64,000 bases of DNA from Desmonostoc muscorum LEGE 12446 (GTDB lineage Bacteria; Cyanobacteriota; Cyanobacteriia; Cyanobacteriales; Nostocaceae), in contig NZ_JADEXS020000002.1 of NCBI RefSeq assembly GCF_015207005.2, positions 434,001-498,000 of the forward strand, written 5' to 3'. Below are positions 1 to 64,000 of this stretch, one piece after another. The stretch's first letter is position 1, and each line of letters begins with the position of its first letter. Made by a program: the position numbers and the translations under genes. Under the pieces are notes generated by a model. That model saw only the letters and a program-made list of their open reading frames with translations, was not told where the DNA came from and searched no databases.

Positions 1-70
1 TGCTCATAAATTACCTCTTTGATTTTTTTAAAATCTATTTTGCTTGCAAAAGTTATCAGGAAAGGCAGAG

Positions 71-273
71 GGCAGTCCCAATGAAAAAATTTCATCACCA
101 TGAATGAAAATGTGATGTGAGACGGATCTATATAGATACTCATCGAAGGAACATTTTCAAGTCAGAAGGCAGAAGGCAGTCCCAATGAAAAAATTTCATC
201 ACCATGAATGAAAATGTGATGTGAGACGGATCTATATAGATACTCATCGAAGGAACATTTTCAAGTCAGAAGG
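71..273. repeat. 104-bp tandem duplication (two copies)
   Basis: A unit beginning GGCAGTCCCAATG recurs with a period of 104 bp, at 71 and 175; the second copy runs to about 273. The copies look identical by eye. Each contains the near-palindrome TCTATATAGA. No reading frame of note crosses it. Two adjacent copies without spacers do not make a CRISPR array; a simple local duplication is the likely origin. Confidence 0.85.
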
Positions 274-324
274 AAATTCTGACTCCTGCACTCTGCCTGT
301 GACCAAAGGGAACAAGGGTCTAAA

Positions 325-381
325 ACCCCGCCGTCTACACGGCGCTTACAATTGGGCGGGGTCTGAATCCCCGTCCAATTG
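325..381. repeat. Inverted repeats (hairpin-forming)
   Basis: ACCCCGCC (325-332) pairs with GGCGGGGT (355-362), and AATTGG...CCAATT arms flank the sequence around 349-381, so two alternative stem-loops are possible. A similar GGGG...TTTAAACCC arrangement occurs near 26600. It resembles dispersed structured repeats of Nostocales rather than a gene. Confidence 0.45.
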
Positions 382-383
382 TT

Positions 384-425
384 CCTTCTGCCTTCTGCCC
401 TCTGCCTTCTGCCTTCTGCCTTCTT
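384..425. repeat. Heptanucleotide tandem repeat, 6 units
   Basis: Six consecutive heptamers of consensus CCTTCTG (units 384, 391, 398, 405, 412, 419; the third is CCCTCTG, the last CCTTCTT). Short tandemly repeated heptamers of this type are typical of heterocystous cyanobacterial genomes. From 426 to 692 nothing convincing is seen beyond a 16-codon frame at 577-627. Confidence 0.85.
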
Positions 426-692
426 CAATAATTTTAGTAAGTTAAAATATATCAGTAATTAAATATGTGTGCAAGGACAGTTAAGACATTTAAGACATTT
501 AAGTACTAATTATCTAAAAGCTGGTTAGTAAGCCTTTATTATCAAGCTACTAACTTCAATATAAGCTGTTAATAACATGAGAGCGTTTTTTTTCGGGGGA
601 GATGGCACTGACAATGCGGTAAGTTAACCAAATACCCAAATCTGAGTAACTTGTTATCTACCTAGCTTCATATTTTTATCTTGGGCATCAGC

Positions 693-1875
693 CAGGGCTA
701 TTTCATTCTAAAAAGCTGCTTGAGTGTGTCTAGTCCAAAAGAACATAAACGTTGAGCTTGTGCCATATTTTTAAACATATTGTTTCGGTATAAATTGAGT
801 GAAAAATTGCGAGTGAGCGCAAAAATCTGAGGTAAGGGTGTAGTGCGAATTCGGGATGCATCTTCACCTTGGGTAACGTCCCGAACGTAATGAACTTTAT
901 TCTCAACACCCCAATATCCTCTGATTCGTTCAGCTATTTGTTGAGCCGTTTCAGTTAGAGATGAAATGTAATAACGAGTCTCAGTAGTTACTTCAATTAC
1001 ATTGTGTGTGAAAACCTGACGTTCTGATTTGACTTGAATCAAAGTGGTAAGTCCAGGCCAAGGACGAATACCATCAAGATTTTGACAAATACTGACATGT
1101 CGCTTTTCGATTCGACCATGACCTTTATTTATCTGCTCAAAAGAAAATTCCGGTGTAAAATTAGTTTTGATATCTTTGAATAAACTAGGTTGATTCCCTT
1201 TCAAGGCAGCAATATAATCATTGCCACTGTTGATAATCAACTCACAAGTTTTTTTTGTGTATTAATAGCATCAAAGGCAAAAACTACTCCCCTGAGAGCC
1301 AGTTTCTCAATCAACTCAGGTAATGCTTTTATTTCGTTGGTTTTGGCATCAACTTCAAACGGTTCTAAAATCAATCCTCGCTCTACAAGGTAAGCACTGA
1401 CCAACATAATTGCTGGGTGGGAATCAGAATGTGGATTATCATTTTCTACTTGATATGAGCCTTTGAGGACTTTACCATCCATACCAACAGTTTCTCCAGG
1501 CAGTGGTTTGATGTCAAAGAAATTCGCAAGGCATACGGAATACTCTTCGTAATTTATGTGTAATAAATTACGACGGACTGTACTGTAAGAAGGAAGCCTA
1601 TTCTTTGTCGGTTTCAAGAGGTCTATCAACTCCTCACGGTAGCTTGAAATCCAATCTCCAATTGCTAGAAATCCTTTATTGCCTGCGGCGATCGCCAATG
1701 TGAACAGCGCAAGACATAATGGTAGAGTATGTCGCTGTCCGGCGCGGCGACGGGGGTCTTCTAGACCTGCAAAAGCTTTGATAATTTCGATTTCAGACAC
1801 GGTAGTAGATACTTGAAGTAGAGCTGGCGATGAATTCTACCATATTGCGTCTACATTTAGAATGAAATAGCCCTG
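693..1875 (-). mobile_element. ISAs1-family insertion sequence
   Basis: The element is bounded by near-perfect 20-bp terminal inverted repeats starting CAGGGCTATTTCATTCTA (693-712 and 1856-1875, the latter inverted). It contains one transposase on the minus strand, interrupted by a frame change. No matching direct target repeat is visible in the bases just outside. On the right it abuts an open frame that lacks a start, so it seems to have cut a host gene. Confidence 0.85.
698..1800 (-). pseudogene. ISAs1-family transposase, frame change at an A8 run
   Basis: DDE transposase of the ISAs1 family. The N-terminal part (1800 down to 1237) starts MSEIEIIKAFAGLEDPRR, the conserved opening of the family, and carries FDAINTQKK with a catalytic Asp. 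The C-terminal part (1240 down to 698) carries the ALKGNQ block and the later catalytic region. The two frames join at eight consecutive A residues (minus strand, 1256-1249): adding one A gives NTQKKTCELIINSGND, which reads through. This is either a one-base loss, so a pseudogene, or slippage at the A run. The family normally uses a single frame, so decay is the simpler reading. Confidence 0.8.
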
Positions 1876-2052
1876 ATTGAAAGCCGTGGTGAACTAGTGA
1901 TTGACGCGAAACAAATCAAGGGAGTACCATTCTTTCTCACAAGTACAATTGCTCATGTAGTCGAAGATTTTTTAGGGAAAAGTATACAACCAAACCTATT
2001 AGCAATGAGTGCTGGAGTACGCCAGTATCTAGAGAAAAATGCCAGAGATTGA
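1876..2052 (+). pseudogene. 3' fragment of a gene cut by the ISAs1 element
   Basis: An open frame with no start enters directly from the IS end at 1876 and runs 58 codons to TGA at 2050-2052 (start IESRGELVIDAKQIKG, end QYLEKNARD). The first part looks like beta strands (GELVIDAKQIKGVPFFL), the rest helical. No 5' part in a matching frame is visible left of the IS, so that part is lost or was rearranged. Function not recognised. Confidence 0.5.
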
Positions 2053-2079
2053 AAGTCAACATCTATCTCAAAAAGCTAA

Positions 2080-2544
2080 CTACTGTGCCTTCGCTATATT
2101 TGCCAATTCTAGCCATCGACTCAATTCTTTTTGGTTGATAATCTGTAACTTAGAGAAAGTCATACGGCGTTTAGATGCCCAACGGTACAAGGTTCGCAAA
2201 GTCACTTTGTAGCCTGTTTTTTCATAGATATAGTCTGGTAATTCTCGCCCTAAAAGTGGAAATTCCGGGTTTTCTAAATCAATGCCAAATTTGGAAAGTC
2301 GTTCTTTCTCTTTCATCAATAATAATGAAACGTCAGACAAAGAATACTTTTTGAAAGGGTTTTGACGTTTGAGATAAAATAATCCTAGTAAATAGCAGCA
2401 TTCTTTGAGCTTGACTTCTCGCTTGTAAGGCTGAACGCCACATATTCGCAAACAGTTACGCCAAGCTCTTTGAGAAATATTCTTACCTAAAACGTGTTCG
2501 CAAGCTGTTTTTACCCAAGCAAGGGTGTACATATTTTGATCCAT
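2080..2544 (-). CDS. Hypothetical protein, 154 aa (plasmid-type)
   Basis: Soluble, basic, mostly helical protein with no signal peptide or membrane segment. A central stretch (about 95-130) ends in TLRTLYRWASKRRM, which resembles the recognition part of a MerR- or HTH-like fold, so DNA binding is possible but unproven. GAGGAG lies directly before the first ATG; a second ATG four codons later is equally possible. It follows the 2842-2600 gene by 55 bp on the same strand and probably shares its transcript. Family not recognised with certainty. Confidence 0.65.
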   Translation of the reverse strand: MDQNMYTLAWVKTACEHVLGKNISQRAWRNCLRICGVQPYKREVKLKECCYLLGLFYLKRQNPFKKYSLSDVSLLLMKEKERLSKFGIDLENPEFPLLGRELPDYIYEKTGYKVTLRTLYRWASKRRMTFSKLQIINQKELSRWLELANIAKAQ

Positions 2545-2599
2545 ATCTCCTCTAATAATTTAATGCCCAGGTTTTCCTGGGCGCTCCAGCTGCTCCAGC

Positions 2600-2842
2600 T
2601 TAATCTTCTACAGGCTCAGTATTGTCCTCCAGTTTTCCACGAAGACGTTTGTTAATCATTCTCTTGTTACTGCGTTCAACATAAACGCCAAAACCGTTTT
2701 CCCAAAATACACGGTGCAATTCTGATAATTTCCACCCCTCAAAGTCGGCCAGTTCCTCCGCTTCTTCAAAGAGTGCTGTTGGCACGTAAAGTTCAATCCT
2801 GGTCATTCCCTGTGCTTTTGTTCTAGGCATTGTTGCATCCAT
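2600..2842 (-). CDS. Small protein, possible ribbon-helix-helix type
   Basis: 80 aa. Residues about 13-50 contain a short strand RIELYVPTALFEEAEELAD followed by two helices, the pattern of ribbon-helix-helix or MetJ/Arc-like regulators. The C-terminus is acidic. It is the first gene of a two-gene minus-strand unit, divergent from the 2980 gene across a 137-bp AT-rich gap that must hold both promoters. An autoregulating plasmid repressor is a reasonable inference, not shown by sequence alone. Confidence 0.55.
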   Translation of the reverse strand: MDATMPRTKAQGMTRIELYVPTALFEEAEELADFEGWKLSELHRVFWENGFGVYVERSNKRMINKRLRGKLEDNTEPVED

Positions 2843-2979
2843 ATTTAATCACCCAGATTATCAAATGAGATTGGTTATGGGACAAGAACCCTACAAATAA
2901 ATATTTTTGGGTTCTTATGTGATATGTAGCCAATATAGACTATATTAGTGGTGTAGTACCATATAAGAAACAAAATAAT

Positions 2980-3489
2980 ATGGAAAAAATCAAACAAATA
3001 CTTACTTTGCAAGGGATTGAGTTCGATGAGGGCGATATTTTGTCCGCCGCATCAGCTATTGGCATGGATGTTGATAATTTGAATGATGCCGAAGCCCAGG
3101 AAGTGGCAATTCAAGTTGCACAAGCCAAGAAATCAACTGCTTTGACCACTGCTAATGGCAAGTCCAAAAATGGCAATGGCAAGTTAGGTAAGAACTCACC
3201 CCGCCGTAAATCCACTCCTCCATTACAAGGAGCGATCGCTCATGCATCCCAGGTTTCAAATCAAGAAATTCAATCCTTGGAGGATGTTCTCAACGTCGGG
3301 ATTGATGCTTACACAACTGATAAAGCTGACCAGTTGTTATCAACGATTCGCAATGCCCCCAAGGACGTGGTGAGTAAGTTTGTCTCTAAGGCGATGGAGG
3401 AGGAAGCTGACGTAGATTCCTTTCGTGCAATCGGTGACGAACTCGTTGCGGGTATTTTCGGCATTAGCCCAACAAATGCAGCCGAATAA
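2980..3489 (+). CDS. Hypothetical plasmid protein, 169 aa
   Basis: Three segments: a helical N-terminus (1-50), a low-complexity Lys/Asn/Ser/Gly linker (about 51-80, with basic PRRKSTPP), and a helical C-terminal domain (95-169). The linker suggests a flexible nucleic-acid-contacting tether. It is the first of a plus-strand series (2980-6300) with overlaps or small gaps ending in the FtsK-like ATPase, so it probably belongs to the same DNA-handling module. Function not recognised. Confidence 0.6.
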   Translation: MEKIKQILTLQGIEFDEGDILSAASAIGMDVDNLNDAEAQEVAIQVAQAKKSTALTTANGKSKNGNGKLGKNSPRRKSTPPLQGAIAHASQVSNQEIQSLEDVLNVGIDAYTTDKADQLLSTIRNAPKDVVSKFVSKAMEEEADVDSFRAIGDELVAGIFGISPTNAAE

Positions 3490-3688
3490 ATTGATCTTGG
3501 TAGCAGCAGTACTGAATCTGCTGCTATTAACCCTCGTTTTGGGCGTGGCAATATATGGAGCAACAAGACCAAACCCATCGCAAAGCATTAAATATTCACC
3601 TGAAGAAAGACGGGGAATTGAATCTGTCCGGCTTAACACTAGAAAATCTGACAACAGAAGAATTCCTGGTAGTCCAGCAAATTATTGA
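3476..3688 (+). CDS. Small single-pass membrane protein (overlapping)
   Basis: 70 aa from ATG 3476, which overlaps the end of the previous gene (TAA at 3487-3489). Residues about 5-27 are a strong transmembrane helix rich in Leu/Val; the rest is polar and basic. Its last 134 bp are shared with the next frame (3555-3896) in another register, so one of the two may be spurious or the tail unconstrained. The hydrophobic helix upstream of the shared part argues that this frame is real. Confidence 0.4.
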   Translation: MQPNKLILVAAVLNLLLLTLVLGVAIYGATRPNPSQSIKYSPEERRGIESVRLNTRKSDNRRIPGSPANY

Positions 3689-3896
3689 TGAGTCGAGAGT
3701 GCGATCGCAGTCCAATAGACAGATTGAGGAATTGATGCAACGGGGAATGATGGCTCAAACTGCGATCGCAGCTTTTACCATTCTGATGTTTTCGTTCATG
3801 GGGATATATGGCATAACCCGATATATCGGCTCACAAGTTCAACAAGTTCAGGAGAGTTATACAAAGGAGTCAGGAGTCAGAATTCAGGAGAACTGA
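3555..3896 (+). CDS. Small membrane protein, 113 aa
   Basis: Polar N-terminus (1-65), one predicted transmembrane helix at about 67-92 (TAIAAFTILMFSFMGIYGI), then a short helical tail. The last ten codons run into repeat sequence (TCAGGAGTCAG), so the natural C-terminus may have been altered by the repeat. It sits between the 2980 gene and the 4024 gene. A role as a small membrane partner of the downstream ATPase is only an inference from position. Confidence 0.5.
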   Translation: MEQQDQTHRKALNIHLKKDGELNLSGLTLENLTTEEFLVVQQIIDESRVRSQSNRQIEELMQRGMMAQTAIAAFTILMFSFMGIYGITRYIGSQVQQVQESYTKESGVRIQEN

Positions 3897-3993
3897 ATAG
3901 GTAGATTTGAAAAGTGAAAATTTAATGCTTTATAGTCTATTCATTCAGTACTACAATTCTTTATTCTGGCTTCTGGCTCCTGACTTCTGAATT
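3866..3993. repeat. Heptamer-like repeats in inverse orientation
   Basis: GGAGTCAGGAGTCAGAATTC (3867-3886) and the roughly inverse CTTCTGGCTCCTGACTTCTGA around 3970-3990 are heptanucleotide-type repeats facing each other across an AT-rich loop. The same repeat type recurs at 26512-26560 and 26700-26725. Confidence 0.5.
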
Positions 3994-4023
3994 CTTTAAT
4001 TAGTAGTTAAAGGGGAGAAAGGA

Positions 4024-4464
4024 ATGTTAGGAAAATGGCTTCCTGGTTTATTTGGTGGTAAAGGTGATGGAGTAGTATCAACGGATTTAAGAGTTGGGGA
4101 TGCTACCCAAATTGAGGGTAATTTACCTTCATCAATCCGCGATCGCTACACATTGCCAGCTTACACTACAGCACAGCAGGTTCTGGATGAAGCAGAAGTG
4201 GCTGGCAATTTAAAAGCACAGAAGTGGTTGCACACTAAATTTTCTCGGCACAGGCTCAAGCAGTTGCAATCCTTGGCAGAGATGTATAAAAACCAATTGG
4301 CATATTCCCAAGAAGCCATGAAGATTGAGGAAGATTTGCAGCGAACCAGGGGATTACATGGGGAGGCGGTGATCCGTCATGCCTTTGGTTCTCAGGAACA
4401 ACAACGCCAGTTGGGGGGATACGAGAAAGCATTTGATGAAGTGGGAGATTCATTCCGATTTTAG
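4024..4464 (+). CDS. Hypothetical protein, 146 aa
   Basis: GGGGAGAAAGGA precedes the ATG. A Gly-rich N-terminus (MLGKWLPGLFGGKGDG) is followed by a long helical stretch (about 55-125) rich in Gln, Glu and Lys, possibly a coiled coil. No signal peptide. Three bases separate it from the 4468 gene, so the two are surely co-transcribed with the ATPase at 4759. Likely part of the same plasmid module; family not recognised. Confidence 0.6.
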   Translation: MLGKWLPGLFGGKGDGVVSTDLRVGDATQIEGNLPSSIRDRYTLPAYTTAQQVLDEAEVAGNLKAQKWLHTKFSRHRLKQLQSLAEMYKNQLAYSQEAMKIEEDLQRTRGLHGEAVIRHAFGSQEQQRQLGGYEKAFDEVGDSFRF

Positions 4465-4467
4465 GTT

Positions 4468-4755
4468 ATGCAAATTAAACTGTCCTTTGTTGGATATGCA
4501 GTTTGTGGAGTCGGGCTGTCAATGTTGATGGGGTTTCTCTCAGTTGCTAGCCCAGTCAGTCAGTTTGTGCTGTGGATCATCAGCATGATTTGTATTTGCG
4601 GTATTTCTGTAGGTTTGTTCAACTTTGCTGGCTTAGTCGTTAAAGGATTCGGTTTCAACCGCAAGACTTTCACCATTGGGTTAATGCCTGGAGTGATATT
4701 CCTGTTTGTTTTCTTGACATTAGTTGCAGCAGGTGTTGCGTTGGGGGTGAGATAA
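4468..4755 (+). CDS. Small integral membrane protein, 95 aa
   Basis: Nearly entirely hydrophobic: helices at about 7-25, 30-55 and 68-93. It begins three bases after the preceding stop and ends three bases before the FtsK-like gene. This spacing suggests it acts with that ATPase at the membrane. The size and topology fit small inner-membrane subunits of transfer or partition complexes, but no family is recognised. Confidence 0.6.
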   Translation: MQIKLSFVGYAVCGVGLSMLMGFLSVASPVSQFVLWIISMICICGISVGLFNFAGLVVKGFGFNRKTFTIGLMPGVIFLFVFLTLVAAGVALGVR

Positions 4756-4758
4756 ATT

Positions 4759-6300
4759 ATGGGATTTGAATTACAACGTCTGACTGCCAGTGGGGTGATT
4801 CATGCAGAACGGACTATCTTATGTTCTTTAGGAGCGAGTGCAGTATTATGCTTATCTGCTCCTTTTTTCTTAAATACTGACCGGATAACAACCGGGATGC
4901 TGCTTGGTGCTGGAACGCTGAGTGCTGGCTTATTTGGAGTCTCTGCCTCCTTCAGCGAAGGCAAACAGAAAGTATACCGCTCTTTAGAAGAAGCTGACCT
5001 GAAATCACTTAAACAGCATTTACAAGGTGAAGCTGTTTATGATTATGTCACCACTGCGATCGCAGCTAAACGCCGAGTTGCTGACTATGTGAATCGGCTA
5101 CCAGTGCAAGAGCGCCCCCGGTGGATAGCTGAATATCAGTTGCAAGGGTTGGTTACACTCCCAGAACCACCAGCACAACAATCACCTTCACCGACTGGTA
5201 TTCCCAATCCCGATATTGCTGATATTGATGAAGAATTTGTGCAGTCCGTGATTAATCCGGGTGCGATGAAAGTTCTCCGAGCCTTAGCAGCTAATTATCC
5301 TGAGTACATCAGAATTGATGGTGCTTGGATTGATGAACTGTGTGATGCTGCATCTAATCAAAATATGACCCTTCGCAGCAATCACCATTTTTACCTTTCT
5401 GGTGGAACACAATCTGGGAAGTCCACTCTTGCAGGCGTGATTATCAATAAAATTGCTGCAAAATCTCAAAGCCCGGCAATTGTGATTGGCAGCGATCCAA
5501 AGGATGATGTCACCAGATGGCTGTGCAGATTCACACGTAAGTTTGACGGCATGAAAGAATTAAAAAACTGGATTACCTTTGCCACAGACCAAATTGACAA
5601 ACAGAAAGCAAGAGTATCAATTGTTGGTGGTGAATGTCAGGGCGTTCCCGAATTATTTCTTGCCCAAGATGAAGTTGACAGTGTTTATGGTGGTGGCAAG
5701 GGACTTCCGGGAATGGTTGATGCTGACACTGCCAAAGACTTGCAAGGGTTCTGGAACTACGTCATCAAGTTTACTGCTGGACTTAAAGGGCATGGCATCT
5801 TTATGGGCCAGTCTCCATTGTCTGGAGAAACAGGATTTAGTCGTCCATCTCTGAAGAACGTTTGTTTCATTGCAACAGGGCAAACATCCTCTTATATTCT
5901 TGAACATCCTCAAGACTTTGTAAATGTTAAAAAGGAGATTTTGGAAGTATTACGACAGGCTTGCGAAATGTTAGATAAAGCCGGAGTTCGATATGCTCTG
6001 GTAATTCCAACTCGTGGTAATCCTTTTATAGCTTTAATACCTGAATTTGATATCAAAGGTATGGAGCAGAAGCAAGATTCCAAACCGAATGGTGACACTG
6101 TTAATAGTTCTAAAAATAATCAGCAATCCTCACAGCAGCAGGTTGACTGGTACGAAGAAATTAGAAAATGGGCAACAGGATTAGGAAGAAGACCGCATTT
6201 TCAGGAAATCAAGCAGAAGTGGCACGAATTAACAGGGCAAGAGTTAAACGATTTGGGAGTAACATTACTATTAGAAAATCTCGGCTACCCAGACAATTAA
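4759..6300 (+). CDS. FtsK/TraD-like membrane ATPase, 513 aa
   Basis: A P-loop ATPase of the FtsK/HerA type, expected to move or tether DNA at the membrane. Two transmembrane helices lie at about 19-38 and 44-63. Walker A is GGTQSGKS (215-222) and Walker B is LFLAQDE (299-305). A Gln/Ser-rich linker (about 425-445) leads to a small C-terminal helical domain (450-513) that could bind DNA. No relaxase or other type IV secretion gene is seen in the window, so conjugation is possible but a role in plasmid maintenance is equally open. It ends the 2980-6300 series. Recognised at superfamily level only. Confidence 0.75.
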   Translation: MGFELQRLTASGVIHAERTILCSLGASAVLCLSAPFFLNTDRITTGMLLGAGTLSAGLFGVSASFSEGKQKVYRSLEEADLKSLKQHLQGEAVYDYVTTAIAAKRRVADYVNRLPVQERPRWIAEYQLQGLVTLPEPPAQQSPSPTGIPNPDIADIDEEFVQSVINPGAMKVLRALAANYPEYIRIDGAWIDELCDAASNQNMTLRSNHHFYLSGGTQSGKSTLAGVIINKIAAKSQSPAIVIGSDPKDDVTRWLCRFTRKFDGMKELKNWITFATDQIDKQKARVSIVGGECQGVPELFLAQDEVDSVYGGGKGLPGMVDADTAKDLQGFWNYVIKFTAGLKGHGIFMGQSPLSGETGFSRPSLKNVCFIATGQTSSYILEHPQDFVNVKKEILEVLRQACEMLDKAGVRYALVIPTRGNPFIALIPEFDIKGMEQKQDSKPNGDTVNSSKNNQQSSQQQVDWYEEIRKWATGLGRRPHFQEIKQKWHELTGQELNDLGVTLLLENLGYPDN

Positions 6301-6635
6301 ACTGGAATGCTCGATATGGTAATCCTAAAGAGTACAGAAAACAAGTAGCGTTGGCGTAGCCCGCCGTAGGCATCGCTCACAGAAAAACTCACAATTATTG
6401 TGTAGTCTGTCTGACTAAGAAAAGTGAAGAAATCCATCACGCTTACTACGGCAACGACATCATTGGTCAATCTACATTTCCTACGTGCTACCGTTGTCAT
6501 AATGAGATTTGTCATAGTCCAATCAACTGGATAAAAAGCCGTAGTAATCCTGTTTGGGGCAATCGTAATACTGACGAATTCATTACAAGATTGAGGCTGG
6601 GATATCAATTACTTTATGGAGGTGTTATTTGGTGA
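6300..6635 (+). pseudogene. HNH-like zinc endonuclease relic with an inserted repeat
   Basis: The frame reads NWNARYGNPKEYRKQ, then a dispersed repeat that brings in TAG (6357-6359), then HNYCVVCLTKKSEEIHHAYYG and CYRCHNEICHS. Two CxxC-type pairs and the His-His centre are the metal-binding and catalytic pattern of HNH nucleases. The same reading frame continues on both sides of the repeat, which shows that the repeat entered a working gene. The true start upstream is unclear because the frame overlaps the end of the ATPase gene. The stop TGA (6633) overlaps the GTG of the next gene. Confidence 0.6.
6348..6376. repeat. Small dispersed palindromic repeat
   Basis: GCGTTGGCGTAGCCCGCCGT followed by AGGCATCGC: its halves are partly complementary (GGCGTAGCC / GCCGTAGGC). 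Relatives lie at 7578-7612 and 59556-59583. Such 20-30-bp dispersed repeats are known from Nostoc genomes. Here it places a stop codon in the HNH frame. Confidence 0.7.
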
Positions 6636-6928
6636 TTAAGCTATTAATAAAGTATGCGCCTGATTCCGTTGTGGATGCTGTGAATGATATTTCTTTAGCA
6701 GAACTGGACAAGCGAGGTTTAATAGTCTGGACAGACGCACCGCCACTAGAGCCAGAAGATGAAAACTCAGCATTTAATTTAGCTTCTCGTTTTACTGAAG
6801 TAACGCCTGATAATATATTAGAAATCTTCAAAACTATTGCTCAAATATACACTAGTTATGGCGACTGTTTAGCTCTCAAATACTTGATGGAACTTTCCGC
6901 AGAATACTTTGGTTTAGAGGGTGTTTGA
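6632..6928 (+). CDS. Hypothetical protein, 98 aa, 3' end altered by an IS
   Basis: GTG at 6632 overlaps the previous TGA (GTGA), which suggests translational coupling. The protein is acidic and helical with no motif recognised. The IS5-family element entered at 6916/6917 with a TTA duplication: the frame now ends ...EYFGLEGV inside the IS. Without the IS it would end ...EYFGLIGVE followed by TAA (7869-7871 region) just before the next ATG. Only the last residues change, so function may survive. Confidence 0.6.
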   Translation: MIKLLIKYAPDSVVDAVNDISLAELDKRGLIVWTDAPPLEPEDENSAFNLASRFTEVTPDNILEIFKTIAQIYTSYGDCLALKYLMELSAEYFGLEGV

Positions 6929-6949
6929 AAAGTTTTAGGAAGTCAAAAA

Positions 6950-7766
6950 TTAAGCCAGTCGCCTCACCATAATACGGATCATAGCAAGGTAGATAAAACT
7001 TTCAGATGTTTCGGGTAATAACTCATAATCACGGACTAATCGCCGACACCCCATTAACCAACCAAAAGTGCGTTCTATCACCCAACGCTTTTTGAGCAAA
7101 ACAAAGCCTTTGGTTTGCTCTGGTCGCAGCACTACCTGTACAATCCAACGAAAAAAGTCCATCACCCACTGCATAAACAACTCACCGTCGAAACCACCAT
7201 CAACGAGCGAGGATGGTCAAACGAGATACTTGCTCCCCTGAGTTTTTGACTCGTTGGAGAACTTGTTTGCCCCCTTCTCTCTCACCTACATTAGCCGCTG
7301 TTACCAAGACCCTCAGCACTAATCCCAAGGTATCAACGGTCATAAATCGCTTGCGTCCTTTAATTTTCTTGCCGGCATCAAAGCCTACTGATTGACTCAC
7401 CATTGCGGCACTTTTGACGCTTTGGCTATCAATTATCGCTTCCGATGGACTTGGATGACGTTCAATTTCGATTCTCGTCCATTCTCGCAGAGTATCGTGA
7501 ATGTGCAACCATGTCCCGTCTTTACGCCAGTTTCGGAAATATGTGTACACTGTTTGCCAAGCAGGAAAGTCCCCAGGTAGCGTTCCCGCTTCGGGTTGCC
7601 GAAGGCATCGCCATCTGACTCCTTCTAGCAGGATGTAAAAAATTGCATTCAGGACTTCCCACATATCGACTTCACGTTTACGACCACCTGGTTTCGCTTC
7701 TGGAATCAAGTCGCTCAGAAATTCATATTGTGCACGGCTCAGGTTACTCGGGTAAGCTTTACTCAT
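6950..7766 (-). pseudogene. IS5-family transposase, frameshifted
   Basis: The N-terminal part (7766-7200, starts MSKAYPSNLSRAQYEFL) has the DUF4096-like domain and the first catalytic Asp in SEAIIDSQSVKS. The C-terminal part (7180-6950) carries the VIERTFGWLMGCRRL block with the catalytic Glu. At about 7200 the frame breaks: LTILA should continue into VDGGFDGELF, one base out of register. The N-terminal part also carries an in-frame insert CLRQPEAG where relatives have a single residue before LPGDFPAW; it comes from a dispersed repeat. Probably inactive. Confidence 0.85.
7578..7612. repeat. Dispersed repeat inserted in frame into the transposase
   Basis: GTAGCGTTCCCGCTTCGGGT then TGCCGAAGGCATCGCC: a palindromic repeat of the same class as 6348-6376. 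It adds about eight residues (CLRQPEAG) to the IS5 transposase without changing frame. This shows that the repeat family moves independently of the IS. Confidence 0.65.
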
Positions 7767-7872
7767 GTCGCTCTCTCAGTGCTGTTTATTATCTATTCAC
7801 AGCCTATACTGAGAGAGCTTTTTTACAACATACCCGACTTTTCAAACATCCTCTTAATTGGAGTTGAATAAA

Positions 7873-8178
7873 ATGTATAACGAATACGACGATTTGAGTT
7901 TTGAAGAACAATTACACCTAACTGAATCCCTTATTAGACAGCGACACAATCAGCAGATGTTCTTGCGCCGGAATGCCCAACTGTTGCACCAGGAGTTAGA
8001 GCTTGAAGCCGAGCTGTTAGAAGACAATCCAGAGTTAGCCCAGGTGATTCATTCTCTTAATATGCAGGAGATTCAGAGTAATCAGCGAGGGCTAGAGAAT
8101 GTTTTATGCTCAGAAGACTCAGCGTCAAAGGAGCAAAGTTTTTTGAGTAGTTTTTTACCCGGACTGGGTGGGAGATAA
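7873..8178 (+). CDS. Hypothetical protein, 101 aa
   Basis: ATG 7873 is chosen because GGAG (7860-7863) lies nine bases upstream; an in-frame TTG at 7858 is possible. Acidic, Gln/Glu/Leu-rich and helical, probably coiled coil (about 5-75). It was the neighbour of the 6632 gene before the IS entered, two bases after that gene's original stop. Last gene of the plasmid module; function not recognised. Confidence 0.55.
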   Translation: MYNEYDDLSFEEQLHLTESLIRQRHNQQMFLRRNAQLLHQELELEAELLEDNPELAQVIHSLNMQEIQSNQRGLENVLCSEDSASKEQSFLSSFLPGLGGR

Positions 8179-8821
8179 ATAATTAATGGGCTAAATCTAT
8201 TTCTTTTGATGTTGCTACATAGCTGTTTTGAGTAATTGGGTAACAATAAAAGAGGATTAAAGTTATGTCAGACTTATCACAGACAAAGCTCGGACTCATA
8301 ACAAAATGATTGAACACGTTCGCTGGTTGCCAGATGTCCTTGAGGTGATTGATTTGAGTCTGGAACAGCCCAATTGAAAATATTTGATAGCAACTTGCAC
8401 CCTTACAAACCGGAATCGAGTTCAAAAGCTCCCATTGCTCTCAGGCGAATTGTTAGAAGTTCAACGTCTGTTATGGCTTTGTGCGGCCCCTGGCGAATGT
8501 TGCCAGGGGTAAACCAAAATGTTCCCGTAGATAATGTTGTTCCCCCAGTTTCAACTACCCCAGAAAGTATATAAACATACTCATCACAAAAATGGATGTG
8601 AACTGGAATTATATACTGCCAGCACTCATTTTCAAACGATGGATTGACCCATCTGGAACAGGCTCCGCTACTTTACGATCTACTTGTTGTACAGAACCAA
8701 AACCTAGAACCTGAAGTTTTAGCCACACAGATATCCTCGCACTTACTACGAAGCCTGACACGGTAGTTCCCAAAATAAGGGTAAAAGTCTGATATATATT
8801 TGAAGTCATTTGATTTTATAT
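8179..8821. other. 643-bp stretch without a convincing gene
   Basis: Only short frames are present, for example a 23-codon frame at about 8304 (MIEHVRWLPDVLEVIDLS) and a 38-codon stretch over 8390-8510. They look like eroded coding sequence but could not be assigned. No terminator or repeat stands out. Confidence 0.4.
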
Positions 8822-9691
8822 ATGCCGAAAATGCGAGCGAAAATACGAGATACAGAGATTTTCTTTGATGTGGAAGGTTCTGCACTAGTGGTGGATGGGG
8901 CGAGCATCTGCTCTAAACCTGTTGCCTTTCTAATTCACGGGGGGCCTGGTGCGGATCATACTTCCTTCAAACCAACTTTCTCGACTTTAAGCCAAAAACT
9001 ACAACTAGTTTATTTTGACCATCGCGGTCAAGGAAGGTCTGCCCGTGGGTCTAAAGAAACCTATACTTTAGACAATAATGTTGAAGATATGGAAGCATTG
9101 CGCCAACACCTTGGTCTGGAGAAAATTGTTGTGATTGGTAGTTCTTATGGTGGTATGGTGGCTCTAACTTATGCAGTACGCTATCCTCAGAATGTCTCTC
9201 ATCTGATTGTGATTGCCACGGCAGCCCATAGTGGCTTTTTAGAAAGAGCCAAAGAAATCTTAGCATCAAAAGGAACTGAGGAACAAAAAGTAAGCGTTCA
9301 GCGACTTTGGGATGGGAACTTTGAAAATGAGGAACAGCTAAGACAGTATTTTCAAGTGTTGGGACCAATGTATTCGCTAAGATACGATCCTATTAAGTCA
9401 GGCATTGCATGGAGCCGGAATATTCTCTCAATTGATGCGATCAATGTTGCTTTTGGCGGTTTCCTCCGCACCTACAATATTCTTGACCAGTTACATAAAA
9501 TTACTGCACCCACTTTAGTTATTGCAGGCCGGTATGACTGGATTTGCGCTCCAGAGTTTTCTGAAGAAATTGCTCAGGCAATTCCTAATGCCGATTTGAG
9601 AATTTTTGAGAATAGCAGTCATTTGATCCGCGCAGATGAGCCAGAAGCACTTTTAGATGCAATAGCCGGCTTTTTGGTTTACAAACGTTAG
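8822..9691 (+). CDS. Alpha/beta hydrolase, proline iminopeptidase-like
   Basis: 289 aa. The fold's landmarks are in order: oxyanion loop HGGPG (about 39-43), FDHRGQGRS, nucleophile elbow GSSYGG (Ser at about 119), acid in IAGRYDW (about 237) and His in NSSHLIRADEPE (about 262). HGGPG plus DHRGQG is typical of the proline iminopeptidase / peptidase S33 branch, but the substrate cannot be fixed from sequence. ATG 8822 is chosen over a TTG at 8810. It stands alone between long non-coding gaps, so it is likely monocistronic. Cytoplasmic, no signal peptide. Confidence 0.8.
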   Translation: MPKMRAKIRDTEIFFDVEGSALVVDGASICSKPVAFLIHGGPGADHTSFKPTFSTLSQKLQLVYFDHRGQGRSARGSKETYTLDNNVEDMEALRQHLGLEKIVVIGSSYGGMVALTYAVRYPQNVSHLIVIATAAHSGFLERAKEILASKGTEEQKVSVQRLWDGNFENEEQLRQYFQVLGPMYSLRYDPIKSGIAWSRNILSIDAINVAFGGFLRTYNILDQLHKITAPTLVIAGRYDWICAPEFSEEIAQAIPNADLRIFENSSHLIRADEPEALLDAIAGFLVYKR

Positions 9692-9943
9692 CTCAATTCG
9701 TAATACCATTTACTCAATTAATGAGAGAGACGATAACGCTGCACGTAATATTTAAATGGTTGGGGCATTATCCATTGGGTTAGGCGATATAAATCGGTAT
9801 GAAACTGCAATTGCTGTTTGAGCCTTGAATCCCCCGAATTCTATTCCGGGGAGTATGTCAATCACCTCTGTGATACTTAAAATTGTAAAAAATTGACCTG
9901 CTCTCTAGTATGCCTTCTCGAAAAGCCACTACTCGGATAAGCA
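9692..9943. other. Intergenic, with a GC-rich hairpin
   Basis: CCCCCGAAT (9831-9839) and ATTCCGGGG (9843-9851) form a short stem with one mismatch. No T-run follows, so a terminator role for either flanking gene is uncertain. Nothing else is seen. Confidence 0.35.
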
Positions 9944-10412
9944 TTAGGCATTGTTATTGCCGCCATTAACTGGTATGTCGAAATGCAATACGTCTTCGCG
10001 ATCGCCCAGCTTTGTATAAAGTTTAATGGCTGGATCGTCACAAATATCCGCCTGGACGAAAATGACATAAGCTCCATAAGCTGCTGCAACTTCTTTCAGC
10101 TTCTGAATTAATGCCGTTGCGATCCCTTGCCGTCGGTGTGCGGCGGCAACAGCTAGATCGTAGATGTAAATCTCGCTGCGCTCCTGCTCGAATTTTTTAA
10201 GCTCGTAGGCAGTAAGACCGCCAACGACCTCACCTTCTTTCAATGCGGCGATCGCAATGAAGTAGTCACTATCGAGCAGTTGCCGCAGATAGTCTGCACC
10301 CTTGCAGATTCCCATAGGTTTCCACCTCATCAAACGCCTCACCAAAGGTCGCTAATAGAGCTTCCATTAATGCAACGTCCTCCGGCACAATCTGTTGAAT
10401 GCTTAAGTTCAT
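9944..10412 (-). pseudogene. AAC(3)-I-like GNAT acetyltransferase, frameshifted
   Basis: GNAT-fold acetyltransferase closely resembling the AAC(3)-I (gentamicin 3-N-acetyltransferase) family: [37 protein letters not shown], then the acetyl-CoA loop [21 protein letters not shown], and LYTKLG near the end. The start (MNLSIQQIVPEDVALMEALL at 10412, with [14 protein letters not shown]) matches the family but lies in a different register from the rest. The total of 469 bp is one base out of frame, with the break near 10310-10330. As read, the gene is broken. Chromosomal AAC(3)-I-like proteins need not give resistance. Confidence 0.75.
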
Positions 10413-10449
10413 TAGTATTTCCTAAGCTATATTCCTGCTGAACGGCTAA

Positions 10450-10768
10450 ATCCTGCTCGTTCATACAATATCAGACGAAAGGGCTAAACCCAAAAATCAG
10501 TTGATTATCCTTTGCTGTTATGGCTGTCTTTGGGGTGCAATTATTGGAATTGCGACGTTGTTTATTAAGCCCAGTGTGACTATGGCGGCGATTGGGTTGG
10601 GTTTTACGGCTGGGGTGTCTGGGAAATCGTTGGTTCAAAAGGGGGATTGAAATTATTGCTGTCCTAACGGTCATAATCCCCTTATGGGCGCTTTTACACA
10701 TGGATTTTATACCTATGGGTGTACGCTATTCGCTGGAAACCTCTAAAGATAAAGACGATACTCAATAA
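10450..10768 (+). pseudogene. Decayed small membrane protein gene
   Basis: An open frame without a start runs to TGA near 10650 and reads QLIILCCYGCLWGAIIG and TMAAIGLGFTAGVSGK, both hydrophobic. Immediately after a G5 run the next frame continues with EIIAVLTVIIPLWALLHMDF to TAA at 10766-10768. A one-base change in the G run would join them into a two- or three-helix membrane protein. Function unknown. Confidence 0.35.
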
Positions 10769-11214
10769 CTCAAGTTTGACCGTAGGTACTCTTACACGCT
10801 ACCTGCGGTCGTTACCTCCTATAATCGCATCTCAAGAATTACTTCTAATCAACTGTAACAAGATAGACTCAAGACTTTGTAATGCTGCGTTTGTGGTACG
10901 TTGATGTTCTTCACGCATTACGCTGATGTTGTTCATGGCTATCACGTAACTCAAGTAACACATCATCCAAAAGTTCAAAGTTTAATCCCACCCTATTTCG
11001 CATTACAGTGGCAGCATTTAATGAACGTGCGCTCAAAGCATGGAAAAAAGCCGAATTTAAACAGGTACAGTCATTTCAAGCACTAGACGATAAGGAACTA
11101 TTTATTATACTGGTGCGGCATATTTGAGAAGTCTATTGTAGAAGGACAAATTATTTGACTAAAGTAGTAGATTGTGTGCCATAAATCTAAATTTTTCTAG
11201 GTTTCCAGCAATTT
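10769..11214. other. 446-bp stretch with eroded coding fragments
   Basis: A short plus-strand frame ending at about 11127 reads AAFNERALKAWKKAEFKQVQ and looks protein-like but has no start. Nothing assignable. Confidence 0.35.
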
Positions 11215-11802
11215 CTATAACTCCATGCCAGAAACCCTAAAATTAGATATTGAATGCTTACATATCACCTGTGCTGCTATTGAAAGGTTAACCAAAATAT
11301 AGTCAGCAATTCCTAAACGAGACATTTGGGGCTGATATTGATTACCCTGATCTATCAAAATCGTTTTACACCCTGCACTATGTCCAGCTTCTACATCACT
11401 GAGATTATCACCAATAAACCAAGAATTTGCTAAATCTATATTTTGTTCGCTAGCTGCACGTAAAATCAAGCCTGGTTTTGGTTTACGGCATTCGCAAGCA
11501 ATTGCATACTCAGATATTACACCATTTGGATGATGGGGACAGTAGTAGAACCCATCTAGCGATAGATCCGCTTTTTCTAATATTTCATTCAATCGCGCTT
11601 CCACTCCCGCCAAGGCAGATTCTGGAAAATAATCCCGTGCTACTCCCGACTGGTTAGTAATCACAATTAATTTATATCCAGCTTTGCTAAGTATTTGTAA
11701 TCCTTCAATAGCACCGATTTTCATTTCGATTAATTGCGGATCAACATTGTTTGGTACATTTTCAATTAAAGTGCCATCTTTATCTAGAAATATCGCCGGC
11801 AT
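11215..11802 (-). CDS. gmhB: HAD-IIIA phosphatase, GmhB-like
   Basis: 195 aa from ATG 11802; an upstream TTG at 11856 would add 18 poorly conserved residues. Family: D,D-heptose 1,7-bisphosphate 7-phosphatase, which makes ADP-heptose precursors for LPS or S-layer glycans. Visible: catalytic FLDKDGT (5-11), VITNQSG, the zinc loop CPHHP...CECRKPKPG, and GDNLSDVEAG. All four HAD motifs and the four zinc ligands are present, so it should be active. It is alone; no other heptose genes lie nearby. HisB-type histidinol phosphatase is the main alternative and is less likely. Confidence 0.82.
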   Translation of the reverse strand: MPAIFLDKDGTLIENVPNNVDPQLIEMKIGAIEGLQILSKAGYKLIVITNQSGVARDYFPESALAGVEARLNEILEKADLSLDGFYYCPHHPNGVISEYAIACECRKPKPGLILRAASEQNIDLANSWFIGDNLSDVEAGHSAGCKTILIDQGNQYQPQMSRLGIADYILVNLSIAAQVICKHSISNFRVSGMEL

Positions 11803-11958
11803 TTGAGATTGCGAATTTAATTTGTTAGTTCGATGCCAAATTTTCTGATTTTCCAAGAAGTATATTTCCCCATCTTAAATCTAATACCACTTGCAAAAGA
11901 CGACAACGGTGTTGCCGTGTCTCCCGTAAGCGATCGCGTCCAGCATTATCGCACAGTA

Positions 11959-12898
11959 TAGAACCCATTTGACATCTAAGAAGGTGCTGCAAGCCTCTTA
12001 ATCATTAGCCTGATGAAGCAGATATTGAGTTTGGCAGTGGCACTAACCAGGGTTCGTTCAAAGTTCTTAACCAGAATTTTACAGCGCTCCATCCAAGCAT
12101 TGGAGCGTTCGATCACCCATCTAGCTATTGCCGGAACAAATCCAGATTTTCCTTGTGCCGCTTTCTCTTGTTTTGAGGGTTTCGTAGAAAGTTGAAACTG
12201 AATTTTGGTCATGATCTCTGGGTAAATTCGCTCTAACTCCTGAGTCAAATATTCTGGGTGATACCCATGATCTAGCAGGATAGTAATCTTGGGAATATCG
12301 ATAGGTTTTGACTTGAAGTAGTCGATGTTGAGAGTAAACATCTCAATTAATCCGGCATCATCCGAGACATTGGCGCGAGTACAGAGCGTAAAAAAGGGAA
12401 ACCCAAGGGTGTCAATAGCCAAATGCCTTTTAATACCGTTGGTGGCTTTGTAGAAGCAAAAACCTTTCGACTCCACACTGGCGTTGCAGGTATTTTTCAC
12501 TGCTTGGGAGTCAATGATGATCAATGTCGTCCAGTGCGGTTTTTTTTTTACCTGTTCACGCACTTGTCCATGTAAGACACTCATCAGTTCCTCAAATACC
12601 CCGGCTGCTCGCCACTGTTTGTAGTGCCAATATACAGTGGAATAAGGGGGGAGGTCTTTAGGTAAGTCTTGCCAATTGCATCCATTTTTTAGTTGATAGA
12701 GAATTCCATTGAAGATATCTCGCTTTGGCCAGTTGGTCGGTCGAGTCTGCTTCTTAGTCGGTAATATCTCTTGCAATAAGGGTTCAAAAATTTCCCATTC
12801 TGCATCAGTGAGGTTGCTGGAATACGCCATTAGTATTGGATTTTAGATGCTGAGGAGTACCTTAATTCAAAACCTCACAAGATGTCAAATGGGTTCTA
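11959..12898 (-). mobile_element. IS5-family insertion sequence, apparently intact
   Basis: Perfect inverted repeats start TAGAACCCATTTGACATCT (from 11959) and end with the inverse at 12898. TA on either side (11957-11958, 12899-12900) is the likely target duplication. Length about 940 bp. It carries one uninterrupted transposase. It lies in a gap, so no gene is visibly broken. Confidence 0.88.
11976..12830 (-). CDS. IS5-family transposase, full length
   Basis: 284 aa, uninterrupted. N-terminal DUF4096-type domain (MAYSSNLTDAEWEIFEPLL, CNWQDLPKDLPPYSTVYWHY). Catalytic residues are seen in LIIIDSQAVKN (Asp), ITILLDHGYHPEYL (Asp) and WVIERSNAWMERCKIL (Glu). The stop codon lies inside the terminal repeat. 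This is one of the few elements here that looks able to move. Confidence 0.9.
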   Translation of the reverse strand: MAYSSNLTDAEWEIFEPLLQEILPTKKQTRPTNWPKRDIFNGILYQLKNGCNWQDLPKDLPPYSTVYWHYKQWRAAGVFEELMSVLHGQVREQVKKKPHWTTLIIIDSQAVKNTCNASVESKGFCFYKATNGIKRHLAIDTLGFPFFTLCTRANVSDDAGLIEMFTLNIDYFKSKPIDIPKITILLDHGYHPEYLTQELERIYPEIMTKIQFQLSTKPSKQEKAAQGKSGFVPAIARWVIERSNAWMERCKILVKNFERTLVSATAKLNICFIRLMIKRLAAPS

Positions 12899-13010
12899 TA
12901 AAACTCGCCAATATAAAAAAGCAAGTATAGTCATTTACAACAGTGGCAAGATTTGATATGCAGTGTATCATCTCCAGCTTATTGTCTATATAATTTGCTG
13001 ACTATTTCAT

Positions 13011-13169
13011 GTGGAAACTAAGGATGTATATGTAAATATCTGTATTAAGGTTAGAGAACTTCCTGGGCTGAAATCAAAACTAACAGAGATTTGTGATTCC
13101 GCAGAAATTGAATATGCCTTTACTCAAGGGTTTGGCAAGCTTGCTAAGGTCATGTTCCGGTTAAGTTGA
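13011..13169 (+). CDS. Possible small protein, 52 aa (GTG start)
   Basis: The frame from GTG 13011 to TGA 13167-13169 reads VETKDVYVNICIKVRELPGL and ends GFGKLAKVMFRLS. It has protein-like composition but no clear ribosome-binding site and no recognised family. It may be a remnant. The rest of 12901-13310 shows nothing. Confidence 0.3.
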   Translation: METKDVYVNICIKVRELPGLKSKLTEICDSAEIEYAFTQGFGKLAKVMFRLS

Positions 13170-13310
13170 TTCCCAATGTTGGGTCATAATTGAATGGCAC
13201 GCTTGAAAAGCGCTAACCCTTGATATTACTGGTTTTTGGGTGTGAAATTTAGGTTTTGCTGTAGGAAATTAAGAAGAATTTACGGGTATTTCACACTCGT
13301 CCGGTGAAAA

Positions 13311-13949
13311 CTATTTTGATTCACACTGTGCTGTGTGAAAAGCCATCTGCCAGAAATTATGTTCAAATTTTGCAACCATTAAAAAAGATTCTTCAGCTTG
13401 TTTTTGAATATCTTCCTGTGCCGTTTCTAAAACCTCATCAGCTTGCTGTGACAAAAGTTTTACATATTTTGTAAAATCAGTATTTCCCCATCTTTGTGCA
13501 AATTCATCGTAAGGTGCAGGCATCTTACCTGGTAGTTGCCAACCTTGATTATAGGCTAATTCAATAGCCCAAAATGCAGTTGCTTGCACAGGATAAGGCT
13601 TGTCTGCAAAACTATGCATATATTCACAATATTCTCTACAGGTTGGTTGTTTTTTTATATTAAGATCCAGTTGTCGTTGGGTAGCTTTTTCTTTAAACCA
13701 ATTGAGTTCGTCTTTAAGAGCTGCCAGTCCTCCAAGTATCACATCAAAATGTTCTGGAGGTGCGCTGGCTAATACTCGCCCTACCATCCGCGTAAATTCC
13801 ACAACAAACAGATAATCTTGCATCAACCATGTATTGAATTGCTGGGGTTGAATTATACCTAATTGACACTGTTCTAGAAAGGGATGCACAGTTGCTTCTT
13901 GCCAATCTTGAGCGTGATTTTCTAAAAGAAGTTTGCAGGTAATAGTCAT
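13311..13949 (-). CDS. TenA/PQQC-like protein (thiaminase II family)
   Basis: 212 aa, all-helical TenA fold. Family members hydrolyse aminopyrimidines for thiamine salvage. Seen: FNTWLMQDYLFVVEFTRM near 38-55, REYCEYMHSFA near 104-114, AIELAYNQGW, and FEHNFWQMAFHTAQ near the end with a Glu in the position of the family's catalytic acid. The motifs fit the TenA_E type (no second catalytic Cys is obvious), whose substrate is less certain. Nothing for thiamine synthesis lies nearby. Confidence 0.75.
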   Translation of the reverse strand: MTITCKLLLENHAQDWQEATVHPFLEQCQLGIIQPQQFNTWLMQDYLFVVEFTRMVGRVLASAPPEHFDVILGGLAALKDELNWFKEKATQRQLDLNIKKQPTCREYCEYMHSFADKPYPVQATAFWAIELAYNQGWQLPGKMPAPYDEFAQRWGNTDFTKYVKLLSQQADEVLETAQEDIQKQAEESFLMVAKFEHNFWQMAFHTAQCESK

Positions 13950-14084
13950 TTTGGCTCAATAGGTGTTTCCGGGAGATGGAATGGAGAGGAGCAGACTGCT
14001 AAAATCCTAACGATTTTACCTGTATATTAACAAACACTTGCAGGCACTTTGCAATTCAATTGAAAGTATCTACGCCCAAGAAAA

Positions 14085-14525
14085 TTACCATTTTTTGTAA
14101 GGCAGGAATTTACCTGACATAACAATTTTCACGCGTTCGCCTTTTGGGTTTTCTTCCTTGTCTACATTCAAAGTAAAATCAATAGCACTCATAATTCCAT
14201 CACCAAACTTTTCTTGAACTACATCTTTTAGTGGAAGTCCATACACCTGCATAATTTCATAGAACCGATAAATAAAAGGGTCAGTTGGAACAACAGCATC
14301 ACTACCTTTTATCGGATATTTACTCAGTTCTTTAGCATCGTCTATATCAAGCCCTAATGTATCAACTAATAACTTTGCTTCTTCAGGTGAAGCACTCGCT
14401 TGCCGATAAATTACAGAGGCAATCCATACTTCATTACATTGCAAAACTTCTGCTAATTCTGCAAAAGTCAGCCCCTTGTTTTCTTTGGCTGTTAAAAGTT
14501 TTTGGGTAATTTCAGGAATAGACAT
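14085..14525 (-). CDS. cynS: Cyanate hydratase (cyanase)
   Basis: 146 aa, the usual length. Cyanase converts cyanate plus bicarbonate to ammonia and CO2, using a decamer. N-terminal helical domain ([20 protein letters not shown], 12-31) and C-terminal catalytic domain with Arg87 and Glu90 ([12 protein letters not shown]) and Ser113 ([10 protein letters not shown]). These equal the three active-site residues of the E. coli enzyme. No cyanate transporter or regulator lies next to it, so it is likely monocistronic. Confidence 0.95.
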
Positions 14526-14690
14526 TTGAACGTAAAATAAGATTAGATTTATACATTAACAAGCATACACTAACTCAACGTATGAAGCTCAAAACCCATT
14601 TTCTGTCTGTTTTTTAAAACTTGGCTCAGATTTTTTTGACCAGAGTAATGTAAGAGCGATTATTTACCGCTCCTTTGCTCCTATTAACTT

Positions 14691-15209
14691 TTAGCCTGGT
14701 GTTAGCTTTAATTCTTTAGATTTACTGGAATTGACTATTTTCACCAAGTGCTGATTCAGATAACTTTGCGCTGAGATATAAAGACTTTCCCAAATCTCTT
14801 GATTGCGGCTGATTTTTGTGCCGACTGTATTTCCTGCTGTTTTCTCCGATACTAAGTATTTGCGGAAGTAGTTAGTCCACAGGTGTTGGAGAAAATCTTC
14901 GGCGAATTCGTTAAACGGCAGAATCCATTTATAGTCTTTATCCAGAAATACCCGATAGGACGCAATTATCGGTAGTGCCAAGTCGGTTGGCGCACCAAAC
15001 CCAAATGAATACTTGCTGTCCGGCAACAACGTTGTTTTACGTATATCTATTGATGCTAAATCGTTCACACCCTTTCTTCTGGGGTTGCTGATATGTTCTT
15101 GGATTATTTCGTAAAGTCTTTGCTCTATCCACAGAGATTGAGTCAAGAGAGGCAGTAAGGCGGTTAATCTTTCCCTTTCTGTGTCTGTGATGTTAGAGGG
15201 AATACTCAT
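14691..15209 (-). CDS. Hypothetical protein, 172 aa
   Basis: Starts MSIPSNITDTERERLTALLP. Soluble and helical, with a central segment LPIIASYRVFLDKDYKWILPF. It ends LKLTPG. Its start lies 39 bp from the end of the 1,839-bp IS, so its upstream region was replaced by the IS and its expression may be altered. Family not recognised. Confidence 0.55.
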   Translation of the reverse strand: MSIPSNITDTERERLTALLPLLTQSLWIEQRLYEIIQEHISNPRRKGVNDLASIDIRKTTLLPDSKYSFGFGAPTDLALPIIASYRVFLDKDYKWILPFNEFAEDFLQHLWTNYFRKYLVSEKTAGNTVGTKISRNQEIWESLYISAQSYLNQHLVKIVNSSKSKELKLTPG

Positions 15210-15261
15210 ACCTGCTGGATGCTTGGCTCGTTTATTGCTGTCGGGATCCCTGGCTGTCTAA

Positions 15262-16089
15262 TTAGTATTTAAGAGCTTGAAACTCAAGCACAGTGAGAAG
15301 TCCCTGATGTTGATTGACCAAAGATTGTATTGTGCTAACTGGATTACGATGAAGGCGACGTTTTTGTTGGCGAGGAGCTTGTGCGATCGCTAATCTACGA
15401 CGTTGAGTTTTATACTCAGCTATAGGTACTTCCCGAATTTGTTGAAGTAACTGTTTTTCGTTTTGAGCTACAAATAGAACTTGATATTGGCCCAAATCAC
15501 GTAATTCAACAGTTGATTTGCGTCCACTAATACGTCGCTGATGGCGACGCAAATGACTAAATAAAGACTCGATTTTCAGGTTATCTGGTGGCAAACCAGG
15601 GATATCATAGCAGTGTAATAAGTCAGTACTGTATTTATCCCATAAACGTTGTAACTTTTTTTTGAGAGCAAACTGTGCCGGATTTTGTTGATGGTCAGGT
15701 TGAAACATCTGTAATAACTCTTCCATCTCACGCCGAACTTGAAAGCTTGTTAAAGGGATTTGGGCAGTCTCTGTAATATCGATTACATCATCTGAGGTAC
15801 GGTCAGAATTATTAGGATAGCGCAAACAATTAGCAATTCGTCGCAACCATTGGTGCGCCTCTGACAAGTCAGACGCGACTGAACGATTATTACTTAAGGC
15901 AAGGTCCACCCATACTGATAACAGAGATAAATAATCTGTATCAATTTCCCGGTATGGTAAACTACGTAGTACTTCTCCAATAGCTAATAGTTGCTGGTAG
16001 CCCATTAAACCACCCCAACTAAACGGTTTGCGACTTGTGCGATTGACACAATCCCGAATCGCCGCACGAATTTGAGCTTCCACTGCCAT
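15262..16089 (-). CDS. Transposase part B (third catalytic residue)
   Basis: 275 aa from the ATG at 16089, one base overlapping the stop of part A; the open frame extends further up (TTG 16110 and beyond). It carries LKIESLFSHLRRHQRRISGRKS, the Glu-containing block that completes a DDE core in MULE-like transposases, and basic C-terminal stretches. Since the second copy in this window is split in the same way, the split is a property of a recently moving element. The product is either made by coupled re-initiation or as a -1 frameshift fusion. Confidence 0.8.
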   Translation of the reverse strand: MAVEAQIRAAIRDCVNRTSRKPFSWGGLMGYQQLLAIGEVLRSLPYREIDTDYLSLLSVWVDLALSNNRSVASDLSEAHQWLRRIANCLRYPNNSDRTSDDVIDITETAQIPLTSFQVRREMEELLQMFQPDHQQNPAQFALKKKLQRLWDKYSTDLLHCYDIPGLPPDNLKIESLFSHLRRHQRRISGRKSTVELRDLGQYQVLFVAQNEKQLLQQIREVPIAEYKTQRRRLAIAQAPRQQKRRLHRNPVSTIQSLVNQHQGLLTVLEFQALKY

Positions 16090-17072
16090 TAATTCTGCGT
16101 CTCGTGACAAATAGGGGATGACTGAAAAAGGGGGGTACTATCTAGCTGCTGTTCGGAGCTTGGTTTTTGGGGTCTTTCAGAGTAATCAGGAACTTTTGGC
16201 AGCCCGTCTAAATCTGCCTTTAATTGCTGTCGGAGCTTTGTATCTAATGGCAGCACAGATTCACTCAAATTACTTAGGAAGTGTGCCTGACAACGTTGAT
16301 GTGGTACATCTGTCCAAGTTGAATTTATTGCCGCGATGATTGCTGATTCCCCATCTGATAATGTTGCCAGCACTGTGTACGGCAACTCCTTATATGGTTG
16401 CAGCCACTCAATTAACCGTTGTGCTTGTGCCTGTGGCAATTGAATTGCACTAACTGGTGTGCCACTTAATACCTCGTATAACACATACAACAAAGTCCCA
16501 TGACCCTCTGGCTGTAAGGCATCAATTGCCCAAATCAAACCACCATGTTCAATCGCTGTCGCAGCTAACTTCTCAGCCGTATGTGCAATCGTTCCACCCA
16601 ACAGTGCCAAAAATTGACCGTATAACTTGCCCACATTGCTTTCGTTAATTTCAACACCGCGCTGGTTTAATGAGCGTTGAATTTCTACCAACTGTTGATG
16701 CTCATGTTCATGTTGCCAACCAATAAATGCCAGCACGTCTAGCCCGTAGGTACTGTAAGGCAGACTGTACTTTAGCACCCCAGTAGCGTAGTAATGTTTA
16801 CCAAAATGTGTGCAATTGGGATTGGTACATTCTTTACTTTTACCTGCCACAAACACTGCACCATCCATTGTTTGAATGGTTTTACGCATGTGCCTTGGTC
16901 TACGTAGAACTAACTCTTTACCACAATGCACACATTCGATGAGCGAACATTCTAAAATTATTCGTTTGATGTTACTGAATTTTCGTTCTGGGCGATGGCG
17001 AGGCAACTTTACTATCACTAATTTTTTACTGCTGCTAGGTGCTTTCCTCAGCTTACCTGCTTTGTATACCAA
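16089..17072 (-). CDS. Transposase part A (zinc finger, first two Asp)
   Basis: 327 aa. Cys pairs CVHCGKEL and CTNPNC form an N-terminal zinc-binding domain. Catalytic-core motifs: WAIDALQPEGHG (first Asp) and LSDGESAIIAAI...CQAHFL, the Asp and C-x2-H of MULE-like/ISL3-like DDE transposases. The frame ends QSSPICHETQN just before the third catalytic residue, which lies in part B. The stop overlaps the ATG of part B (TAATG). Upstream of the overlap, a C6T5 run (16135-16125, minus strand) could allow -1 slippage. Confidence 0.85.
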   Translation of the reverse strand: MVYKAGKLRKAPSSSKKLVIVKLPRHRPERKFSNIKRIILECSLIECVHCGKELVLRRPRHMRKTIQTMDGAVFVAGKSKECTNPNCTHFGKHYYATGVLKYSLPYSTYGLDVLAFIGWQHEHEHQQLVEIQRSLNQRGVEINESNVGKLYGQFLALLGGTIAHTAEKLAATAIEHGGLIWAIDALQPEGHGTLLYVLYEVLSGTPVSAIQLPQAQAQRLIEWLQPYKELPYTVLATLSDGESAIIAAINSTWTDVPHQRCQAHFLSNLSESVLPLDTKLRQQLKADLDGLPKVPDYSERPQKPSSEQQLDSTPLFQSSPICHETQN

Positions 17073-17086
17073 CTAGATAGCTAGGG

Positions 17087-17232
17087 AGTGCGAGGTTTGA
17101 TCGCTGTTCTTCAATCGCCATCATCTGCTGCAACGCCCTTGCATTTGTAATTTCTTGCTCAGGAGTTAGCAGAGGGTAGCGTCCGATTTCTTTGAGGTAA
17201 GAGCGCACTAAGTCCGTAGTTGGGCTGGGCAT
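17087..17232 (-). pseudogene. 5' fragment of a sigma-70 factor gene
   Basis: Starts MPSPTTDLVRSYLKEIGRYP at 17232 and continues LLTPEQEITNARALQQMMA until it meets the IS after 48 codons. TDLVRxYLxEIGRxPLLTxEQEI is the region 1.2 signature of cyanobacterial group 2/3 sigma factors. The remaining three quarters are not on the far side of the IS, so the gene is truncated. Confidence 0.8.
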
Positions 17233-17740
17233 ACTTTCAATTAATTGTGAGGACTACTTTTATTTTTCGTTTGGGTAAAATTTTTTATTTCAAGAATTAG
17301 CTAACAAATCAAATCTTAATCATAGACTTAACTCTAACGTTTATCTTTAAGCAAATCTATAAATATAATACTTGAAATCTTTAAATAGATAAACAATAAA
17401 ATTCGCTTTATTTTGTAAATAAATTTTAAAATGATGGAGAGATTTGGTTGGATTATTTACCTGCATTTCTCACAAGCTCCTTTACATTTGATGATGAGTA
17501 ATAAGTAAAAAGTCATGAGGTAATAAGTAAAGATTTTACTACTCCTTACTCACTACTCATTACTCCTCCATTCGAGGTGTGGTGAGAAATCCGGGATTTA
17601 TAGGTACGCTACGCTAAATTTAGAGTGAAGTCCTCTCTTGAAGAGAGGATATGTTCAAATTCGCTTCATATTTGGACAAGGATCAAATCCGCTTTGCGTA
17701 AATCAATTGAAAATTACAAATACTTAGTTAAGAAATAATC
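17233..17740. other. 508-bp AT-rich gap with short inverted repeats
   Basis: AGTAATAAGTAAAAAG around 17496 and TACTCACTACTCATTACTCC around 17550 are roughly inverse. CCTCTCTTGAAGAGAGG (17632-17648) is a small perfect-arm hairpin. The region would hold the promoter of the truncated sigma gene (leftward) and of the 17741 gene (rightward). No gene. Confidence 0.4.
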
Positions 17741-18265
17741 ATGGATATACAATCTCTACTCACTTTGACAATCGTAGCTATCTTTTGGGCATTCGTTACT
17801 CTCGTTATATTCGAGTTCATTAACGGACTATTTGTATCGACTGCTTACGCTAGTAATGTGGTTTCGGTTAGCAATGGAAATATAGCAGCTTCTACAATCC
17901 CATCAGTATCAGAAGTAATCACACCACATGCGATGACTTTTGAAAAGTTGCCAGATCCTTGGACACTAGAGGATGAAGCTATTCATCGTACCAGTAATGA
18001 AGGCGAAAGGTTAAAGGGAAAAGGGGAAAGGGAAAGGGAAAGAGAAAATTCCATCCTTTCCCCTTTACCCCTTCCCCTTTCCCCTACTTCTGAAAGAAGT
18101 CCATTGAGATTACTGCCTCCAGTTAAAGAGATTTCACCGCAACCAAAACGTACTACTCGTTCAAATAAAGCTAACAATGCTGCCAACAAATTACCGAAAA
18201 CTAAAAAGGTTGATGTAAATTCTTCAGGCAAGCGCAAGCCAGGCAGACCGCGTAAAGCTGGCTAA
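17741..18265 (+). CDS. Membrane-anchored protein with an AT-hook
   Basis: 174 aa. One N-terminal transmembrane helix (about 5-30, LTIVAIFWAFVTLVIFEF), then a long disordered Ser/Pro/Lys-rich region, ending in GKRKPGRPRKAG, an AT-hook (GRP core flanked by basic residues) for the minor groove of AT DNA. Residues about 90-115 come from a GGGAAA/TTTCCC repeat expansion (18000-18085). A protein that links AT-rich DNA to the membrane is an inference. It precedes the helicase gene by 133 bp. Confidence 0.6.
   Translation: MDIQSLLTLTIVAIFWAFVTLVIFEFINGLFVSTAYASNVVSVSNGNIAASTIPSVSEVITPHAMTFEKLPDPWTLEDEAIHRTSNEGERLKGKGERERERENSILSPLPLPLSPTSERSPLRLLPPVKEISPQPKRTTRSNKANNAANKLPKTKKVDVNSSGKRKPGRPRKAG
18000..18085. 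repeat. Purine/pyrimidine low-complexity inverted repeat
   Basis: AAGGGGAAAGGGAAAGGGAA (about 18020-18040) faces TTTCCCCTTTACCCCTTCCC (about 18058-18080), giving a long imperfect hairpin inside the AT-hook gene. It translates to a Lys/Glu/Arg run followed by a Pro/Leu/Ser run, kept in frame. Confidence 0.6.
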
Positions 18266-18398
18266 TTCGCTTTTTAAGCCTCGGCTGATCACCGAAGAAT
18301 AAATATCTGAACGTTCAAAGGTTTAAATGAGGCAATTACTTGCCTCATTTATTAGTAAGAGGAAGGCTTCGCCATAGCAAAAGTGAAAAAATAATATT

Positions 18399-21300
18399 GT
18401 GAGTGATGCAATGGTACAGCAACTTTTCACTCAAGGTTCTTTATTCGATTTGCAAACAGTAATCGATTATGGGCAGTCAGTTATTAGTGTTGCCCAAGAG
18501 CTTGCAAAAGTTTTAACAGATAATCGCCCTCTCTCTACGAAAACTGTTCAAGCTCAGATGAATCGCTATTTTCTAGGCAGTGCTGCGTCCGGTGCGTGGC
18601 AGTGGAAAGACGCTTACGAAGCAGTGGAAGTAGCGCAAATCTTATATCTGCGTCATCTGGGAATTAGGATTTTATCACAACAACCTCAAGTGGTTGTGCA
18701 ACAATTAGAAGAATTAACAGCCCTCTGCCCAACCCAAACACGGCGTAGTGAAGAGTCAGTACAGCTTCAGCAATTCTCCACCCCTCTGCCGCTTGCTTAT
18801 CTGGTAGCCAAAGCAGGATTTATACAAGCTACTGATTTGGTGCTGGAGCCAAGTGCCGGAACTGGCCTATTGGCACAAATGGCTAAACTGCACAGTGCAA
18901 GTCTGATGCTCAACGAGCTTGCACCCGATAGAAGTAAGATTCTGCGGCGATTATTCCCTGGCACACCACTATTCTCAGTAAACGCGGAACAAATTAACGA
19001 CTATCTGGTTGGCAAGACTCAGCCCTCAGTTGTGCTGATGAATCCACCTTTCTCTGCATCTCCCAAAATCAGCAGTCGCAATCCCGACGCAACTAAGAGC
19101 CACATCAACTCGGCATTGCAAAGACTGGCTGACGGTGGACGGCTGGTAACAATCACAGCCAACTGGTTCTCTCCGGCTAACCCAAGCTGGCGTGAGACTT
19201 TTGTTAAGTGGCACTCGGAAGCACGAGTTTTAATGTCGGTCGGGGTTAACGGCAAGGTTTACTCAAAACATGGGACAACTATCGACACTCGGATTACAGT
19301 GATCGACAAAGTTCCGGCTGACTCCAGCGAAATCCCTTGTATTTCAGAAACCTTGGACTTACCCGAACTGCTGGCGTTGATTGAGCAATTACCTGAGCGT
19401 TCTCCGTGGGAACGCTCAGAAAAAATCAAAGCTGCTGCGAAGGCAATTGTTGTTCAATTGCCAAAACGTACTACAGTTGCACAACCAGAAACTGTTTCCT
19501 CTCTTCCAGACGACATAGTAGTGTTGGAATACGAAGTCGTCGAATGGTTTGCTACAGATGGACTCAAAGATACTTTATATGAAACCTATCGCCCACAAAG
19601 AATCCGGATCAAGGACGCTTTACCTCATCCCTCGCTACTCTGTGAGAGTGCAGCCCTAGCGCTTGTCTCGCCACCACCACCCACTTACAAACCGCATCTC
19701 CCGCGAAACATTGTCTCACAAGGATTGTTATCTGAAGCACAACTTGAAAGCGTTATTTACGCAGGTCAGGCGCACGGTGAATTTCTTTCTGGGTCTTATA
19801 TTGTCGATGATTCATGGGATAATGTGACTGTAGCGGCTCAAGGCGAAGAAAATGCCGTAAAATTTCGTCGTGGCTGGTTCTTAGGCGATGGGACAGGCGC
19901 GGGGAAAGGAAGACAATGTGCAGGAATCATCCTCGACAACTGGTGTCAGGAACGAAGAAAAGCAATCTGGGTATCAAAGAGTTCTGCTCTTATTGAGGAC
20001 GCACGTAGAGATTGGTGTGCGCTCGGAGGTAGTGAAAAAGATATCATTGACCTGAGTAACATCAAACTTGGCGACCCCATCCCTTTCACCCAAGGTATTC
20101 TGTTCTGCACCTACTCAACTCTGCGCTCTCAAAAGAACGGCAAAAGTCGGCTTAAGCAAATCGTTGAGTGGGCTGGCATTGGCTTTGAGGGAGCGATCGC
20201 TTTCGACGAGTGCCACAGCATGGGTAACGCAATGGCACAAGAGAGCAAACTCGGTATGGTTGCAGCATCCCAGCAAGGCATTGTTGGGCTGAGGTTGCAA
20301 AACGCATTACCGCAGGCACGGGTTGTCTATGTCTCCGCGACTGGAGCGACGAAGGTTTCCAACCTATCTTACACAAATCGTCTAGGGCTTTGGCAGACTG
20401 GGGATTTCCCGTTTACCTCCCGTGAGGATTTTGTGGAATCCATTGAGGGCGGTGGTATCGCCGCGATGGAGATTGTGGCTAGAGATTTGAAAGCACTCGG
20501 TCTGTATTTGGCGCGGAGTCTTTCATTCGAGGGAGTTGAGTACCAGACTCTCGAAATTGAGTTAACGCCGACGCAGGAACGTAGTTATAACAGCTATTCT
20601 GATGCTTTTCAAGTTATTCACCATAATTTAGATAAAGCCCTGGAAGCTTGTAATATCTCTGGTTCCAAGACTTACAACCGTGCTGCGAAGATGAGCGCAG
20701 TGTCTCAGTTCGAGTCGCATAAGCAAAGATTCTTCAATCATCTGTTGACTGGCATGAAATGCCCCACCTTGATCAAAGCGATTGAGCAGGATTTAGCCCA
20801 AGGTCTTGCAATTGTCATTCAAATAGTTTCGACTAATGAAGAACTTTTGAAACGACGACTTGATGAAGTTCCGGCTTCCGAATGGAAGGATCTCAATCTT
20901 GACTTGACCCCACGAGAATATGTGATGGATTACCTGATGAGTGCTTTCCCTGTTCATCTGCATTCCATTCATTCTGGCGTTGATGGAGAAGAAAGATCCG
21001 AGCCGGTCTTTGACGCTGATGGCTCTCCAGTTATTTCACAAGAAGCTGTAGCTTTGAGAGATGCCTTAGTCGATAAGTTAGCATGTCTTGACCCAATCCC
21101 TGGCGCATTAGAACAATTGCTGTGGCACTTTGGGCACAAACAAATTGCCGAAGTTACAGGTCGTAGCAAACGAGTTCTGAAAGATGAATCTGGACGTTTG
21201 TTCGTTGATTCACGGGGTAGTGGCGCGAATATTGCTGAAACTGCTGCATTCATGCAGGGTGACAAACAAATCCTCATCTTCAGTGACGCTGGTGCGACAG

Positions 21301-22682
21301 GCAGAAGTTATCATGCCGATCTAAATGCTGCGAATCGTCGCCGGCGATCGCATTATTTGTTGGAAGCTGGATGGAGGGCAGACAACGCAATTCAAGGACT
21401 TGGGCGCTCACACCGCACAAACCAAGCATCAGCACCCGTGTTCAGACCTGTTACCACTAACGTTATCGGTGAACGCCGCTTTATCTCAACCATTGCCCGA
21501 AGGCTGGATAGCTTGGGCGCTCTTACTCGTGGTCAACGGCAGACGGGTGGCAATGGGATATTTGAGGCTAAAGATAATCTGGAATCGAACTATGCAGAAC
21601 ACGCTTTGTATGAGTTATTTAAGCAAATCTTCCAAGGTCGATTTTATGAAGTGTCACTCGGCACTTTCGAGCAAATGACAGGTTTATCGCTCACTTCCCA
21701 CGAAGGCGGCATGAAAATCGACCTCCCACCCCTACGTCAATTCCTCAATCGACTACTGGCTTTACGAATTGATATGCAAAACGTCATTTTCGAGAGGTTT
21801 GAACTACTCTTGAGCCAGCAGATTGAAGCAGCGATCGCGGCGGGGGTCTACGAGATGGGTGTGGAAACTTTACGGGCTGAACGGTTTACTGTTGAGAGCC
21901 AGGAAGCTGTATATACTCATCCTGTTACTGGTAGCGTCACCAATTACTTGAAAGTGGAACGCACCCAAAGAAACAACATCAGAACTGCTGACGAGATGTT
22001 AGAGTTCGCCACTCAATATCAAGGAAAGCTCATGATCAACTCCAAGTCAGGCAATGCTGCTGTATCAATTCCGACACATAGTATCTACGACGCGGATGGT
22101 GGTGTTGTCCCAAGAGTTTTGCTGATTCGTCCACAGAAAGAAACTCGCCTACCAGTCCAAGACTTGGAATCTTCCACTTGGCGGCAGGTTTCGGCTGACA
22201 CCTTTGCTGCTGCTTGGTCTATTGAAGTAGACGCACTGCCCAAGTTCACTACCGATTACCTGCATTTGGTAACTGGTATTCTCCTACCCATCTGGAAAAT
22301 ACTACCACAGCACAATAGCCGAGTCTTCCGGTTGCAAACCAGCGATGGACAAAAGATTCTCGGTCGGGTGGTGAATGCTCACGACATTCAAACCGTGCGC
22401 GAACAACTTGGACTAAGGAACCAGCTGCTTTCTCCAGAAGAACTTGTGAAGCTGGTATTAAACGAGAGATATACACAGCAACTACCAGGAGGAATTACGC
22501 TGCGGCGGTCTTTCGTTGCTAATGAACCTCGCATAGAACTGGTTAATGCTATCTCACTGGCAGAGCGACTCTTAGCTGTGGGTTGCTTCACCGAGATCAT
22601 CAACTGGCAAAAGCGGATATTCATTCCGGTTTCAGACAAAGCACCAGCTATTCTAGCGGCTGTGATTGAAATCTTAGGTTAA
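18399..22682 (+). CDS. N6-adenine methyltransferase / strawberry-notch helicase fusion
   Basis: 1,427 aa; GTG 18399 or ATG 18411. Residues about 125-310 form a class I methyltransferase with EPSAGTG (150-156, SAM loop) and NPPF (215-218, catalytic motif of N6-adenine methylases). Residues about 430-1100 form an SF2 helicase of the strawberry-notch type: GDGTGAGKGRQ (about 494), FDECHS (about 602) and the C-terminal block DAGATGRSYHAD...RADNAIQGLGRSHRTNQ with the arginine finger. Such fusions occur on plasmids and phages; roles in DNA protection, antirestriction or nucleoid remodelling are proposed, none proven. Long isolated gene with its own terminator. Confidence 0.85.
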   Translation: MSDAMVQQLFTQGSLFDLQTVIDYGQSVISVAQELAKVLTDNRPLSTKTVQAQMNRYFLGSAASGAWQWKDAYEAVEVAQILYLRHLGIRILSQQPQVVVQQLEELTALCPTQTRRSEESVQLQQFSTPLPLAYLVAKAGFIQATDLVLEPSAGTGLLAQMAKLHSASLMLNELAPDRSKILRRLFPGTPLFSVNAEQINDYLVGKTQPSVVLMNPPFSASPKISSRNPDATKSHINSALQRLADGGRLVTITANWFSPANPSWRETFVKWHSEARVLMSVGVNGKVYSKHGTTIDTRITVIDKVPADSSEIPCISETLDLPELLALIEQLPERSPWERSEKIKAAAKAIVVQLPKRTTVAQPETVSSLPDDIVVLEYEVVEWFATDGLKDTLYETYRPQRIRIKDALPHPSLLCESAALALVSPPPPTYKPHLPRNIVSQGLLSEAQLESVIYAGQAHGEFLSGSYIVDDSWDNVTVAAQGEENAVKFRRGWFLGDGTGAGKGRQCAGIILDNWCQERRKAIWVSKSSALIEDARRDWCALGGSEKDIIDLSNIKLGDPIPFTQGILFCTYSTLRSQKNGKSRLKQIVEWAGIGFEGAIAFDECHSMGNAMAQESKLGMVAASQQGIVGLRLQNALPQARVVYVSATGATKVSNLSYTNRLGLWQTGDFPFTSREDFVESIEGGGIAAMEIVARDLKALGLYLARSLSFEGVEYQTLEIELTPTQERSYNSYSDAFQVIHHNLDKALEACNISGSKTYNRAAKMSAVSQFESHKQRFFNHLLTGMKCPTLIKAIEQDLAQGLAIVIQIVSTNEELLKRRLDEVPASEWKDLNLDLTPREYVMDYLMSAFPVHLHSIHSGVDGEERSEPVFDADGSPVISQEAVALRDALVDKLACLDPIPGALEQLLWHFGHKQIAEVTGRSKRVLKDESGRLFVDSRGSGANIAETAAFMQGDKQILIFSDAGATGRSYHADLNAANRRRRSHYLLEAGWRADNAIQGLGRSHRTNQASAPVFRPVTTNVIGERRFISTIARRLDSLGALTRGQRQTGGNGIFEAKDNLESNYAEHALYELFKQIFQGRFYEVSLGTFEQMTGLSLTSHEGGMKIDLPPLRQFLNRLLALRIDMQNVIFERFELLLSQQIEAAIAAGVYEMGVETLRAERFTVESQEAVYTHPVTGSVTNYLKVERTQRNNIRTADEMLEFATQYQGKLMINSKSGNAAVSIPTHSIYDADGGVVPRVLLIRPQKETRLPVQDLESSTWRQVSADTFAAAWSIEVDALPKFTTDYLHLVTGILLPIWKILPQHNSRVFRLQTSDGQKILGRVVNAHDIQTVREQLGLRNQLLSPEELVKLVLNERYTQQLPGGITLRRSFVANEPRIELVNAISLAERLLAVGCFTEIINWQKRIFIPVSDKAPAILAAVIEILG

Positions 22683-22693
22683 TTCCTAACCTC

Positions 22694-22724
22694 AAAGACC
22701 CAGACATTCAATCTGGGTCTTTTT
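22694..22724 (+). terminator. Rho-independent terminator of the helicase gene
   Basis: AAAGACCCAGA, loop CATTCAA, TCTGGGTCTTT followed by TT: an 11-bp perfect stem with a T-tract, 12 bp after the stop of the helicase gene. Because the arms begin with AAA it could also serve the minus strand. Confidence 0.85.
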
Positions 22725-22764
22725 CCACGGGTTATCAAATTCTGTCTGTGGATTTTCATTAACC

Positions 22765-22980
22765 ATGTACTTAGATTGGGCAGAGCAAACTGTTAGACAA
22801 ACGCTCCATCGGTGGCTCTCGTGTGGATTAACTCTTCTCTGTGGGAAGCGCCAGGACGAGGCAAAACAAGACGTTGGACTACAATAGCATCCTTTCTGGC
22901 AGTGAGAACTATGGACAGTTGTTCTCTCAAGCATTTAGTGGCTCATATTGCTTGTACCCAACTTTTTGCTTCTAGTTGAA
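22765..22980 (+). pseudogene. Possible relic of a transposase HTH region
   Basis: Broken frames read MYLDWAEQTVRQTLHRWLSC (from 22765) and, in another register, LWEAPGRGKTRRWT. The latter resembles the segment after the HTH in IS630-type transposases. No complete gene remains. Confidence 0.3.
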
Positions 22981-23016
22981 ATATTCTGAGTTCCGTCTTC
23001 TCTACATCAATAGAAT

Positions 23017-24186
23017 TTAGGAGCTTGCGCCCTTCATTTTTTGATCAATTTCTTTTAACTTACTTTCTAGAGCCTGACGAATTTCTTTAAGCTGATTATA
23101 GGCTAATCCTTCAAGCTCAAGAGCGCCTATAGTTTTAACTGTTTTAATAACCTTACTATTTTGGTTAGTTGTGTTTTCAGAGGATTTGTGCTTTTCTAAT
23201 ATCTCTTTTACTAAAGCTTTTGTTTGACTTAAAGAAAGTTTCTCTTGAATAACCTTCTCAGTTAGTTGGATTCTTACTTTGCGAGCTTGAGTTTCATTGA
23301 TTTTTAGTTGAGTAGCAGATAGCTTATTCAATTCTTTAGCTTTGCTGCTCTCTAACCCTTCCTCTCGAATAGCATTTTTTAAATCCTTTGATAATTTGAG
23401 TAAAGGGAAAATATTAGTGTCAATAGAGGTAGGGTTAAGCTGTAATGCTAAAATTACATTAAATATTTTTTGTTCTTCAGCACTTTTGAAATCAACAGTT
23501 TCTAGCCACTGCCTTTGAGTTTCTGGAGAAGCTAATCGGATATCGGACAGTTCTAAATTTTTACGGTTACGCTCTAATCGGCTCATTGCGGCGTTAAGTA
23601 AGCGTGGTATGGAATCTTTCTGTTCTGACAACTCAGGATAGTCATAGATAATTTGTTGAATCAAAGATTCTGCTAAGTCAAGGGCATTAAGATCCTCTCT
23701 ATGCAAAGTTGTTGAAAGAGCTTGTCGATGAAGTTCGCGGTCATTTGCTTCAATTTCAGTAATTATATATACAGCTTTTAGTGTTTTCCATCCAATTTCA
23801 GGTGCTGCTCGCCATCGTCTTTCTCCATCAAATAATAAGTATCTACCATTAGATAGAGGAATGAGAATTACAGGAGTATGTTGTCCTTGCTTTTTAAGGA
23901 GTTCAGCCATTCCCTTTATACTGGCTTTAGTAAAAGTTTGCCTGGGTTGGCGAGGATTTCGATCAATCAAGTTAATTGGAACTTCTGAAACTCCTTGTTT
24001 GTCAGCTAATTCTGTAACTAGCTCTTGAATACGGGCTTCTAGAACAATTTTTTCTTCACTATCAACTTCCACGGCTCGAAGTTGATTAATTTCAGCTTCG
24101 AGTTCCTCAACTCGTTTAGTTAAATGATGAATTTTTTGTGATTGTCCTGCATTTGCAAACGCATTAGAAATATCTGGTTTTAGCAT
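23017..24186 (-). CDS. parB: ParB-family partition protein
   Basis: 389 aa. Plasmid partition adaptor that binds the centromere. A helical N-terminus (about 15-75, coiled coil) precedes the ParB/Srx CTPase domain: PINLIDRNPRQPRQ (about 85-98) and FDGERRWRAA (about 136-145, the CTP-binding GERRxRA box). HTH region around 185-300, then a Lys/Ser/Asn linker and a C-terminal helix (about 360-385) fitting the dimer zipper. ATG overlaps the parA stop (TAATG), so the two are translationally coupled. Confidence 0.9.
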   Translation of the reverse strand: MLKPDISNAFANAGQSQKIHHLTKRVEELEAEINQLRAVEVDSEEKIVLEARIQELVTELADKQGVSEVPINLIDRNPRQPRQTFTKASIKGMAELLKKQGQHTPVILIPLSNGRYLLFDGERRWRAAPEIGWKTLKAVYIITEIEANDRELHRQALSTTLHREDLNALDLAESLIQQIIYDYPELSEQKDSIPRLLNAAMSRLERNRKNLELSDIRLASPETQRQWLETVDFKSAEEQKIFNVILALQLNPTSIDTNIFPLLKLSKDLKNAIREEGLESSKAKELNKLSATQLKINETQARKVRIQLTEKVIQEKLSLSQTKALVKEILEKHKSSENTTNQNSKVIKTVKTIGALELEGLAYNQLKEIRQALESKLKEIDQKMKGASS

Positions 24187-25013
24187 TAGTCCTGACTCAT
24201 TAGCTCTATAATTTTGGCAACGATGGGGTCAAAGTCTTTAATAGCTTCACAAGCAGGTGCAAATAAATGAATGGGTTGCCCTACTCCACTCGCATTAATA
24301 AATTGGTTTGATTCTCTAATTGGCGGAAAACATGAAATCCCAAGCTCTTGTAACTGATTAGGGATTTCTTCTCCAATGTTTCGATGGGCGGCTACTTTCT
24401 TTATATTTACTTGTGACGGTACAAATCCTAATATTTTAGGCTCTGGTCGTAGTCGTAACTCGTTGATCTTGTCATAAAACCAATTAATTAAACCTGCTGA
24501 ACCATACAAAGCTTTATATTCTAGCTGCATTACAACCAATATGTCTGTCGCTGCGGCTAAAGCTACTAGACCCATAGGTTCCAGACCACCTGGGTTATCC
24601 AGAATAATAATGTCAGATTCAAGCGGATAGTCTTCTAAACGATCATGAAGCAGGTAATATTTTCTGGAATGAGAGTAAATTTTATGAATACTTTCTTCTA
24701 ACGGAGCGCCGCCTAAAATAACATTGACATTATGGATTTTGTTTTCCCAAATAGGGAACAAAGGGTAATTGCCTTTGAAATCATCTCTGAAAACAGACGC
24801 TAGGGTTTTTTCAGGGGGAGGATCTTCAGTTTTTGAAAAAGCCCCCGTAAAGATTTTAAGAGAACCTAATGGGTCTAGTTCAATAACTGTGACTGAGTAA
24901 CCTTTTTTGCCAAGGATGTACGCTAAATGTGTTACTAAAGTTGTTTTTCCAGTTCCACCAGCATTGGATTTAACATCTAATCTAATTTTTCTTTTAACTG
25001 CTTTCTTTTTCAT
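24186..25013 (-). CDS. parA: ParA-family partition ATPase
   Basis: 275 aa. Deviant Walker A KSNAGGTGKTT (15-25), with the signature Lys15 of the MinD/ParA group. Walker A' is VIELDPLGS (about 42-50) and Walker B IIILDNPGG (about 130-138). No N-terminal HTH, so this is a small (type Ib-like) ParA that cannot by itself repress the operon through an N-terminal domain. Two palindromic sites lie just upstream at 25035-25111. Confidence 0.9.
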   Translation of the reverse strand: MKKKAVKRKIRLDVKSNAGGTGKTTLVTHLAYILGKKGYSVTVIELDPLGSLKIFTGAFSKTEDPPPEKTLASVFRDDFKGNYPLFPIWENKIHNVNVILGGAPLEESIHKIYSHSRKYYLLHDRLEDYPLESDIIILDNPGGLEPMGLVALAAATDILVVMQLEYKALYGSAGLINWFYDKINELRLRPEPKILGFVPSQVNIKKVAAHRNIGEEIPNQLQELGISCFPPIRESNQFINASGVGQPIHLFAPACEAIKDFDPIVAKIIELMSQD

Positions 25014-25034
25014 AGCTCAAAAACTAAAGGCTTA

Positions 25035-25111
25035 TGGAGTAACGTTACTCCACTTTTTGAGAAAATTCTAAGATCCTGCATGGAGTAATGTCACTCCATG
25101 CAGGATCTTAG
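25035..25111. promoter_or_regulatory. Palindromic parS/operator candidate upstream of parA
   Basis: TGGAGTAACGTTACTCCA (25035-25052) is a perfect 18-bp palindrome. The same core, TGGAGTAATGTCACTCCA (25081-25098), recurs within a 44-bp near-palindrome (25068-25111) with extra arms CTAAGATCCTGCA / TGCAGGATCTTAG. Repeated dyads directly before parAB are the usual place of a centromere or operator. The large stem might also act as a terminator for transcripts from the right. Confidence 0.7.
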
Positions 25112-25300
25112 TGTAATTTATCTAATTTTTTTTTAATGTTGCACTAAATATTAGCCGATTTATGCAAGGTCATCAATGACTGTAGAGGTTGAGTTTTAAA
25201 AGAATACTATATATGGCATCTACAAGTTGCCTTAAAAAACAGAGGCAATAAGGATAGTTATAGTTACATTAAAAATAGTCTGTCAAAAACTTTGACTCCA

Positions 25301-25984
25301 ATGAGCATGGAATCTACTAAGCGACCACCCAAGCCACAACAACCAAAATTGATTAAGCACGTCCCTGCGGCTAAACAACTAGAAGTGCAGGAATTGACCA
25401 ACAGTGATGCTCAAGTAGAACCATACCAAGATGTAGCGGAAACACCTGCTATTTATGCAGTTCCAAAAACAGTAGCTCAGTCAACCGAGAGTGCATCTAA
25501 ACCAACAGAGAAACAAGAGCTATTTAGCCCTACCCCGGCTGATGACAAGTTGCCGAAAGAACTCACAACTGGCCAACAGCCTGACCATGCCCCTGTCGAG
25601 GAAAAACCCCTAGAACCGCCAAAAGTTAAGCCGCACGTGACTGGCAAGCGCAACAAGAAAAAAATAGATTCACCACGAGCAACCAAACCTTATATACCCT
25701 TTCAAGACCGCCCCGAAGAACCAGAATTACCGCCATCACCCTGTCAGCACATGCAATTCCTGGATTGCAATTCGGAGGTAGGGCGTGTGATATTCGAGTG
25801 CTATCACTGCTTGCAGGGGATAATCAGCGAGTACACAGGAGATCCCTTAATGGGCGAGTACAAAGGACGACCTTCAGTGATTTTCACAAAGGTAAAATGC
25901 CCTAACTGTGAGCAAACAGCCATTAGGCTGCAAGCAAGGGAAGTGCTTTCGATTACGGCGATACCTTCACCTTGGCAGCAATGA
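25301..25984 (+). CDS. Pro-rich protein with C-terminal zinc-ribbon pattern
   Basis: 227 aa from ATG 25301 (or 25307). Residues 1-145 are disordered and rich in Pro, Lys and Glu. The C-terminal 75 residues contain SPCQHMQFLDC, CYHCLQG and KCPNCEQ: three Cys pairs compatible with one or two zinc sites. It is divergent from parA across the palindromes. Function not recognised; the layout (flexible arm plus zinc domain) suits a nucleic-acid or protein adaptor. Confidence 0.55.
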   Translation: MSMESTKRPPKPQQPKLIKHVPAAKQLEVQELTNSDAQVEPYQDVAETPAIYAVPKTVAQSTESASKPTEKQELFSPTPADDKLPKELTTGQQPDHAPVEEKPLEPPKVKPHVTGKRNKKKIDSPRATKPYIPFQDRPEEPELPPSPCQHMQFLDCNSEVGRVIFECYHCLQGIISEYTGDPLMGEYKGRPSVIFTKVKCPNCEQTAIRLQAREVLSITAIPSPWQQ

Positions 25985-26035
25985 TGGCACACTCCCTCCT
26001 CAAGAGTGATTAGTAAGAGATATTTACGATTGATA

Positions 26036-26416
26036 ATGCAAAAGCTGAGATTTTTACCCTCAATAATAACTGCACTAACGGCACTGACACTAACTAGTTG
26101 CAGCACTACTACTGCTGAACAGTATGAAGCTACAGCACTCACCAGTTACTCCTGGCTCGTTTTGTATGCGAATAACCTAACCAGTGAACCACGACCCCGC
26201 ATTGAAACCTTTGCTACTACTTCGGTGCTGAATCGAAATGGAGTAAAACCACCGGGAGAAGTAATTGGCCCAGATGATCGAGGGCTATGGTGGCCTACTT
26301 TACCTCCGCGGCCAAGTGTTGATGAAGTTGAACAACGCAAAAAATCTCCAGAAGAGGCAAGCAAACCTGAACTAGTGAAAGATGTAAAGTTCTTTCCTGA
26401 CCTATGGAGTGGGTAA
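26036..26416 (+). CDS. Small lipoprotein, 126 aa
   Basis: From ATG 26036 the first 22 residues form a lipoprotein signal peptide ending LTLTSC, a lipobox with Cys as the first mature residue. The remainder is Pro-rich without known domain (GLWWPTLPPRPSVDEVEQ). It follows the zinc-ribbon gene by 52 bp, so the two may be co-transcribed. Small lipoproteins of this size occur in conjugation systems (VirB7/TraN types), but no such match can be claimed. Confidence 0.55.
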   Translation: MQKLRFLPSIITALTALTLTSCSTTTAEQYEATALTSYSWLVLYANNLTSEPRPRIETFATTSVLNRNGVKPPGEVIGPDDRGLWWPTLPPRPSVDEVEQRKKSPEEASKPELVKDVKFFPDLWSG

Positions 26417-26922
26417 TTCTCAGAACACGCTACCTACTAACTATGAAGTTTATCGACAAGTGGTAAAAGCTTACCCAGAAAGAACTCCTTTGGAATTGAC
26501 TTTGGGTGTGAATGTTGAAGAAGAATTCAGAAGTCAGAATTCAGGAGTCAGAATCAATCAGTAGGGGATTCAGACGCGCGACTGAATTGTTGCACCACCA
26601 AATCATAGATTTGGTGGGGGTTTTAAACCCGATTATTCAGACGCTCGAGTACTCGCTAACGCTGCGCTATCCGCTTTTTCGGTCAAAAAACATTGCTGAA
26701 TTCTGACTCCTGACTCCTGAATTCTGTTCGATAATTCAGTTGAGAAAGCTGAACCTGTAAGCAAGTAGTGACCCACTCGTTACGTATTCAGCAAGAAGTT
26801 AGAGTGAAAGACTGAATTGCTTTTCAACAATCTTATTGACAGTAAAGTATAAATCAAAGAGTCAAAAATGATCTAATTTAATTTCTGCTGCGTTGATAAA
26901 AAAGATTTCAAAAAATCCTATT
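26417..26922. repeat. 506-bp gap with heptamer-type repeats
   Basis: AGAAGTCAGAATTCAGGAGT (about 26519-26540) and TTCTGACTCCTGACTCCTGA (about 26700-26720) are repeat blocks in opposite orientation. ACCACCAAATC and GATTTGGTGG (26594-26618) form a hairpin followed by GGGTTTTAAACCC. No gene is seen; frames here translate repeat sequence. Confidence 0.5.
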
Positions 26923-27059
26923 GGGGGCTATATGGGGGCTATATATACCCCAACAATATCTCAGGACTTTTGGGATATTTTGACCCCTATATAGGGTATA
27001 TATAGGTGCTAAATGGGGTATATTTGACTAATTAACATTTTGTACCCCACTTAGCCCCC
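26923..27059. promoter_or_regulatory. Iteron-like GGGG-TATA repeats upstream of parM
   Basis: GGGGGCTATAT occurs twice head-to-tail (26923-26933, 26934-26944). It is followed by ATATACCCC, CCCCTATATAGGG (26985-26997), TGGGGTATATT (27014) and TACCCCACTTAGCCCCC (27043-27059). Direct and inverted copies of one motif just before a ParM gene suggest a parC centromere/promoter or, less likely, replication iterons. Confidence 0.55.
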
Positions 27060-27186
27060 AAGAGGTTATGATAAACTCTTGAGATTAGGAAAAGAAGGTG
27101 AAGTTATTTTATTCTTCTTTCTCTTGCTCTTGCAGATCACTTGAACAGATAATTTTCACTTTCTTAAAGTGTATTACTTGGAGCAG

Positions 27187-28146
27187 ATGTCAAACATTCA
27201 CACCTTACAAAAAATTTTTCCTGCGGGTTTCGATAACGGTTACGGAAGTCTCAAACTTTTAGTCGATGGCTTTGAAGTAGTTCGTGTCCCCAGCTATATA
27301 ACCAATGCCGAGATGGAAGATGTACCAGGACGTGTAGTTTTTAACGGTAGTGCTTATACAGTTGGAGAGTCTGCTTACCGGACAGGAAATTATTTTGACC
27401 GGAATACCGATAATAATGAAAACAAAGTCAACAACGCATTGTTGACTTTATTGGGTGCATTGGCACATTTGCCACACCGTAAGGCTTGGCATTTAAAATT
27501 AGTCGTTAGCTTACATGATGTTGCTCTAGCTGACGAATTGCAAAAAGTACTAAACGGAGAATATCAGCCAATACTTGCTGGCAAACAATCAGACGTGAAG
27601 ATCGAAGTGCTGAAAGTTGTACTAGAGGGTATGGGTGCATTATTTGGGCATCCACTGCCAAAAAAATTAACCATTTTAGACTTTGGCAATGGAACAACCC
27701 TGTATTCTCGTTACAACCGGGGTCAACGAGAAGTTCACACCGCCTACCCCATCGGTGTAGAAGTTCTCATCGATGATATTTCCCAAAAAATGAAACATTT
27801 AAATGGCGGAAAAATCGGAGACCCATCCAAAATCCGATTTTGTTTGGAAATGGGGCATACCCGATACAGCCGTGACATCGATATTAAAGATATATACAGT
27901 ACTTCTTTAAAAGATTGGTATGAAAAATACTTGAAGAAAGTGGTGAATCTCACGCTTGATGCCAAACACCAAGGGGATGAAATCTGGGCGATTGGTGGAG
28001 GCTGTCTGTTACCAGGATTTAAAAAATTGTTAGAAAAGAATGGCTTCAAAATCCTGGACAACCCGGTGGAAGCCAATGTCTTTGGGCTTTTAGAAATGGC
28101 AAAAACCATTACCAGCAAGAATCCAACAACTACATCTCTAAAGTGA
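27187..28146 (+). CDS. parM: ParM/StbA-like actin-fold partition ATPase
   Basis: 319 aa from ATG 27187. Actin-superfamily phosphate loops are visible: GFDNGYGSLKL (about 9-19, phosphate 1), TILDFGNGTTLYSR (about 165-178, phosphate 2) and WAIGGGCLLPG (about 272-282, adenosine loop). Such proteins form filaments that push plasmid copies apart, together with a ParR adaptor and a parC site. Length and motifs match plasmid ParM-like proteins of cyanobacteria. The next gene starts 5 bp after its stop. Confidence 0.85.
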   Translation: MSNIHTLQKIFPAGFDNGYGSLKLLVDGFEVVRVPSYITNAEMEDVPGRVVFNGSAYTVGESAYRTGNYFDRNTDNNENKVNNALLTLLGALAHLPHRKAWHLKLVVSLHDVALADELQKVLNGEYQPILAGKQSDVKIEVLKVVLEGMGALFGHPLPKKLTILDFGNGTTLYSRYNRGQREVHTAYPIGVEVLIDDISQKMKHLNGGKIGDPSKIRFCLEMGHTRYSRDIDIKDIYSTSLKDWYEKYLKKVVNLTLDAKHQGDEIWAIGGGCLLPGFKKLLEKNGFKILDNPVEANVFGLLEMAKTITSKNPTTTSLK

Positions 28147-28151
28147 TCATA

Positions 28152-28443
28152 ATGACAGATAAACAAGACTTAGCACCGGAAAAGGTTCGGATCAAAGATA
28201 GCTACCGTGAGCGGATATTTGCCGAATCACAGCAACTAGGTAAAAGTTACCTAGAGACGCTTTACTTTATCATTGATTGTTATTTTGCTTATCATATAGG
28301 GTGCATTTCCCACTCAACAAGTAGCTTTCACTCCTATTAATACTGAACATAACAAACTTACTTCAATGACTCAAGAGCCATCTACTATCGAAAACCAAGA
28401 GGATTCTGATGACCAAACCTTCACTCTTGATTTTGAGTTGTAG
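28152..28443 (+). pseudogene. ParR-like adaptor, frameshifted
   Basis: MTDKQDLAPEKVRIKDSYRE begins 5 bp after parM. The first 40 residues look like a ribbon-helix-helix domain (VRIKDSYRERIFAESQQLGK). The frame then changes near 28295: the continuing register reads AFPTQQVAFTPINTEHNKLT and ends DDQTFTLDFEL at TAG 28441, an acidic tail as expected for an adaptor that contacts filaments. As read, the protein would end early with an unrelated tail (SHSTSSFHSY). Identification rests on position and size. Confidence 0.5.
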
Positions 28444-28464
28444 GGAAGTATGGGACTGCTGCTT

Positions 28465-29004
28465 CTATAGTGCATAAGTCAAGTAAAATTTAGCGATCGC
28501 CTGTGCCAGTTGCGTAAGTCCTGCTGGATTTTCTCGGTTTATCCCTAATTCTTTCTCTCCATTATTTAGGCAATTATTATACTCTCCGTGCAAATGTAAG
28601 GAGCTTGAATCTAAATGGGAATATTTAGTTGATACTCCATATTTTTTTACTACTTCTAAAGCAATTATTAGGAAAAATTTTGTTAATCCATATTTGTACA
28701 GCTTATCCATTATTCTGCCTATTTTGTCATCATTTAAATCCTCTGCTTTAATCCCTGAACCCAATAAATGCTCTATTGCTTTATCTTCAAAAAATTGAGA
28801 AAATAAATATAATGGCCTCGACACAAAACCTAGTCCGTTAAGAATGATTGCTTTGACTACTTCTCCTGTATTAACTTTCTCTCTACTATCGATTAAGAAT
28901 ATCTCATTGAGTTTTTCTACTATTTCTATCTCATCTATTATTCCTGCTATTATTCCCAAGTGATCTAAGTTTTTACTCTCAAACTCTTCTTTTTGGTAAT
29001 TCAT
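28465..29004 (-). pseudogene. IS1634-type transposase, N-terminal part only
   Basis: MNYQKEEFESKNLDHLGIIA and VVKAIILNGLGFVSRPLYLF are the DUF4277 N-terminal domain of IS1634-family transposases, followed by the first catalytic Asp in SHLDSSSLHLHGEY. Full-length relatives have about 500-550 aa; this frame ends at 179 aa with an unrelated tail, so most of the catalytic core is deleted. Confidence 0.75.
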
Positions 29005-29739
29005 ATCTTTGGGTATTTTTATTTAATTCAGGCTCCTGCATCTCATTTTTGCTCCTGAATTTATTGTCAATACCTCATGAATTTCCATTTTTTGGCACTT
29101 TTTATACTACTGTCTATATTTATTACTCACTTAACCATGTGTTTATATGTAAGCTCTTTTTGCTATTTATTATACTCATGTTTGTTCTACAAAATGAAGT
29201 GCGGAATGTGAGTTTTATCTCTTAGAATCAAAAAACCACTTGTCTTAAGCAAGAATACTAGAGATAAATGTAATAAATAAAATCAGTACATAGCATCTGG
29301 TTTTTAGCGATTGCACGTTTTTTATGCGACCTCACCAAATCGCGTTGCTCCCGTAGTCCCCTACTTTTAAAAGATCCTCTGAGAAATAACTGTTTTAATT
29401 TTTTCTGAAAAATTATGAAAATTTAGGTCGAACTCACCTATTTTTATTTGTTATTATACTAATCTGGCTTAGTCTAAAAATATCGAAGAGTCAATCTAGG
29501 TAAATCGAAGAAATAATGTTTGCAATTACCTGTAACTTTTAGTGTGATTATTTTTGTGATTATTGATATTCTTAAGAAAACAACTAAACAACTAAGTTAT
29601 CAATCGCTGGTAAAAACGACTTTGATTGTGCTTTTTGCAATTTTCAATAAATTAAAATCAACCCAGAAATCTGTACCAGCAGGATACTAACGATATTTAA
29701 TTGGCAACATTACTAATTGAATAAAACTAGGAAGAAATC
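29005..29739. other. 735-bp AT-rich gap before the peptide locus
   Basis: No gene is seen. The left part may include the end of the deleted IS1634 element (CAGGCTCCTG / GCTCCTGAAT near 29030-29065). The right part is the likely promoter region of the peptide locus; no regulator site is recognised. Confidence 0.4.
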
Positions 29740-29862
29740 GTGTCTCTCGAACAAATTAAAGCATTTTATCAACGATTAGCAACTAATGAACTTTTCCGAA
29801 CTCAAATACAAGAAGTGAAAAGCAAAAAAGATGGATCTCCTCCGCCACCTCCTAATTTTTGA
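29740..29862 (+). CDS. Short Nif11-type peptide with proline-rich end, 40 aa
   Basis: GTG start at 29740, with AGGAAG (29728-29733) at a good distance. The peptide reads MSLEQIKAFYQRLATNELFR then TQIQEVKSKKDGSPPPPPNF. The first 25 residues equal helix 1 of the Nif11 leader domain (compare ALEHVKAFYERLAADEAF at 33619); the rest of the leader and the GG site are missing and the peptide jumps to SPPPPPNF. It lies 81 bp before the radical SAM gene. It may be a compact substrate, a decoy or a truncated precursor. Confidence 0.6.
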   Translation: MSLEQIKAFYQRLATNELFRTQIQEVKSKKDGSPPPPPNF

Positions 29863-29943
29863 GTAGTTACTTTTACGCTTAGATGTCAGCTTAATAAAAA
29901 ATAATCTATTCGGGCTTTTCATACAGTAATTAAGGATGATTTA

Positions 29944-31209
29944 ATGAGCGAATATCGCCGCATTAGTTATGCTGTCTGGGAAATTACCCTTAAGTGTAAC
30001 CTCGCCTGTCAGCATTGTGGCTCACGAGCAGGTCACACCCGCGCTAAAGAACTCACCACCTCAGAAGCCTTAAACCTCGTCCAACAGCTCGCAGAAGTTG
30101 GGATCAAAGAAGTCACCCTCATCGGTGGTGAAGCCTTTCTCCGTTCCGACTGGCTAGAGATTGCCCAAGCAATTACTCAAGTGGGGATGATCTGCGGGAT
30201 GACGACTGGGGGCTATGGCATCAATTTAGATACTGCTCGAAAAATGAAAGAAGCTGGGATTAGAGTAGTGTCTGTCTCGGTAGATGGGTTAGAAGAAACA
30301 CACGATCGCTTGCGGGGGAAAAAGGGATCTTGGCAATGGGCATTTAAAACCATGAGCCATCTTAAAGAAGTCGGCATTCCCTTCGGTTGCAATACGCAAA
30401 TCAACCGCCTTTCTGCCCGAGAATTTCCCCAAATCTACGAATACATCCGCGATGCAGGAGTGTTTGCTTGGCAGATTCAGTTAACTGTACCAATGGGGAA
30501 TGCAGCCGACAATAACGAGATCCTAGTGCAACCTTACGAACTGCTAGATATTTATCCGATGATTGCTCGCATTGTCCAACGGGCGAACCAAGAGGGAGTA
30601 AAGGTACAACCAGGAAATAATATCGGGTATTACGGGCCTTATGAAAGGTTCTTGCGTGGCGGGGATGCTTGGTCATTTTGGCAAGGATGCACGGCGGGAC
30701 TAGCGGCGTTAGGAATTGAAGCAGATGGGGCAATTAAGGGGTGTCCATCGTTACCGACTGCTGCTTATACAGGAGGAAATATTCGCGATCGCTCTCTGGG
30801 AACCATCATTGAGGAAACAGAAGAGTTGCGGTTCAATCTGGGGGCAGATACTCCCAAGGGGACGGAGCATTTGTGGGGGTTCTGTAAAACCTGCGAATTT
30901 GCTCAACTCTGTCGCGGGGGCTGTAGTTGGACGGCTCATGTCTTTTTTGACCGCAGAGGAAATAATCCCTACTGTCACCATCGCGCTTTGACTCAGGCAA
31001 AACGGGGCATTCGAGAGCGATTTTATTTGGAGCAACCCGCCGCAGGAGTGCCGTTTGATAATGGGAAGTTTGTTTTAGTTGAAGAAGCTATTGATGCACC
31101 TTTGCCAGAGAATGAGCCACTTCAGTTTTCTGCTTCTCGTATTCAATGGCCGGATAGTTGGCGGGAGGAGACAGAGTTGACCCGATCTTTGGTGGGGATA
31201 AATCATTAA
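29944..31209 (+). CDS. Radical SAM/SPASM peptide maturase
   Basis: 421 aa. The CxxxCxxC motif binding the SAM [4Fe-4S] cluster is Cys18/Cys22/Cys25 (LKCNLACQHC), with GGEA about 58. The C-terminal SPASM domain (about 250-355) has CTAGLAALGIEADGAIKGC, CKTCEFAQLCRGGC and PYCHHR, enough Cys for auxiliary clusters. SPASM enzymes modify ribosomal peptides (thioether, C-C or epimerised bonds). AAGGA precedes the start. The surrounding leader peptides are the plausible substrates. Which bond it makes cannot be told from sequence. Confidence 0.85.
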   Translation: MSEYRRISYAVWEITLKCNLACQHCGSRAGHTRAKELTTSEALNLVQQLAEVGIKEVTLIGGEAFLRSDWLEIAQAITQVGMICGMTTGGYGINLDTARKMKEAGIRVVSVSVDGLEETHDRLRGKKGSWQWAFKTMSHLKEVGIPFGCNTQINRLSAREFPQIYEYIRDAGVFAWQIQLTVPMGNAADNNEILVQPYELLDIYPMIARIVQRANQEGVKVQPGNNIGYYGPYERFLRGGDAWSFWQGCTAGLAALGIEADGAIKGCPSLPTAAYTGGNIRDRSLGTIIEETEELRFNLGADTPKGTEHLWGFCKTCEFAQLCRGGCSWTAHVFFDRRGNNPYCHHRALTQAKRGIRERFYLEQPAAGVPFDNGKFVLVEEAIDAPLPENEPLQFSASRIQWPDSWREETELTRSLVGINH

Positions 31210-31225
31210 AAATCAGGAGTAATTT

Positions 31226-31390
31226 ATGTCTGAAAATTCAGCTATTAATTCTCAAGCTCAAAGCGAGTCTCAAGAGCCTTTATTACCGCGATCAGCTTGG
31301 AATAGTCAATTAGCTTATTTGAGAACCTTATTTAGAGCGAAAAAAGTTTTGGATTTGATTGAACAAGAAGCGGGTGTGGTAAGGAGTTAA
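31226..31390 (+). CDS. Small protein following the radical SAM gene, 54 aa
   Basis: ATG 31226 with AGGAG at 31215-31219 and 16 bp after the maturase stop, so it is translated from the same message. Sequence: a Ser/Gln-rich start, then PLLPRSAWNSQLAYLRTLFR and a helix ending VLDLIEQEAGVVRS. No GG site. It could be an accessory partner of the maturase or an unusual substrate. Too short for many gene finders. Confidence 0.6.
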   Translation: MSENSAINSQAQSESQEPLLPRSAWNSQLAYLRTLFRAKKVLDLIEQEAGVVRS

Positions 31391-31619
31391 TTATTACGAG
31401 GTAGTTTGAGACACAGCTATATTAGTTTCCTTGTGCGGAATAAGTAAGTCGGCGAGAATAAACAGAACACGAGTTACAAAACGTAAATAGGCTTGAAACC
31501 CTTACCAATGAGCAATGACGACCCTAACGAGTTAGTTTTATTTGTGTCGATCTACTTACCTTTTCCTAGAAAAAATAAATAGGAATTTTTAATTTTTTAT
31601 TTTTGGAGGACATTTAGAA
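31391..31619. other. 229-bp gap, promoter region of the precursor genes
   Basis: No gene. AT-rich, ending in GGAGGA (31605-31610) as ribosome-binding site of the first precursor. Confidence 0.4.
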
Positions 31620-31853
31620 ATGGCTAATATCAAAGTTATTGACTTGAATCTCGCAAATCAAGACTTTTCATCAAGTCCCAAAACCTTGTTGCCTAATGAG
31701 ATAGAAAAGGTATTCGGCGGTGAAAGTGAATCTGGTTACTACATCTGGGATGATGGCAGTGCAATATTCTGGGATAACGGCGTTTACGAAGCCTATGATA
31801 CTGAAGGAAATCTCTATAGTATTGTTGCTTTTGGAACTGGTGAACCCAGATGA
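31620..31853 (+). CDS. Double-glycine precursor peptide 1, 77 aa
   Basis: Leader MANIKVIDLNLANQD... ends NEIEKVFGG (residues 29-37), the LxxxEIxxVxGG type of site cut by C39 peptidases. The 40-residue core is aromatic and acidic: GYYIWDDGSAIFWDNGVYEA is its centre, with IWDDG and FWDNG as a near repeat. GGAGGA precedes the ATG. Predicted to be processed and exported by the C39 ABC exporter at 39-45 kb, and possibly modified by the radical SAM enzyme. Confidence 0.75.
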   Translation: MANIKVIDLNLANQDFSSSPKTLLPNEIEKVFGGESESGYYIWDDGSAIFWDNGVYEAYDTEGNLYSIVAFGTGEPR

Positions 31854-31887
31854 AATAGCTTTTAGCAGATAAAGGAGAATAATTTTC

Positions 31888-32100
31888 ATGAATAACGTCA
31901 AAAATCACGAACTTGAGTTATTAAATTTAGATGAGCAATTGCTCGATTTATCTGAAGATGAACAAAAAGCAATAAGAGGTGGGGTAGCTACCTGTGTATA
32001 TCAAGGTCAACCATCTACACAAGGCGCTACAGTTACACAAGCAGATGGTGTTTACAAATGTCAAGAAGATGGTAGTTGGCAAAAAGTTTCAAGTAAATAG
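31888..32100 (+). CDS. Double-glycine precursor peptide 2, 70 aa
   Basis: Leader MNNVKNHELELLNLDEQLLD with LSEDEQKAIRGG (about 21-32) as cleavage site. The core (about 38 aa) has two Cys (ATCVYQGQ and YKCQEDGSWQ) 20 residues apart that could form a disulfide. AAAGGAG is well placed. The core is hydrophilic, unlike peptides 1 and 3. Confidence 0.75.
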   Translation: MNNVKNHELELLNLDEQLLDLSEDEQKAIRGGVATCVYQGQPSTQGATVTQADGVYKCQEDGSWQKVSSK

Positions 32101-32211
32101 ATTGTTTGTTGTGAATTAAATCAAGCAAATTCTGGCGATCGCCCAATTTAAAACTCATTGATTCAGCGATCGCTAAATCAACACAACCTTTAAAAAAGGA
32201 GAGTAATTCCA

Positions 32212-32445
32212 ATGGCTAACATTTCAATTACCAATCTAAATATCGATAATTTTGAATCTTTACCTATTCAAAAACTATCAGAGGAGAAAATGCAAAATAT
32301 TCGAGGTGGAGCATTAATATCAGAGAATGATGCTGATATTATTATCGATGCTGACGGTAATCGAGTGCTAACTAATGTAATTTACTCAGGTGAGGGATTA
32401 CCTTGGGGTACAGGCGGCTCTGATTCTGATTATACTGGGGCGTGA
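32212..32445 (+). CDS. Double-glycine precursor peptide 3, 77 aa
   Basis: MANISITNLNIDNFESLPIQ opens the leader and LSEEKMQNIRGG ends it (about 22-33). The core contains DADIIIDADGNRVLTNVIYS and ends LPWGTGGSDSDYTGA. AAAAAAGGAGAG gives a strong ribosome-binding site. It shares the MANIxIxxLN start with peptides 1 and 6. Confidence 0.75.
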   Translation: MANISITNLNIDNFESLPIQKLSEEKMQNIRGGALISENDADIIIDADGNRVLTNVIYSGEGLPWGTGGSDSDYTGA

Positions 32446-32612
32446 CGCACTCAAGCCAAGATTGCATTTAATAATAGACTTCTTCAATTTTCAATCTACA
32501 GTCTTACGAGCTTATTACCCCTAAAACAGCCGCTAAGCATCGCTTGTTCTAGTCAAAATGATGGCTCTACTTCTGAGTACATCTTTCCAATAAAATTTTG
32601 AGGAAATAGCAA

Positions 32613-32810
32613 ATGTCTAACATTTATATATCTGATTTATATCCTACAAATCAATCGATGTTACCACATCATAGACAATCACTGAATTTGGAAGAAATAA
32701 ATTTGATTAAGTCTGCAACTTCACGAGCGATCGATACTCGCAAAATATTAGGTGGATCGTTAAATAATTTTGAGCTTGAAACAAGAGGTGGAAAGAGATT
32801 TGAATCCTAA
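32613..32810 (+). CDS. Double-glycine precursor peptide 4, 65 aa
   Basis: MSNIYISDLYPTNQSMLPHH start, then LNLEEINLIKSATSRAIDTR-KILGG (about 25-49). The core after GG is only about 16 residues: SLNNFELETRGGKRFES, with a second RGG. The SRAIDTRK(I/V)(L/V)GG block is shared with peptide 5. GAGGAAA lies before the ATG. Confidence 0.7.
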   Translation: MSNIYISDLYPTNQSMLPHHRQSLNLEEINLIKSATSRAIDTRKILGGSLNNFELETRGGKRFES

Positions 32811-32886
32811 GGAGATTAATCATTTCATTCCTATGTGTTGACTTGTCAATCATTTCTTTTTTTAGTCGTCAAATTTTGGAGCTTCC

Positions 32887-33081
32887 ATGCCAATTATTCA
32901 AGTTTCTGATTTGAACTCTGAAAATGATAACGATTCCCTGAAGTTGCTCAATCCTCAAGAACATGATTTGGTTAAGGCTGCCGTTACGAGAGCGATTGAT
33001 ACCCGCAAAGTAGTAGGAGGTGGCTCCGCTGTGACATTAATCTTTGCAACAGATGGTAGGCGTCCTACTCTAGATATCTAG
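32887..33081 (+). CDS. Double-glycine precursor peptide 5, 64 aa
   Basis: MPIIQVSDLNSENDNDSLKL start, LNPQEHDLVKAAVTRAIDTR and KVVGG as leader end. The core is about 17 residues (GSAVTLIFATDGRRPTLDI). Paralogue of peptide 4 in the block before the cleavage site. GGAG (32879-32882) precedes the ATG. Confidence 0.7.
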   Translation: MPIIQVSDLNSENDNDSLKLLNPQEHDLVKAAVTRAIDTRKVVGGGSAVTLIFATDGRRPTLDI

Positions 33082-33119
33082 ATATAGCGCAGTAGTATTT
33101 AGATTTAGAATACGCAAAC

Positions 33120-33524
33120 ATGAACAATCCTCTACCATTATGTCCCAGTGCCCAGCCTGATATGCCAAACAGCATAGCCTTGGGTGTTATGGTTGGCACT
33201 GTTGATGAACCTCACTTTGTCCATTTTCAAAAGCCTAAGCAAGTCACAGAAGAGCTTCTAGCTTTGGCTGAACCTGTAAAGCCTACAGAAGTTTTCCGAT
33301 TTGCAGCAACCTGTATGGGTAGTGGTTGTATACATTTCGATGGTGCTAACTGTCGCCTGGTTCAACGAGTCGTGGAAACCTTGCCAACAGTTGCAGAAAC
33401 GCTTCCTCCTTGCCATATACGCTCTAGTTGCCGTTGGTATCAGCAAGAAGGCAAAGCCGCCTGTGTGCGCTGTCCTCAAGTCGTCACAGATCGACCGATT
33501 ACTTCTGTCGATACTACTAAATAA
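33120..33524 (+). CDS. Cys-rich protein of the leader-peptide locus, 134 aa
   Basis: Eight Cys; seven lie in the C-terminal half: TCMGSGCIHFDGANC, PPCHIRSSCRWYQQEGKAAC and RCPQ. The spacing C-x4-C-x7-C ... C-x5-C-x10-C-x2-C suggests an iron-sulfur or zinc site or disulfides. No signal peptide. Similar Cys-rich proteins accompany Nif11-type genes in cyanobacteria as far as I recall; function unknown. Candidate electron donor or binding partner for the radical SAM system, by position only. Confidence 0.6.
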   Translation: MNNPLPLCPSAQPDMPNSIALGVMVGTVDEPHFVHFQKPKQVTEELLALAEPVKPTEVFRFAATCMGSGCIHFDGANCRLVQRVVETLPTVAETLPPCHIRSSCRWYQQEGKAACVRCPQVVTDRPITSVDTTK

Positions 33525-33618
33525 AGATTTTCTTTGTATCTTGCCAGTTGCACACATCAAAGCTCCGATAACAATTAGTTAAAAGCCTCACAGCCTTGAA
33601 AAGATCGAGGAGATGATT

Positions 33619-33939
33619 ATGGCTCTTGAACATGTCAAAGCGTTTTACGAAAGACTGGCTGCTGACGAAGCTTTTTATAAGCAACTTCAAGGCACTAAAA
33701 GTAAAGTTGAATGCAGTCAAGTTGTTAAAGATGCTGGTTATGATTTTACCGAGCAAGAATTTGAAAAGTATACGTCCCAGTTGTTACGATTAAATACTTC
33801 AGACGAGCTTCGGGAAATGAATGAGAAAGAACTTAAAGCAGTTTTTGGTGGTGCATACTTATTCACTACAGGAGCAGAACCATTGCCACCATACGGTCAT
33901 TCACCCCTTGAGTGGATTGGAAATATCCAAGCTTTTTAA
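33619..33939 (+). CDS. Nif11-type leader peptide precursor, 106 aa
   Basis: ATG 33619 is preferred over 33613 because GGAG (33609-33612) is then correctly spaced. MALEHVKAFYERLAADEAFY, then QVVKDAGYDFTEQEFEKYTS and ELREMNEKELKAVFGG: a complete Nif11 leader ending in GG. The core is about 28 residues, AYLFTTGAEPLPPYGHSPLE then WIGNIQAF, rich in Pro and aromatics, no Cys, so not a lanthipeptide. Likely a proteusin/spliceotide-like or unmodified precursor. Confidence 0.8.
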   Translation: MALEHVKAFYERLAADEAFYKQLQGTKSKVECSQVVKDAGYDFTEQEFEKYTSQLLRLNTSDELREMNEKELKAVFGGAYLFTTGAEPLPPYGHSPLEWIGNIQAF

Positions 33940-33966
33940 TTATTTCTTCCTATAAAGGAGAAAATA

Positions 33967-34263
33967 ATGTCTGCTGAAAATATTAAAAATTTTTGCAAAC
34001 ACTTGGCTAATAATTACGAATTTCGCTGCCAACTAAACACTGCTAAAAATCAAAATGAATGGCTTAGTATTGTGTCAAATTTCGGCTTTGTTTTTACTAA
34101 GCAATAGGTGGAATATGAAATAGCTAAATTGTTGGAACTAAGGGATGATTCAAATGAGTTAAGAGAGTTAGATAGTCTTGAATTAGCAGGAGTTTTTGGA
34201 GGATGTATTCAACCTATATATGGCACTCCTGTTCCTGAGCCTTCTGAGCCAATGACAGCCTGA
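33967..34263 (+). pseudogene. Nif11-type precursor with an amber codon
   Basis: AAAGGAG precedes ATG 33967. MSAENIKNFCKHLANNYEFR is Nif11 helix 1. Codon 47 is TAG (34105-34107) after FVFTKQ, where homologues have Gln or Glu. The same frame then continues through ELRELDSLELAGVFGG to a 19-residue core CIQPIYGTPVPEPSEPMTA and TGA. One C-to-T change from CAG would explain it. Everything after the stop remains open and conserved, so the change is recent, or the codon is read through. Confidence 0.7.
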
Positions 34264-34817
34264 GTTAATATAGCGATTTGCAAGTCTGTGAAGTATAGAG
34301 TCGCCAAGATTATTAAGACATATATAGAGTTCTAAAAGGATGGACAATGTTCATCCTTTTTTTAGTAATTGTCTCTATAGTTAATATTTATTTTTGGTTA
34401 TTGTAAAAATAATAATCTGTTTATAATTGGGATCTCCAGTATGGTATTAAAAGTATTTTAAGAAATTAATATTTTAATTTTTTCTTGTGCTTCTACTTAG
34501 AATTATAGCAAAGTGCTGAGTGCTGAGTATAAACCTGCTTGTTTCAAAGCTTTGAGGAATCAACACTTGTCCTAACCTATGTGACTACGGCTATATCTAT
34601 TTTAATTATTCTTGAAATCCAATTTCTGTTATTAAAATAAATTGGACAGCTTGGAGAACTTATATTAGAGAAATAATAATTACTTTTATAACCAATGTAT
34701 ATGCTCAAAAATATTGTTTTTTATATAGTAATCAGAAAAAATAGAACCAAGAAACTAAATATTTAGCAATTTTAGTTTCTCGAATCAATAACTATTTTAT
34801 TCAGGAGAAAATTCCAA
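34264..34817. other. 554-bp AT-rich gap
   Basis: No gene. GTGCTGAGTGCTGAGT (34513-34528) is a short heptamer-type repeat. The stretch before 34818 is the probable promoter region for precursor 6. Confidence 0.4.
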
Positions 34818-35006
34818 ATGGCTAACATCAAAATTAGTGAACTAAATCCTGCAAAATCAGCAGAAATACTCAATCTAAAAGATGAGTCTGAAAAAGGCAA
34901 TTCAGAAGGAATTATTGCTTTCAAAACTTTGCGTGGAGGACGAACAATTACTCCTGAATGGTCACCATGTCAGCCGCCTCCGGGAGACCTTTATGGTGGA
35001 GCTTAA
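34818..35006 (+). CDS. Double-glycine precursor peptide 6, 62 aa
   Basis: MANIKISELNPAKSAEILNL start; GIIAFKTLRGG (about 30-41) ends the leader. The core is 21 residues: RTITPEWSPCQPPPGDLYGG then A, with one Cys and five Pro. CAGGAG lies nine bases before the ATG. Clean example of the MANIxIxxLNP leader class. Confidence 0.75.
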   Translation: MANIKISELNPAKSAEILNLKDESEKGNSEGIIAFKTLRGGRTITPEWSPCQPPPGDLYGGA

Positions 35007-35186
35007 TGCTCAAGTAGCATAAAATTAAGCACTTGTTTTTAACAAATTACTTAGCGTCTCTACAGTAGCACTGTTAAATCAATTGACAATTGCTACTGTA
35101 GAACTCCTAAGCAAAGAATATTATTGAACTATCTTCTTTGAATTCCTGAACGCTACTGTAACAATTTTATATTAGGAAGAAAATTT

Positions 35187-36542
35187 ATGACTTTACTAGA
35201 CAATTTATTGACTACTTGGATTAATCGTCCTTATCTCGATCTAAGTCCTTGCAGTCATAGTTCTTGGCACGTTTATGGAATAGATTACAGTTATCGTAAC
35301 CTTGTTAAAGATATCTCAATTACTCATCGTTCAATTACTAACCCTGTTACTCTTATCCACCCTATTTCATTTCGACAGTCATTAATCCGTGAATTTGGCT
35401 TATTTCAGTATCAAGTTAGTAACCCACTCCAACTTCCAGATGAATTGAGAACTGAGCGATGGAACGTGCTGTGCGATTACTTAACTCATTATCAAGAACT
35501 TTTACCCATTACTCAGCTTCGAGTTATAGCTCTTCTATCTGGTTTGTGTCTTCATGAAGCTGTTCTAGAATATATACCCAAAATGTCTAATGCACAGATT
35601 TCTGACAGCACAATGCAAGCACACCTTGCTTATAATCGTGCAATGTCAAATTTAATGTTACAGCCTGATGCTGGTACTCTAGACAATCTGCAAGAATTAG
35701 AAACAATTGCCAATTATGCTCCTTTAGGTAGTAGCACTCGGTTTGGTGCTTCTCTTCAGCTAGTAGCGTTGTTTGGCAAGAGATTTGGAAATTTAAATGC
35801 TACCAATTATTGGGGAATTACAGCCGCTCAAGCACTAGAGAATCTACAACCTTCACTAGATGATTTTAACTACAAACGTTTGAGAAGCGTTTACCATCGT
35901 GCAGTTGTTTTTGTTCCTCTCTTGCAGAAAGATAAAGAAGCAGTCGTTCGAGAAATGAATCTATGTCAATCTCTTGCAGAAGAGTTAACCCATGAATCTA
36001 GGAATGAGATAGAAAACATTGCTGCCCGTGAAAATTTGACAACTGTCTTTGAGAGTCGCACTAAAGAAGCATTATGGTTAGGCGATATTGATCTAGCAGA
36101 AGAAAGAGCAAGACAAATGGTAGAAATGGAGCCTTTATATTCTCGTTATCGCCTTCAACTAGGGGAAATTTTAATCAAGCAAAGTAAATTTGAAGAAGCT
36201 GCCAAAATGTATCGTTCAGCTACCAGACTAGGGCCACCTGGAACGGCGATCGCTTGGTTTATGGCTGGTCAGTGCCATGAGAAAATGGGTGATATAGATA
36301 TTGCTTGTGATTGCTATCTAGCTTCAGTGCAAATGGATGAACTTGCTATTTCAGCCGTAGATAAATTGAACAATTTAGCTCCTCGTTTAGGTAACTTAGC
36401 ACTTGTGAATTGGAGCGATATGCGTTTGCTCCAATTACAAGAACAGCAAAAAAACATTGCCAATCAATCCAGAACCTCTTACATCTCTGAAGCATCTTCC
36501 GAACTAAAAATAGCAGGAGAAAAAGCATTGGCTCAAATATAA
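35187..36542 (+). CDS. TPR-containing protein, 451 aa
   Basis: Starts MTLLDNLLTTWINRPYLDLS. The middle and C-terminal parts are helical; residues about 290-380 form at least two tetratricopeptide repeats (EALWLGDIDLAEERARQMVE, KQSKFEEAAKMYRSATRLGP, KMGDIDIACDCYLASVQMDE). No signal peptide, so it acts in the cytoplasm. It follows precursor 6 on the same strand and precedes, convergently, the export operon. A scaffold that hands precursors to the maturase or exporter is an inference; the N-terminal half is not recognised. Confidence 0.6.
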   Translation: MTLLDNLLTTWINRPYLDLSPCSHSSWHVYGIDYSYRNLVKDISITHRSITNPVTLIHPISFRQSLIREFGLFQYQVSNPLQLPDELRTERWNVLCDYLTHYQELLPITQLRVIALLSGLCLHEAVLEYIPKMSNAQISDSTMQAHLAYNRAMSNLMLQPDAGTLDNLQELETIANYAPLGSSTRFGASLQLVALFGKRFGNLNATNYWGITAAQALENLQPSLDDFNYKRLRSVYHRAVVFVPLLQKDKEAVVREMNLCQSLAEELTHESRNEIENIAARENLTTVFESRTKEALWLGDIDLAEERARQMVEMEPLYSRYRLQLGEILIKQSKFEEAAKMYRSATRLGPPGTAIAWFMAGQCHEKMGDIDIACDCYLASVQMDELAISAVDKLNNLAPRLGNLALVNWSDMRLLQLQEQQKNIANQSRTSYISEASSELKIAGEKALAQI

Positions 36543-36668
36543 ATACATAGGCGATCTAGCTTAACAGTCTTCAAATTGAGATTTCAGGCGATCGCCAACA
36601 AATTCATACCAATTTAAAAAAAATGCGACAGATGGAAAGCTGAAACGCTTATATAATAAATGTTTCAC

Positions 36669-36700
36669 AATCCAAAATCCAAAATCTAAAATTTAAAATG
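36669..36700. repeat. Short tandem repeat AATCCAA/AATCTAA type
   Basis: AATCCAAAATCCAAAATCTA followed by AAATTTAAAATGG: heptamer-like repeats between two convergent genes. Typical cyanobacterial filler of convergent gaps. Confidence 0.6.
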
Positions 36701-36743
36701 GTATCACCTCTTGAGATGTTTCTCTCCCTGCCAACCATTCAGT

Positions 36744-37487
36744 TTATCCTTGAGGGGAATTAAAGAGTTGTGTTGTGTTAGGTATAGTTGACTCCTTTTG
36801 TTGTTTTAGCCATTCATTAAATAAATTACCACCAATTTGATTGGCTAACTTAGAGTCTAAGCTAGGTTGAATAATCTCTTCTACCCAAATCAAATGAAAT
36901 CCCCTAGCAGTTTCAATCGGAGTTAAAACTTGTGGTGGAGTTGCAGCAAAAACCGCCGCCGAAATTTCTGGTTTTAAATCCTGGCGATACAAGACTCCTT
37001 GATATCCTAACTTTTGTCTTAAATCCGTATCTTGAATGTATTGATGTGCTACTTCATAAAAACTTATTTCTCTTTCTTTAATTGCATAAAATAGTTCCAT
37101 TGCTAAATCTTCATCATCCAAGATAACCTCATACATTACGACAGCCATATAATCTAACTGATGCTCATAAAAATATGGCTCAACTTTATCGGCAAACAGA
37201 TGAGAGGTTAACTTGCTAGAGACAATCCCATAGTGAAGCATTTCTTCAAATTCATCGATTGATAACTGATGCTTTTCTAACCATTGATAAGTCTCATTGG
37301 CATTTTCCAGTTTGTTTGCTAAGCGAAAGCTATCTGCTGCTTTCTGGAGTTCTTCAATCTCAACTTGAATTCCTAATTCTTCAGCAGTGTCTAAAACTAT
37401 TTTGCGAGTGATAATTCCTGTGAGTATTTCAGGAAACTTACTCGAAAATTTTACTTGCTTGAGAATATCTTCAGATGTGATTTTCAT
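36744..37487 (-). CDS. PpiC-type (parvulin) peptidyl-prolyl isomerase
   Basis: 247 aa. Helical N-terminal SurA/PrsA-like part (1-110) and a parvulin-like domain (about 120-215): FYEVAHQYIQDTDLRQKLGY, LKPEISAAVFAATPPQVLTP and ETARGFHLIWVEEI. No signal peptide is seen, as usual for the isomerases beside cyanobacterial HlyD/C39 exporters, where they may help the peptide at the exporter. Last gene of the export operon, 33 bp after hlyD. Confidence 0.8.
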   Translation of the reverse strand: MKITSEDILKQVKFSSKFPEILTGIITRKIVLDTAEELGIQVEIEELQKAADSFRLANKLENANETYQWLEKHQLSIDEFEEMLHYGIVSSKLTSHLFADKVEPYFYEHQLDYMAVVMYEVILDDEDLAMELFYAIKEREISFYEVAHQYIQDTDLRQKLGYQGVLYRQDLKPEISAAVFAATPPQVLTPIETARGFHLIWVEEIIQPSLDSKLANQIGGNLFNEWLKQQKESTIPNTTQLFNSPQG

Positions 37488-37520
37488 GGATGCGATCGCT
37501 CTCTTAAATTCAACTTGAAT

Positions 37521-39011
37521 CTACAATCTAAACCCTTCTTTTTCTAACTTCTTAAACGGGTCTAAAACAAAATCAATTAGCCGACGCTGGCGCACAATAA
37601 CTTCTGCGGTGGCTGTCTCACCAGGGCGCAGGTTAATACAATCTTTTTGTGTTTGAATACAAGTACGATTTAGCTCAATATCTAAGTCATAAACTAACGT
37701 TTTACCCCCAGCTACTTCCATTTCATAAGTCGTTGGTGAAATCTTGATTAAACGCCCTTCAACGATGCCATATTCTTGAAAGGGATAAGCGTCAAATTTA
37801 ATTTTGACGGACATTCCTTTCTGTAAAGAACCACTCTCTCCACTTTCAATTTTTGCTCTGAGGATTAAAGCTGTTCCTTTGGGAGCGATTTCTGCGATCG
37901 CGTTTCCTGGTTGGACAACTGCACCAGGACGATTAATAGAGAGTTGAAAAATTTTACCTTCTATGTTCGCTTTGACAATTCGTTGATTCAACTGAAACTC
38001 TAGAGACTTAATCAGATTTTGACTCTGAGCAATTTCAGCTTTTAATGTTGTCATTTCTGTCTCTAAGTTTTTAAATTGTTCTTGAATTTTTAGTTTTGCT
38101 AATTTACCAGAACGAAGCAAACTTTGATAGCTATTTTCTTGTTCTTTTAATTGCAACTGAGCTTGTTGAATATCCGAGTTAGCTTGTTTAAGAGTGCGAG
38201 CATAACTACTTTTTTGCTCCCCTAGACGCAACTTTGCTTGTTCTAAATCTGACTTAGTTTGCTCTAGTATCCTGATTCTCTCTTGAACGAAATCTTCTCT
38301 TTCAACTAATTGAATTTCTGAGACAATTTCTTCTTTAAGAGCATTTTGATAGCGATTTAACTCTTTTTGAGCAGTTCCTAAACGAATTTGGTCTAAATTG
38401 GCTGTAGTTTGACTGTGTTCAAGAGTTTTTTTAGCTTGATTAACTTGGGCTATTTTTTCCTCTTTTTGTAAGTTATAAGCACTATTTAATGAATCTAATT
38501 TCTGTTTAATTTGCTTAACTTGTGCTTGCTTCTCCAATGCTTGAGATTGATTTTGTTGCTGTTGAATTTCGAGAGCAAACTGTAGTTGATTCAAAAGTAA
38601 ACTTAGTTGATGTAAGCGATTTTGTTGTCCTTCTAGTTTATTTTTCTGCTGTTTAAGTTCTGCACCAACTAACTCAGAGTCTAATTCCAGTAAAGTTTGT
38701 CCTGCTTTAACAAAATCTCCTTCTTTGACCTGAATTTTTGTCACTGTTCCCGATACGGGAGCATCCAGTCTTACAGTTTTTCCTTGGGGTTCTATTCTTC
38801 CTCTTGCCGTTCCAGTTTCATCAACTTTGGATAACATTGCCCAAGGTAAAACAATGCTCACAAAGATAACTAAAAAGTAGAGCAATCCTCTCGTCCAAAC
38901 ACGGGGTAAACTGTCTAAAAGCTCTTGAGTTATATTAGACCAATCATCTCGTTGCTTAGAGATATAATTCTCTTGAGTTTGAGTTTTTTTTTCGTTCAAA
39001 GTATTAGTCAT
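37521..39011 (-). CDS. HlyD-family membrane fusion protein
   Basis: 496 aa. One transmembrane helix (about 40-62, LLYFLVIFVSIVLPWAML), a lipoyl/barrel start IEPQGKTVRLDAPVSGTVTK and IQVKEGDFVKAGQTLLELDS, a long coiled-coil hairpin (about 115-345) and a second barrel half GAVVQPGNAIAEIAPKGTAL. This adaptor joins an inner-membrane C39 ABC exporter to the envelope. It comes after the exporter gene (now 3.5 kb more distant because of the IS), so its transcription may depend on promoters within the IS. Confidence 0.9.
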   Translation of the reverse strand: MTNTLNEKKTQTQENYISKQRDDWSNITQELLDSLPRVWTRGLLYFLVIFVSIVLPWAMLSKVDETGTARGRIEPQGKTVRLDAPVSGTVTKIQVKEGDFVKAGQTLLELDSELVGAELKQQKNKLEGQQNRLHQLSLLLNQLQFALEIQQQQNQSQALEKQAQVKQIKQKLDSLNSAYNLQKEEKIAQVNQAKKTLEHSQTTANLDQIRLGTAQKELNRYQNALKEEIVSEIQLVEREDFVQERIRILEQTKSDLEQAKLRLGEQKSSYARTLKQANSDIQQAQLQLKEQENSYQSLLRSGKLAKLKIQEQFKNLETEMTTLKAEIAQSQNLIKSLEFQLNQRIVKANIEGKIFQLSINRPGAVVQPGNAIAEIAPKGTALILRAKIESGESGSLQKGMSVKIKFDAYPFQEYGIVEGRLIKISPTTYEMEVAGGKTLVYDLDIELNRTCIQTQKDCINLRPGETATAEVIVRQRRLIDFVLDPFKKLEKEGFRL

Positions 39012-39057
39012 AACTTGTTGAGAAAGTCAATCTATTTCTTTTACTCTACTTTAAATG

Positions 39058-39593
39058 TCAAGCAGCTATATCTAATTGTTGTTGATTGAGGTAGAAGTAA
39101 TGCCCTCGTTTTGACATTAGTTGTTTGTGAGTGCCACTTTCGACTAACACACCTTTATCAAGAACTAAAATCAGATCGGCTTTACGAATTGTTGAGAGAC
39201 GATGAGCGATAACTAAAGTCGTTCTATTTCTGAGAATAGTATTGAGATTAGTCTGAATAATCCGCTCCGATTCAGTATCTAAATGGGAGGTTGCTTCATC
39301 TAAAATTAATAGGCGAGGATTTCCTAATAAAGCACGGGCGATCGCGATTCTTTGCCTTTGTCCGCCCGATAATAGTCCTCCTCCTTCCCCGATTTGGGTT
39401 TCATACCCCATTGGTAAGCGATCAATAAATTCGTGCGCTCCCGCTAATTTCGCTGCTTCAATTACCTCATCAAGATTCGCAGAAGGATTTCCTAAACTGA
39501 TATTTTCTCTGATAGTTGCTCCAAACAAAAAAGTATCTTGATCTACGACTCCAATTTGCTGTCTGAATGAACTTAGAGAAAGACTGGTAATAT
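39058..39593 (-). pseudogene. C39 ABC exporter, 3' fragment
   Basis: Continuation of the gene at 43050-45237. From the IS end it reads DITSLSLSSFRQQIGVVDQD and FLFGATIRENISLG (Q loop), then GGGLLSGGQRQRIAIARALL (signature), LLILDEATSHLD (Walker B) and VIAHRLST (H loop). It has signature and Walker B but no Walker A, which lies across the insertion. Alone, from ATG 39528, it would be a 156-aa half nucleotide-binding domain without function. Confidence 0.85.
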
Positions 39594-39677
39594 CTGGAGT
39601 TTAGACTAAGCAACAAGAAACGACCCAGCAACGCTGAGTTGAAAAGAAACAGGCTTCAGAGATGAAAATCTAGGGTA

Positions 39678-40558
39678 CTAAGCAGATTCTGGATGCTTTT
39701 TGCGAGGCTTAGTTGTAGTTTTTTTGACTATCGGATAGCGAATTCTACGTTGTCGTGGTTTTCCTGGTTTCCAGCCTGGAGACTTTCCGCGAGGTTTAGG
39801 CGAACGGGCAGGAGTACCAATCACCGCAAAAATACTCCCCATCGCTTGAGCAACTCTCCCAGGAGTCAAATTGTCTAATGATTTTTGCCAAGGTAAAGGG
39901 TTATCAGCAACGATATCACGAGCCAACCACAATTCCCAAGTCATCAGAGGCATGAGGTCACTCCAATGCTCAGATTGCTTGGGACTACTCAACTTAGGCA
40001 ATGTCCAGTGCAAGCGTTGCTTCAAAAAACGATACCAGTGGTCAACAGTAAAACGTCGGAGGTAGAGTTGCCAAACTTGAGATAGTGGAAGCATTTCCTC
40101 TCCTACCCAAGCCAACCACAAAGGTTTTGATATACGTAGGTTGCCTTCTGCATCTAGACGCTCAACTCGAATCAGCGACATTGGGCGTGTCGCCGTTTGA
40201 CGAAAGTGTAAATTTTTCCACAAGCTCACCTTCACCCGTCCCAGTTTAGGATGGTTGACTTCTATACTCTCATTGGCTTCACTCCATGTAGAAGGATCAT
40301 TGAGTTTAAATTTATCACCATGTTTCCTGGGTCGCCCTTTACCAGAATATGGTGGTGGTGCGCCCCATAAACAAAGATTTGAACGCAAACGTACCAGAAT
40401 GTCCGCTTTGATATTAGTCGTCTTCAACACAAAAGGGGCGCAGCCATACTCACTATCCCAAACTGTAATTGGTCTAGTTGGTAAATGTTCACACACTTGC
40501 TGTAATTGCCACGTTGCCTTTTGTATCGGATTTTCCCAACTGGTAATTCGCTCATGCC
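39678..40558 (-). pseudogene. Outer IS transposase, C-terminal part
   Basis: From the inner-IS junction the frame reads RITSWENPIQKATWQLQQV then CEHLPTRPITVWDSEYG (catalytic Asp), and later RRFTVDHWYRFLKQRLHWTL, an IS4-superfamily-like Glu/Trp block. The C-terminus is very basic (RQRRIRYPIVKKTTTKPRKK). It joins the part at 42398-42832 after removal of the inner IS. The family is a cyanobacterial IS4-superfamily group I cannot name with certainty. Confidence 0.8.
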
Positions 40559-40572
40559 CCCTGGCTGTCTAA

Positions 40573-41400
40573 TTAGTATTTAAGAGCTTGAAACTCAAGC
40601 ACAGTGAGAAGTCCCTGATGTTGATTGACCAAAGATTGTATTGTGCTAACTGGATTACGATGAAGGCGACGTTTTTGTTGGCGAGGAGCTTGTGCGATCG
40701 CTAATCTACGACGTTGAGTTTTATACTCAGCTATAGGTACTTCCCGAATTTGTTGAAGTAACTGTTTTTCGTTTTGAGCTACAAATAGAACTTGATATTG
40801 GCCCAAATCACGTAATTCAACAGTTGATTTGCGTCCACTAATACGTCGCTGATGGCGACGCAAATGACTAAATAAAGACTCGATTTTCAGGTTATCTGGT
40901 GGCAAACCAGGGATATCATAGCAGTGTAATAAGTCAGTACTGTATTTATCCCATAAACGTTGTAACTTTTTTTTGAGAGCAAACTGTGCCGGATTTTGTT
41001 GATGGTCAGGTTGAAACATCTGTAATAACTCTTCCATCTCACGCCGAACTTGAAAGCTTGTTAAAGGGATTTGGGCAGTCTCTGTAATATCGATTACATC
41101 ATCTGAGGTACGGTCAGAATTATTAGGATAGCGCAAACAATTAGCAATTCGTCGCAACCATTGGTGCGCCTCTGACAAGTCAGACGCGACTGAACGATTA
41201 TTACTTAAGGCAAGGTCCACCCATACTGATAACAGAGATAAATAATCTGTATCAATTTCCCGGTATGGTAAACTACGTAGTACTTCTCCAATAGCTAATA
41301 GTTGCTGGTAGCCCATTAAACCACCCCAACTAAACGGTTTGCGACTTGTGCGATTGACACAATCCCGAATCGCCGCACGAATTTGAGCTTCCACTGCCAT
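40573..41400 (-). CDS. Transposase part B, copy 2
   Basis: Identical to the product of 15262-16089, with the Glu-containing block LKIESLFSHLRRHQRR. Start ATG 41400 (TTG 41421 in the extended frame). See copy 1 for the discussion of frameshift or re-initiation. Confidence 0.8.
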   Translation of the reverse strand: MAVEAQIRAAIRDCVNRTSRKPFSWGGLMGYQQLLAIGEVLRSLPYREIDTDYLSLLSVWVDLALSNNRSVASDLSEAHQWLRRIANCLRYPNNSDRTSDDVIDITETAQIPLTSFQVRREMEELLQMFQPDHQQNPAQFALKKKLQRLWDKYSTDLLHCYDIPGLPPDNLKIESLFSHLRRHQRRISGRKSTVELRDLGQYQVLFVAQNEKQLLQQIREVPIAEYKTQRRRLAIAQAPRQQKRRLHRNPVSTIQSLVNQHQGLLTVLEFQALKY

Positions 41401-42383
41401 TAATTCTGCGTCTCGTGACAAATAGGGGATGACTGAAAAAGGGGGGTACTATCTAGCTGCTGTTCGGAGCTTGGTTTTTGGGGTCTTTCAGAGTAATCAG
41501 GAACTTTTGGCAGCCCGTCTAAATCTGCCTTTAATTGCTGTCGGAGCTTTGTATCTAATGGCAGCACAGATTCACTCAAATTACTTAGGAAGTGTGCCTG
41601 ACAACGTTGATGTGGTACATCTGTCCAAGTTGAATTTATTGCCGCGATGATTGCTGATTCCCCATCTGATAATGTTGCCAGCACTGTGTACGGCAACTCC
41701 TTATATGGTTGCAGCCACTCAATTAACCGTTGTGCTTGTGCCTGTGGCAATTGAATTGCACTAACTGGTGTGCCACTTAATACCTCGTATAACACATACA
41801 ACAAAGTCCCATGACCCTCTGGCTGTAAGGCATCAATTGCCCAAATCAAACCACCATGTTCAATCGCTGTCGCAGCTAACTTCTCAGCCGTATGTGCAAT
41901 CGTTCCACCCAACAGTGCCAAAAATTGACCGTATAACTTGCCCACATTGCTTTCGTTAATTTCAACACCGCGCTGGTTTAATGAGCGTTGAATTTCTACC
42001 AACTGTTGATGCTCATGTTCATGTTGCCAACCAATAAATGCCAGCACGTCTAGCCCGTAGGTACTGTAAGGCAGACTGTACTTTAGCACCCCAGTAGCGT
42101 AGTAATGTTTACCAAAATGTGTGCAATTGGGATTGGTACATTCTTTACTTTTACCTGCCACAAACACTGCACCATCCATTGTTTGAATGGTTTTACGCAT
42201 GTGCCTTGGTCTACGTAGAACTAACTCTTTACCACAATGCACACATTCGATGAGCGAACATTCTAAAATTATTCGTTTGATGTTACTGAATTTTCGTTCT
42301 GGGCGATGGCGAGGCAACTTTACTATCACTAATTTTTTACTGCTGCTAGGTGCTTTCCTCAGCTTACCTGCTTTGTATACCAA
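41400..42383 (-). CDS. Transposase part A, copy 2
   Basis: Identical in sequence to the product of 16089-17072 (327 aa): Cys-pair zinc domain, first Asp in WAIDALQPEGHG, second Asp in LSDGESAIIAAI. Stop overlaps the ATG of part B by one base. Identity with copy 1 argues for very recent movement. Confidence 0.85.
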   Translation of the reverse strand: MVYKAGKLRKAPSSSKKLVIVKLPRHRPERKFSNIKRIILECSLIECVHCGKELVLRRPRHMRKTIQTMDGAVFVAGKSKECTNPNCTHFGKHYYATGVLKYSLPYSTYGLDVLAFIGWQHEHEHQQLVEIQRSLNQRGVEINESNVGKLYGQFLALLGGTIAHTAEKLAATAIEHGGLIWAIDALQPEGHGTLLYVLYEVLSGTPVSAIQLPQAQAQRLIEWLQPYKELPYTVLATLSDGESAIIAAINSTWTDVPHQRCQAHFLSNLSESVLPLDTKLRQQLKADLDGLPKVPDYSERPQKPSSEQQLDSTPLFQSSPICHETQN

Positions 42384-42397
42384 CTAGATAGCTAGGG

Positions 42398-42832
42398 CTC
42401 ATGCCTCAACGGTAACGCCCAACTGCCAGAATCCTCTGGTATCCAAGCAATGGTACTATATCCCTGACCAACGGTAATTGGTTTGTTTCCGGTTATGGTA
42501 ACACTGGTGTGTTCAATTGTCCTCTCAATAAGAGTTACCGCATCCGGGCGCGACCAGGCAGTGTGGTCGCCTGCCAACAACGGACGACCCTGTTGTGGCA
42601 TCTGTTTGATGTATAACTGCATCAATTTTTGTCGCTGTGGTCTGCTATCTTGTAACGCTTCATAAATACTTGGCCACTTTCTTCTAAATACTGGCGATAG
42701 CGATAAATCTGCCAAACTGTAGGCATTCCGCGTCAGTAATATTGCATCCATCAGTTCAAAAGTTGCATCATGCGCTCTACCTAAATAGCTGTACGCTGCT
42801 TGACGAAATTCTTTTAGTAAGGCACTTTTCAT
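42398..42832 (-). pseudogene. Outer IS transposase, N-terminal part
   Basis: Starts MKSALLKEFRQAAYSYLGRA and runs GRPLLAGDHTAWSRPDAVTL (first Asp region), ending at the junction ...SGSWALPLRHE. Joined to 40558-39678 it gives a full-length protein of about 440 aa in one frame, so the outer IS was intact until the inner IS arrived. Confidence 0.85.
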
Positions 42833-42876
42833 ATTGGCAGATGAGAATTAGTGGTTCAAATCTCATCTTCCACTGA

Positions 42877-42909
42877 AGGGCGTCTGTGTTAACCACAGAC
42901 TGCCCTTCC
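42877..42909. terminator. Hairpin inside the outer IS
   Basis: AAGGGCGTCTGTG, loop TTAA, CCACAGACTGCCCTT: a long stem with one bulge, upstream of the outer IS transposase. It may stop read-through transcription into the transposase, a common protection of ISs. No T-run on the leftward side (AAATCTC region) is evident, so the role is a guess. Confidence 0.4.
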
Positions 42910-43049
42910 CAAAATTTTATACCAACAACACATCTTTTATCGAGTTAACGATCGCTCTTCTTGATAGTCTCAACTCCAGAAGTTAAAATGTATACCAAAA
43001 AAACACGCACACTTTTTTAGCGATCGCCTGCTTTTAGTCTAAACTCCAG

Positions 43050-45237
43050 TAATATCCTTCCCATCAATTAACACTTTTCCAATCGTAGGGGGATATAAGC
43101 CTAAAATCAGCTTAGAAATAGTTGTTTTTCCCGAACCACTGCGTCCAACTAAAGCAACCATTTGACCAGGTTCGATCTCAAAACTGAGATTTTCTAGAAT
43201 ATTACTATCGGTCTCTGCGTGATAGCGAAAGGTAACATTTTCAAAGCGAATGCGGCCTTTGAGGGACGGTAAAAATTGGCGAACTTCTTGCTGTAAATCT
43301 TCTTCTGGTTGGTAGTCGAGAACATCGTTTAAACGTTCGATCGCAATAATGATCTCCTGCAACTGTTCCCAAAGAAGTGCCATTCTCTGAAAAGGTCGAA
43401 TGACATTACCAAGCAGCATATTAAAAGCCACTAACTGCCCAATAGTTAACTGATTTTGAATGACTAAATATGCCCCAAAACATAACAACCCAGCCGTAGC
43501 TAAAGTTTCAATAGTATTGCTAAAAATTTGCAGACGATTTTGGATAAGTTGTCCAGAAAAGTGAGTTTTGATTTCTTTTCCTAACAATCCTTCCCAATGC
43601 CAGCGAACTGACTGTTCGACGGCTGTAGATTTAACCGTGCGAATCCCTGTCAGCGCTTCAATGAGATAGCTTTGTTCCTTGACGATTTCGTTAAATATTT
43701 CTCTCGAAATTCTTTTGAGAAAGGGAGTGGCAATTAAGGCCAGAAGAAAAAATGGAGGTACGATCGCTAATACTAATAGTGCCATCTTCCAGGAGTACCA
43801 AAACATCAAGCTAACATAAACAAACACCATCAGTAAATCGAGTAAAATCGCTAAAGCTTCTCCGGTTAAAAATCTTTGGATTTTGCGATTTTCCTGTACT
43901 CTTGAGATGATATCTCCCACATAGCGAGACTCAAAAAAACTTAAAGGCAAGCGCAAAGTATGGCGGATAAATCCAACGATTAAAGCCAGATCAATTTTAT
44001 TAGCCGTGTGATCGAGTAAATATTGCCGCAACCCGATAATTGCTACCCGAAACAGACCAAAAATAATTAATCCTAACCCAACTGCTATCAAGGTTAGTTC
44101 CGATCTCTGCACCACCACTCGATCTAAGAGAAGTTGAGTAAAAATCGGTGTAATCAGTCCAAAAATTTGCACGAATAAAGAAGCGATAAATATCTCAAAA
44201 ATGACTAATCCATGTGGCTTAAGTAATTCAAAAAATTGCCAAAAAGGAGTCTTATGTTCTTTGGCTTCTTTGAATGAGACAGTAGGTTGCAACAACAAAG
44301 TGTATCCCGTCCAACCTGCTTGAAATTCCCTATGACTGAGAGTTTTTTGTCCGAGCGCAGGATCGGCAATAACAACCGTTTTGGGGGTAATCTCATAAAC
44401 GACAATGTAGTGCTTTCCTTCCCAGTGAACGATCGCGGGAAGTTGTTGTTTGGCTAATTGCGCTAACTCAGCTTTCACAGGACGAGTGGCAAAGCCGATA
44501 CTTTCTGCTGCCGCACACAGTCCTGCCAAAGATGCGCCGTTGCGATCGACGTTGGCTATATCTCGAATGCGATTGACACTCAACTGTTTCCCCCAAAACA
44601 GAGCGATCATGACTAGACAAGCCGCCCCACAATCAGAAGCACTCAGTTGAGGATAAAAGGGATAGCGGCGGACAATTCGTTGCCATAGATGACTGACTCG
44701 TTGAAGGGGTTGAGGAAAGTAAGCTTGGTTAATTTTTTTGTGAGCCTTGGAGGCTTTTGGGGTAATTAAAATGGGAGTGATTTCTTTTTTATCAGGCGTT
44801 GAGTCAATTGATGAAGGATTAAAAAGCGAGTTCAAACTTTGAGCTTGAGCCAAAAAATGTTCTCGAATTTGAGGATATTTTGTGAGTAAGGGAAAGATTA
44901 ATTGAGGAGAAAGATAAGCGAGTTTCGCATTGAGCGAAGTCCTAGCTGAATAAGGCAAAAAATTCTCTTCTGGGAAAAAGGTACACTCACCAAAAGATTC
45001 TCCCGATTTAAGAGTGGCAATTAATTCTTTAGCAGAATTGGTGAGTCGAATTTTACCACCAATAATGAGATAAATTCCAGCTTTTGCATCGGTCGTTTGC
45101 CAAAATTTACCGACTTTGGGTTCGATGAATTGAATTTGTGGAAGACAGTTGAAAAATTCTTCTTTGCCAAGAGAGTACCCAAGAATCTTGGCAAGTTGTT
45201 GAGGAGAAATTGAAGCCGTAGATATTTGTTTTTCCAT
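43050..45237 (-). pseudogene. Peptidase-containing ABC exporter, 5' part (cNMP-C39-TM-Walker A)
   Basis: From ATG 45237 (MEKQISTASISPQQL): a cyclic-nucleotide-binding-like domain (about 20-145), a C39 peptidase with the catalytic Cys in PQLSASDCGAACLVM (about 202), His in PAIVHWEGKHYIVV and Asp in VIADPALGQ, five to six membrane helices (about 345-640), and Walker A LVGRSGSGKTT near 705. It then runs into the outer IS (LIDGKDITGV, stop). HetC/SunT-type exporters cut double-glycine leaders and pump out the core. The break between Walker A and the signature must abolish activity unless the IS leaves precisely. Confidence 0.9.
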
Positions 45238-45242
45238 ATTTA

Positions 45243-45911
45243 TCAATCAAGTTTGAAGCAAGCGATTTGCCACAATTCATCAGCATTAAGCACGGCGTTC
45301 GATGGCAAATTTTCAATGATAATTCTTCTAGTTTCTGGTTCTGAATCGCTAGATGCATCGATTTTGGACGGTTTTGGTTTAGTAGATAATCCCATCTCTT
45401 TGAGTAGGTGGTTAATATAGCGATCGCTCACTTTTATGCGAAACTCTTTTTCTAAATGTTTGCTCAACCAGTCTCCCGTCCAGCGATGAAATGGATAGCC
45501 CAAATCGCGGGGAGTCTGACTAACTAATTCTTTGAGCCGTTCTAAATAGCAATCGTTAATGGTCTGCGGACGACCGATAGCGCGTTTTTTCCATTGATGC
45601 GCCATCCCGCTTTCAGCCACTAAAATCCAATGTCTGGCGGTAGCGGAAGAACACCCCACCTGCTGACAAATTTCTGCTTGCGATTTTCCTTCATCCGCTA
45701 ACAACATAATGCAAATGCGTTGGCGGTGCAGTTTAGATAAGTTCTCATCTTCAAGACTTTTTTGTAGTTGCTTGCGCTGAAATTCAGTTAAGCAGCCAGA
45801 GGTTTTAGCCAAGTCATGAAACATATAGCGTTCAACAATTGTGATTGTTATTTCCCGATTGAGCTTGCATAAAGTTGCAAATGTAAGCTCAATCGGTTTA
45901 ATGTCCTTCAT
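45243..45911 (-). CDS. HTH protein related to IS630 DNA-binding domains
   Basis: 222 aa. HTH from about 68 (RICIMLLADEGKSQAEICQQ VGCSSATARHWI, two helices), a winged-helix part (RDLGYPFHRWTGDWLSKHLE, SDRYINHLLKEMGL), then a Lys/Pro/Ser tail. This is the N-terminal half of an IS630-type transposase without the DDE catalytic domain. It is the first gene of the export operon; its stop lies six bases before the exporter ATG. A domesticated regulator is likely. The tail (PSNAVLNADELWQIACFKLD) is not transposase-like. Confidence 0.7.
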   Translation of the reverse strand: MKDIKPIELTFATLCKLNREITITIVERYMFHDLAKTSGCLTEFQRKQLQKSLEDENLSKLHRQRICIMLLADEGKSQAEICQQVGCSSATARHWILVAESGMAHQWKKRAIGRPQTINDCYLERLKELVSQTPRDLGYPFHRWTGDWLSKHLEKEFRIKVSDRYINHLLKEMGLSTKPKPSKIDASSDSEPETRRIIIENLPSNAVLNADELWQIACFKLD

Positions 45912-46061
45912 TGATCTCTTGGTTGGTTCAAGGAGGACTTTCTACAATGACAATTATTTTGTTATAAAACTTAATATTTTGCGCTTTTGAATAATTTGAA
46001 TAAAATGACCTCTACAGTTCTAAGAAGAATATGAGACCAGGTTAGTAGTCACACTTTCACC
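45912..46061. promoter_or_regulatory. Divergent promoter region
   Basis: 150 bp between the HTH gene (leftward) and the sigma-like gene (rightward). AT-rich, with TTGTTATAAAACTTAATATT in the middle. No operator can be singled out. Confidence 0.45.
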
Positions 46062-46706
46062 ATGTCCGAACTCGATTGTCTCTTGCAACAACTTGCGCTA
46101 GCCGCCCAACAACATCCGTCAGGAAGTCTCGCTCGCAATCGTTTTTTATCCAAATTGTTTCGGGAGATACAAGATTCGGGGGAATTGGCGAGTTATCGCT
46201 CTTCCTGTCCTCGTCAACTCCAAGGAAACTATTCAGAGATTTATGCAGAGGCTTTACAGCGACTTTTTTATTACATGACGCAACGTATCAATGACTACAC
46301 GCCAGACAAAGGAAGAGTTATTCAATGGGCAAACGGGCAGTTAAAATGGAAGTTTAAGGAAGCAGTTCGCGACTGGAAAGAATTCGATAAAGACGCTCTT
46401 ATTCTCTCTTTAGATGAGTTAGAGCAACTATCCTGCTATTGGGTGGAAGAGAATCTCGCCCCTTCTTTATCCGAACAATTGATTGAGATCGTTAAAGAAG
46501 ATCCAGAAGGAATTTTTCAGCAGACTTATACGGGGAAAAATCCCCAAGCAAACTTTCGCTATATTGCCTTAAAAAGAAATATTGAAGCAGTTTCTTGGTC
46601 ACAGCTTTCTCAAGAATTGGGAATCAAACTTGTCACCCTCAGCAGTTTTTATCAGCGTTGCTTAGATAAGTTTGCTCTTCTCATTATTAAGTACTTATCA
46701 GAATAA
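46062..46706 (+). CDS. Sigma-70-like factor of the CHAT cluster
   Basis: 214 aa. The N-terminal half resembles sigma region 2 (YAEALQRLFYYMTQRINDYT, WANGQLKWKFKEAVRDW), the C-terminal half an HTH like region 4 (WSQLSQELGIKLVTLSSFYQ). In cyanobacteria such proteins are encoded directly before DUF1822 and CHASE2-CHAT genes, as here. Probably directs transcription of this cluster, an inference from linkage. Next gene begins 19 bp after its stop. Confidence 0.6.
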   Translation: MSELDCLLQQLALAAQQHPSGSLARNRFLSKLFREIQDSGELASYRSSCPRQLQGNYSEIYAEALQRLFYYMTQRINDYTPDKGRVIQWANGQLKWKFKEAVRDWKEFDKDALILSLDELEQLSCYWVEENLAPSLSEQLIEIVKEDPEGIFQQTYTGKNPQANFRYIALKRNIEAVSWSQLSQELGIKLVTLSSFYQRCLDKFALLIIKYLSE

Positions 46707-46725
46707 ATTTTTGGGAGAAATGTTA

Positions 46726-47775
46726 ATGAATTTTACTCGCGATCGCAGCTTATTTAAAGTTTCTCTGACTCGGTTGGCGCATCAATTCGCCCGCCGAATT
46801 GCCCAACAGCAATCTCAACCCCAAAAAAGCCAGCAAGTTTATTTAAATAATTTAGCGATTTATGCTGTTAATTATTATTTCCAATGTTTAGGAATAGAGA
46901 CAGAAGTAAGAACTTCTCTTGTTGATATCCAGGCGCACGATTGTACTGAGATACCGAAGTCTACCGTCGTACAAACCTTATCACAAAGTGCCGCTCTAGA
47001 AGTTAAAAACAAAGGAAAAATTGAATGCCGTCCTGTATTACCCAACAGTCAATTTTGTGATATTCCTGCCGAAGTTTGGTCAAATCAAATTGGCTATGTA
47101 GCTGTTTTGTTAAATCTAGAACTAACTGAAGCTAACTTACTAGGATTTGTTCAAGCAGTCGAAACCGAGCAGTTTCCTTTAGCGCAATTACAACCACTAG
47201 AAAATTTGTTAGATTCTTTGAGTCAAATTCAGCCAGTAGTGTTATTACAGGAATGGTTCGAGCAGAAATTTGCAGTAGGTTGGCAAAGTCTAGAAAATTT
47301 ATTAACTAAAGTGGAAAATTCCCTACAAACTTCCTCAGCAAATTTTGCCTATAGTTTTAGACATCGCTCATCTTTAAATAAACCTGATGTAGTTGAGGGA
47401 GCTAAAGCAATCGTTTTGGTAACTTCCTCAGAGTCAAGCGAGGGCAAAATTCCTAATTTTCCAGAAGCTAAACTGATAGAAAGTGGAATCAAGATAAAAA
47501 AGCAATCCCTTATTTTATTAATAGCGATTACTCCAGAAAATGAGGAGAAAACGGGAATTCAAATTCAATTGCACGCTTCGCCTGAAGAAAAATATCTAGC
47601 TGATAACATTCATCTAGAGTTATTATCGCCAACGGGAGAAACTGTGAGAAGTGTTGTCTCTCATGCTTATGATAACTGGATTCAACTGCCTTATCTGAAA
47701 TGCATTCGAGGGGAAACTTTTAGCATCCGCATTACTTTAGATAATATTCATGTAAGTGAAACCTTTAAAGTCTAA
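46726..47775 (+). CDS. DUF1822 family protein, 349 aa
   Basis: ATG 46726 is preferred because GGGAG (46713-46717) is well spaced; ATG 46720 is too close. Contains the family's YLNNLAIYAVNYYFQCLGIE block near the N-terminus and, near the C-terminus, EENTGIQIQLHAS-like beta strands with VRSVVSHAYDNWIQLPYLKC and GETFSIRITL. DUF1822 proteins are restricted to cyanobacteria and travel with CHAT/CHASE2 genes; function unknown. Cytoplasmic by sequence. Confidence 0.85.
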   Translation: MNFTRDRSLFKVSLTRLAHQFARRIAQQQSQPQKSQQVYLNNLAIYAVNYYFQCLGIETEVRTSLVDIQAHDCTEIPKSTVVQTLSQSAALEVKNKGKIECRPVLPNSQFCDIPAEVWSNQIGYVAVLLNLELTEANLLGFVQAVETEQFPLAQLQPLENLLDSLSQIQPVVLLQEWFEQKFAVGWQSLENLLTKVENSLQTSSANFAYSFRHRSSLNKPDVVEGAKAIVLVTSSESSEGKIPNFPEAKLIESGIKIKKQSLILLIAITPENEEKTGIQIQLHASPEEKYLADNIHLELLSPTGETVRSVVSHAYDNWIQLPYLKCIRGETFSIRITLDNIHVSETFKV

Positions 47776-47797
47776 GTGAATTTATTTATTAACAACA

Positions 47798-50077
47798 ATG
47801 GTAAAAGCGATCGCGATCGATTTTGGCGTAGGAGATTTAGTTAAAGGTTTTTCTGGCGTGACAGCGACGTTATCTCAAGTGGGTAAGTCTCCTTTTTGGC
47901 GCTGTAGAAAATCCATTTTACCACCAGCCCCAGAACTCGATCGCGTTTATAAACGTTGGCGCTTACTCTATCAATCTCTTTCTCAAACCCTGCTAAACAC
48001 GCGCATGGAAATCGAAGAGGGAACGATCGAACGGTTTTCTGAAGTTGAGTTGAAGCTATTATGTCAAGAATTAGCCATAAAACTTAATGATTGGCTGGAT
48101 TCCCAGGACTTTCTTAGAGATATCAAAGAACCGTTAAGTCGCAAGTTACAAGAAACCGATGAAATTGAGATCGTTATTCAGACGGACGATCCCCTATTGC
48201 GTCAGTTTCCTTGGCAACTATGGGATTTTTTGGAGAATTATCCGAAAGCAGAAATTGCATTGAGTGTTCCAGAGTTTGACTTGCCTCCTCAGTCCCCAAA
48301 ATTAACTGAGAAAGTGAGAATTTTGGCGATTTTAGGCAATGGCAAAGGAATCGACCTCAAAAAAGATCGCATGCAACTGGAAAGTTTATCTGGGGTAGAA
48401 TTAGAGTTTTTAGTCGAACCTTCTCGACAAGCACTAAATCAACATCTTTGGGCTGAAAAACGGTGGGATATCCTCTTTTTTGCGGGTCATAGTCAGACAG
48501 AAGGGGAAAAGGGAGTGATTGCGCTCAATCAAACCGAAAAATTAAGCGTTGATGACTTAAAACACGCCCTCAAAAATGCGATCGCCAAAGGATTACAACT
48601 AGCGATTTTCAACTCTTGCGACGGGTTGGGGTTAGCCAAACAACTCGAACAATTGCACATTCCCCAAGTTATCGTCATGCGCTATCCCGTTCCAGACGCG
48701 ATCGCCCATGAGTTTTTGAAACATTTTCTTAGGGCATTTGAGCGCAACGATTCTCTTTATCTTGCCATCAGACAAGCAAGAGAACAATTGCAAGGCATAG
48801 AAGATAAATTTCCTTGTGCCAGTTGGCTGCCCGTTTTATGTCAAAATCCGGCGCTGACTCCTCTGACTTGGAAGGAACTACAAAAAAAAACCGGATTCTG
48901 GCATCGAGAATTAAAACCCGCACTGGGGCTGAGTGTAGTTTGTATGGGAGTAGTCATCTTAGTGCGATCGCTTGCCTGGTTGCAACCCCTCGAACTTAAA
49001 GCATACGATTTCTTGATGCGGCTGAAACCTCCTGAAGGAGTAGATCCGCGTTTGCTATTGGTTACTGTCACCGAAGACGACGTACAGCAACAACCCGCCG
49101 TCGAAAGGGGATCGGCTTCTTTATCTGATCGCACTTTGGATCGACTTTTGACCAAATTAGAACAGTCGCAAGTTACAGCAATTGGGTTAGATATCTATCG
49201 AGAAAACCCAGTGCGGAAGGAGTATCCTGCACTAGCAAAGCGGATGAGAGAAAGCGATCGCTTTTTTGGTCTGTGCGCTTATGGACTTCCCGGTGTCGTT
49301 CCTCCGCCCGAAGTTCCTCCCCAACGCCAAGGGTTCAATAATATTCTCTTAGATTCAGCAGATGATGTGCTGCGGCGGAATCTCTTGGCGGTAGAATCGC
49401 CCGAACCCTGTCAAAGTTACTATTCGTTGAGTTTTCAGTTAGCCAAGCATCACATCGAGAGGAGTCAACCCGACTATCGCTTCATCCCTAACAATAGCAA
49501 TGGCTACATCCAGCTAGGGACAACCCCATTCAAAACGCTAGATTCTGACATCGGCGGATATCGCCATCTCGATTATCGGGGACATCAAATCCTGATCAAT
49601 TACCGAAATACTCCGCAGATTGCAGAAACATTGACCCTGATGGATTTCTTAGAACGATATCCCTCCGAACAGATCGGAAAGCGGATCGTTCTCATCGGGA
49701 CTGTTGCTTCCTCATTTAACGATCATCGATGGTACACGCCGATTGGGAAAATGACAGGCGTAGAAGTTCAGGCGCACTTTGTCAGCCAAATTCTGAGTAC
49801 CGTTCTAGATCGCCGAACTTTGATTTGGTCTTTGCCACCTTGGGGCGATTTTCTGTGGATTTGGGGTTGGTCTGGCGTGGGAGCAATCTTAGCGTGCAAC
49901 GTGCGATCGAGGAGGCAGCGATTTTTAAGTTACGGATTTATGTTTGCGATTTTAGGCGGAAGTTGTTGGGGAATTTTGTTGGTTGGGGGATGGCTTCCGT
50001 TAGTTCCTTCTATGATAGTTTTAGGATTGACAGGGGGAACAACCCTGTTGAAAAAAGAATTTCCTACTAAATTGTGA
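47798..50077 (+). CDS. CHAT-CHASE2 membrane protein, 759 aa
   Basis: N-terminal CHAT (caspase-like) domain, about 120-355, with the dyad His231 (FFAGHSQTEG) and Cys274 (AIFNSCDGLG). One membrane helix at about 375-395, an extracytoplasmic CHASE2 sensor (about 400-680: DPRLLLVTVTEDD, RIVLIGTVASSFND), then three helices (about 690-750). The layout suggests that an external signal controls an internal protease-like domain. Both catalytic residues are kept. Six bases separate it from the DUF928 gene. Confidence 0.9.
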   Translation: MVKAIAIDFGVGDLVKGFSGVTATLSQVGKSPFWRCRKSILPPAPELDRVYKRWRLLYQSLSQTLLNTRMEIEEGTIERFSEVELKLLCQELAIKLNDWLDSQDFLRDIKEPLSRKLQETDEIEIVIQTDDPLLRQFPWQLWDFLENYPKAEIALSVPEFDLPPQSPKLTEKVRILAILGNGKGIDLKKDRMQLESLSGVELEFLVEPSRQALNQHLWAEKRWDILFFAGHSQTEGEKGVIALNQTEKLSVDDLKHALKNAIAKGLQLAIFNSCDGLGLAKQLEQLHIPQVIVMRYPVPDAIAHEFLKHFLRAFERNDSLYLAIRQAREQLQGIEDKFPCASWLPVLCQNPALTPLTWKELQKKTGFWHRELKPALGLSVVCMGVVILVRSLAWLQPLELKAYDFLMRLKPPEGVDPRLLLVTVTEDDVQQQPAVERGSASLSDRTLDRLLTKLEQSQVTAIGLDIYRENPVRKEYPALAKRMRESDRFFGLCAYGLPGVVPPPEVPPQRQGFNNILLDSADDVLRRNLLAVESPEPCQSYYSLSFQLAKHHIERSQPDYRFIPNNSNGYIQLGTTPFKTLDSDIGGYRHLDYRGHQILINYRNTPQIAETLTLMDFLERYPSEQIGKRIVLIGTVASSFNDHRWYTPIGKMTGVEVQAHFVSQILSTVLDRRTLIWSLPPWGDFLWIWGWSGVGAILACNVRSRRQRFLSYGFMFAILGGSCWGILLVGGWLPLVPSMIVLGLTGGTTLLKKEFPTKL

Positions 50078-50083
50078 AATGGC

Positions 50084-50851
50084 ATGAGCGGGATAAAACG
50101 ATCGCGGTCTTGGTCAGCCTCTTTATTGATAGCTTTACTACTTGTTTGCGCCAGTAGCTTTCCTTTGCCTGCGTCCGCTCAAGCAAACATTAATCCCTTC
50201 AAACGAATTGTCTATACACCTCCAGATCGCAAAGGAACTCCACCCGCAGGAAACCAAACTGGCAGTCGAGGGAGTTGTCCTAAAACCGAGATTCCTTTAT
50301 TAGCTTTAGGTGGAACATCTGGCTATACGCTTACTGTTAGTGAGTCTCCCATCCTTTGGTTCTATATTCCCTATACAAGCGATCGCGCTTTGAGCGGAGA
50401 ATTTGAATTACAGAACGAAAGCGGCAAGACAGTCTATCAAATCCCCGTCTCCCTACCAACCACCCCCAAAATTATCTCTATCCGTCTGACGCAATCCCTA
50501 CAGCTTAACGAACGCTATCGTTGGTATTTGGCGGTTAATTGTCCGTCCGCTCCTGCCTCAGATCGCTTCGCCTCAGAAGGGTATGTAACAGGACTGGTGC
50601 AGAGAATCTTACTGCCAGCTGAACTCGAACAGCAATTAAAAAAGGTGCGATCGCCTTTAGAACGCCTGCAAATTTATGCTCAAAACGGGATTTGGTACGA
50701 TACACTCACCGAATTAGCGCAACTCTATCTCGCACAACCAACCTGGCAAGCAACTTGGAAGGATTTCTTAAAAGATGTCGGTTTGGACAGTATTGCTAAC
50801 GCTACTCTCGACAGTTCCGAACTGCCAACTACAGCCAATTTCCCACGATGA
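50084..50851 (+). CDS. DUF928 family secreted protein, 255 aa
   Basis: Signal peptide (SLLIALLLVCASSFPLPASA, cut near 32), then the DUF928 domain: GGTSGYTLTVSESPILWFYI, SGEFELQNESGKTVYQ, LNERYRWYLAVNCPSAPAS. Exported, beta-rich; function unknown. Typical companion of CHASE2-CHAT proteins. The last 23 bp overlap the end of the convergent CHAT-TPR gene. Confidence 0.88.
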   Translation: MSGIKRSRSWSASLLIALLLVCASSFPLPASAQANINPFKRIVYTPPDRKGTPPAGNQTGSRGSCPKTEIPLLALGGTSGYTLTVSESPILWFYIPYTSDRALSGEFELQNESGKTVYQIPVSLPTTPKIISIRLTQSLQLNERYRWYLAVNCPSAPASDRFASEGYVTGLVQRILLPAELEQQLKKVRSPLERLQIYAQNGIWYDTLTELAQLYLAQPTWQATWKDFLKDVGLDSIANATLDSSELPTTANFPR

Positions 50852-53453
50852 CAAACGGTGCCCAGTAATAGGCGCGATTGTAGTCGCGATCGCGGTAATT
50901 TTCCTTATTTAATAACTTTAGTTGAGCCTGTCGGAGTGCCTCTGCTTTTGTTAATTGAGGATTCTGCAAATTCTGATAAAACTCAATCATCAGTTTTGCG
51001 GTAGACGCATCATTGACTTGCCACAAGCTTGCTACGGTACTTCTTGCGCCAGCACGGATAGCAACTCCCGCCAGTCCTAAAGCAGCGCGACGATCTCCGG
51101 TTGCGGTTTCGCAAGCACTAAGAATTAACAGATCGATGGGTTGTCTATTTCTTCGTTGACTCAATCGCAGTAAGCGTTCTAAATCTTCGACTTGAATGCG
51201 TTGACTCCAGTCGAGGACATAGGTTTGTTCGGGATTAGAACTAAAGTTGCCATGAGTGGCAATGTGAACGATAGAAAAAGGGGTGGAATTAATTTGTTTT
51301 TGGACGTTGGTTTTGGTAAAGTCTTGTTCCAGCAATTCTTTCTTGCGACTCACTTGACGGCTAATACCATCCAATTCTTCTCGAACGTTGGGAAGAGGAT
51401 TCAAGTTTTCTTGTTGAAAGCTAGGTGCATTAGTTGCTCCAGCCATTAAAGCACTAATTTTTCCTCGCGGTATGGGTTGCGGATTCAACAATTTTAAACT
51501 AGGAATTAGGGCGACTGCATACTTTTCAATTAAATATTTTTTGCCGTCAAATAGTGCAGACATTGGCAGATTTTGTAAAGCACTATCGAGAATAAATACT
51601 AAAGTTTTTATTTGTTTTTGTTTGGTTAAGTCATCTTCTAATGGAGATATTATCCAGTGATATAGCTGTTGACTTAATTCTTGAAATTGCCGATCGCGTC
51701 GTGGAGTTTTCAGATATTGCCTGAAAGTAGTTACAATTTGAGCTACTTGCTCAGACGTTCGGGAAAGTGTATAAACTCGAAGATTCTCTCCAGGTAAAGA
51801 GAGAATGGTAGCTAAACGACCTGATAAAATAATTGGGTAAATTATAGCAGCATTTGGATCGGCTTGATGAACTTGTTTGAGTTTTTTGGTTAAAGTCGCG
51901 ATCGCATCTTTTTGTCCATTCAATTGACTTTGCTCTTCCCAGCTAAAATCTTCAGGATTGCACCGGAGAAAATTGGAGAGTTCAGCTAATTGTAAGGATT
52001 CAATATAATAAAGAGTTTTTTCTAAATTTTGAGGTTCGGCTGCAAATTTTTGCTCTTTTAAAAGCAAATTGACGACTTGCCTATATAATGGCTCAACATT
52101 ATCTCTAAAAGAAAACTGAACATCTGAGTTAATCGACAATAAGCCTTGTCTGTAAAGCTCTAAATTCTCAACTGCTAATTCATAACTCTGTAAGGCTTTT
52201 TCTTGTTCTGCTTTGGCTTCAAAAATTCGACCTAATTGCCATTGCCATTGATAGAATTGTTCGGGAAATTCTTGAGCAATATATGAAGCTTCTTGAGTTT
52301 TCGCTTCAGCTTCGGGAAATCTTTGGAGATATTCATATAATCCCCCTAAATTGCCTAATACGTAAGATTCAGTGGCGCGATCGCCAATTATTTGAGCTTC
52401 TTTGAGCGCAGTATTTAAGCGAGGGATAAAACTGTCCCACCAACGCTCTTTTTGAAAATACTGCTGTTGTAAGCAAGCAAGATTTTTACTATAGTTAATC
52501 GTTGCATAAATTTTAAATTGACTTAGCGGTAAATCTTCTAATTTTATTTTATCTACTAGTTTTGCAGCTTGTGAATATTCGGAAATTTCTAGTAATACCC
52601 TCAAACGATTTAATTCTGCTTTAGTTTTTATAATTTTTGAAGAGTTTTTTTGCAGAGACTTATTATAAGTTTCTAGTGCCAATTGATAACTCCTTTTAGG
52701 CAGTTCGGATAGAGAACTTCCTTGACACTTCCAAGACAGATAATTATATTGAAGTTCAGCTTGTCTATCTCGCTCTAAATTTGCGATCGCGGTTTGAGTA
52801 CTCCCCAAACTTAATAAAGTTGCTGCTGGATCGGGATCTGAGGAAACCAATGTCAGTTTTTCTAGAATAATTTTTGATTTATTTAAGTCTCCCATCACTC
52901 GCAATGTATCTCCGAAAATCCGCCAAGCAGTCACTAATGAAGGGGCTAAATTTTGAGAAAGATTTTGAGTTTTTTCTTGAAGCAATTCTGGCGTTAATTC
53001 TTTACAGTTTTTAACAGTAAATCCTACAGATTGAGTCAACAACAGACAAGCATGAGGATAAAAGCCTAATTTCTGTAAAGCATACGCTTGATAAACCTGA
53101 CTTCGTATTCGTCCATTGTCATCCTGTAATTGAGCATAAATCTGCGTAGCTATTTGACAGTTTTGCAAGGCATTTTCTGCTTGCCCAAACTCTAGCTGTG
53201 TACGACAGAGATTCGTTGACGAAATCGCTAAGTTTTTCAGTTCTTTATTGCCTTGAGATTGAAAAAAATTGACGGCTTCTTGAAACTTTTCGACAGCTTC
53301 AGCTAAATTTCCCGATTGATAAGCTCGTTCGGCTTGTTGGATTAATCGATCCGCATTTATTTGAGTTGACGTTTGCGAGAATACGGGTAAGATACCAAGG
53401 GCAAAGAATAGACTGAGGAAGAATAGCAGTAAGTTAGGAATCAACCTCTTCAT
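50829..53453 (-). CDS. CHAT domain protein with TPRs, 874 aa
   Basis: Signal peptide or anchor (LIPNLLLFFLSLFFALGILP, 4-23), then TPRs over about 30-460 (AERAYQSGNLAEAVEKFQEA is the first), and a C-terminal CHAT domain (about 600-874) with His in IVHIATHGNFS and Cys in LLILSACETATGD, the caspase/separase-like dyad. Probably periplasmic. It starts two bases after the end of the hemagglutinin-like gene, so both are one operon. Its substrate may be the neighbouring secreted protein, which is speculative. Confidence 0.9.
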   Translation of the reverse strand: MKRLIPNLLLFFLSLFFALGILPVFSQTSTQINADRLIQQAERAYQSGNLAEAVEKFQEAVNFFQSQGNKELKNLAISSTNLCRTQLEFGQAENALQNCQIATQIYAQLQDDNGRIRSQVYQAYALQKLGFYPHACLLLTQSVGFTVKNCKELTPELLQEKTQNLSQNLAPSLVTAWRIFGDTLRVMGDLNKSKIILEKLTLVSSDPDPAATLLSLGSTQTAIANLERDRQAELQYNYLSWKCQGSSLSELPKRSYQLALETYNKSLQKNSSKIIKTKAELNRLRVLLEISEYSQAAKLVDKIKLEDLPLSQFKIYATINYSKNLACLQQQYFQKERWWDSFIPRLNTALKEAQIIGDRATESYVLGNLGGLYEYLQRFPEAEAKTQEASYIAQEFPEQFYQWQWQLGRIFEAKAEQEKALQSYELAVENLELYRQGLLSINSDVQFSFRDNVEPLYRQVVNLLLKEQKFAAEPQNLEKTLYYIESLQLAELSNFLRCNPEDFSWEEQSQLNGQKDAIATLTKKLKQVHQADPNAAIIYPIILSGRLATILSLPGENLRVYTLSRTSEQVAQIVTTFRQYLKTPRRDRQFQELSQQLYHWIISPLEDDLTKQKQIKTLVFILDSALQNLPMSALFDGKKYLIEKYAVALIPSLKLLNPQPIPRGKISALMAGATNAPSFQQENLNPLPNVREELDGISRQVSRKKELLEQDFTKTNVQKQINSTPFSIVHIATHGNFSSNPEQTYVLDWSQRIQVEDLERLLRLSQRRNRQPIDLLILSACETATGDRRAALGLAGVAIRAGARSTVASLWQVNDASTAKLMIEFYQNLQNPQLTKAEALRQAQLKLLNKENYRDRDYNRAYYWAPFVIVGNWL

Positions 53454-53455
53454 AT

Positions 53456-56400
53456 TTACTTATCCGAAACAGACTGCCGACAAGATAAGCCATTGGGAAT
53501 AAAAGAGATTTGTGTCCAATTAATCGGAGTAAATTTGTTTGCGATCGGATTATTTGCTGAAGTTTCTACAGGAATTAATCCTTCATAACTAAAAGGCTCT
53601 TCTGTCAACCAATCATTAGGAGAAGTTCGGAATCCTCCTCGCCCTACCTGATAAAATTCTGTACTTGCTTGACCTCGATTGACTTGACATCCTTGGAGAA
53701 TTCGATCTGTAACTAAAGCTTCAGGTAAGCTTTCTAAGCCTCTAGTTGGGTCAATTCCCAAGTTGTTGATATTAATAGTACCGTCCAAACCAAATTGAGA
53801 ACTCGCAGTAATGTCACTCAAAGGAGTTAGTTGTTCTCGAACTTCTAAGCCAAAAATTCCCTGAGTCGTAATATTGATATTACCTCCCCGGCCGGTAAAA
53901 GCATTGGCAGTAATATCACTATTTTCTAACGGGTTGGCAACGATAAAGTTAGCATTAATCGTGATGTTTCCGCCATCGCCTCCAGCTTGGGCAGTTCCCG
54001 CCGTGGTGGAGATTTGACTTTCATTCCTGAGACTGAGCAAGTTTTGTAGATTGAGAGTGATATTCCCACCAGTATTACTAGCAGTTTGGGCAGAAATTAG
54101 ACCATTATCTAGACTGAGGTTGCCAGCAAAAATGTCGATATTGCCTCCAATTCCTTTGCCTTGCGAGTTAACGCTAATAGCCGCCCCCTCTTGGATAATT
54201 AAGGTTTGAGGGTCAATAAATATATCACCTCCATTACCTTGGGAATTTACGTTTGTATCAGCAAATATTCCAGTGTTGGAACCAGAAAGAAAAAGGCGAT
54301 CGCGAATGTTGAGATTGATATTACCCGCATCTTCGTCGCCTAAAGTAGTCGTACTAATTTTACCTCCGTTAGTAGCGTTGAGGGTATAGGCGGTGATATT
54401 AATGTTACCTGCTTTTCCGTTATTAAATGTAGATGCTGACACTCTAGCACCATCTCGAACGCTCAACTGTTGAGTATTAATGGTCAAGTTGCCCCCATCT
54501 CCCTCCCCTAGAGTTGAAGAAAAAAAACCGCTGATCCTGTCATCAGCACCAGTGCCAATTACTTCCACTGATTCAGAAGCAGTAATGCTTAAATTGCCAC
54601 CTTTTCCCAGTCCCAAAGTTCCAGCACTGATCTGTGCCCTATCTTGAACAACTAACCGTCTAGTATCAAGTCTCAAATTGCCTGCATCTCCCTCTCCTTC
54701 AGTTTGAGTAGACAAGACACTAGAAAAGCCAATCAGTGCCACTGATTCAGAAGCAGTAACAGTTAAATTACCCCCATTTCCTTTGTTGCGAGTACCAGTA
54801 AATATTTGTGCCCCATCTTGGATAATTAGTTGCTCAGTATCAACGTTTAAGTTTCCTGCATCTCCCTCTCCTAGAGTTGAAGAAAACAAGCCACTAGGAG
54901 AACCATTAGTACCAATGCCAATCAGTTTGATCGATTCAGAAGCACTAACGGTTAAACTCCCTCCTTTACCCTTGCCAAGGGTAACAGCACTTACCCTTGC
55001 CCCATCTTGGATAAGCAACCGTTGGGTGTCAAGGAACAAGTCGCCCGCATTTCCCACTTCTCCCACTTCTCCCACTTCTCTATCACGTGGTTGATTAGCA
55101 GTAAATAAGCCACTAGGATCTCCATCTGGAGCAATGCCAATCAGTTCCACAGACTCGGAAGCCTTGACCTTTAAAATACCTCCATTGCCGTTACCGAAAG
55201 TACCAGCACTAATCTGTGCCCCATCTTGGACAAGTAATCGCCTAGTGTCGATCGTTAAATTGCCCGCATTTCCCTCTGCATAAGTTTTAACGAACAAACC
55301 ACTAGCATCACTATCAGCATCAGTACCGACTACTTCTACCAATTCAGAAGCAATAATGGTTAAATTCCCTCCCTTACCCTTACTGAAAGTATCAGCACTA
55401 ATCTGTGCCCCATCTCGGACAAGTAACCGTCCAGTATTAAGGATCAAGTTGCCTGCATCTCCCTCTCCTTCTGTGTTGGCAAACAATCCACTACGATATT
55501 CATTGTTAGGCGTAACGCCAACCAGTTCCACAGATTCAGAGGCGGTGATAGTTAAATTCCCTCCATTGCCTTGTTCACCAAAAGTAGTAGTACTAATTTG
55601 CGCCCCATTTCTGACAATTAACTGCCTAGTGTCAATGCTCAAGTTACCTGCATCTCCCTCTCCTTGATTCCCAGTAGCCAAAACACTGGAAAATCCATTC
55701 ACTATGTCGCCAATTAATTCGACCGACTCAGAAGCAGTGACACTTATATTGCCTGCCTTGCCCTTGCCAAAAGTAATCGTACTTACCTCTGACGCTCCTC
55801 GAATAATTAACTGCTCAGTGTTAACGGTCAAGTTGCCCGCATTTCCCTGCCCTCTGGTCTGAGCAGACAAAAGACTGAAACCCCCAACTTCTACTAACTC
55901 AGAAGTGGTGATAGTTAAATTGCCCCCCTGCCCCTCGCCTTGAGTGATAGTACCTATCAGTGCTTCATTAGTAAGAAACAACGACCTTGCTGTGATATTA
56001 ATATCGCCACCCTTTAAACCTGGTAATGAGGTAAAACTTTGGCTACTAATACGCCCGTTATTCACTGAAATATCTGCATCACTTTTGAGTGTAATATTAC
56101 CACCCAATAAACCATCAGAAATAATTCTTGCTCTAGGTTCGAGAGTAATATTATCTTTAGCTATAAGAGCGATATTACCCCCATTGCCTAAGAAATTGCC
56201 ATCATCAGACGATAATGCCGAAGCATCTATTGTTCCTTGAAGTTTAATCTGGTTATTGGTATCAATTGTTATCCCTTGACCACTGATTGATGAACCATTT
56301 GATGATTGAGTAATAACTACATCTCCAAGGTCTACAGTTGTATTAGAACCATTTATTTGCACCTTTATGTCAGAATTAACAGTTAATCCAGTACTTGTTC

Positions 56401-57235
56401 CCGCTTGATTTACTAATTCTGCTAAATTGGTGGTTAATATCTCTGTTGGTGCTTGAGGTTGAGTTACTTGAGTTATATTTGTCCCTGTTGTATTCATTTG
56501 AACAACAGTTTTTCCTGGGACAGTTAACAGATTAACTTGACCAGCAGGTGTTCCAATCTGACCCGTACTAATTATTGTTCCTCCTACTAAAGTCAGATTT
56601 TGCTCTGTACTTAATTGTCCAGCATTAATAATTGCTTTGGCTTCTAATTCCTCAAATTGCAATGCCACAGAAGGCATATTTATCGTTAATAATGGTGGTG
56701 CATTAGGATTAGTAACGCTAAAACGCTCTCCATTCGCAAAAATCAAGCTATTAGCAGTACTAGCGATAAATGACCCTCGAATGTCTAAACTGGCGTTAGC
56801 ACCAAAAATAATGCCGTTGGGATTAATGAGAAAGAGATTGGCATTGCCCAGAACCCCTATTTTTCCCAACAACAGCGAGGAGTTATTTCCTGTCACGCGG
56901 CTGAAAATATTTTGAACAGCCTCTGGATTAGCAAAATAAGCGGCATGTCCTTCAGATATATTGAATTCGCGAAAGCTGTGAAACAGGTTAGCCCCGCGAG
57001 TAGCACCCCCGTCAATGAGGTCAACTTGGGAATTAATGGGGCTGACGCGGGATTCCTCACTCCCTAGCGTATTATCGGGTACAATCTGAGCGTTAACACT
57101 GAAGTTAGCGCTATTGAAAGCCAGGAAGAAGAAACAGAGTAACAAAAGCGATCGCTTATTCCCAGTTATAGAATCCAAAAATCGAGTCATTTTCCAGATT
57201 TTAGCAAATCTTTGGATAATATACTTTTTTCGCAT
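53456..57235 (-). CDS. Filamentous-hemagglutinin-like secreted protein (TPS exoprotein)
   Basis: About 1,259 aa from ATG 57235; TTG 57262 and ATG 57190 are alternatives. Extended signal peptide (LLLLCFFFLAFNSANFSVNA), then the two-partner-secretion domain: ATRGANLFHSFREFNISEGH, NIFSRVTGNNSSLLLGKIG, and FLINPNGIIFGANASLDIRG with the NPNGI box. The rest is a right-handed beta-helix made of Gly/Asn-rich repeats with eight 57-73-aa units. The C-terminus LVTDRILQGCQVNRGQ is conserved in cyanobacterial members. No TpsB/FhaC transporter gene is in the window, so export needs one elsewhere. Confidence 0.9.
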   Translation of the reverse strand: MRKKYIIQRFAKIWKMTRFLDSITGNKRSLLLLCFFFLAFNSANFSVNAQIVPDNTLGSEESRVSPINSQVDLIDGGATRGANLFHSFREFNISEGHAAYFANPEAVQNIFSRVTGNNSSLLLGKIGVLGNANLFLINPNGIIFGANASLDIRGSFIASTANSLIFANGERFSVTNPNAPPLLTINMPSVALQFEELEAKAIINAGQLSTEQNLTLVGGTIISTGQIGTPAGQVNLLTVPGKTVVQMNTTGTNITQVTQPQAPTEILTTNLAELVNQAGTSTGLTVNSDIKVQINGSNTTVDLGDVVITQSSNGSSISGQGITIDTNNQIKLQGTIDASALSSDDGNFLGNGGNIALIAKDNITLEPRARIISDGLLGGNITLKSDADISVNNGRISSQSFTSLPGLKGGDINITARSLFLTNEALIGTITQGEGQGGNLTITTSELVEVGGFSLLSAQTRGQGNAGNLTVNTEQLIIRGASEVSTITFGKGKAGNISVTASESVELIGDIVNGFSSVLATGNQGEGDAGNLSIDTRQLIVRNGAQISTTTFGEQGNGGNLTITASESVELVGVTPNNEYRSGLFANTEGEGDAGNLILNTGRLLVRDGAQISADTFSKGKGGNLTIIASELVEVVGTDADSDASGLFVKTYAEGNAGNLTIDTRRLLVQDGAQISAGTFGNGNGGILKVKASESVELIGIAPDGDPSGLFTANQPRDREVGEVGEVGNAGDLFLDTQRLLIQDGARVSAVTLGKGKGGSLTVSASESIKLIGIGTNGSPSGLFSSTLGEGDAGNLNVDTEQLIIQDGAQIFTGTRNKGNGGNLTVTASESVALIGFSSVLSTQTEGEGDAGNLRLDTRRLVVQDRAQISAGTLGLGKGGNLSITASESVEVIGTGADDRISGFFSSTLGEGDGGNLTINTQQLSVRDGARVSASTFNNGKAGNINITAYTLNATNGGKISTTTLGDEDAGNINLNIRDRLFLSGSNTGIFADTNVNSQGNGGDIFIDPQTLIIQEGAAISVNSQGKGIGGNIDIFAGNLSLDNGLISAQTASNTGGNITLNLQNLLSLRNESQISTTAGTAQAGGDGGNITINANFIVANPLENSDITANAFTGRGGNINITTQGIFGLEVREQLTPLSDITASSQFGLDGTININNLGIDPTRGLESLPEALVTDRILQGCQVNRGQASTEFYQVGRGGFRTSPNDWLTEEPFSYEGLIPVETSANNPIANKFTPINWTQISFIPNGLSCRQSVSDK
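54400..55950 (-). repeat. Eight in-gene repeats of the hemagglutinin-like protein
   Basis: The block SESVELIG preceded by GGNLTITA recurs near 54579, 54750, 54940, 55160, 55349, 55540, 55731 and 55901, spaced 170-220 bp. Each unit also has DTRxLxVQDGAQISAGTFG. Unit length differs by insertion, for example a 9-bp tandem repeat coding EVG three times at 55050-55080. Such units can vary in number between strains. Confidence 0.8.
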
Positions 57236-57444
57236 TATGTATCCCATCTGACGCACAGACAACTGTCACAATCGGTTGTTACTGAAGTAAATCAATTATA
57301 AGGATAAAATAACAGGGTAAGAGCATCTGAATCAGGCTTGACACAAGGAATCAGAAGAATCTAATGTATTGTTGATGAAACAACTGAGAACCTGAATTAA
57401 ATAATTGGCGTTGCATAATTGAAGTATGAATTCAAGCGATCGCT

Positions 57445-57717
57445 ATGCAATGTCCAAGGTGTGGATAAACTCATATCCGCAAGAACGGCAGAAAATATGG
57501 TAAACAAAATCACATCTGTGTGATTTGTGGTCGTCAATTTATCAACTCTTACGAACAGCAAGGTTATTCAGAAGAAATTCGTAGTGAATGTCTAGAAATG
57601 TATGTAAATGGCTCCGGCTTTCGTGCAATAGAACGAGTCAAAAAAGTACATCGCTTTTTAATGTTAAGCAATATTTCGCCAACAGTCGTCATGAACTGCG
57701 TACACCAGCACGCATGA
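57445..57717 (+). pseudogene. IS1-family transposase fragment (InsA-like)
   Basis: MQCPRCG then a stop TAA (57466), then HIRKNGRKYGKQNHICVICG in the same frame: the zinc ribbon of InsA. It continues CLEMYVNGSGFRAIERVKKV (HTH), then loses similarity. No InsB part follows. Decayed. Confidence 0.75.
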
Positions 57718-57719
57718 AA

Positions 57720-57909
57720 ATAAGATACATTTGCTATTAAGACTGGTAAAGAGGTCGAAGATCCTTGGTGCTAAGAGCCTGCCCAACAGTCTGACCTGGA
57801 TACCTTCAAGCACCACAAACTGTCGCCCCCGACTGGGAGAGCACGCAAGTCAGAATTTGACACTCAGGTGTCCATGCCAGTCGTCTAAAGTGAATGAGGG
57901 AGAAGAATC
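57720..57909 (+). ncRNA. Possible IS110 bridge-RNA region (5' non-coding end)
   Basis: 190 bp of non-coding sequence between the IS1 relic and the IS110 start codon. IS110-group elements carry a structured bridge RNA in the non-coding end before the transposase. TGGTAAAGAGGTCGAAGATC and CAGTCTGACCTGG fit a GC-richer structured stretch, but loops matching donor and target were not derived by eye. Call rests on position. Confidence 0.3.
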
Positions 57910-59161
57910 ATGGAAGTCATTCATCCTCGATGTGCTGGATTAGACGTACACAAGAAGACAGTAGTTGCCTGCGCCATTACTCCATCTCCACAAGGGGGAT
58001 GGCACAAAGAGACTCAAACATTTACAACAATGACGGGGGAGTTGTTGAAACTGTCTGACTGGTTATTAGCTAGGGAATGTACGCACGTAGCTTTTGGATT
58101 GTACAGGAGAATACTGGAAGCCAGTCTTCAACATTCTGGAAGCTAGCTTTGAAGTGATGCTAGTGAATGCCCAACACATCAAAGCTGTACCGGGACGCAA
58201 GACAGATGTCAAAGATTCTCAATGGATTGCTGAATTACTGCAACATGGACTTTTGCGGCCAAGTTTTATACCCCCAATTGCCCAAAGAGACTTGCGTGAT
58301 CTAACTCGTCACCGGACAAACTTTGTTCGTGAGCGAGTAAACCTAGTGAACAGAATTCAAAAGGTACTAGAAGGAGCAAACATTAAATTAGCGGCAGTAG
58401 TCTCTGATGTGATGGGAGTATCTGGACGTGCGATTCTAGAAGCGATTGTTCTTGGTCAAACTAACCCCGTAATTATGGCTGAACTGGCCAAAGGGCGACT
58501 GCGTAGCAAACGGGAAGAACTTATACAAGCCTTAGAAGGACGAGTTAGACCTCATCAAAGATTTATTTTGGCTGAATTATTGTGTCAGCTTGATAGTTTA
58601 GATGAAACCATTGCTCGTTTTGATGAGGAAATTCAACGCTACTGTGACCCTTTTAAACCTGTAGTTGAACTTCTGGACACCATTCCTGGTGTGGGACGGC
58701 AAACCGCAGAAATGATTGTTTCGGAAATTGGTGTTGACATGAGTCGTTTTCCCAGTGCATCTCATTTGTCCGCTTGGGCTGGATTGGCTCCAGGCAATTA
58801 TGAAAGTGCAGGTAAACGACTTTCGGGTAAAACTCGTAAAGGCAACCAGACCCTTCGTTCTGGCTTAATGCAATCAGCCCATGTTGCATCTCACTCCCGT
58901 ACTTATCTTGCTGCTCAATATCGTCGTATTGCTGCTAGGCGCGGTAAAAAGCGGGCCACAATGGCAGTTGCTCATTCAATTTTGGTCATTGCTTACCATG
59001 TCATTCAGCGTCATGAGCCGTATCGGGAATTAGGAGTCAATTACTTTGATCAACAGCGTCCAGAAACAATGACTAAAAGACTGGTCAAGCGACTGGAGCA
59101 ACTGGGCCATCGTGTCACTCTTGAATCTCAAAACCCTACCCAAGTTATTAGCTGCGGTTAG
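57910..59161 (+). pseudogene. IS110-family transposase, frameshifted
   Basis: The first part (57910-58146) has CAGLDVHKKTVVACAI, the RuvC-like DEDD start. The second part (58094-59161) resumes with CTGEYWKPVFNILEASFEVM, VNAQHIKAVPGRKTDVKDSQ (Asp) and the C-terminal transposase domain LLDTIPGVGRQTAEMIVSEI with the catalytic Ser region KRLSGKTRKGNQTLR. The frames meet near 58092 where THVAMEST-type sequence is expected. One register change inactivates an otherwise complete gene. Confidence 0.85.
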
Positions 59162-59253
59162 ATTTTCAAGTCAGGATTCTAAGGCGGTAATTTGGTTAAT
59201 CATCTGGGAATATAATCCTCTTCTTTATATATTCACTCCCTGACATCAGTCTG

Positions 59254-59675
59254 TGTGACTTGAAGAAGATTTTGGACATGTTGTCCACTTTTACCTTCCA
59301 AAAATGGATGTCCAAGTTTACCTTCCAAGAACGTCAAAAAAATAGCATAAAGGAAAACTAAACTGCTCAAACTCTATGCCTGTATGCAAGATAAAGGTTT
59401 TGGTAATAGCGATACTTACTGCGGCAAGCGATCGCAAAGCTTGTGAAAAATCCTACAAGTTAGGCAATAAGTTGGTATTGAGCCGTATTCAAGCGGATTT
59501 ATGTCCATTTTCTTCTTCCATTTCTGTTATTCTGTCCATTTTCTTTTTCCAAAAGAGCGTAGCTTGCCGCCGAAGGCATCGCTTGCTTAATGCCTTAACG
59601 AAGTTATAGGTATTTCAGCTTGCAACTTGTCCAATTTCTTCTTCCAAACCTGTCCAAAATCTTCTTCAAGTCACA
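59254..59675. mobile_element. 422-bp inverted-repeat element with internal repeats
   Basis: A perfect 25-bp inverted repeat bounds it: TGTGACTTGAAGAAGATTTT plus GGACA at 59254-59278, inverse at 59651-59675. Inside, TGTCCA(N)TTT-(T/A)-C-TTCCA motifs recur: 59280, 59310, about 59505, 59535 and 59627. Repeated sites in both ends resemble TnsB/TniA-type transposon ends. No transposase gene remains, so it would be non-autonomous. No direct target duplication was found. A dispersed repeat lies inside at 59556-59583. Confidence 0.6.
59556..59583. repeat. Small dispersed palindromic repeat
   Basis: AGCGTAGCTTGCCGCCGAAG then GCATCGCT: same class as 6348-6376 and 7578-7612 (GTAGC...GGCATCGC). Inserted in the 422-bp element. 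Confidence 0.6.
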
Positions 59676-59775
59676 AATTGTCTACCTGTTCTCAGCAATC
59701 GAAAAAGCTTTTGCCCTACGTCAGTTGCGACAACGCTCTTAAACCCGCACAACGCACAATGCACTGGCTTTTAAA

Positions 59776-61671
59776 TCACTTCTGCGTTCTCACCGTCAAA
59801 ACCTGTGGTGGCGTAGAATCTGGAGGATACAAAAAGTCTATCTGTACTTGTCGCTTTTGACTCGCCAACATCTTCAGTGTCACCAATGGTTCGCCCCTTT
59901 GTCCCCGACGCTGTACCAAATGCACATAGCGCGTCTTTTCCACGCCATTATCATCGATGTAACGCACCCGCACCGTTCCCCGAAAGAATATTTGTTCTAC
60001 ACCTGGTTTTAAAAACAGCAATCTATCTGTTCCCCCTTCATCCTTCACAGGAGTCTGTATTGACACAGTTATAGTTTGGGTTTCACTCGTAATATTTCTT
60101 AGAGGCAAAGTTAGATTGTACTCAACACCATAATTACTGTGAGCAAAGTAGGCCGTATCAGGATAACGTTTTAACATTGCTGCACTTTGAATTTGTCCAG
60201 TGCTAAGAGTAATTAAATGTACAGTTCCCAAAGGATAAGAAAACGCCTTTCCAGGTTTGGGTATTGTTAAGTCGGAAGTATTGGGATTGTCGGTAATCTG
60301 TGTTTTCCATTGCGTTCCTTGGGATACACCCGCGACGCGACTAAATACCGTTGGTTCTCTAGGAGGGTCAAGAAGTGTTGGAATGGGGTCACGCTTTCCT
60401 GCTAAATTACCTGTATTCAAAAGCTCTTGCCACTCGGCTAAGGTGGGTGAAATATTACTATTTTTGGCTAAATTTGCGATATAAACTGGACTACTACTTG
60501 TCAAGCGCATCATCGTAGTGCGACCATTAGAAGAAGGAGCCTTTACCGGAATTGGTAAATTTGCTAGAATTTGAGTTTCTTTTGGTTCTATCACCACCTT
60601 TTGGGGAAAAAGCTCTTGCCGAACTCCCCGCAGTACATCATTCATTGTGCGATCGCCTGGGCCAGAGTAAACTGTACCTTGGGGATTTTCAACCATATCA
60701 GCTAAAGCAATAAACTGTGCTTCTTTGGTAAGGTAACTAGCTGCTTGTAATACTTGCAGTGTGACAGGTTCATTTCCCGGATTATGTACAATTATCCCTT
60801 GGTATACAGTGCGGCTTTGGGCTGATGTTTCTGCCCTGGCGATATGATGAGCAAATATGTCAAATCGACCTTCAAAGGGATAATTTAAATGTGCTTCATG
60901 TACTTGTTTCCCATCTGGGGGGAAAGTTGATAGTAAAATTCCTTCAGTTGTCACCAGTTCAGGACTATTGCTGTTGAAGGTGGGAATAATATCAAGTTTT
61001 CCTGGTAAAGGACGTATTTCTTGGCTGTCTACTTCGACTCCAGCAATATATTGTGGGGGAACCGTGTAAATATTTAGCGCCCGACACATTAAAGCCGCAA
61101 CTTCCCCTCTGGTCGCGCTTTGTAGTGGTTTTAGCTGTTTGACATTGGGATAATTGACAACAATACTATTAATTGTGGCTGATGCGAGCGCATTTTGGGC
61201 ATAGTTAGGTATTTCCCCAGCATCGTTAAAATATTGTTGTAATGTCTGCATTGGGTTAGGTAAAGGGCTGTAATTTTTCCCCCCAGCTACAACACCAATG
61301 ATTTGGGCACGAGGAATTGGTTGGTTTGGCTGGAAAATACCACCAGGATAACCAGAAAAAAATCCTTTTTGGTAAGCGGTAGAAATTGCTTTATTTGCCC
61401 AATAATCAGCAGGTACATCTTTAAAAGACACAGATGTGCGTTTCACTGGTGAATCAGGAAAAGCATTTAGCATTAACACTGCTGCTTGGGCGCGTGTCAC
61501 TGTTGTTTCTGGGCGAAAACTACCATCAGGGTAGCCTGTAATTAGTTTACGCTCTTTTAGTTGTTGGATACAATGTTTTGCCCAATAGCTTTCGGTGTCA
61601 GAAAAAGCTAGGGCGTTGGGGATTGATAGAGTTAAGAGAAATACGACTAATAAAGTTTTTTTCAAAAGCAT
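59776..61671 (-). CDS. SLH-DUF3370 envelope protein, 631 aa
   Basis: From ATG 61671, preferred because it gives a normal signal peptide (LLKKTLLVVFLLTLSIPNALA). Three S-layer homology domains at about 25-210 (SYWAKHCIQQLKERKLITGY, FRPETTVTRAQAAVLMLNAF; DYWANKAISTAYQKGFFSGY; a weaker third ATRGEVAALMCRALNIY) anchor it to peptidoglycan-bound polymer. The C-terminal two thirds are a DUF3370 domain (FDIFAHHIARAETSAQSRTV, YQGIIVHNPGNEPVTLQVLQ), found in cyanobacteria only, function unknown. Predicted periplasmic/outer envelope. Confidence 0.88.
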   Translation of the reverse strand: MLLKKTLLVVFLLTLSIPNALAFSDTESYWAKHCIQQLKERKLITGYPDGSFRPETTVTRAQAAVLMLNAFPDSPVKRTSVSFKDVPADYWANKAISTAYQKGFFSGYPGGIFQPNQPIPRAQIIGVVAGGKNYSPLPNPMQTLQQYFNDAGEIPNYAQNALASATINSIVVNYPNVKQLKPLQSATRGEVAALMCRALNIYTVPPQYIAGVEVDSQEIRPLPGKLDIIPTFNSNSPELVTTEGILLSTFPPDGKQVHEAHLNYPFEGRFDIFAHHIARAETSAQSRTVYQGIIVHNPGNEPVTLQVLQAASYLTKEAQFIALADMVENPQGTVYSGPGDRTMNDVLRGVRQELFPQKVVIEPKETQILANLPIPVKAPSSNGRTTMMRLTSSSPVYIANLAKNSNISPTLAEWQELLNTGNLAGKRDPIPTLLDPPREPTVFSRVAGVSQGTQWKTQITDNPNTSDLTIPKPGKAFSYPLGTVHLITLSTGQIQSAAMLKRYPDTAYFAHSNYGVEYNLTLPLRNITSETQTITVSIQTPVKDEGGTDRLLFLKPGVEQIFFRGTVRVRYIDDNGVEKTRYVHLVQRRGQRGEPLVTLKMLASQKRQVQIDFLYPPDSTPPQVLTVRTQK

Positions 61672-61789
61672 TAATAAACAAATTATAATTAACAAAAACC
61701 AGAAAGCTAATACATCATCTCCCAATATTTATATCTACGTTGCTACTCTTATTGTGTAATCTTGTAATTTGTAGCCTTTAGCTGACGAA

Positions 61790-62869
61790 TTACACTTTTA
61801 TCTCCCAAACTTTAACAGATTTGTCACCACTACCGCTATATAAAATTTTGCCATCACTACTTATTGCCAGTCCATAAATTCCACCTGCGTGTCCGGTAAG
61901 CTCCATGACTGATTTCCCTGTTTTGATGTCGCGTAATATGATTTCTCTGCCTAAACCACCAGCAATAAATGTCTTACTATCGGGACTTATAATTAACGCA
62001 TCGATACTCGTACCCAACGAAAAATCATGAACTAGCTTTCCTGCTTTCAAGTCCCAAGCTTTGAAACCTTTACCATCTGTGCTTCTGACTCCACCAGATT
62101 GAAAGCTATCGTCATGTCCACCACACAAAAGCATTCTTCCATCGTTACTAACAGCAAGCGTAATTGGGGCTGATGCTCTCTCCAAACCGTTTATCAGGTC
62201 TTCTTTTTTGGGCAGTGGTGGGGTCAAGCTGCCTATTTGTTTACCTGTTACCAGATTCCAAACCCGAATTCTTCCCCCATTTTCACCTCCACTTAAGAGG
62301 GTTTTACCATCAGGAGTAATTGCAAGCGCTGTTGTTTCTGCTTTGAGTATCCGGTCGATTTTTCGAGTTTTGAGATTCCGAAATTTGATAGTGTTATCGC
62401 CGCTACCACTGATTAAAGTTTGTCCGTCTAGGGTCAGCAACATTGCTTTCACCCCTGTTTTCTCTGAAATCGTGCGAACTTCTGAGCCTGTTTGCATATT
62501 CCAAAATTTGATAGTGTTATCAAAACTAGTACTAATTAAAGTTTGTTCATCTGGAGTAATCACTATTGATTTAATACGCTCACGGTGTCCAGTTAAAGTG
62601 TGAAGCAATACACCTGTAGTAGTCTGCCAAAGTTTGATTGTTTTATCATCGCTACCACTAGCAAGAATTTGACCACTAGGAGAAAGGGCTAATGCACGCA
62701 CAGGTGCAGTATGTCCTGATAAAGTTAGTTTCAACCGCTTTGGTTGTTCAGTATTTGTGGGAGTATTAAGTGTATTTGCTATAACCGGAACATTAGCAAT
62801 CATACTAAAGGGTATAGGCAGGAAAAAACTAAGTAATGTTAAGGTTTTAAATAAGATGAGTGATTTCAT
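61790..62869 (-). CDS. Secreted WD40-repeat protein, 359 aa
   Basis: From ATG 62869 (a TTG at 62884 would add five residues). Signal peptide or anchor (ILFKTLTLLSFFLPIPFSMI), then seven WD40 repeats from about 47: SGHTAPVRALALSPSGQILA, SGSDDKTIKLWQTTTG, STSFDNTIKFWNMQTG and so on, ending GSGDKSVKVWEIKV. It should form one seven-bladed propeller, a protein-interaction platform. Between 61 and 120 bp from the SLH gene on the same strand; co-transcription is possible. Confidence 0.85.
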   Translation of the reverse strand: MKSLILFKTLTLLSFFLPIPFSMIANVPVIANTLNTPTNTEQPKRLKLTLSGHTAPVRALALSPSGQILASGSDDKTIKLWQTTTGVLLHTLTGHRERIKSIVITPDEQTLISTSFDNTIKFWNMQTGSEVRTISEKTGVKAMLLTLDGQTLISGSGDNTIKFRNLKTRKIDRILKAETTALAITPDGKTLLSGGENGGRIRVWNLVTGKQIGSLTPPLPKKEDLINGLERASAPITLAVSNDGRMLLCGGHDDSFQSGGVRSTDGKGFKAWDLKAGKLVHDFSLGTSIDALIISPDSKTFIAGGLGREIILRDIKTGKSVMELTGHAGGIYGLAISSDGKILYSGSGDKSVKVWEIKV

Positions 62870-63002
62870 AGTGATATTGTTCAAACTGTAAGTCCTGCCA
62901 GCTACTAAAACTTGCTTTTCTTAGGCAATCAAAACTGACTCCAGCATAATTCTTCATCCTTAGTTTGTCATTTTTACAATTGATTTGATAATCGACTACA
63001 TT

Positions 63003-63163
63003 TTACAAGCTAGGTATAAAGGTAAATTCAGTCGCTGCATTCCTATCCAAACCAACCAACTGACGAATGAACAACTTCAGGCTGAGCTTTTTCCCGTAGA
63101 CTTCCTCAAATCGCTCTCGGCTTTCGACGGCTTCGGCATTGAACAGCAATTCTTCTAATACCA
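63003..63163 (-). pseudogene. 3' end of a type I restriction hsdR gene
   Basis: The frame ending at TAA 63005-63003 reads VLEELLFNAEAVESRERFEE then VYGKKLSLKLFIRQLVGLDR NAATEF. LFNxEAVxSRExF...LxxFIRxLVGLDRxAA is the conserved C-terminus of EcoKI/EcoEI-type HsdR subunits. The frame is cut on its 5' side by the IS630 element. The rest of hsdR is not visible. Confidence 0.65.
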
Positions 63164-63165
63164 AT

Positions 63166-63994
63166 TTAATATGAAGCTGCATAGAATAAAGCTTCCAGGA
63201 TAAAGTTGTAAGAAGAGACGGAAATTACCTGCTCAAGTGTAAGTTGATCAAATATTTCTTGGATGCGATCGCGTAAAGTTTGTAAAGAAGAGAAAAGCTG
63301 ATTTTTGAGTGGTTTCTTGAGGAGCTGCCAAAGCCTTTCAATGGGATTGAGTTCAGGGGCTGAAGGTGGCTGAAACAGAGGAATAATAAACTCTTGCCAA
63401 CGAATCGCTGAACTTGTATGAGCAGGTGCTTGGTCAACCTGTAAAATAGCGTAATCCCCACCTAATTGTTGAGATAGCCAGTCCAAAAACTGTTGAAAAC
63501 ACTCGCCATTCAATTTCGGATACTCGTAATGTTGTGATCGCAAGTCTTTGGTTCAATCGCACCATAAATCCAAAAATTTTCCCGTGGCCATTTCACCTCA
63601 ACAGTAGGCTTGACTCCAGAGGCAGTAATCACTTTTCCTGTGAGAGTTTTCAGTCCCACCCTCGTTTCATCCTGGCACAAGTAGCGAACACACTTGCCAG
63701 GTGCTAGATGTTCTTCTAGACAATTAAGAATGATTCCAAGTTTTTTTTAAATTCAGATACCAATTTCTCGTCTTGCTTATGGCTTTGAGGGCGAGGCACT
63801 TTTAGTTTTGCTCCTAATCGATATCGAACCCACGCATAAACCGTTGCATACTCTATATCTTGTCCATGTTCTTGTTTCAACCACTCAACTATTGCACCAT
63901 AGCTACTAAAGCCTTTTCCTGTTTTTAACTCTTCCTCCAGTGCTGCGATCGCTGCGTCATGAATTTTGCGTTTTGCTCCTGGAGCTTTTTTCAT
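63166..63994 (-). pseudogene. IS630-family transposase with two frame changes (runs off window)
   Basis: Part 1 (63994-63716): AAIAALEEELKTGKGFSSYG and IEYATVYAWVRYRLG, the winged-helix DNA-binding region. After an A8 run (63748-63741) the next register reads CLEEHLAPGKCVRYLCQDET (first Asp) and ENFWIYGAIEPKT. Near 63545 the frame changes again and part 3 (63543-63166) reads YAILQVDQAPAHTSSAIRWQ (second Asp) and PSAPELNPIERLWQLLKKPL (Glu). All DDE residues are present but in three frames. The 5' end may lie past the window edge. Confidence 0.8.
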
Positions 63995-64000
63995 TTCCAG

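Follow-up and report, generated by a model that had tools for sequence, protein, structure and literature searches.

A worn copy of a peptide-splicing locus, and probably distinct further peptide modules, next to one exporter cassette on a plasmid of Desmonostoc muscorum LEGE 12446

The 64-kb stretch of a Desmonostoc muscorum LEGE 12446 plasmid that is analysed here (the window) carries a worn splicease locus, belonging to a peptide-splicing enzyme system that is already known. The interval around it very probably combines one exporter cassette with parts of at least two peptide modules, probably three, that are separate from each other, and the spliceotide unit among them is decaying; the gene families, their linkage, the motif statistics and the gene breakage are directly observed. 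The original prediction had gathered these genes into one mixed-leader system around one enzyme. The genes are real (the radical SAM/SPASM gene, the Cys-rich protein and the TPR protein are all confirmed as genes), but they very probably fall into separate modules.

The product of 29944..31209 (+ strand), whose reading frame is open throughout, is by family a PlpX-type radical SAM/SPASM splicease, with catalysis predicted. It matches TIGR04103 at 822.9 bits, above the equivalog cut-off of 725 that the enzyme of locus L188 also passes (824.4 bits), and is 76% identical to the latter. C18, C22 and C25, together with C249, C267, C314, C317, C323, C327 and C344, are invariant in an alignment of six sequences, a layout that we take to be that of the radical SAM and SPASM motifs. 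The precursors of the L188 locus contain VAAMYGVVFP and PIRPLYGLPI, and their cores match published PlpXY splice tags, which include GAVAAGYGVVFPG and GGPIRPLYGLPI (PMC10533398, accessible part). PlpXY and its spliceotides, from Pleurocapsa sp. PCC 7319 (Morinaka et al. 2018, through the accessible parts of PMC11002830, PMC10373908 and PMC10533398), are among the nearest known systems. Shared with that system are the NCBIfam equivalog (823 and, for L188, 824 bits when rounded), the identity to L188, an adjacent small partner ORF, Nif11 leaders and, in relatives of the window enzyme, X-Tyr-Gly cores. The differences are that the window and L188 enzymes lie in opposite main halves of the tree, that the window precursors are worn, that X is Pro in the one whole precursor, and that no epimerase gene was recognised on reading the ORF lists.

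The likely splicease partner is a PlpY-like protein of 54 amino acids (31226..31390, +), with a counterpart at all 93 of the relatives' distinct loci. Its sequence similarity to the ORF after the L188 radical SAM gene, which by its position would be PlpY, is low (28% over 43 amino acids), and the two occupy the same place. The ORF was overlooked in the original prediction. PlpXY splicing is expected to cost its substrate about 135 Da (PMC10533398, accessible part). By analogy with this homologue, the window enzyme would excise tyramine, with a loss of about 135 Da per X-Tyr-Gly; the 2-Da loss forecast earlier is the wrong prediction for splicease chemistry.

Of three Nif11-type leader peptides previously counted, only that at 33613..33939 (+; PF07862, 4.5e-14) is whole, running from leader through GG to a core with PYG. 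The remnant at 29740..29862 (+) matches PF07862 positions 1-31 and then ends, contains neither GG nor X-Tyr-Gly, and occupies the place of the splicease precursor in relatives; the precursor at 33967..34263 (+) is interrupted by an in-frame TAG (34105-34107), past which its GG and IYG lie. The PF07862/TIGR03798 leader is common to the window and the Nif11-related precursor family (Haft et al. 2010; PMC2887384, accessible part), from which the window differs in holding one whole copy among three. A Nif11 gene lies upstream of the splicease at 86 of 93 distinct loci (those with distinct enzyme DNA once duplicates among 105 are set aside; one of the 93, L064, has an enzyme fragment only, and one set of named loci takes in the best 80 of 363), and at the remaining 7 none was found within 3.7 kb upstream. 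X-Tyr-Gly is present in 131 of the relatives' 134 splicease-linked Nif11 cores, compared with 25.8 by two-base shuffling, a simple null applied to interrelated genomes. Three linked precursors in which no GG was recognised (two with X-Tyr-Gly, one a fragment) are left out of this count, the scripted core of some precursors takes in part of the leader, and Nif11 proteins away from a maturase provide a weak control. The same site is found in 3 of 92 MANI-type cores, rarer than chance (9.7 shuffled), and in none of 35 cores of a further GG family, 'NI' (1.4 shuffled; 36 peptides, one without a recognised core). Because of this partition, the splicease substrates in the relatives are, as judged from their cores, Nif11 precursors. 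Pro as X is rare (4 of 218 motifs), and it is what the window's one whole precursor has.

The six GG-type ORFs that had been reported are all present, and the leader start common to five of them holds up: the 64-kb window has 5 such starts, as against a mean of 0.075 and a maximum of 1 in 40 two-base shuffles. GG1 (31620..31853, +) and GG3 (32212..32445, +) are of the MANIxIxDL type, GG1 with an acidic-aromatic core; between them lies GG2 (31888..32100, +), with a different leader, an NI-model match of 21.6 bits and an end, LSEDEQKAIRGG, similar to the relatives' NI precursors. GG4 (32613..32810, +) joins a MANI-type start to RAIDTRK..GG and has two outside relatives, and GG5 (32887..33081, +) is a RAIDTRK..GG peptide immediately 5' of the Cys-rich gene. 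The Cys-rich protein (33120..33524, +) has family members repeatedly found in the vicinity of RiPP-type genes, with C65, C70, H72, C78, C98, C104, C115 and C118 invariant in 60 sequences. It is found at 47 of 93 distinct splicease loci, and at L177, L178, L179, L180, L182 and L183 it adjoins NI peptides with no maturase near. A third module would thus comprise the Cys-rich protein and GG4/GG5-type peptides; that these form a unit in the window we infer from position and a few relatives. Class V lanthipeptide enzymes are a phosphotransferase and a HopA1-like lyase (PMC9486802, accessible part). APH and HopA1 genes together accompany 26 of the 93 splicease loci, as well as 5 of the 8 loci where the Cys-rich gene stands without a maturase; within the window neither has a match.

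The second module would consist of a TPR solenoid and its own GG precursor. The TPR protein (35187..36542, +; Pfam TPR models) is all-helical, with a structure model of pLDDT 89.8 for which fold matches were obtained, and is preceded by GG6 (34818..35006, +), as it is at 10 of 10 TPR loci (L234, the same place as L093, being omitted); HlyD is present at 9 of these, the rotamase at 8 and the C39 ABC protein at 8. Among 386 genomes the TPR protein occurs in 9, GG6 in 10 and both in 9 (Fisher p 2e-17), a figure to be read with the interrelatedness of the genomes, with four TPR and at most 17 GG6 candidates scored per genome, and with a GG6 model largely built from genomes that it then matched. 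Trp is present in 10 of 10 GG6 cores, often with several Cys. The placing of the TPR protein in the maturase system does not survive: of the 93 distinct splicease loci outside the window just one has it, and 4 of the 9 other TPR genomes lack such a maturase (E 1e-30). Most likely it would bind GG6, as chaperone, export adaptor or receptor.

The exporter cassette lies on the opposite strand, and, with its split ABC gene, was overlooked in the original prediction. It comprises a PpiC/SurA-type rotamase (36744..37487, -; PF00639), an HlyD-type subunit (37521..39011, -; PF13437, 2.8e-20) and a C39 ABC exporter gene in two pieces. The C-terminal piece (39058..39528, -) has close matches beside relatives' HlyD genes. 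The N-terminal piece (43039..45246, -), with a stop at its end, encodes the C39 peptidase, the membrane domain and the start of the ATPase (PF03412 and PF00664 matches); a cyclic-nucleotide-binding match to PF00027 has E 2.5e-5 but is weak (24.6 bits, below the cut-off of 27.5). Between the pieces are transposase genes (39678..42832, -), with DDE_5 in the two outer pieces, and an inner insertion element (40559-42397) that is an exact copy of 15248-17086. A cassette of this kind would cleave GG leaders and export the peptides; here insertion sequences interrupt the ABC gene. Export of all the peptides through it is presumed.

How much of this is a single system? On the single-system view proposed at first, Nif11 and short-GG precursors would both be substrates of the one SPASM enzyme, and all would leave through the same exporter. 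The joint occurrence of Nif11 and MANIxIxDL-type GG leaders is indeed recurrent, with at least one such GG ORF at 57 of 105 splicease loci (duplicates included) compared with 2 of 105 when shuffled; GG6 ends its core in LYG and one relative's GG6 core (G265) in MYG. PlpXY also splices a 10-amino-acid tag on a foreign protein, so a Nif11 leader is not strictly needed, although only two of the FtsZ insertions tested were spliced (PMC10533398, accessible part). Set against these points are the scarcity of X-Tyr-Gly in MANI-type and NI cores, below shuffled expectation, and GG1-GG5, whose cores are without the site and which went unmatched at the other 105 splicease loci (GG1 at E 1e-3). The proposal of one enzyme for several unrelated cores founders on these counts, and we consider the one-system view very improbable. 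GG6 and the TPR protein may form an undescribed cyanobacterial system, a reading that we hold plausible but somewhat less likely than not: it would be independent of the splicease and exported by a C39 ABC/HlyD/rotamase cassette, with the TPR protein as dedicated chaperone, immunity partner or intracellular receptor. Given LYG in the window and MYG in G265, the splicease could nonetheless act on GG6, and may modify X-Tyr-Gly-ending cores where a genome holds both; the chance of X-Tyr-Gly in the window GG6 core is 0.14. Rap/NprR-type TPR proteins sense short peptides, and the RRNPP/Rap-type pairing of a TPR solenoid with an adjacent small peptide gene is found likewise in the window. That GG6 and the TPR protein are such a signalling pair, the solenoid sensing the exported core, is a rather doubtful alternative.

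In the window the spliceotide set is decaying: of its Nif11 genes one is truncated and another contains an in-frame stop, and nested insertion sequences divide the C39 exporter gene. It might be supposed that decay is complete: a horizontally acquired splicease locus, now functionless, with its peptides as useless leftovers. The enzyme groups with those of Microseira, Hydrococcus and Microcystis, apart from other Nostoc copies (support 100/99), and another contig, C1, carries a further splicease that has an X-Tyr-Gly precursor, both in keeping with such a history. We think it unlikely, however: the enzyme, PlpY-like, Cys-rich and TPR genes, GG1-GG6 and one Nif11 precursor are all open; a purine-rich stretch stands just upstream of the start in 12 of 13 genes inspected, the Cys-rich gene being the sole one without a clear stretch; and exporters elsewhere in the genome could substitute.

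The groups I/II bacteriocin clusters of Wang et al. 2011 (PMC3140520, accessible part) share the C39 ABC, HlyD and SurA-type rotamase genes with the window, where the ABC gene is interrupted; their precursors are a mixture of NHLP, Nif11, HetP and further types, averaging 3.78 per cluster in group II, and transposase-linked truncations and insertions occur there too. Clusters that pair a single exporter with mixed precursors had thus been published by 2011. By word count, 'radical SAM', 'TPR' and 'tetratricopeptide' are absent from the accessible PMC3140520 text. The TPR protein does point to an apparently undescribed system: a module of this protein and a short GG peptide seems not to have been reported before.

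What had been an open-ended, unknown SPASM enzyme now comes with a sharp prediction, a loss of about 135 Da at Nif11 X-Tyr-Gly, and the counts show that the GG peptides nearby, taken together, do not carry the splicease site. The 131 linked X-Tyr-Gly Nif11 cores constitute a large candidate set of natural cyanobacterial spliceotides, and the peptide-TPR-exporter module is now separable and can be tested on its own.

The radical SAM/SPASM protein of the window (29944-31209) scores 822.9 bits against TIGR04103, above the equivalog cut-off of 725 bits, and is a further member of the already known PlpX-type spliceases. In the PlpXY paper a tyramine equivalent (C8H9NO, about 135 Da) is cut out of the peptide at X-Tyr-Gly; the splice tags given there include GGPIRPLYGLPI and GAVAAGYGVVFPG, and the paper also mentions an M5G mutant of PlpA3 and a minimal core of PlpA2 into which GYG was engineered (PMC10533398). 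To link TIGR04103 with this tested reaction, the Pleurocapsa sp. PCC 7319 plp locus was sought in 27 genomes of the Hyella-containing family, eight of which gave a match. At one of these (locus L188 in genome G074), two Nif11 precursors with cores that start AVAAMYGVVFP and end FPIRPLYGLPI lie directly 5' of an enzyme scoring 824.4 bits and sharing 76% identity with the window enzyme over 407 residues; judged by these precursor cores, L188 is probably plp itself or a very close copy of it.

One review assigns PlpX to IPR026482, describes PlpY as a truncated RiPP recognition element and gives the leaders as of Nif11 or nitrile hydratase type (PMC11002830); a second review gives the same account of the pair (PMC10373908). 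The 54-aa ORF directly 3' of the window enzyme (31226-31390) has relatives at all 93 distinct splicease loci, 1.15-1.8 kb past the enzyme start at 92 of them; its 56-aa counterpart at L188 matches at 28% over 43 residues. The enzyme most closely related to that of the window, at 88%, is from Microseira wollei, whose locus has a second PlpY-like stretch ~6.5 kb off, together with MAN-type GG peptides.

At 86 of the 93 loci a Nif11 precursor is encoded on the same strand no more than 3.7 kb upstream of the enzyme (at three of the other seven the upstream DNA is shorter than 1.2 kb), and 131 of the 134 distinct linked Nif11 precursors with a recognised GG core contain X-Tyr-Gly, against a mean of 25.8 when each core is shuffled. 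Of 218 motifs, 106 have Leu and 59 have Met at the X position, and Val follows in 141. The original prediction of one enzyme serving many unrelated cores failed its direct test for the GG class: the site occurs in 3 of 92 MANIxIxDL-type cores at the same loci (9.7 shuffled) and in none of 35 cores of the family that we call NI (1.4 shuffled; EINDLIDDAVxNAxARR ... GG ... PPIxIGLI). GG6 of the window (34818-35006), carrying LYG, is a possible single exception to this; a literature search, a weak negative, found no description of its pairing with the TPR protein (35187-36542).

Relatives of the Cys-rich protein (33120-33524) are found at 47 of the 93 loci, often adjoining NI precursors. The two also adjoin at six loci (L177, L178, L179, L180, L182 and L183) near which a maturase search of the genomes found no match; L179, whose genome gave no splicease match, has four NI-type precursors in tandem 5' of a single Cys-rich gene. 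Across 60 family sequences, eight Cys/His positions never vary, which suggests that the protein may bind metal or Fe-S. In the window, GG4 (32613-32810) and GG5 (32887-33081), with the leader end RAIDTRK..GG, precede the Cys-rich gene. One of their two outside relatives (P0244) lies on a contig of 1,708 bases, as does P0122, a close relative of the Cys-rich protein; the two contigs are perhaps the same. Longer Cys-rich relatives at L176 and L181 adjoin candidate leader-peptide ORFs, which we take to be of the nitrile-hydratase type; a large protein in L181 is presumably a thiazole/oxazole-type maturation gene product. The APH-type kinase and HopA1-like pair, known for dehydrating class V lanthipeptides, is present at 26 of the 93 splicease loci and at five of eight Cys-rich loci without maturase, with five of the six listed above that also hold NI precursors having it (at L177, 9860-12227); neither gene has a match within the window.

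The exporter cassette (C39 ABC/HlyD/rotamase) and precursor mixture of the window are consistent with groups I/II of Wang et al. 2011, whose account has group II clusters holding Nif11, NHLP, HetP and other precursors (mean 3.78 per cluster) and notes transposase-linked damage in bacteriocin clusters (PMC3140520). Here the C39 ABC gene is split in two, with transposase genes between the pieces; the inner insertion element (40559-42397) has a second copy at 15248-17086 that matches it exactly for 1,839 bases, which points to recent movement. A transposase-like HTH protein (45243-45911), with relatives in seven of ten TPR loci, adjoins the C39 ABC gene as if it were a domesticated regulator. The Nif11 gene at the usual place 5' of the enzyme (29740-29862) stops after 31 leader positions; that at 33613-33939 is complete and carries PYG in its core; that at 33967-34263 has an in-frame TAG (34105-34107), with GG and IYG past the stop.

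The window covers bases 434001-498000 of contig C2, which is presumably 545,682 bases long. An actin-like protein (PF17989 match) and ParA/ParB-like ORFs read from the ORF list suggest that the window may lie on a large plasmid of this 9.6-Mb genome. The genus is probably Nostoc: a congeneric genome (G025) has at L040 a splicease gene whose DNA does not differ from that at L070 of Nostoc mirabile. A second splicease is carried on the 8.9-Mb contig C1, its precursor core reading ...VALYGIFPAPYDTI. In the tree, the window enzyme clusters with copies from Microseira wollei, Hydrococcus and four Microcystis (seven rows, support 100/99, the bootstrap being not fully settled), and other Nostoc copies fall outside; this grouping suggests that the window splicease may have been acquired horizontally.
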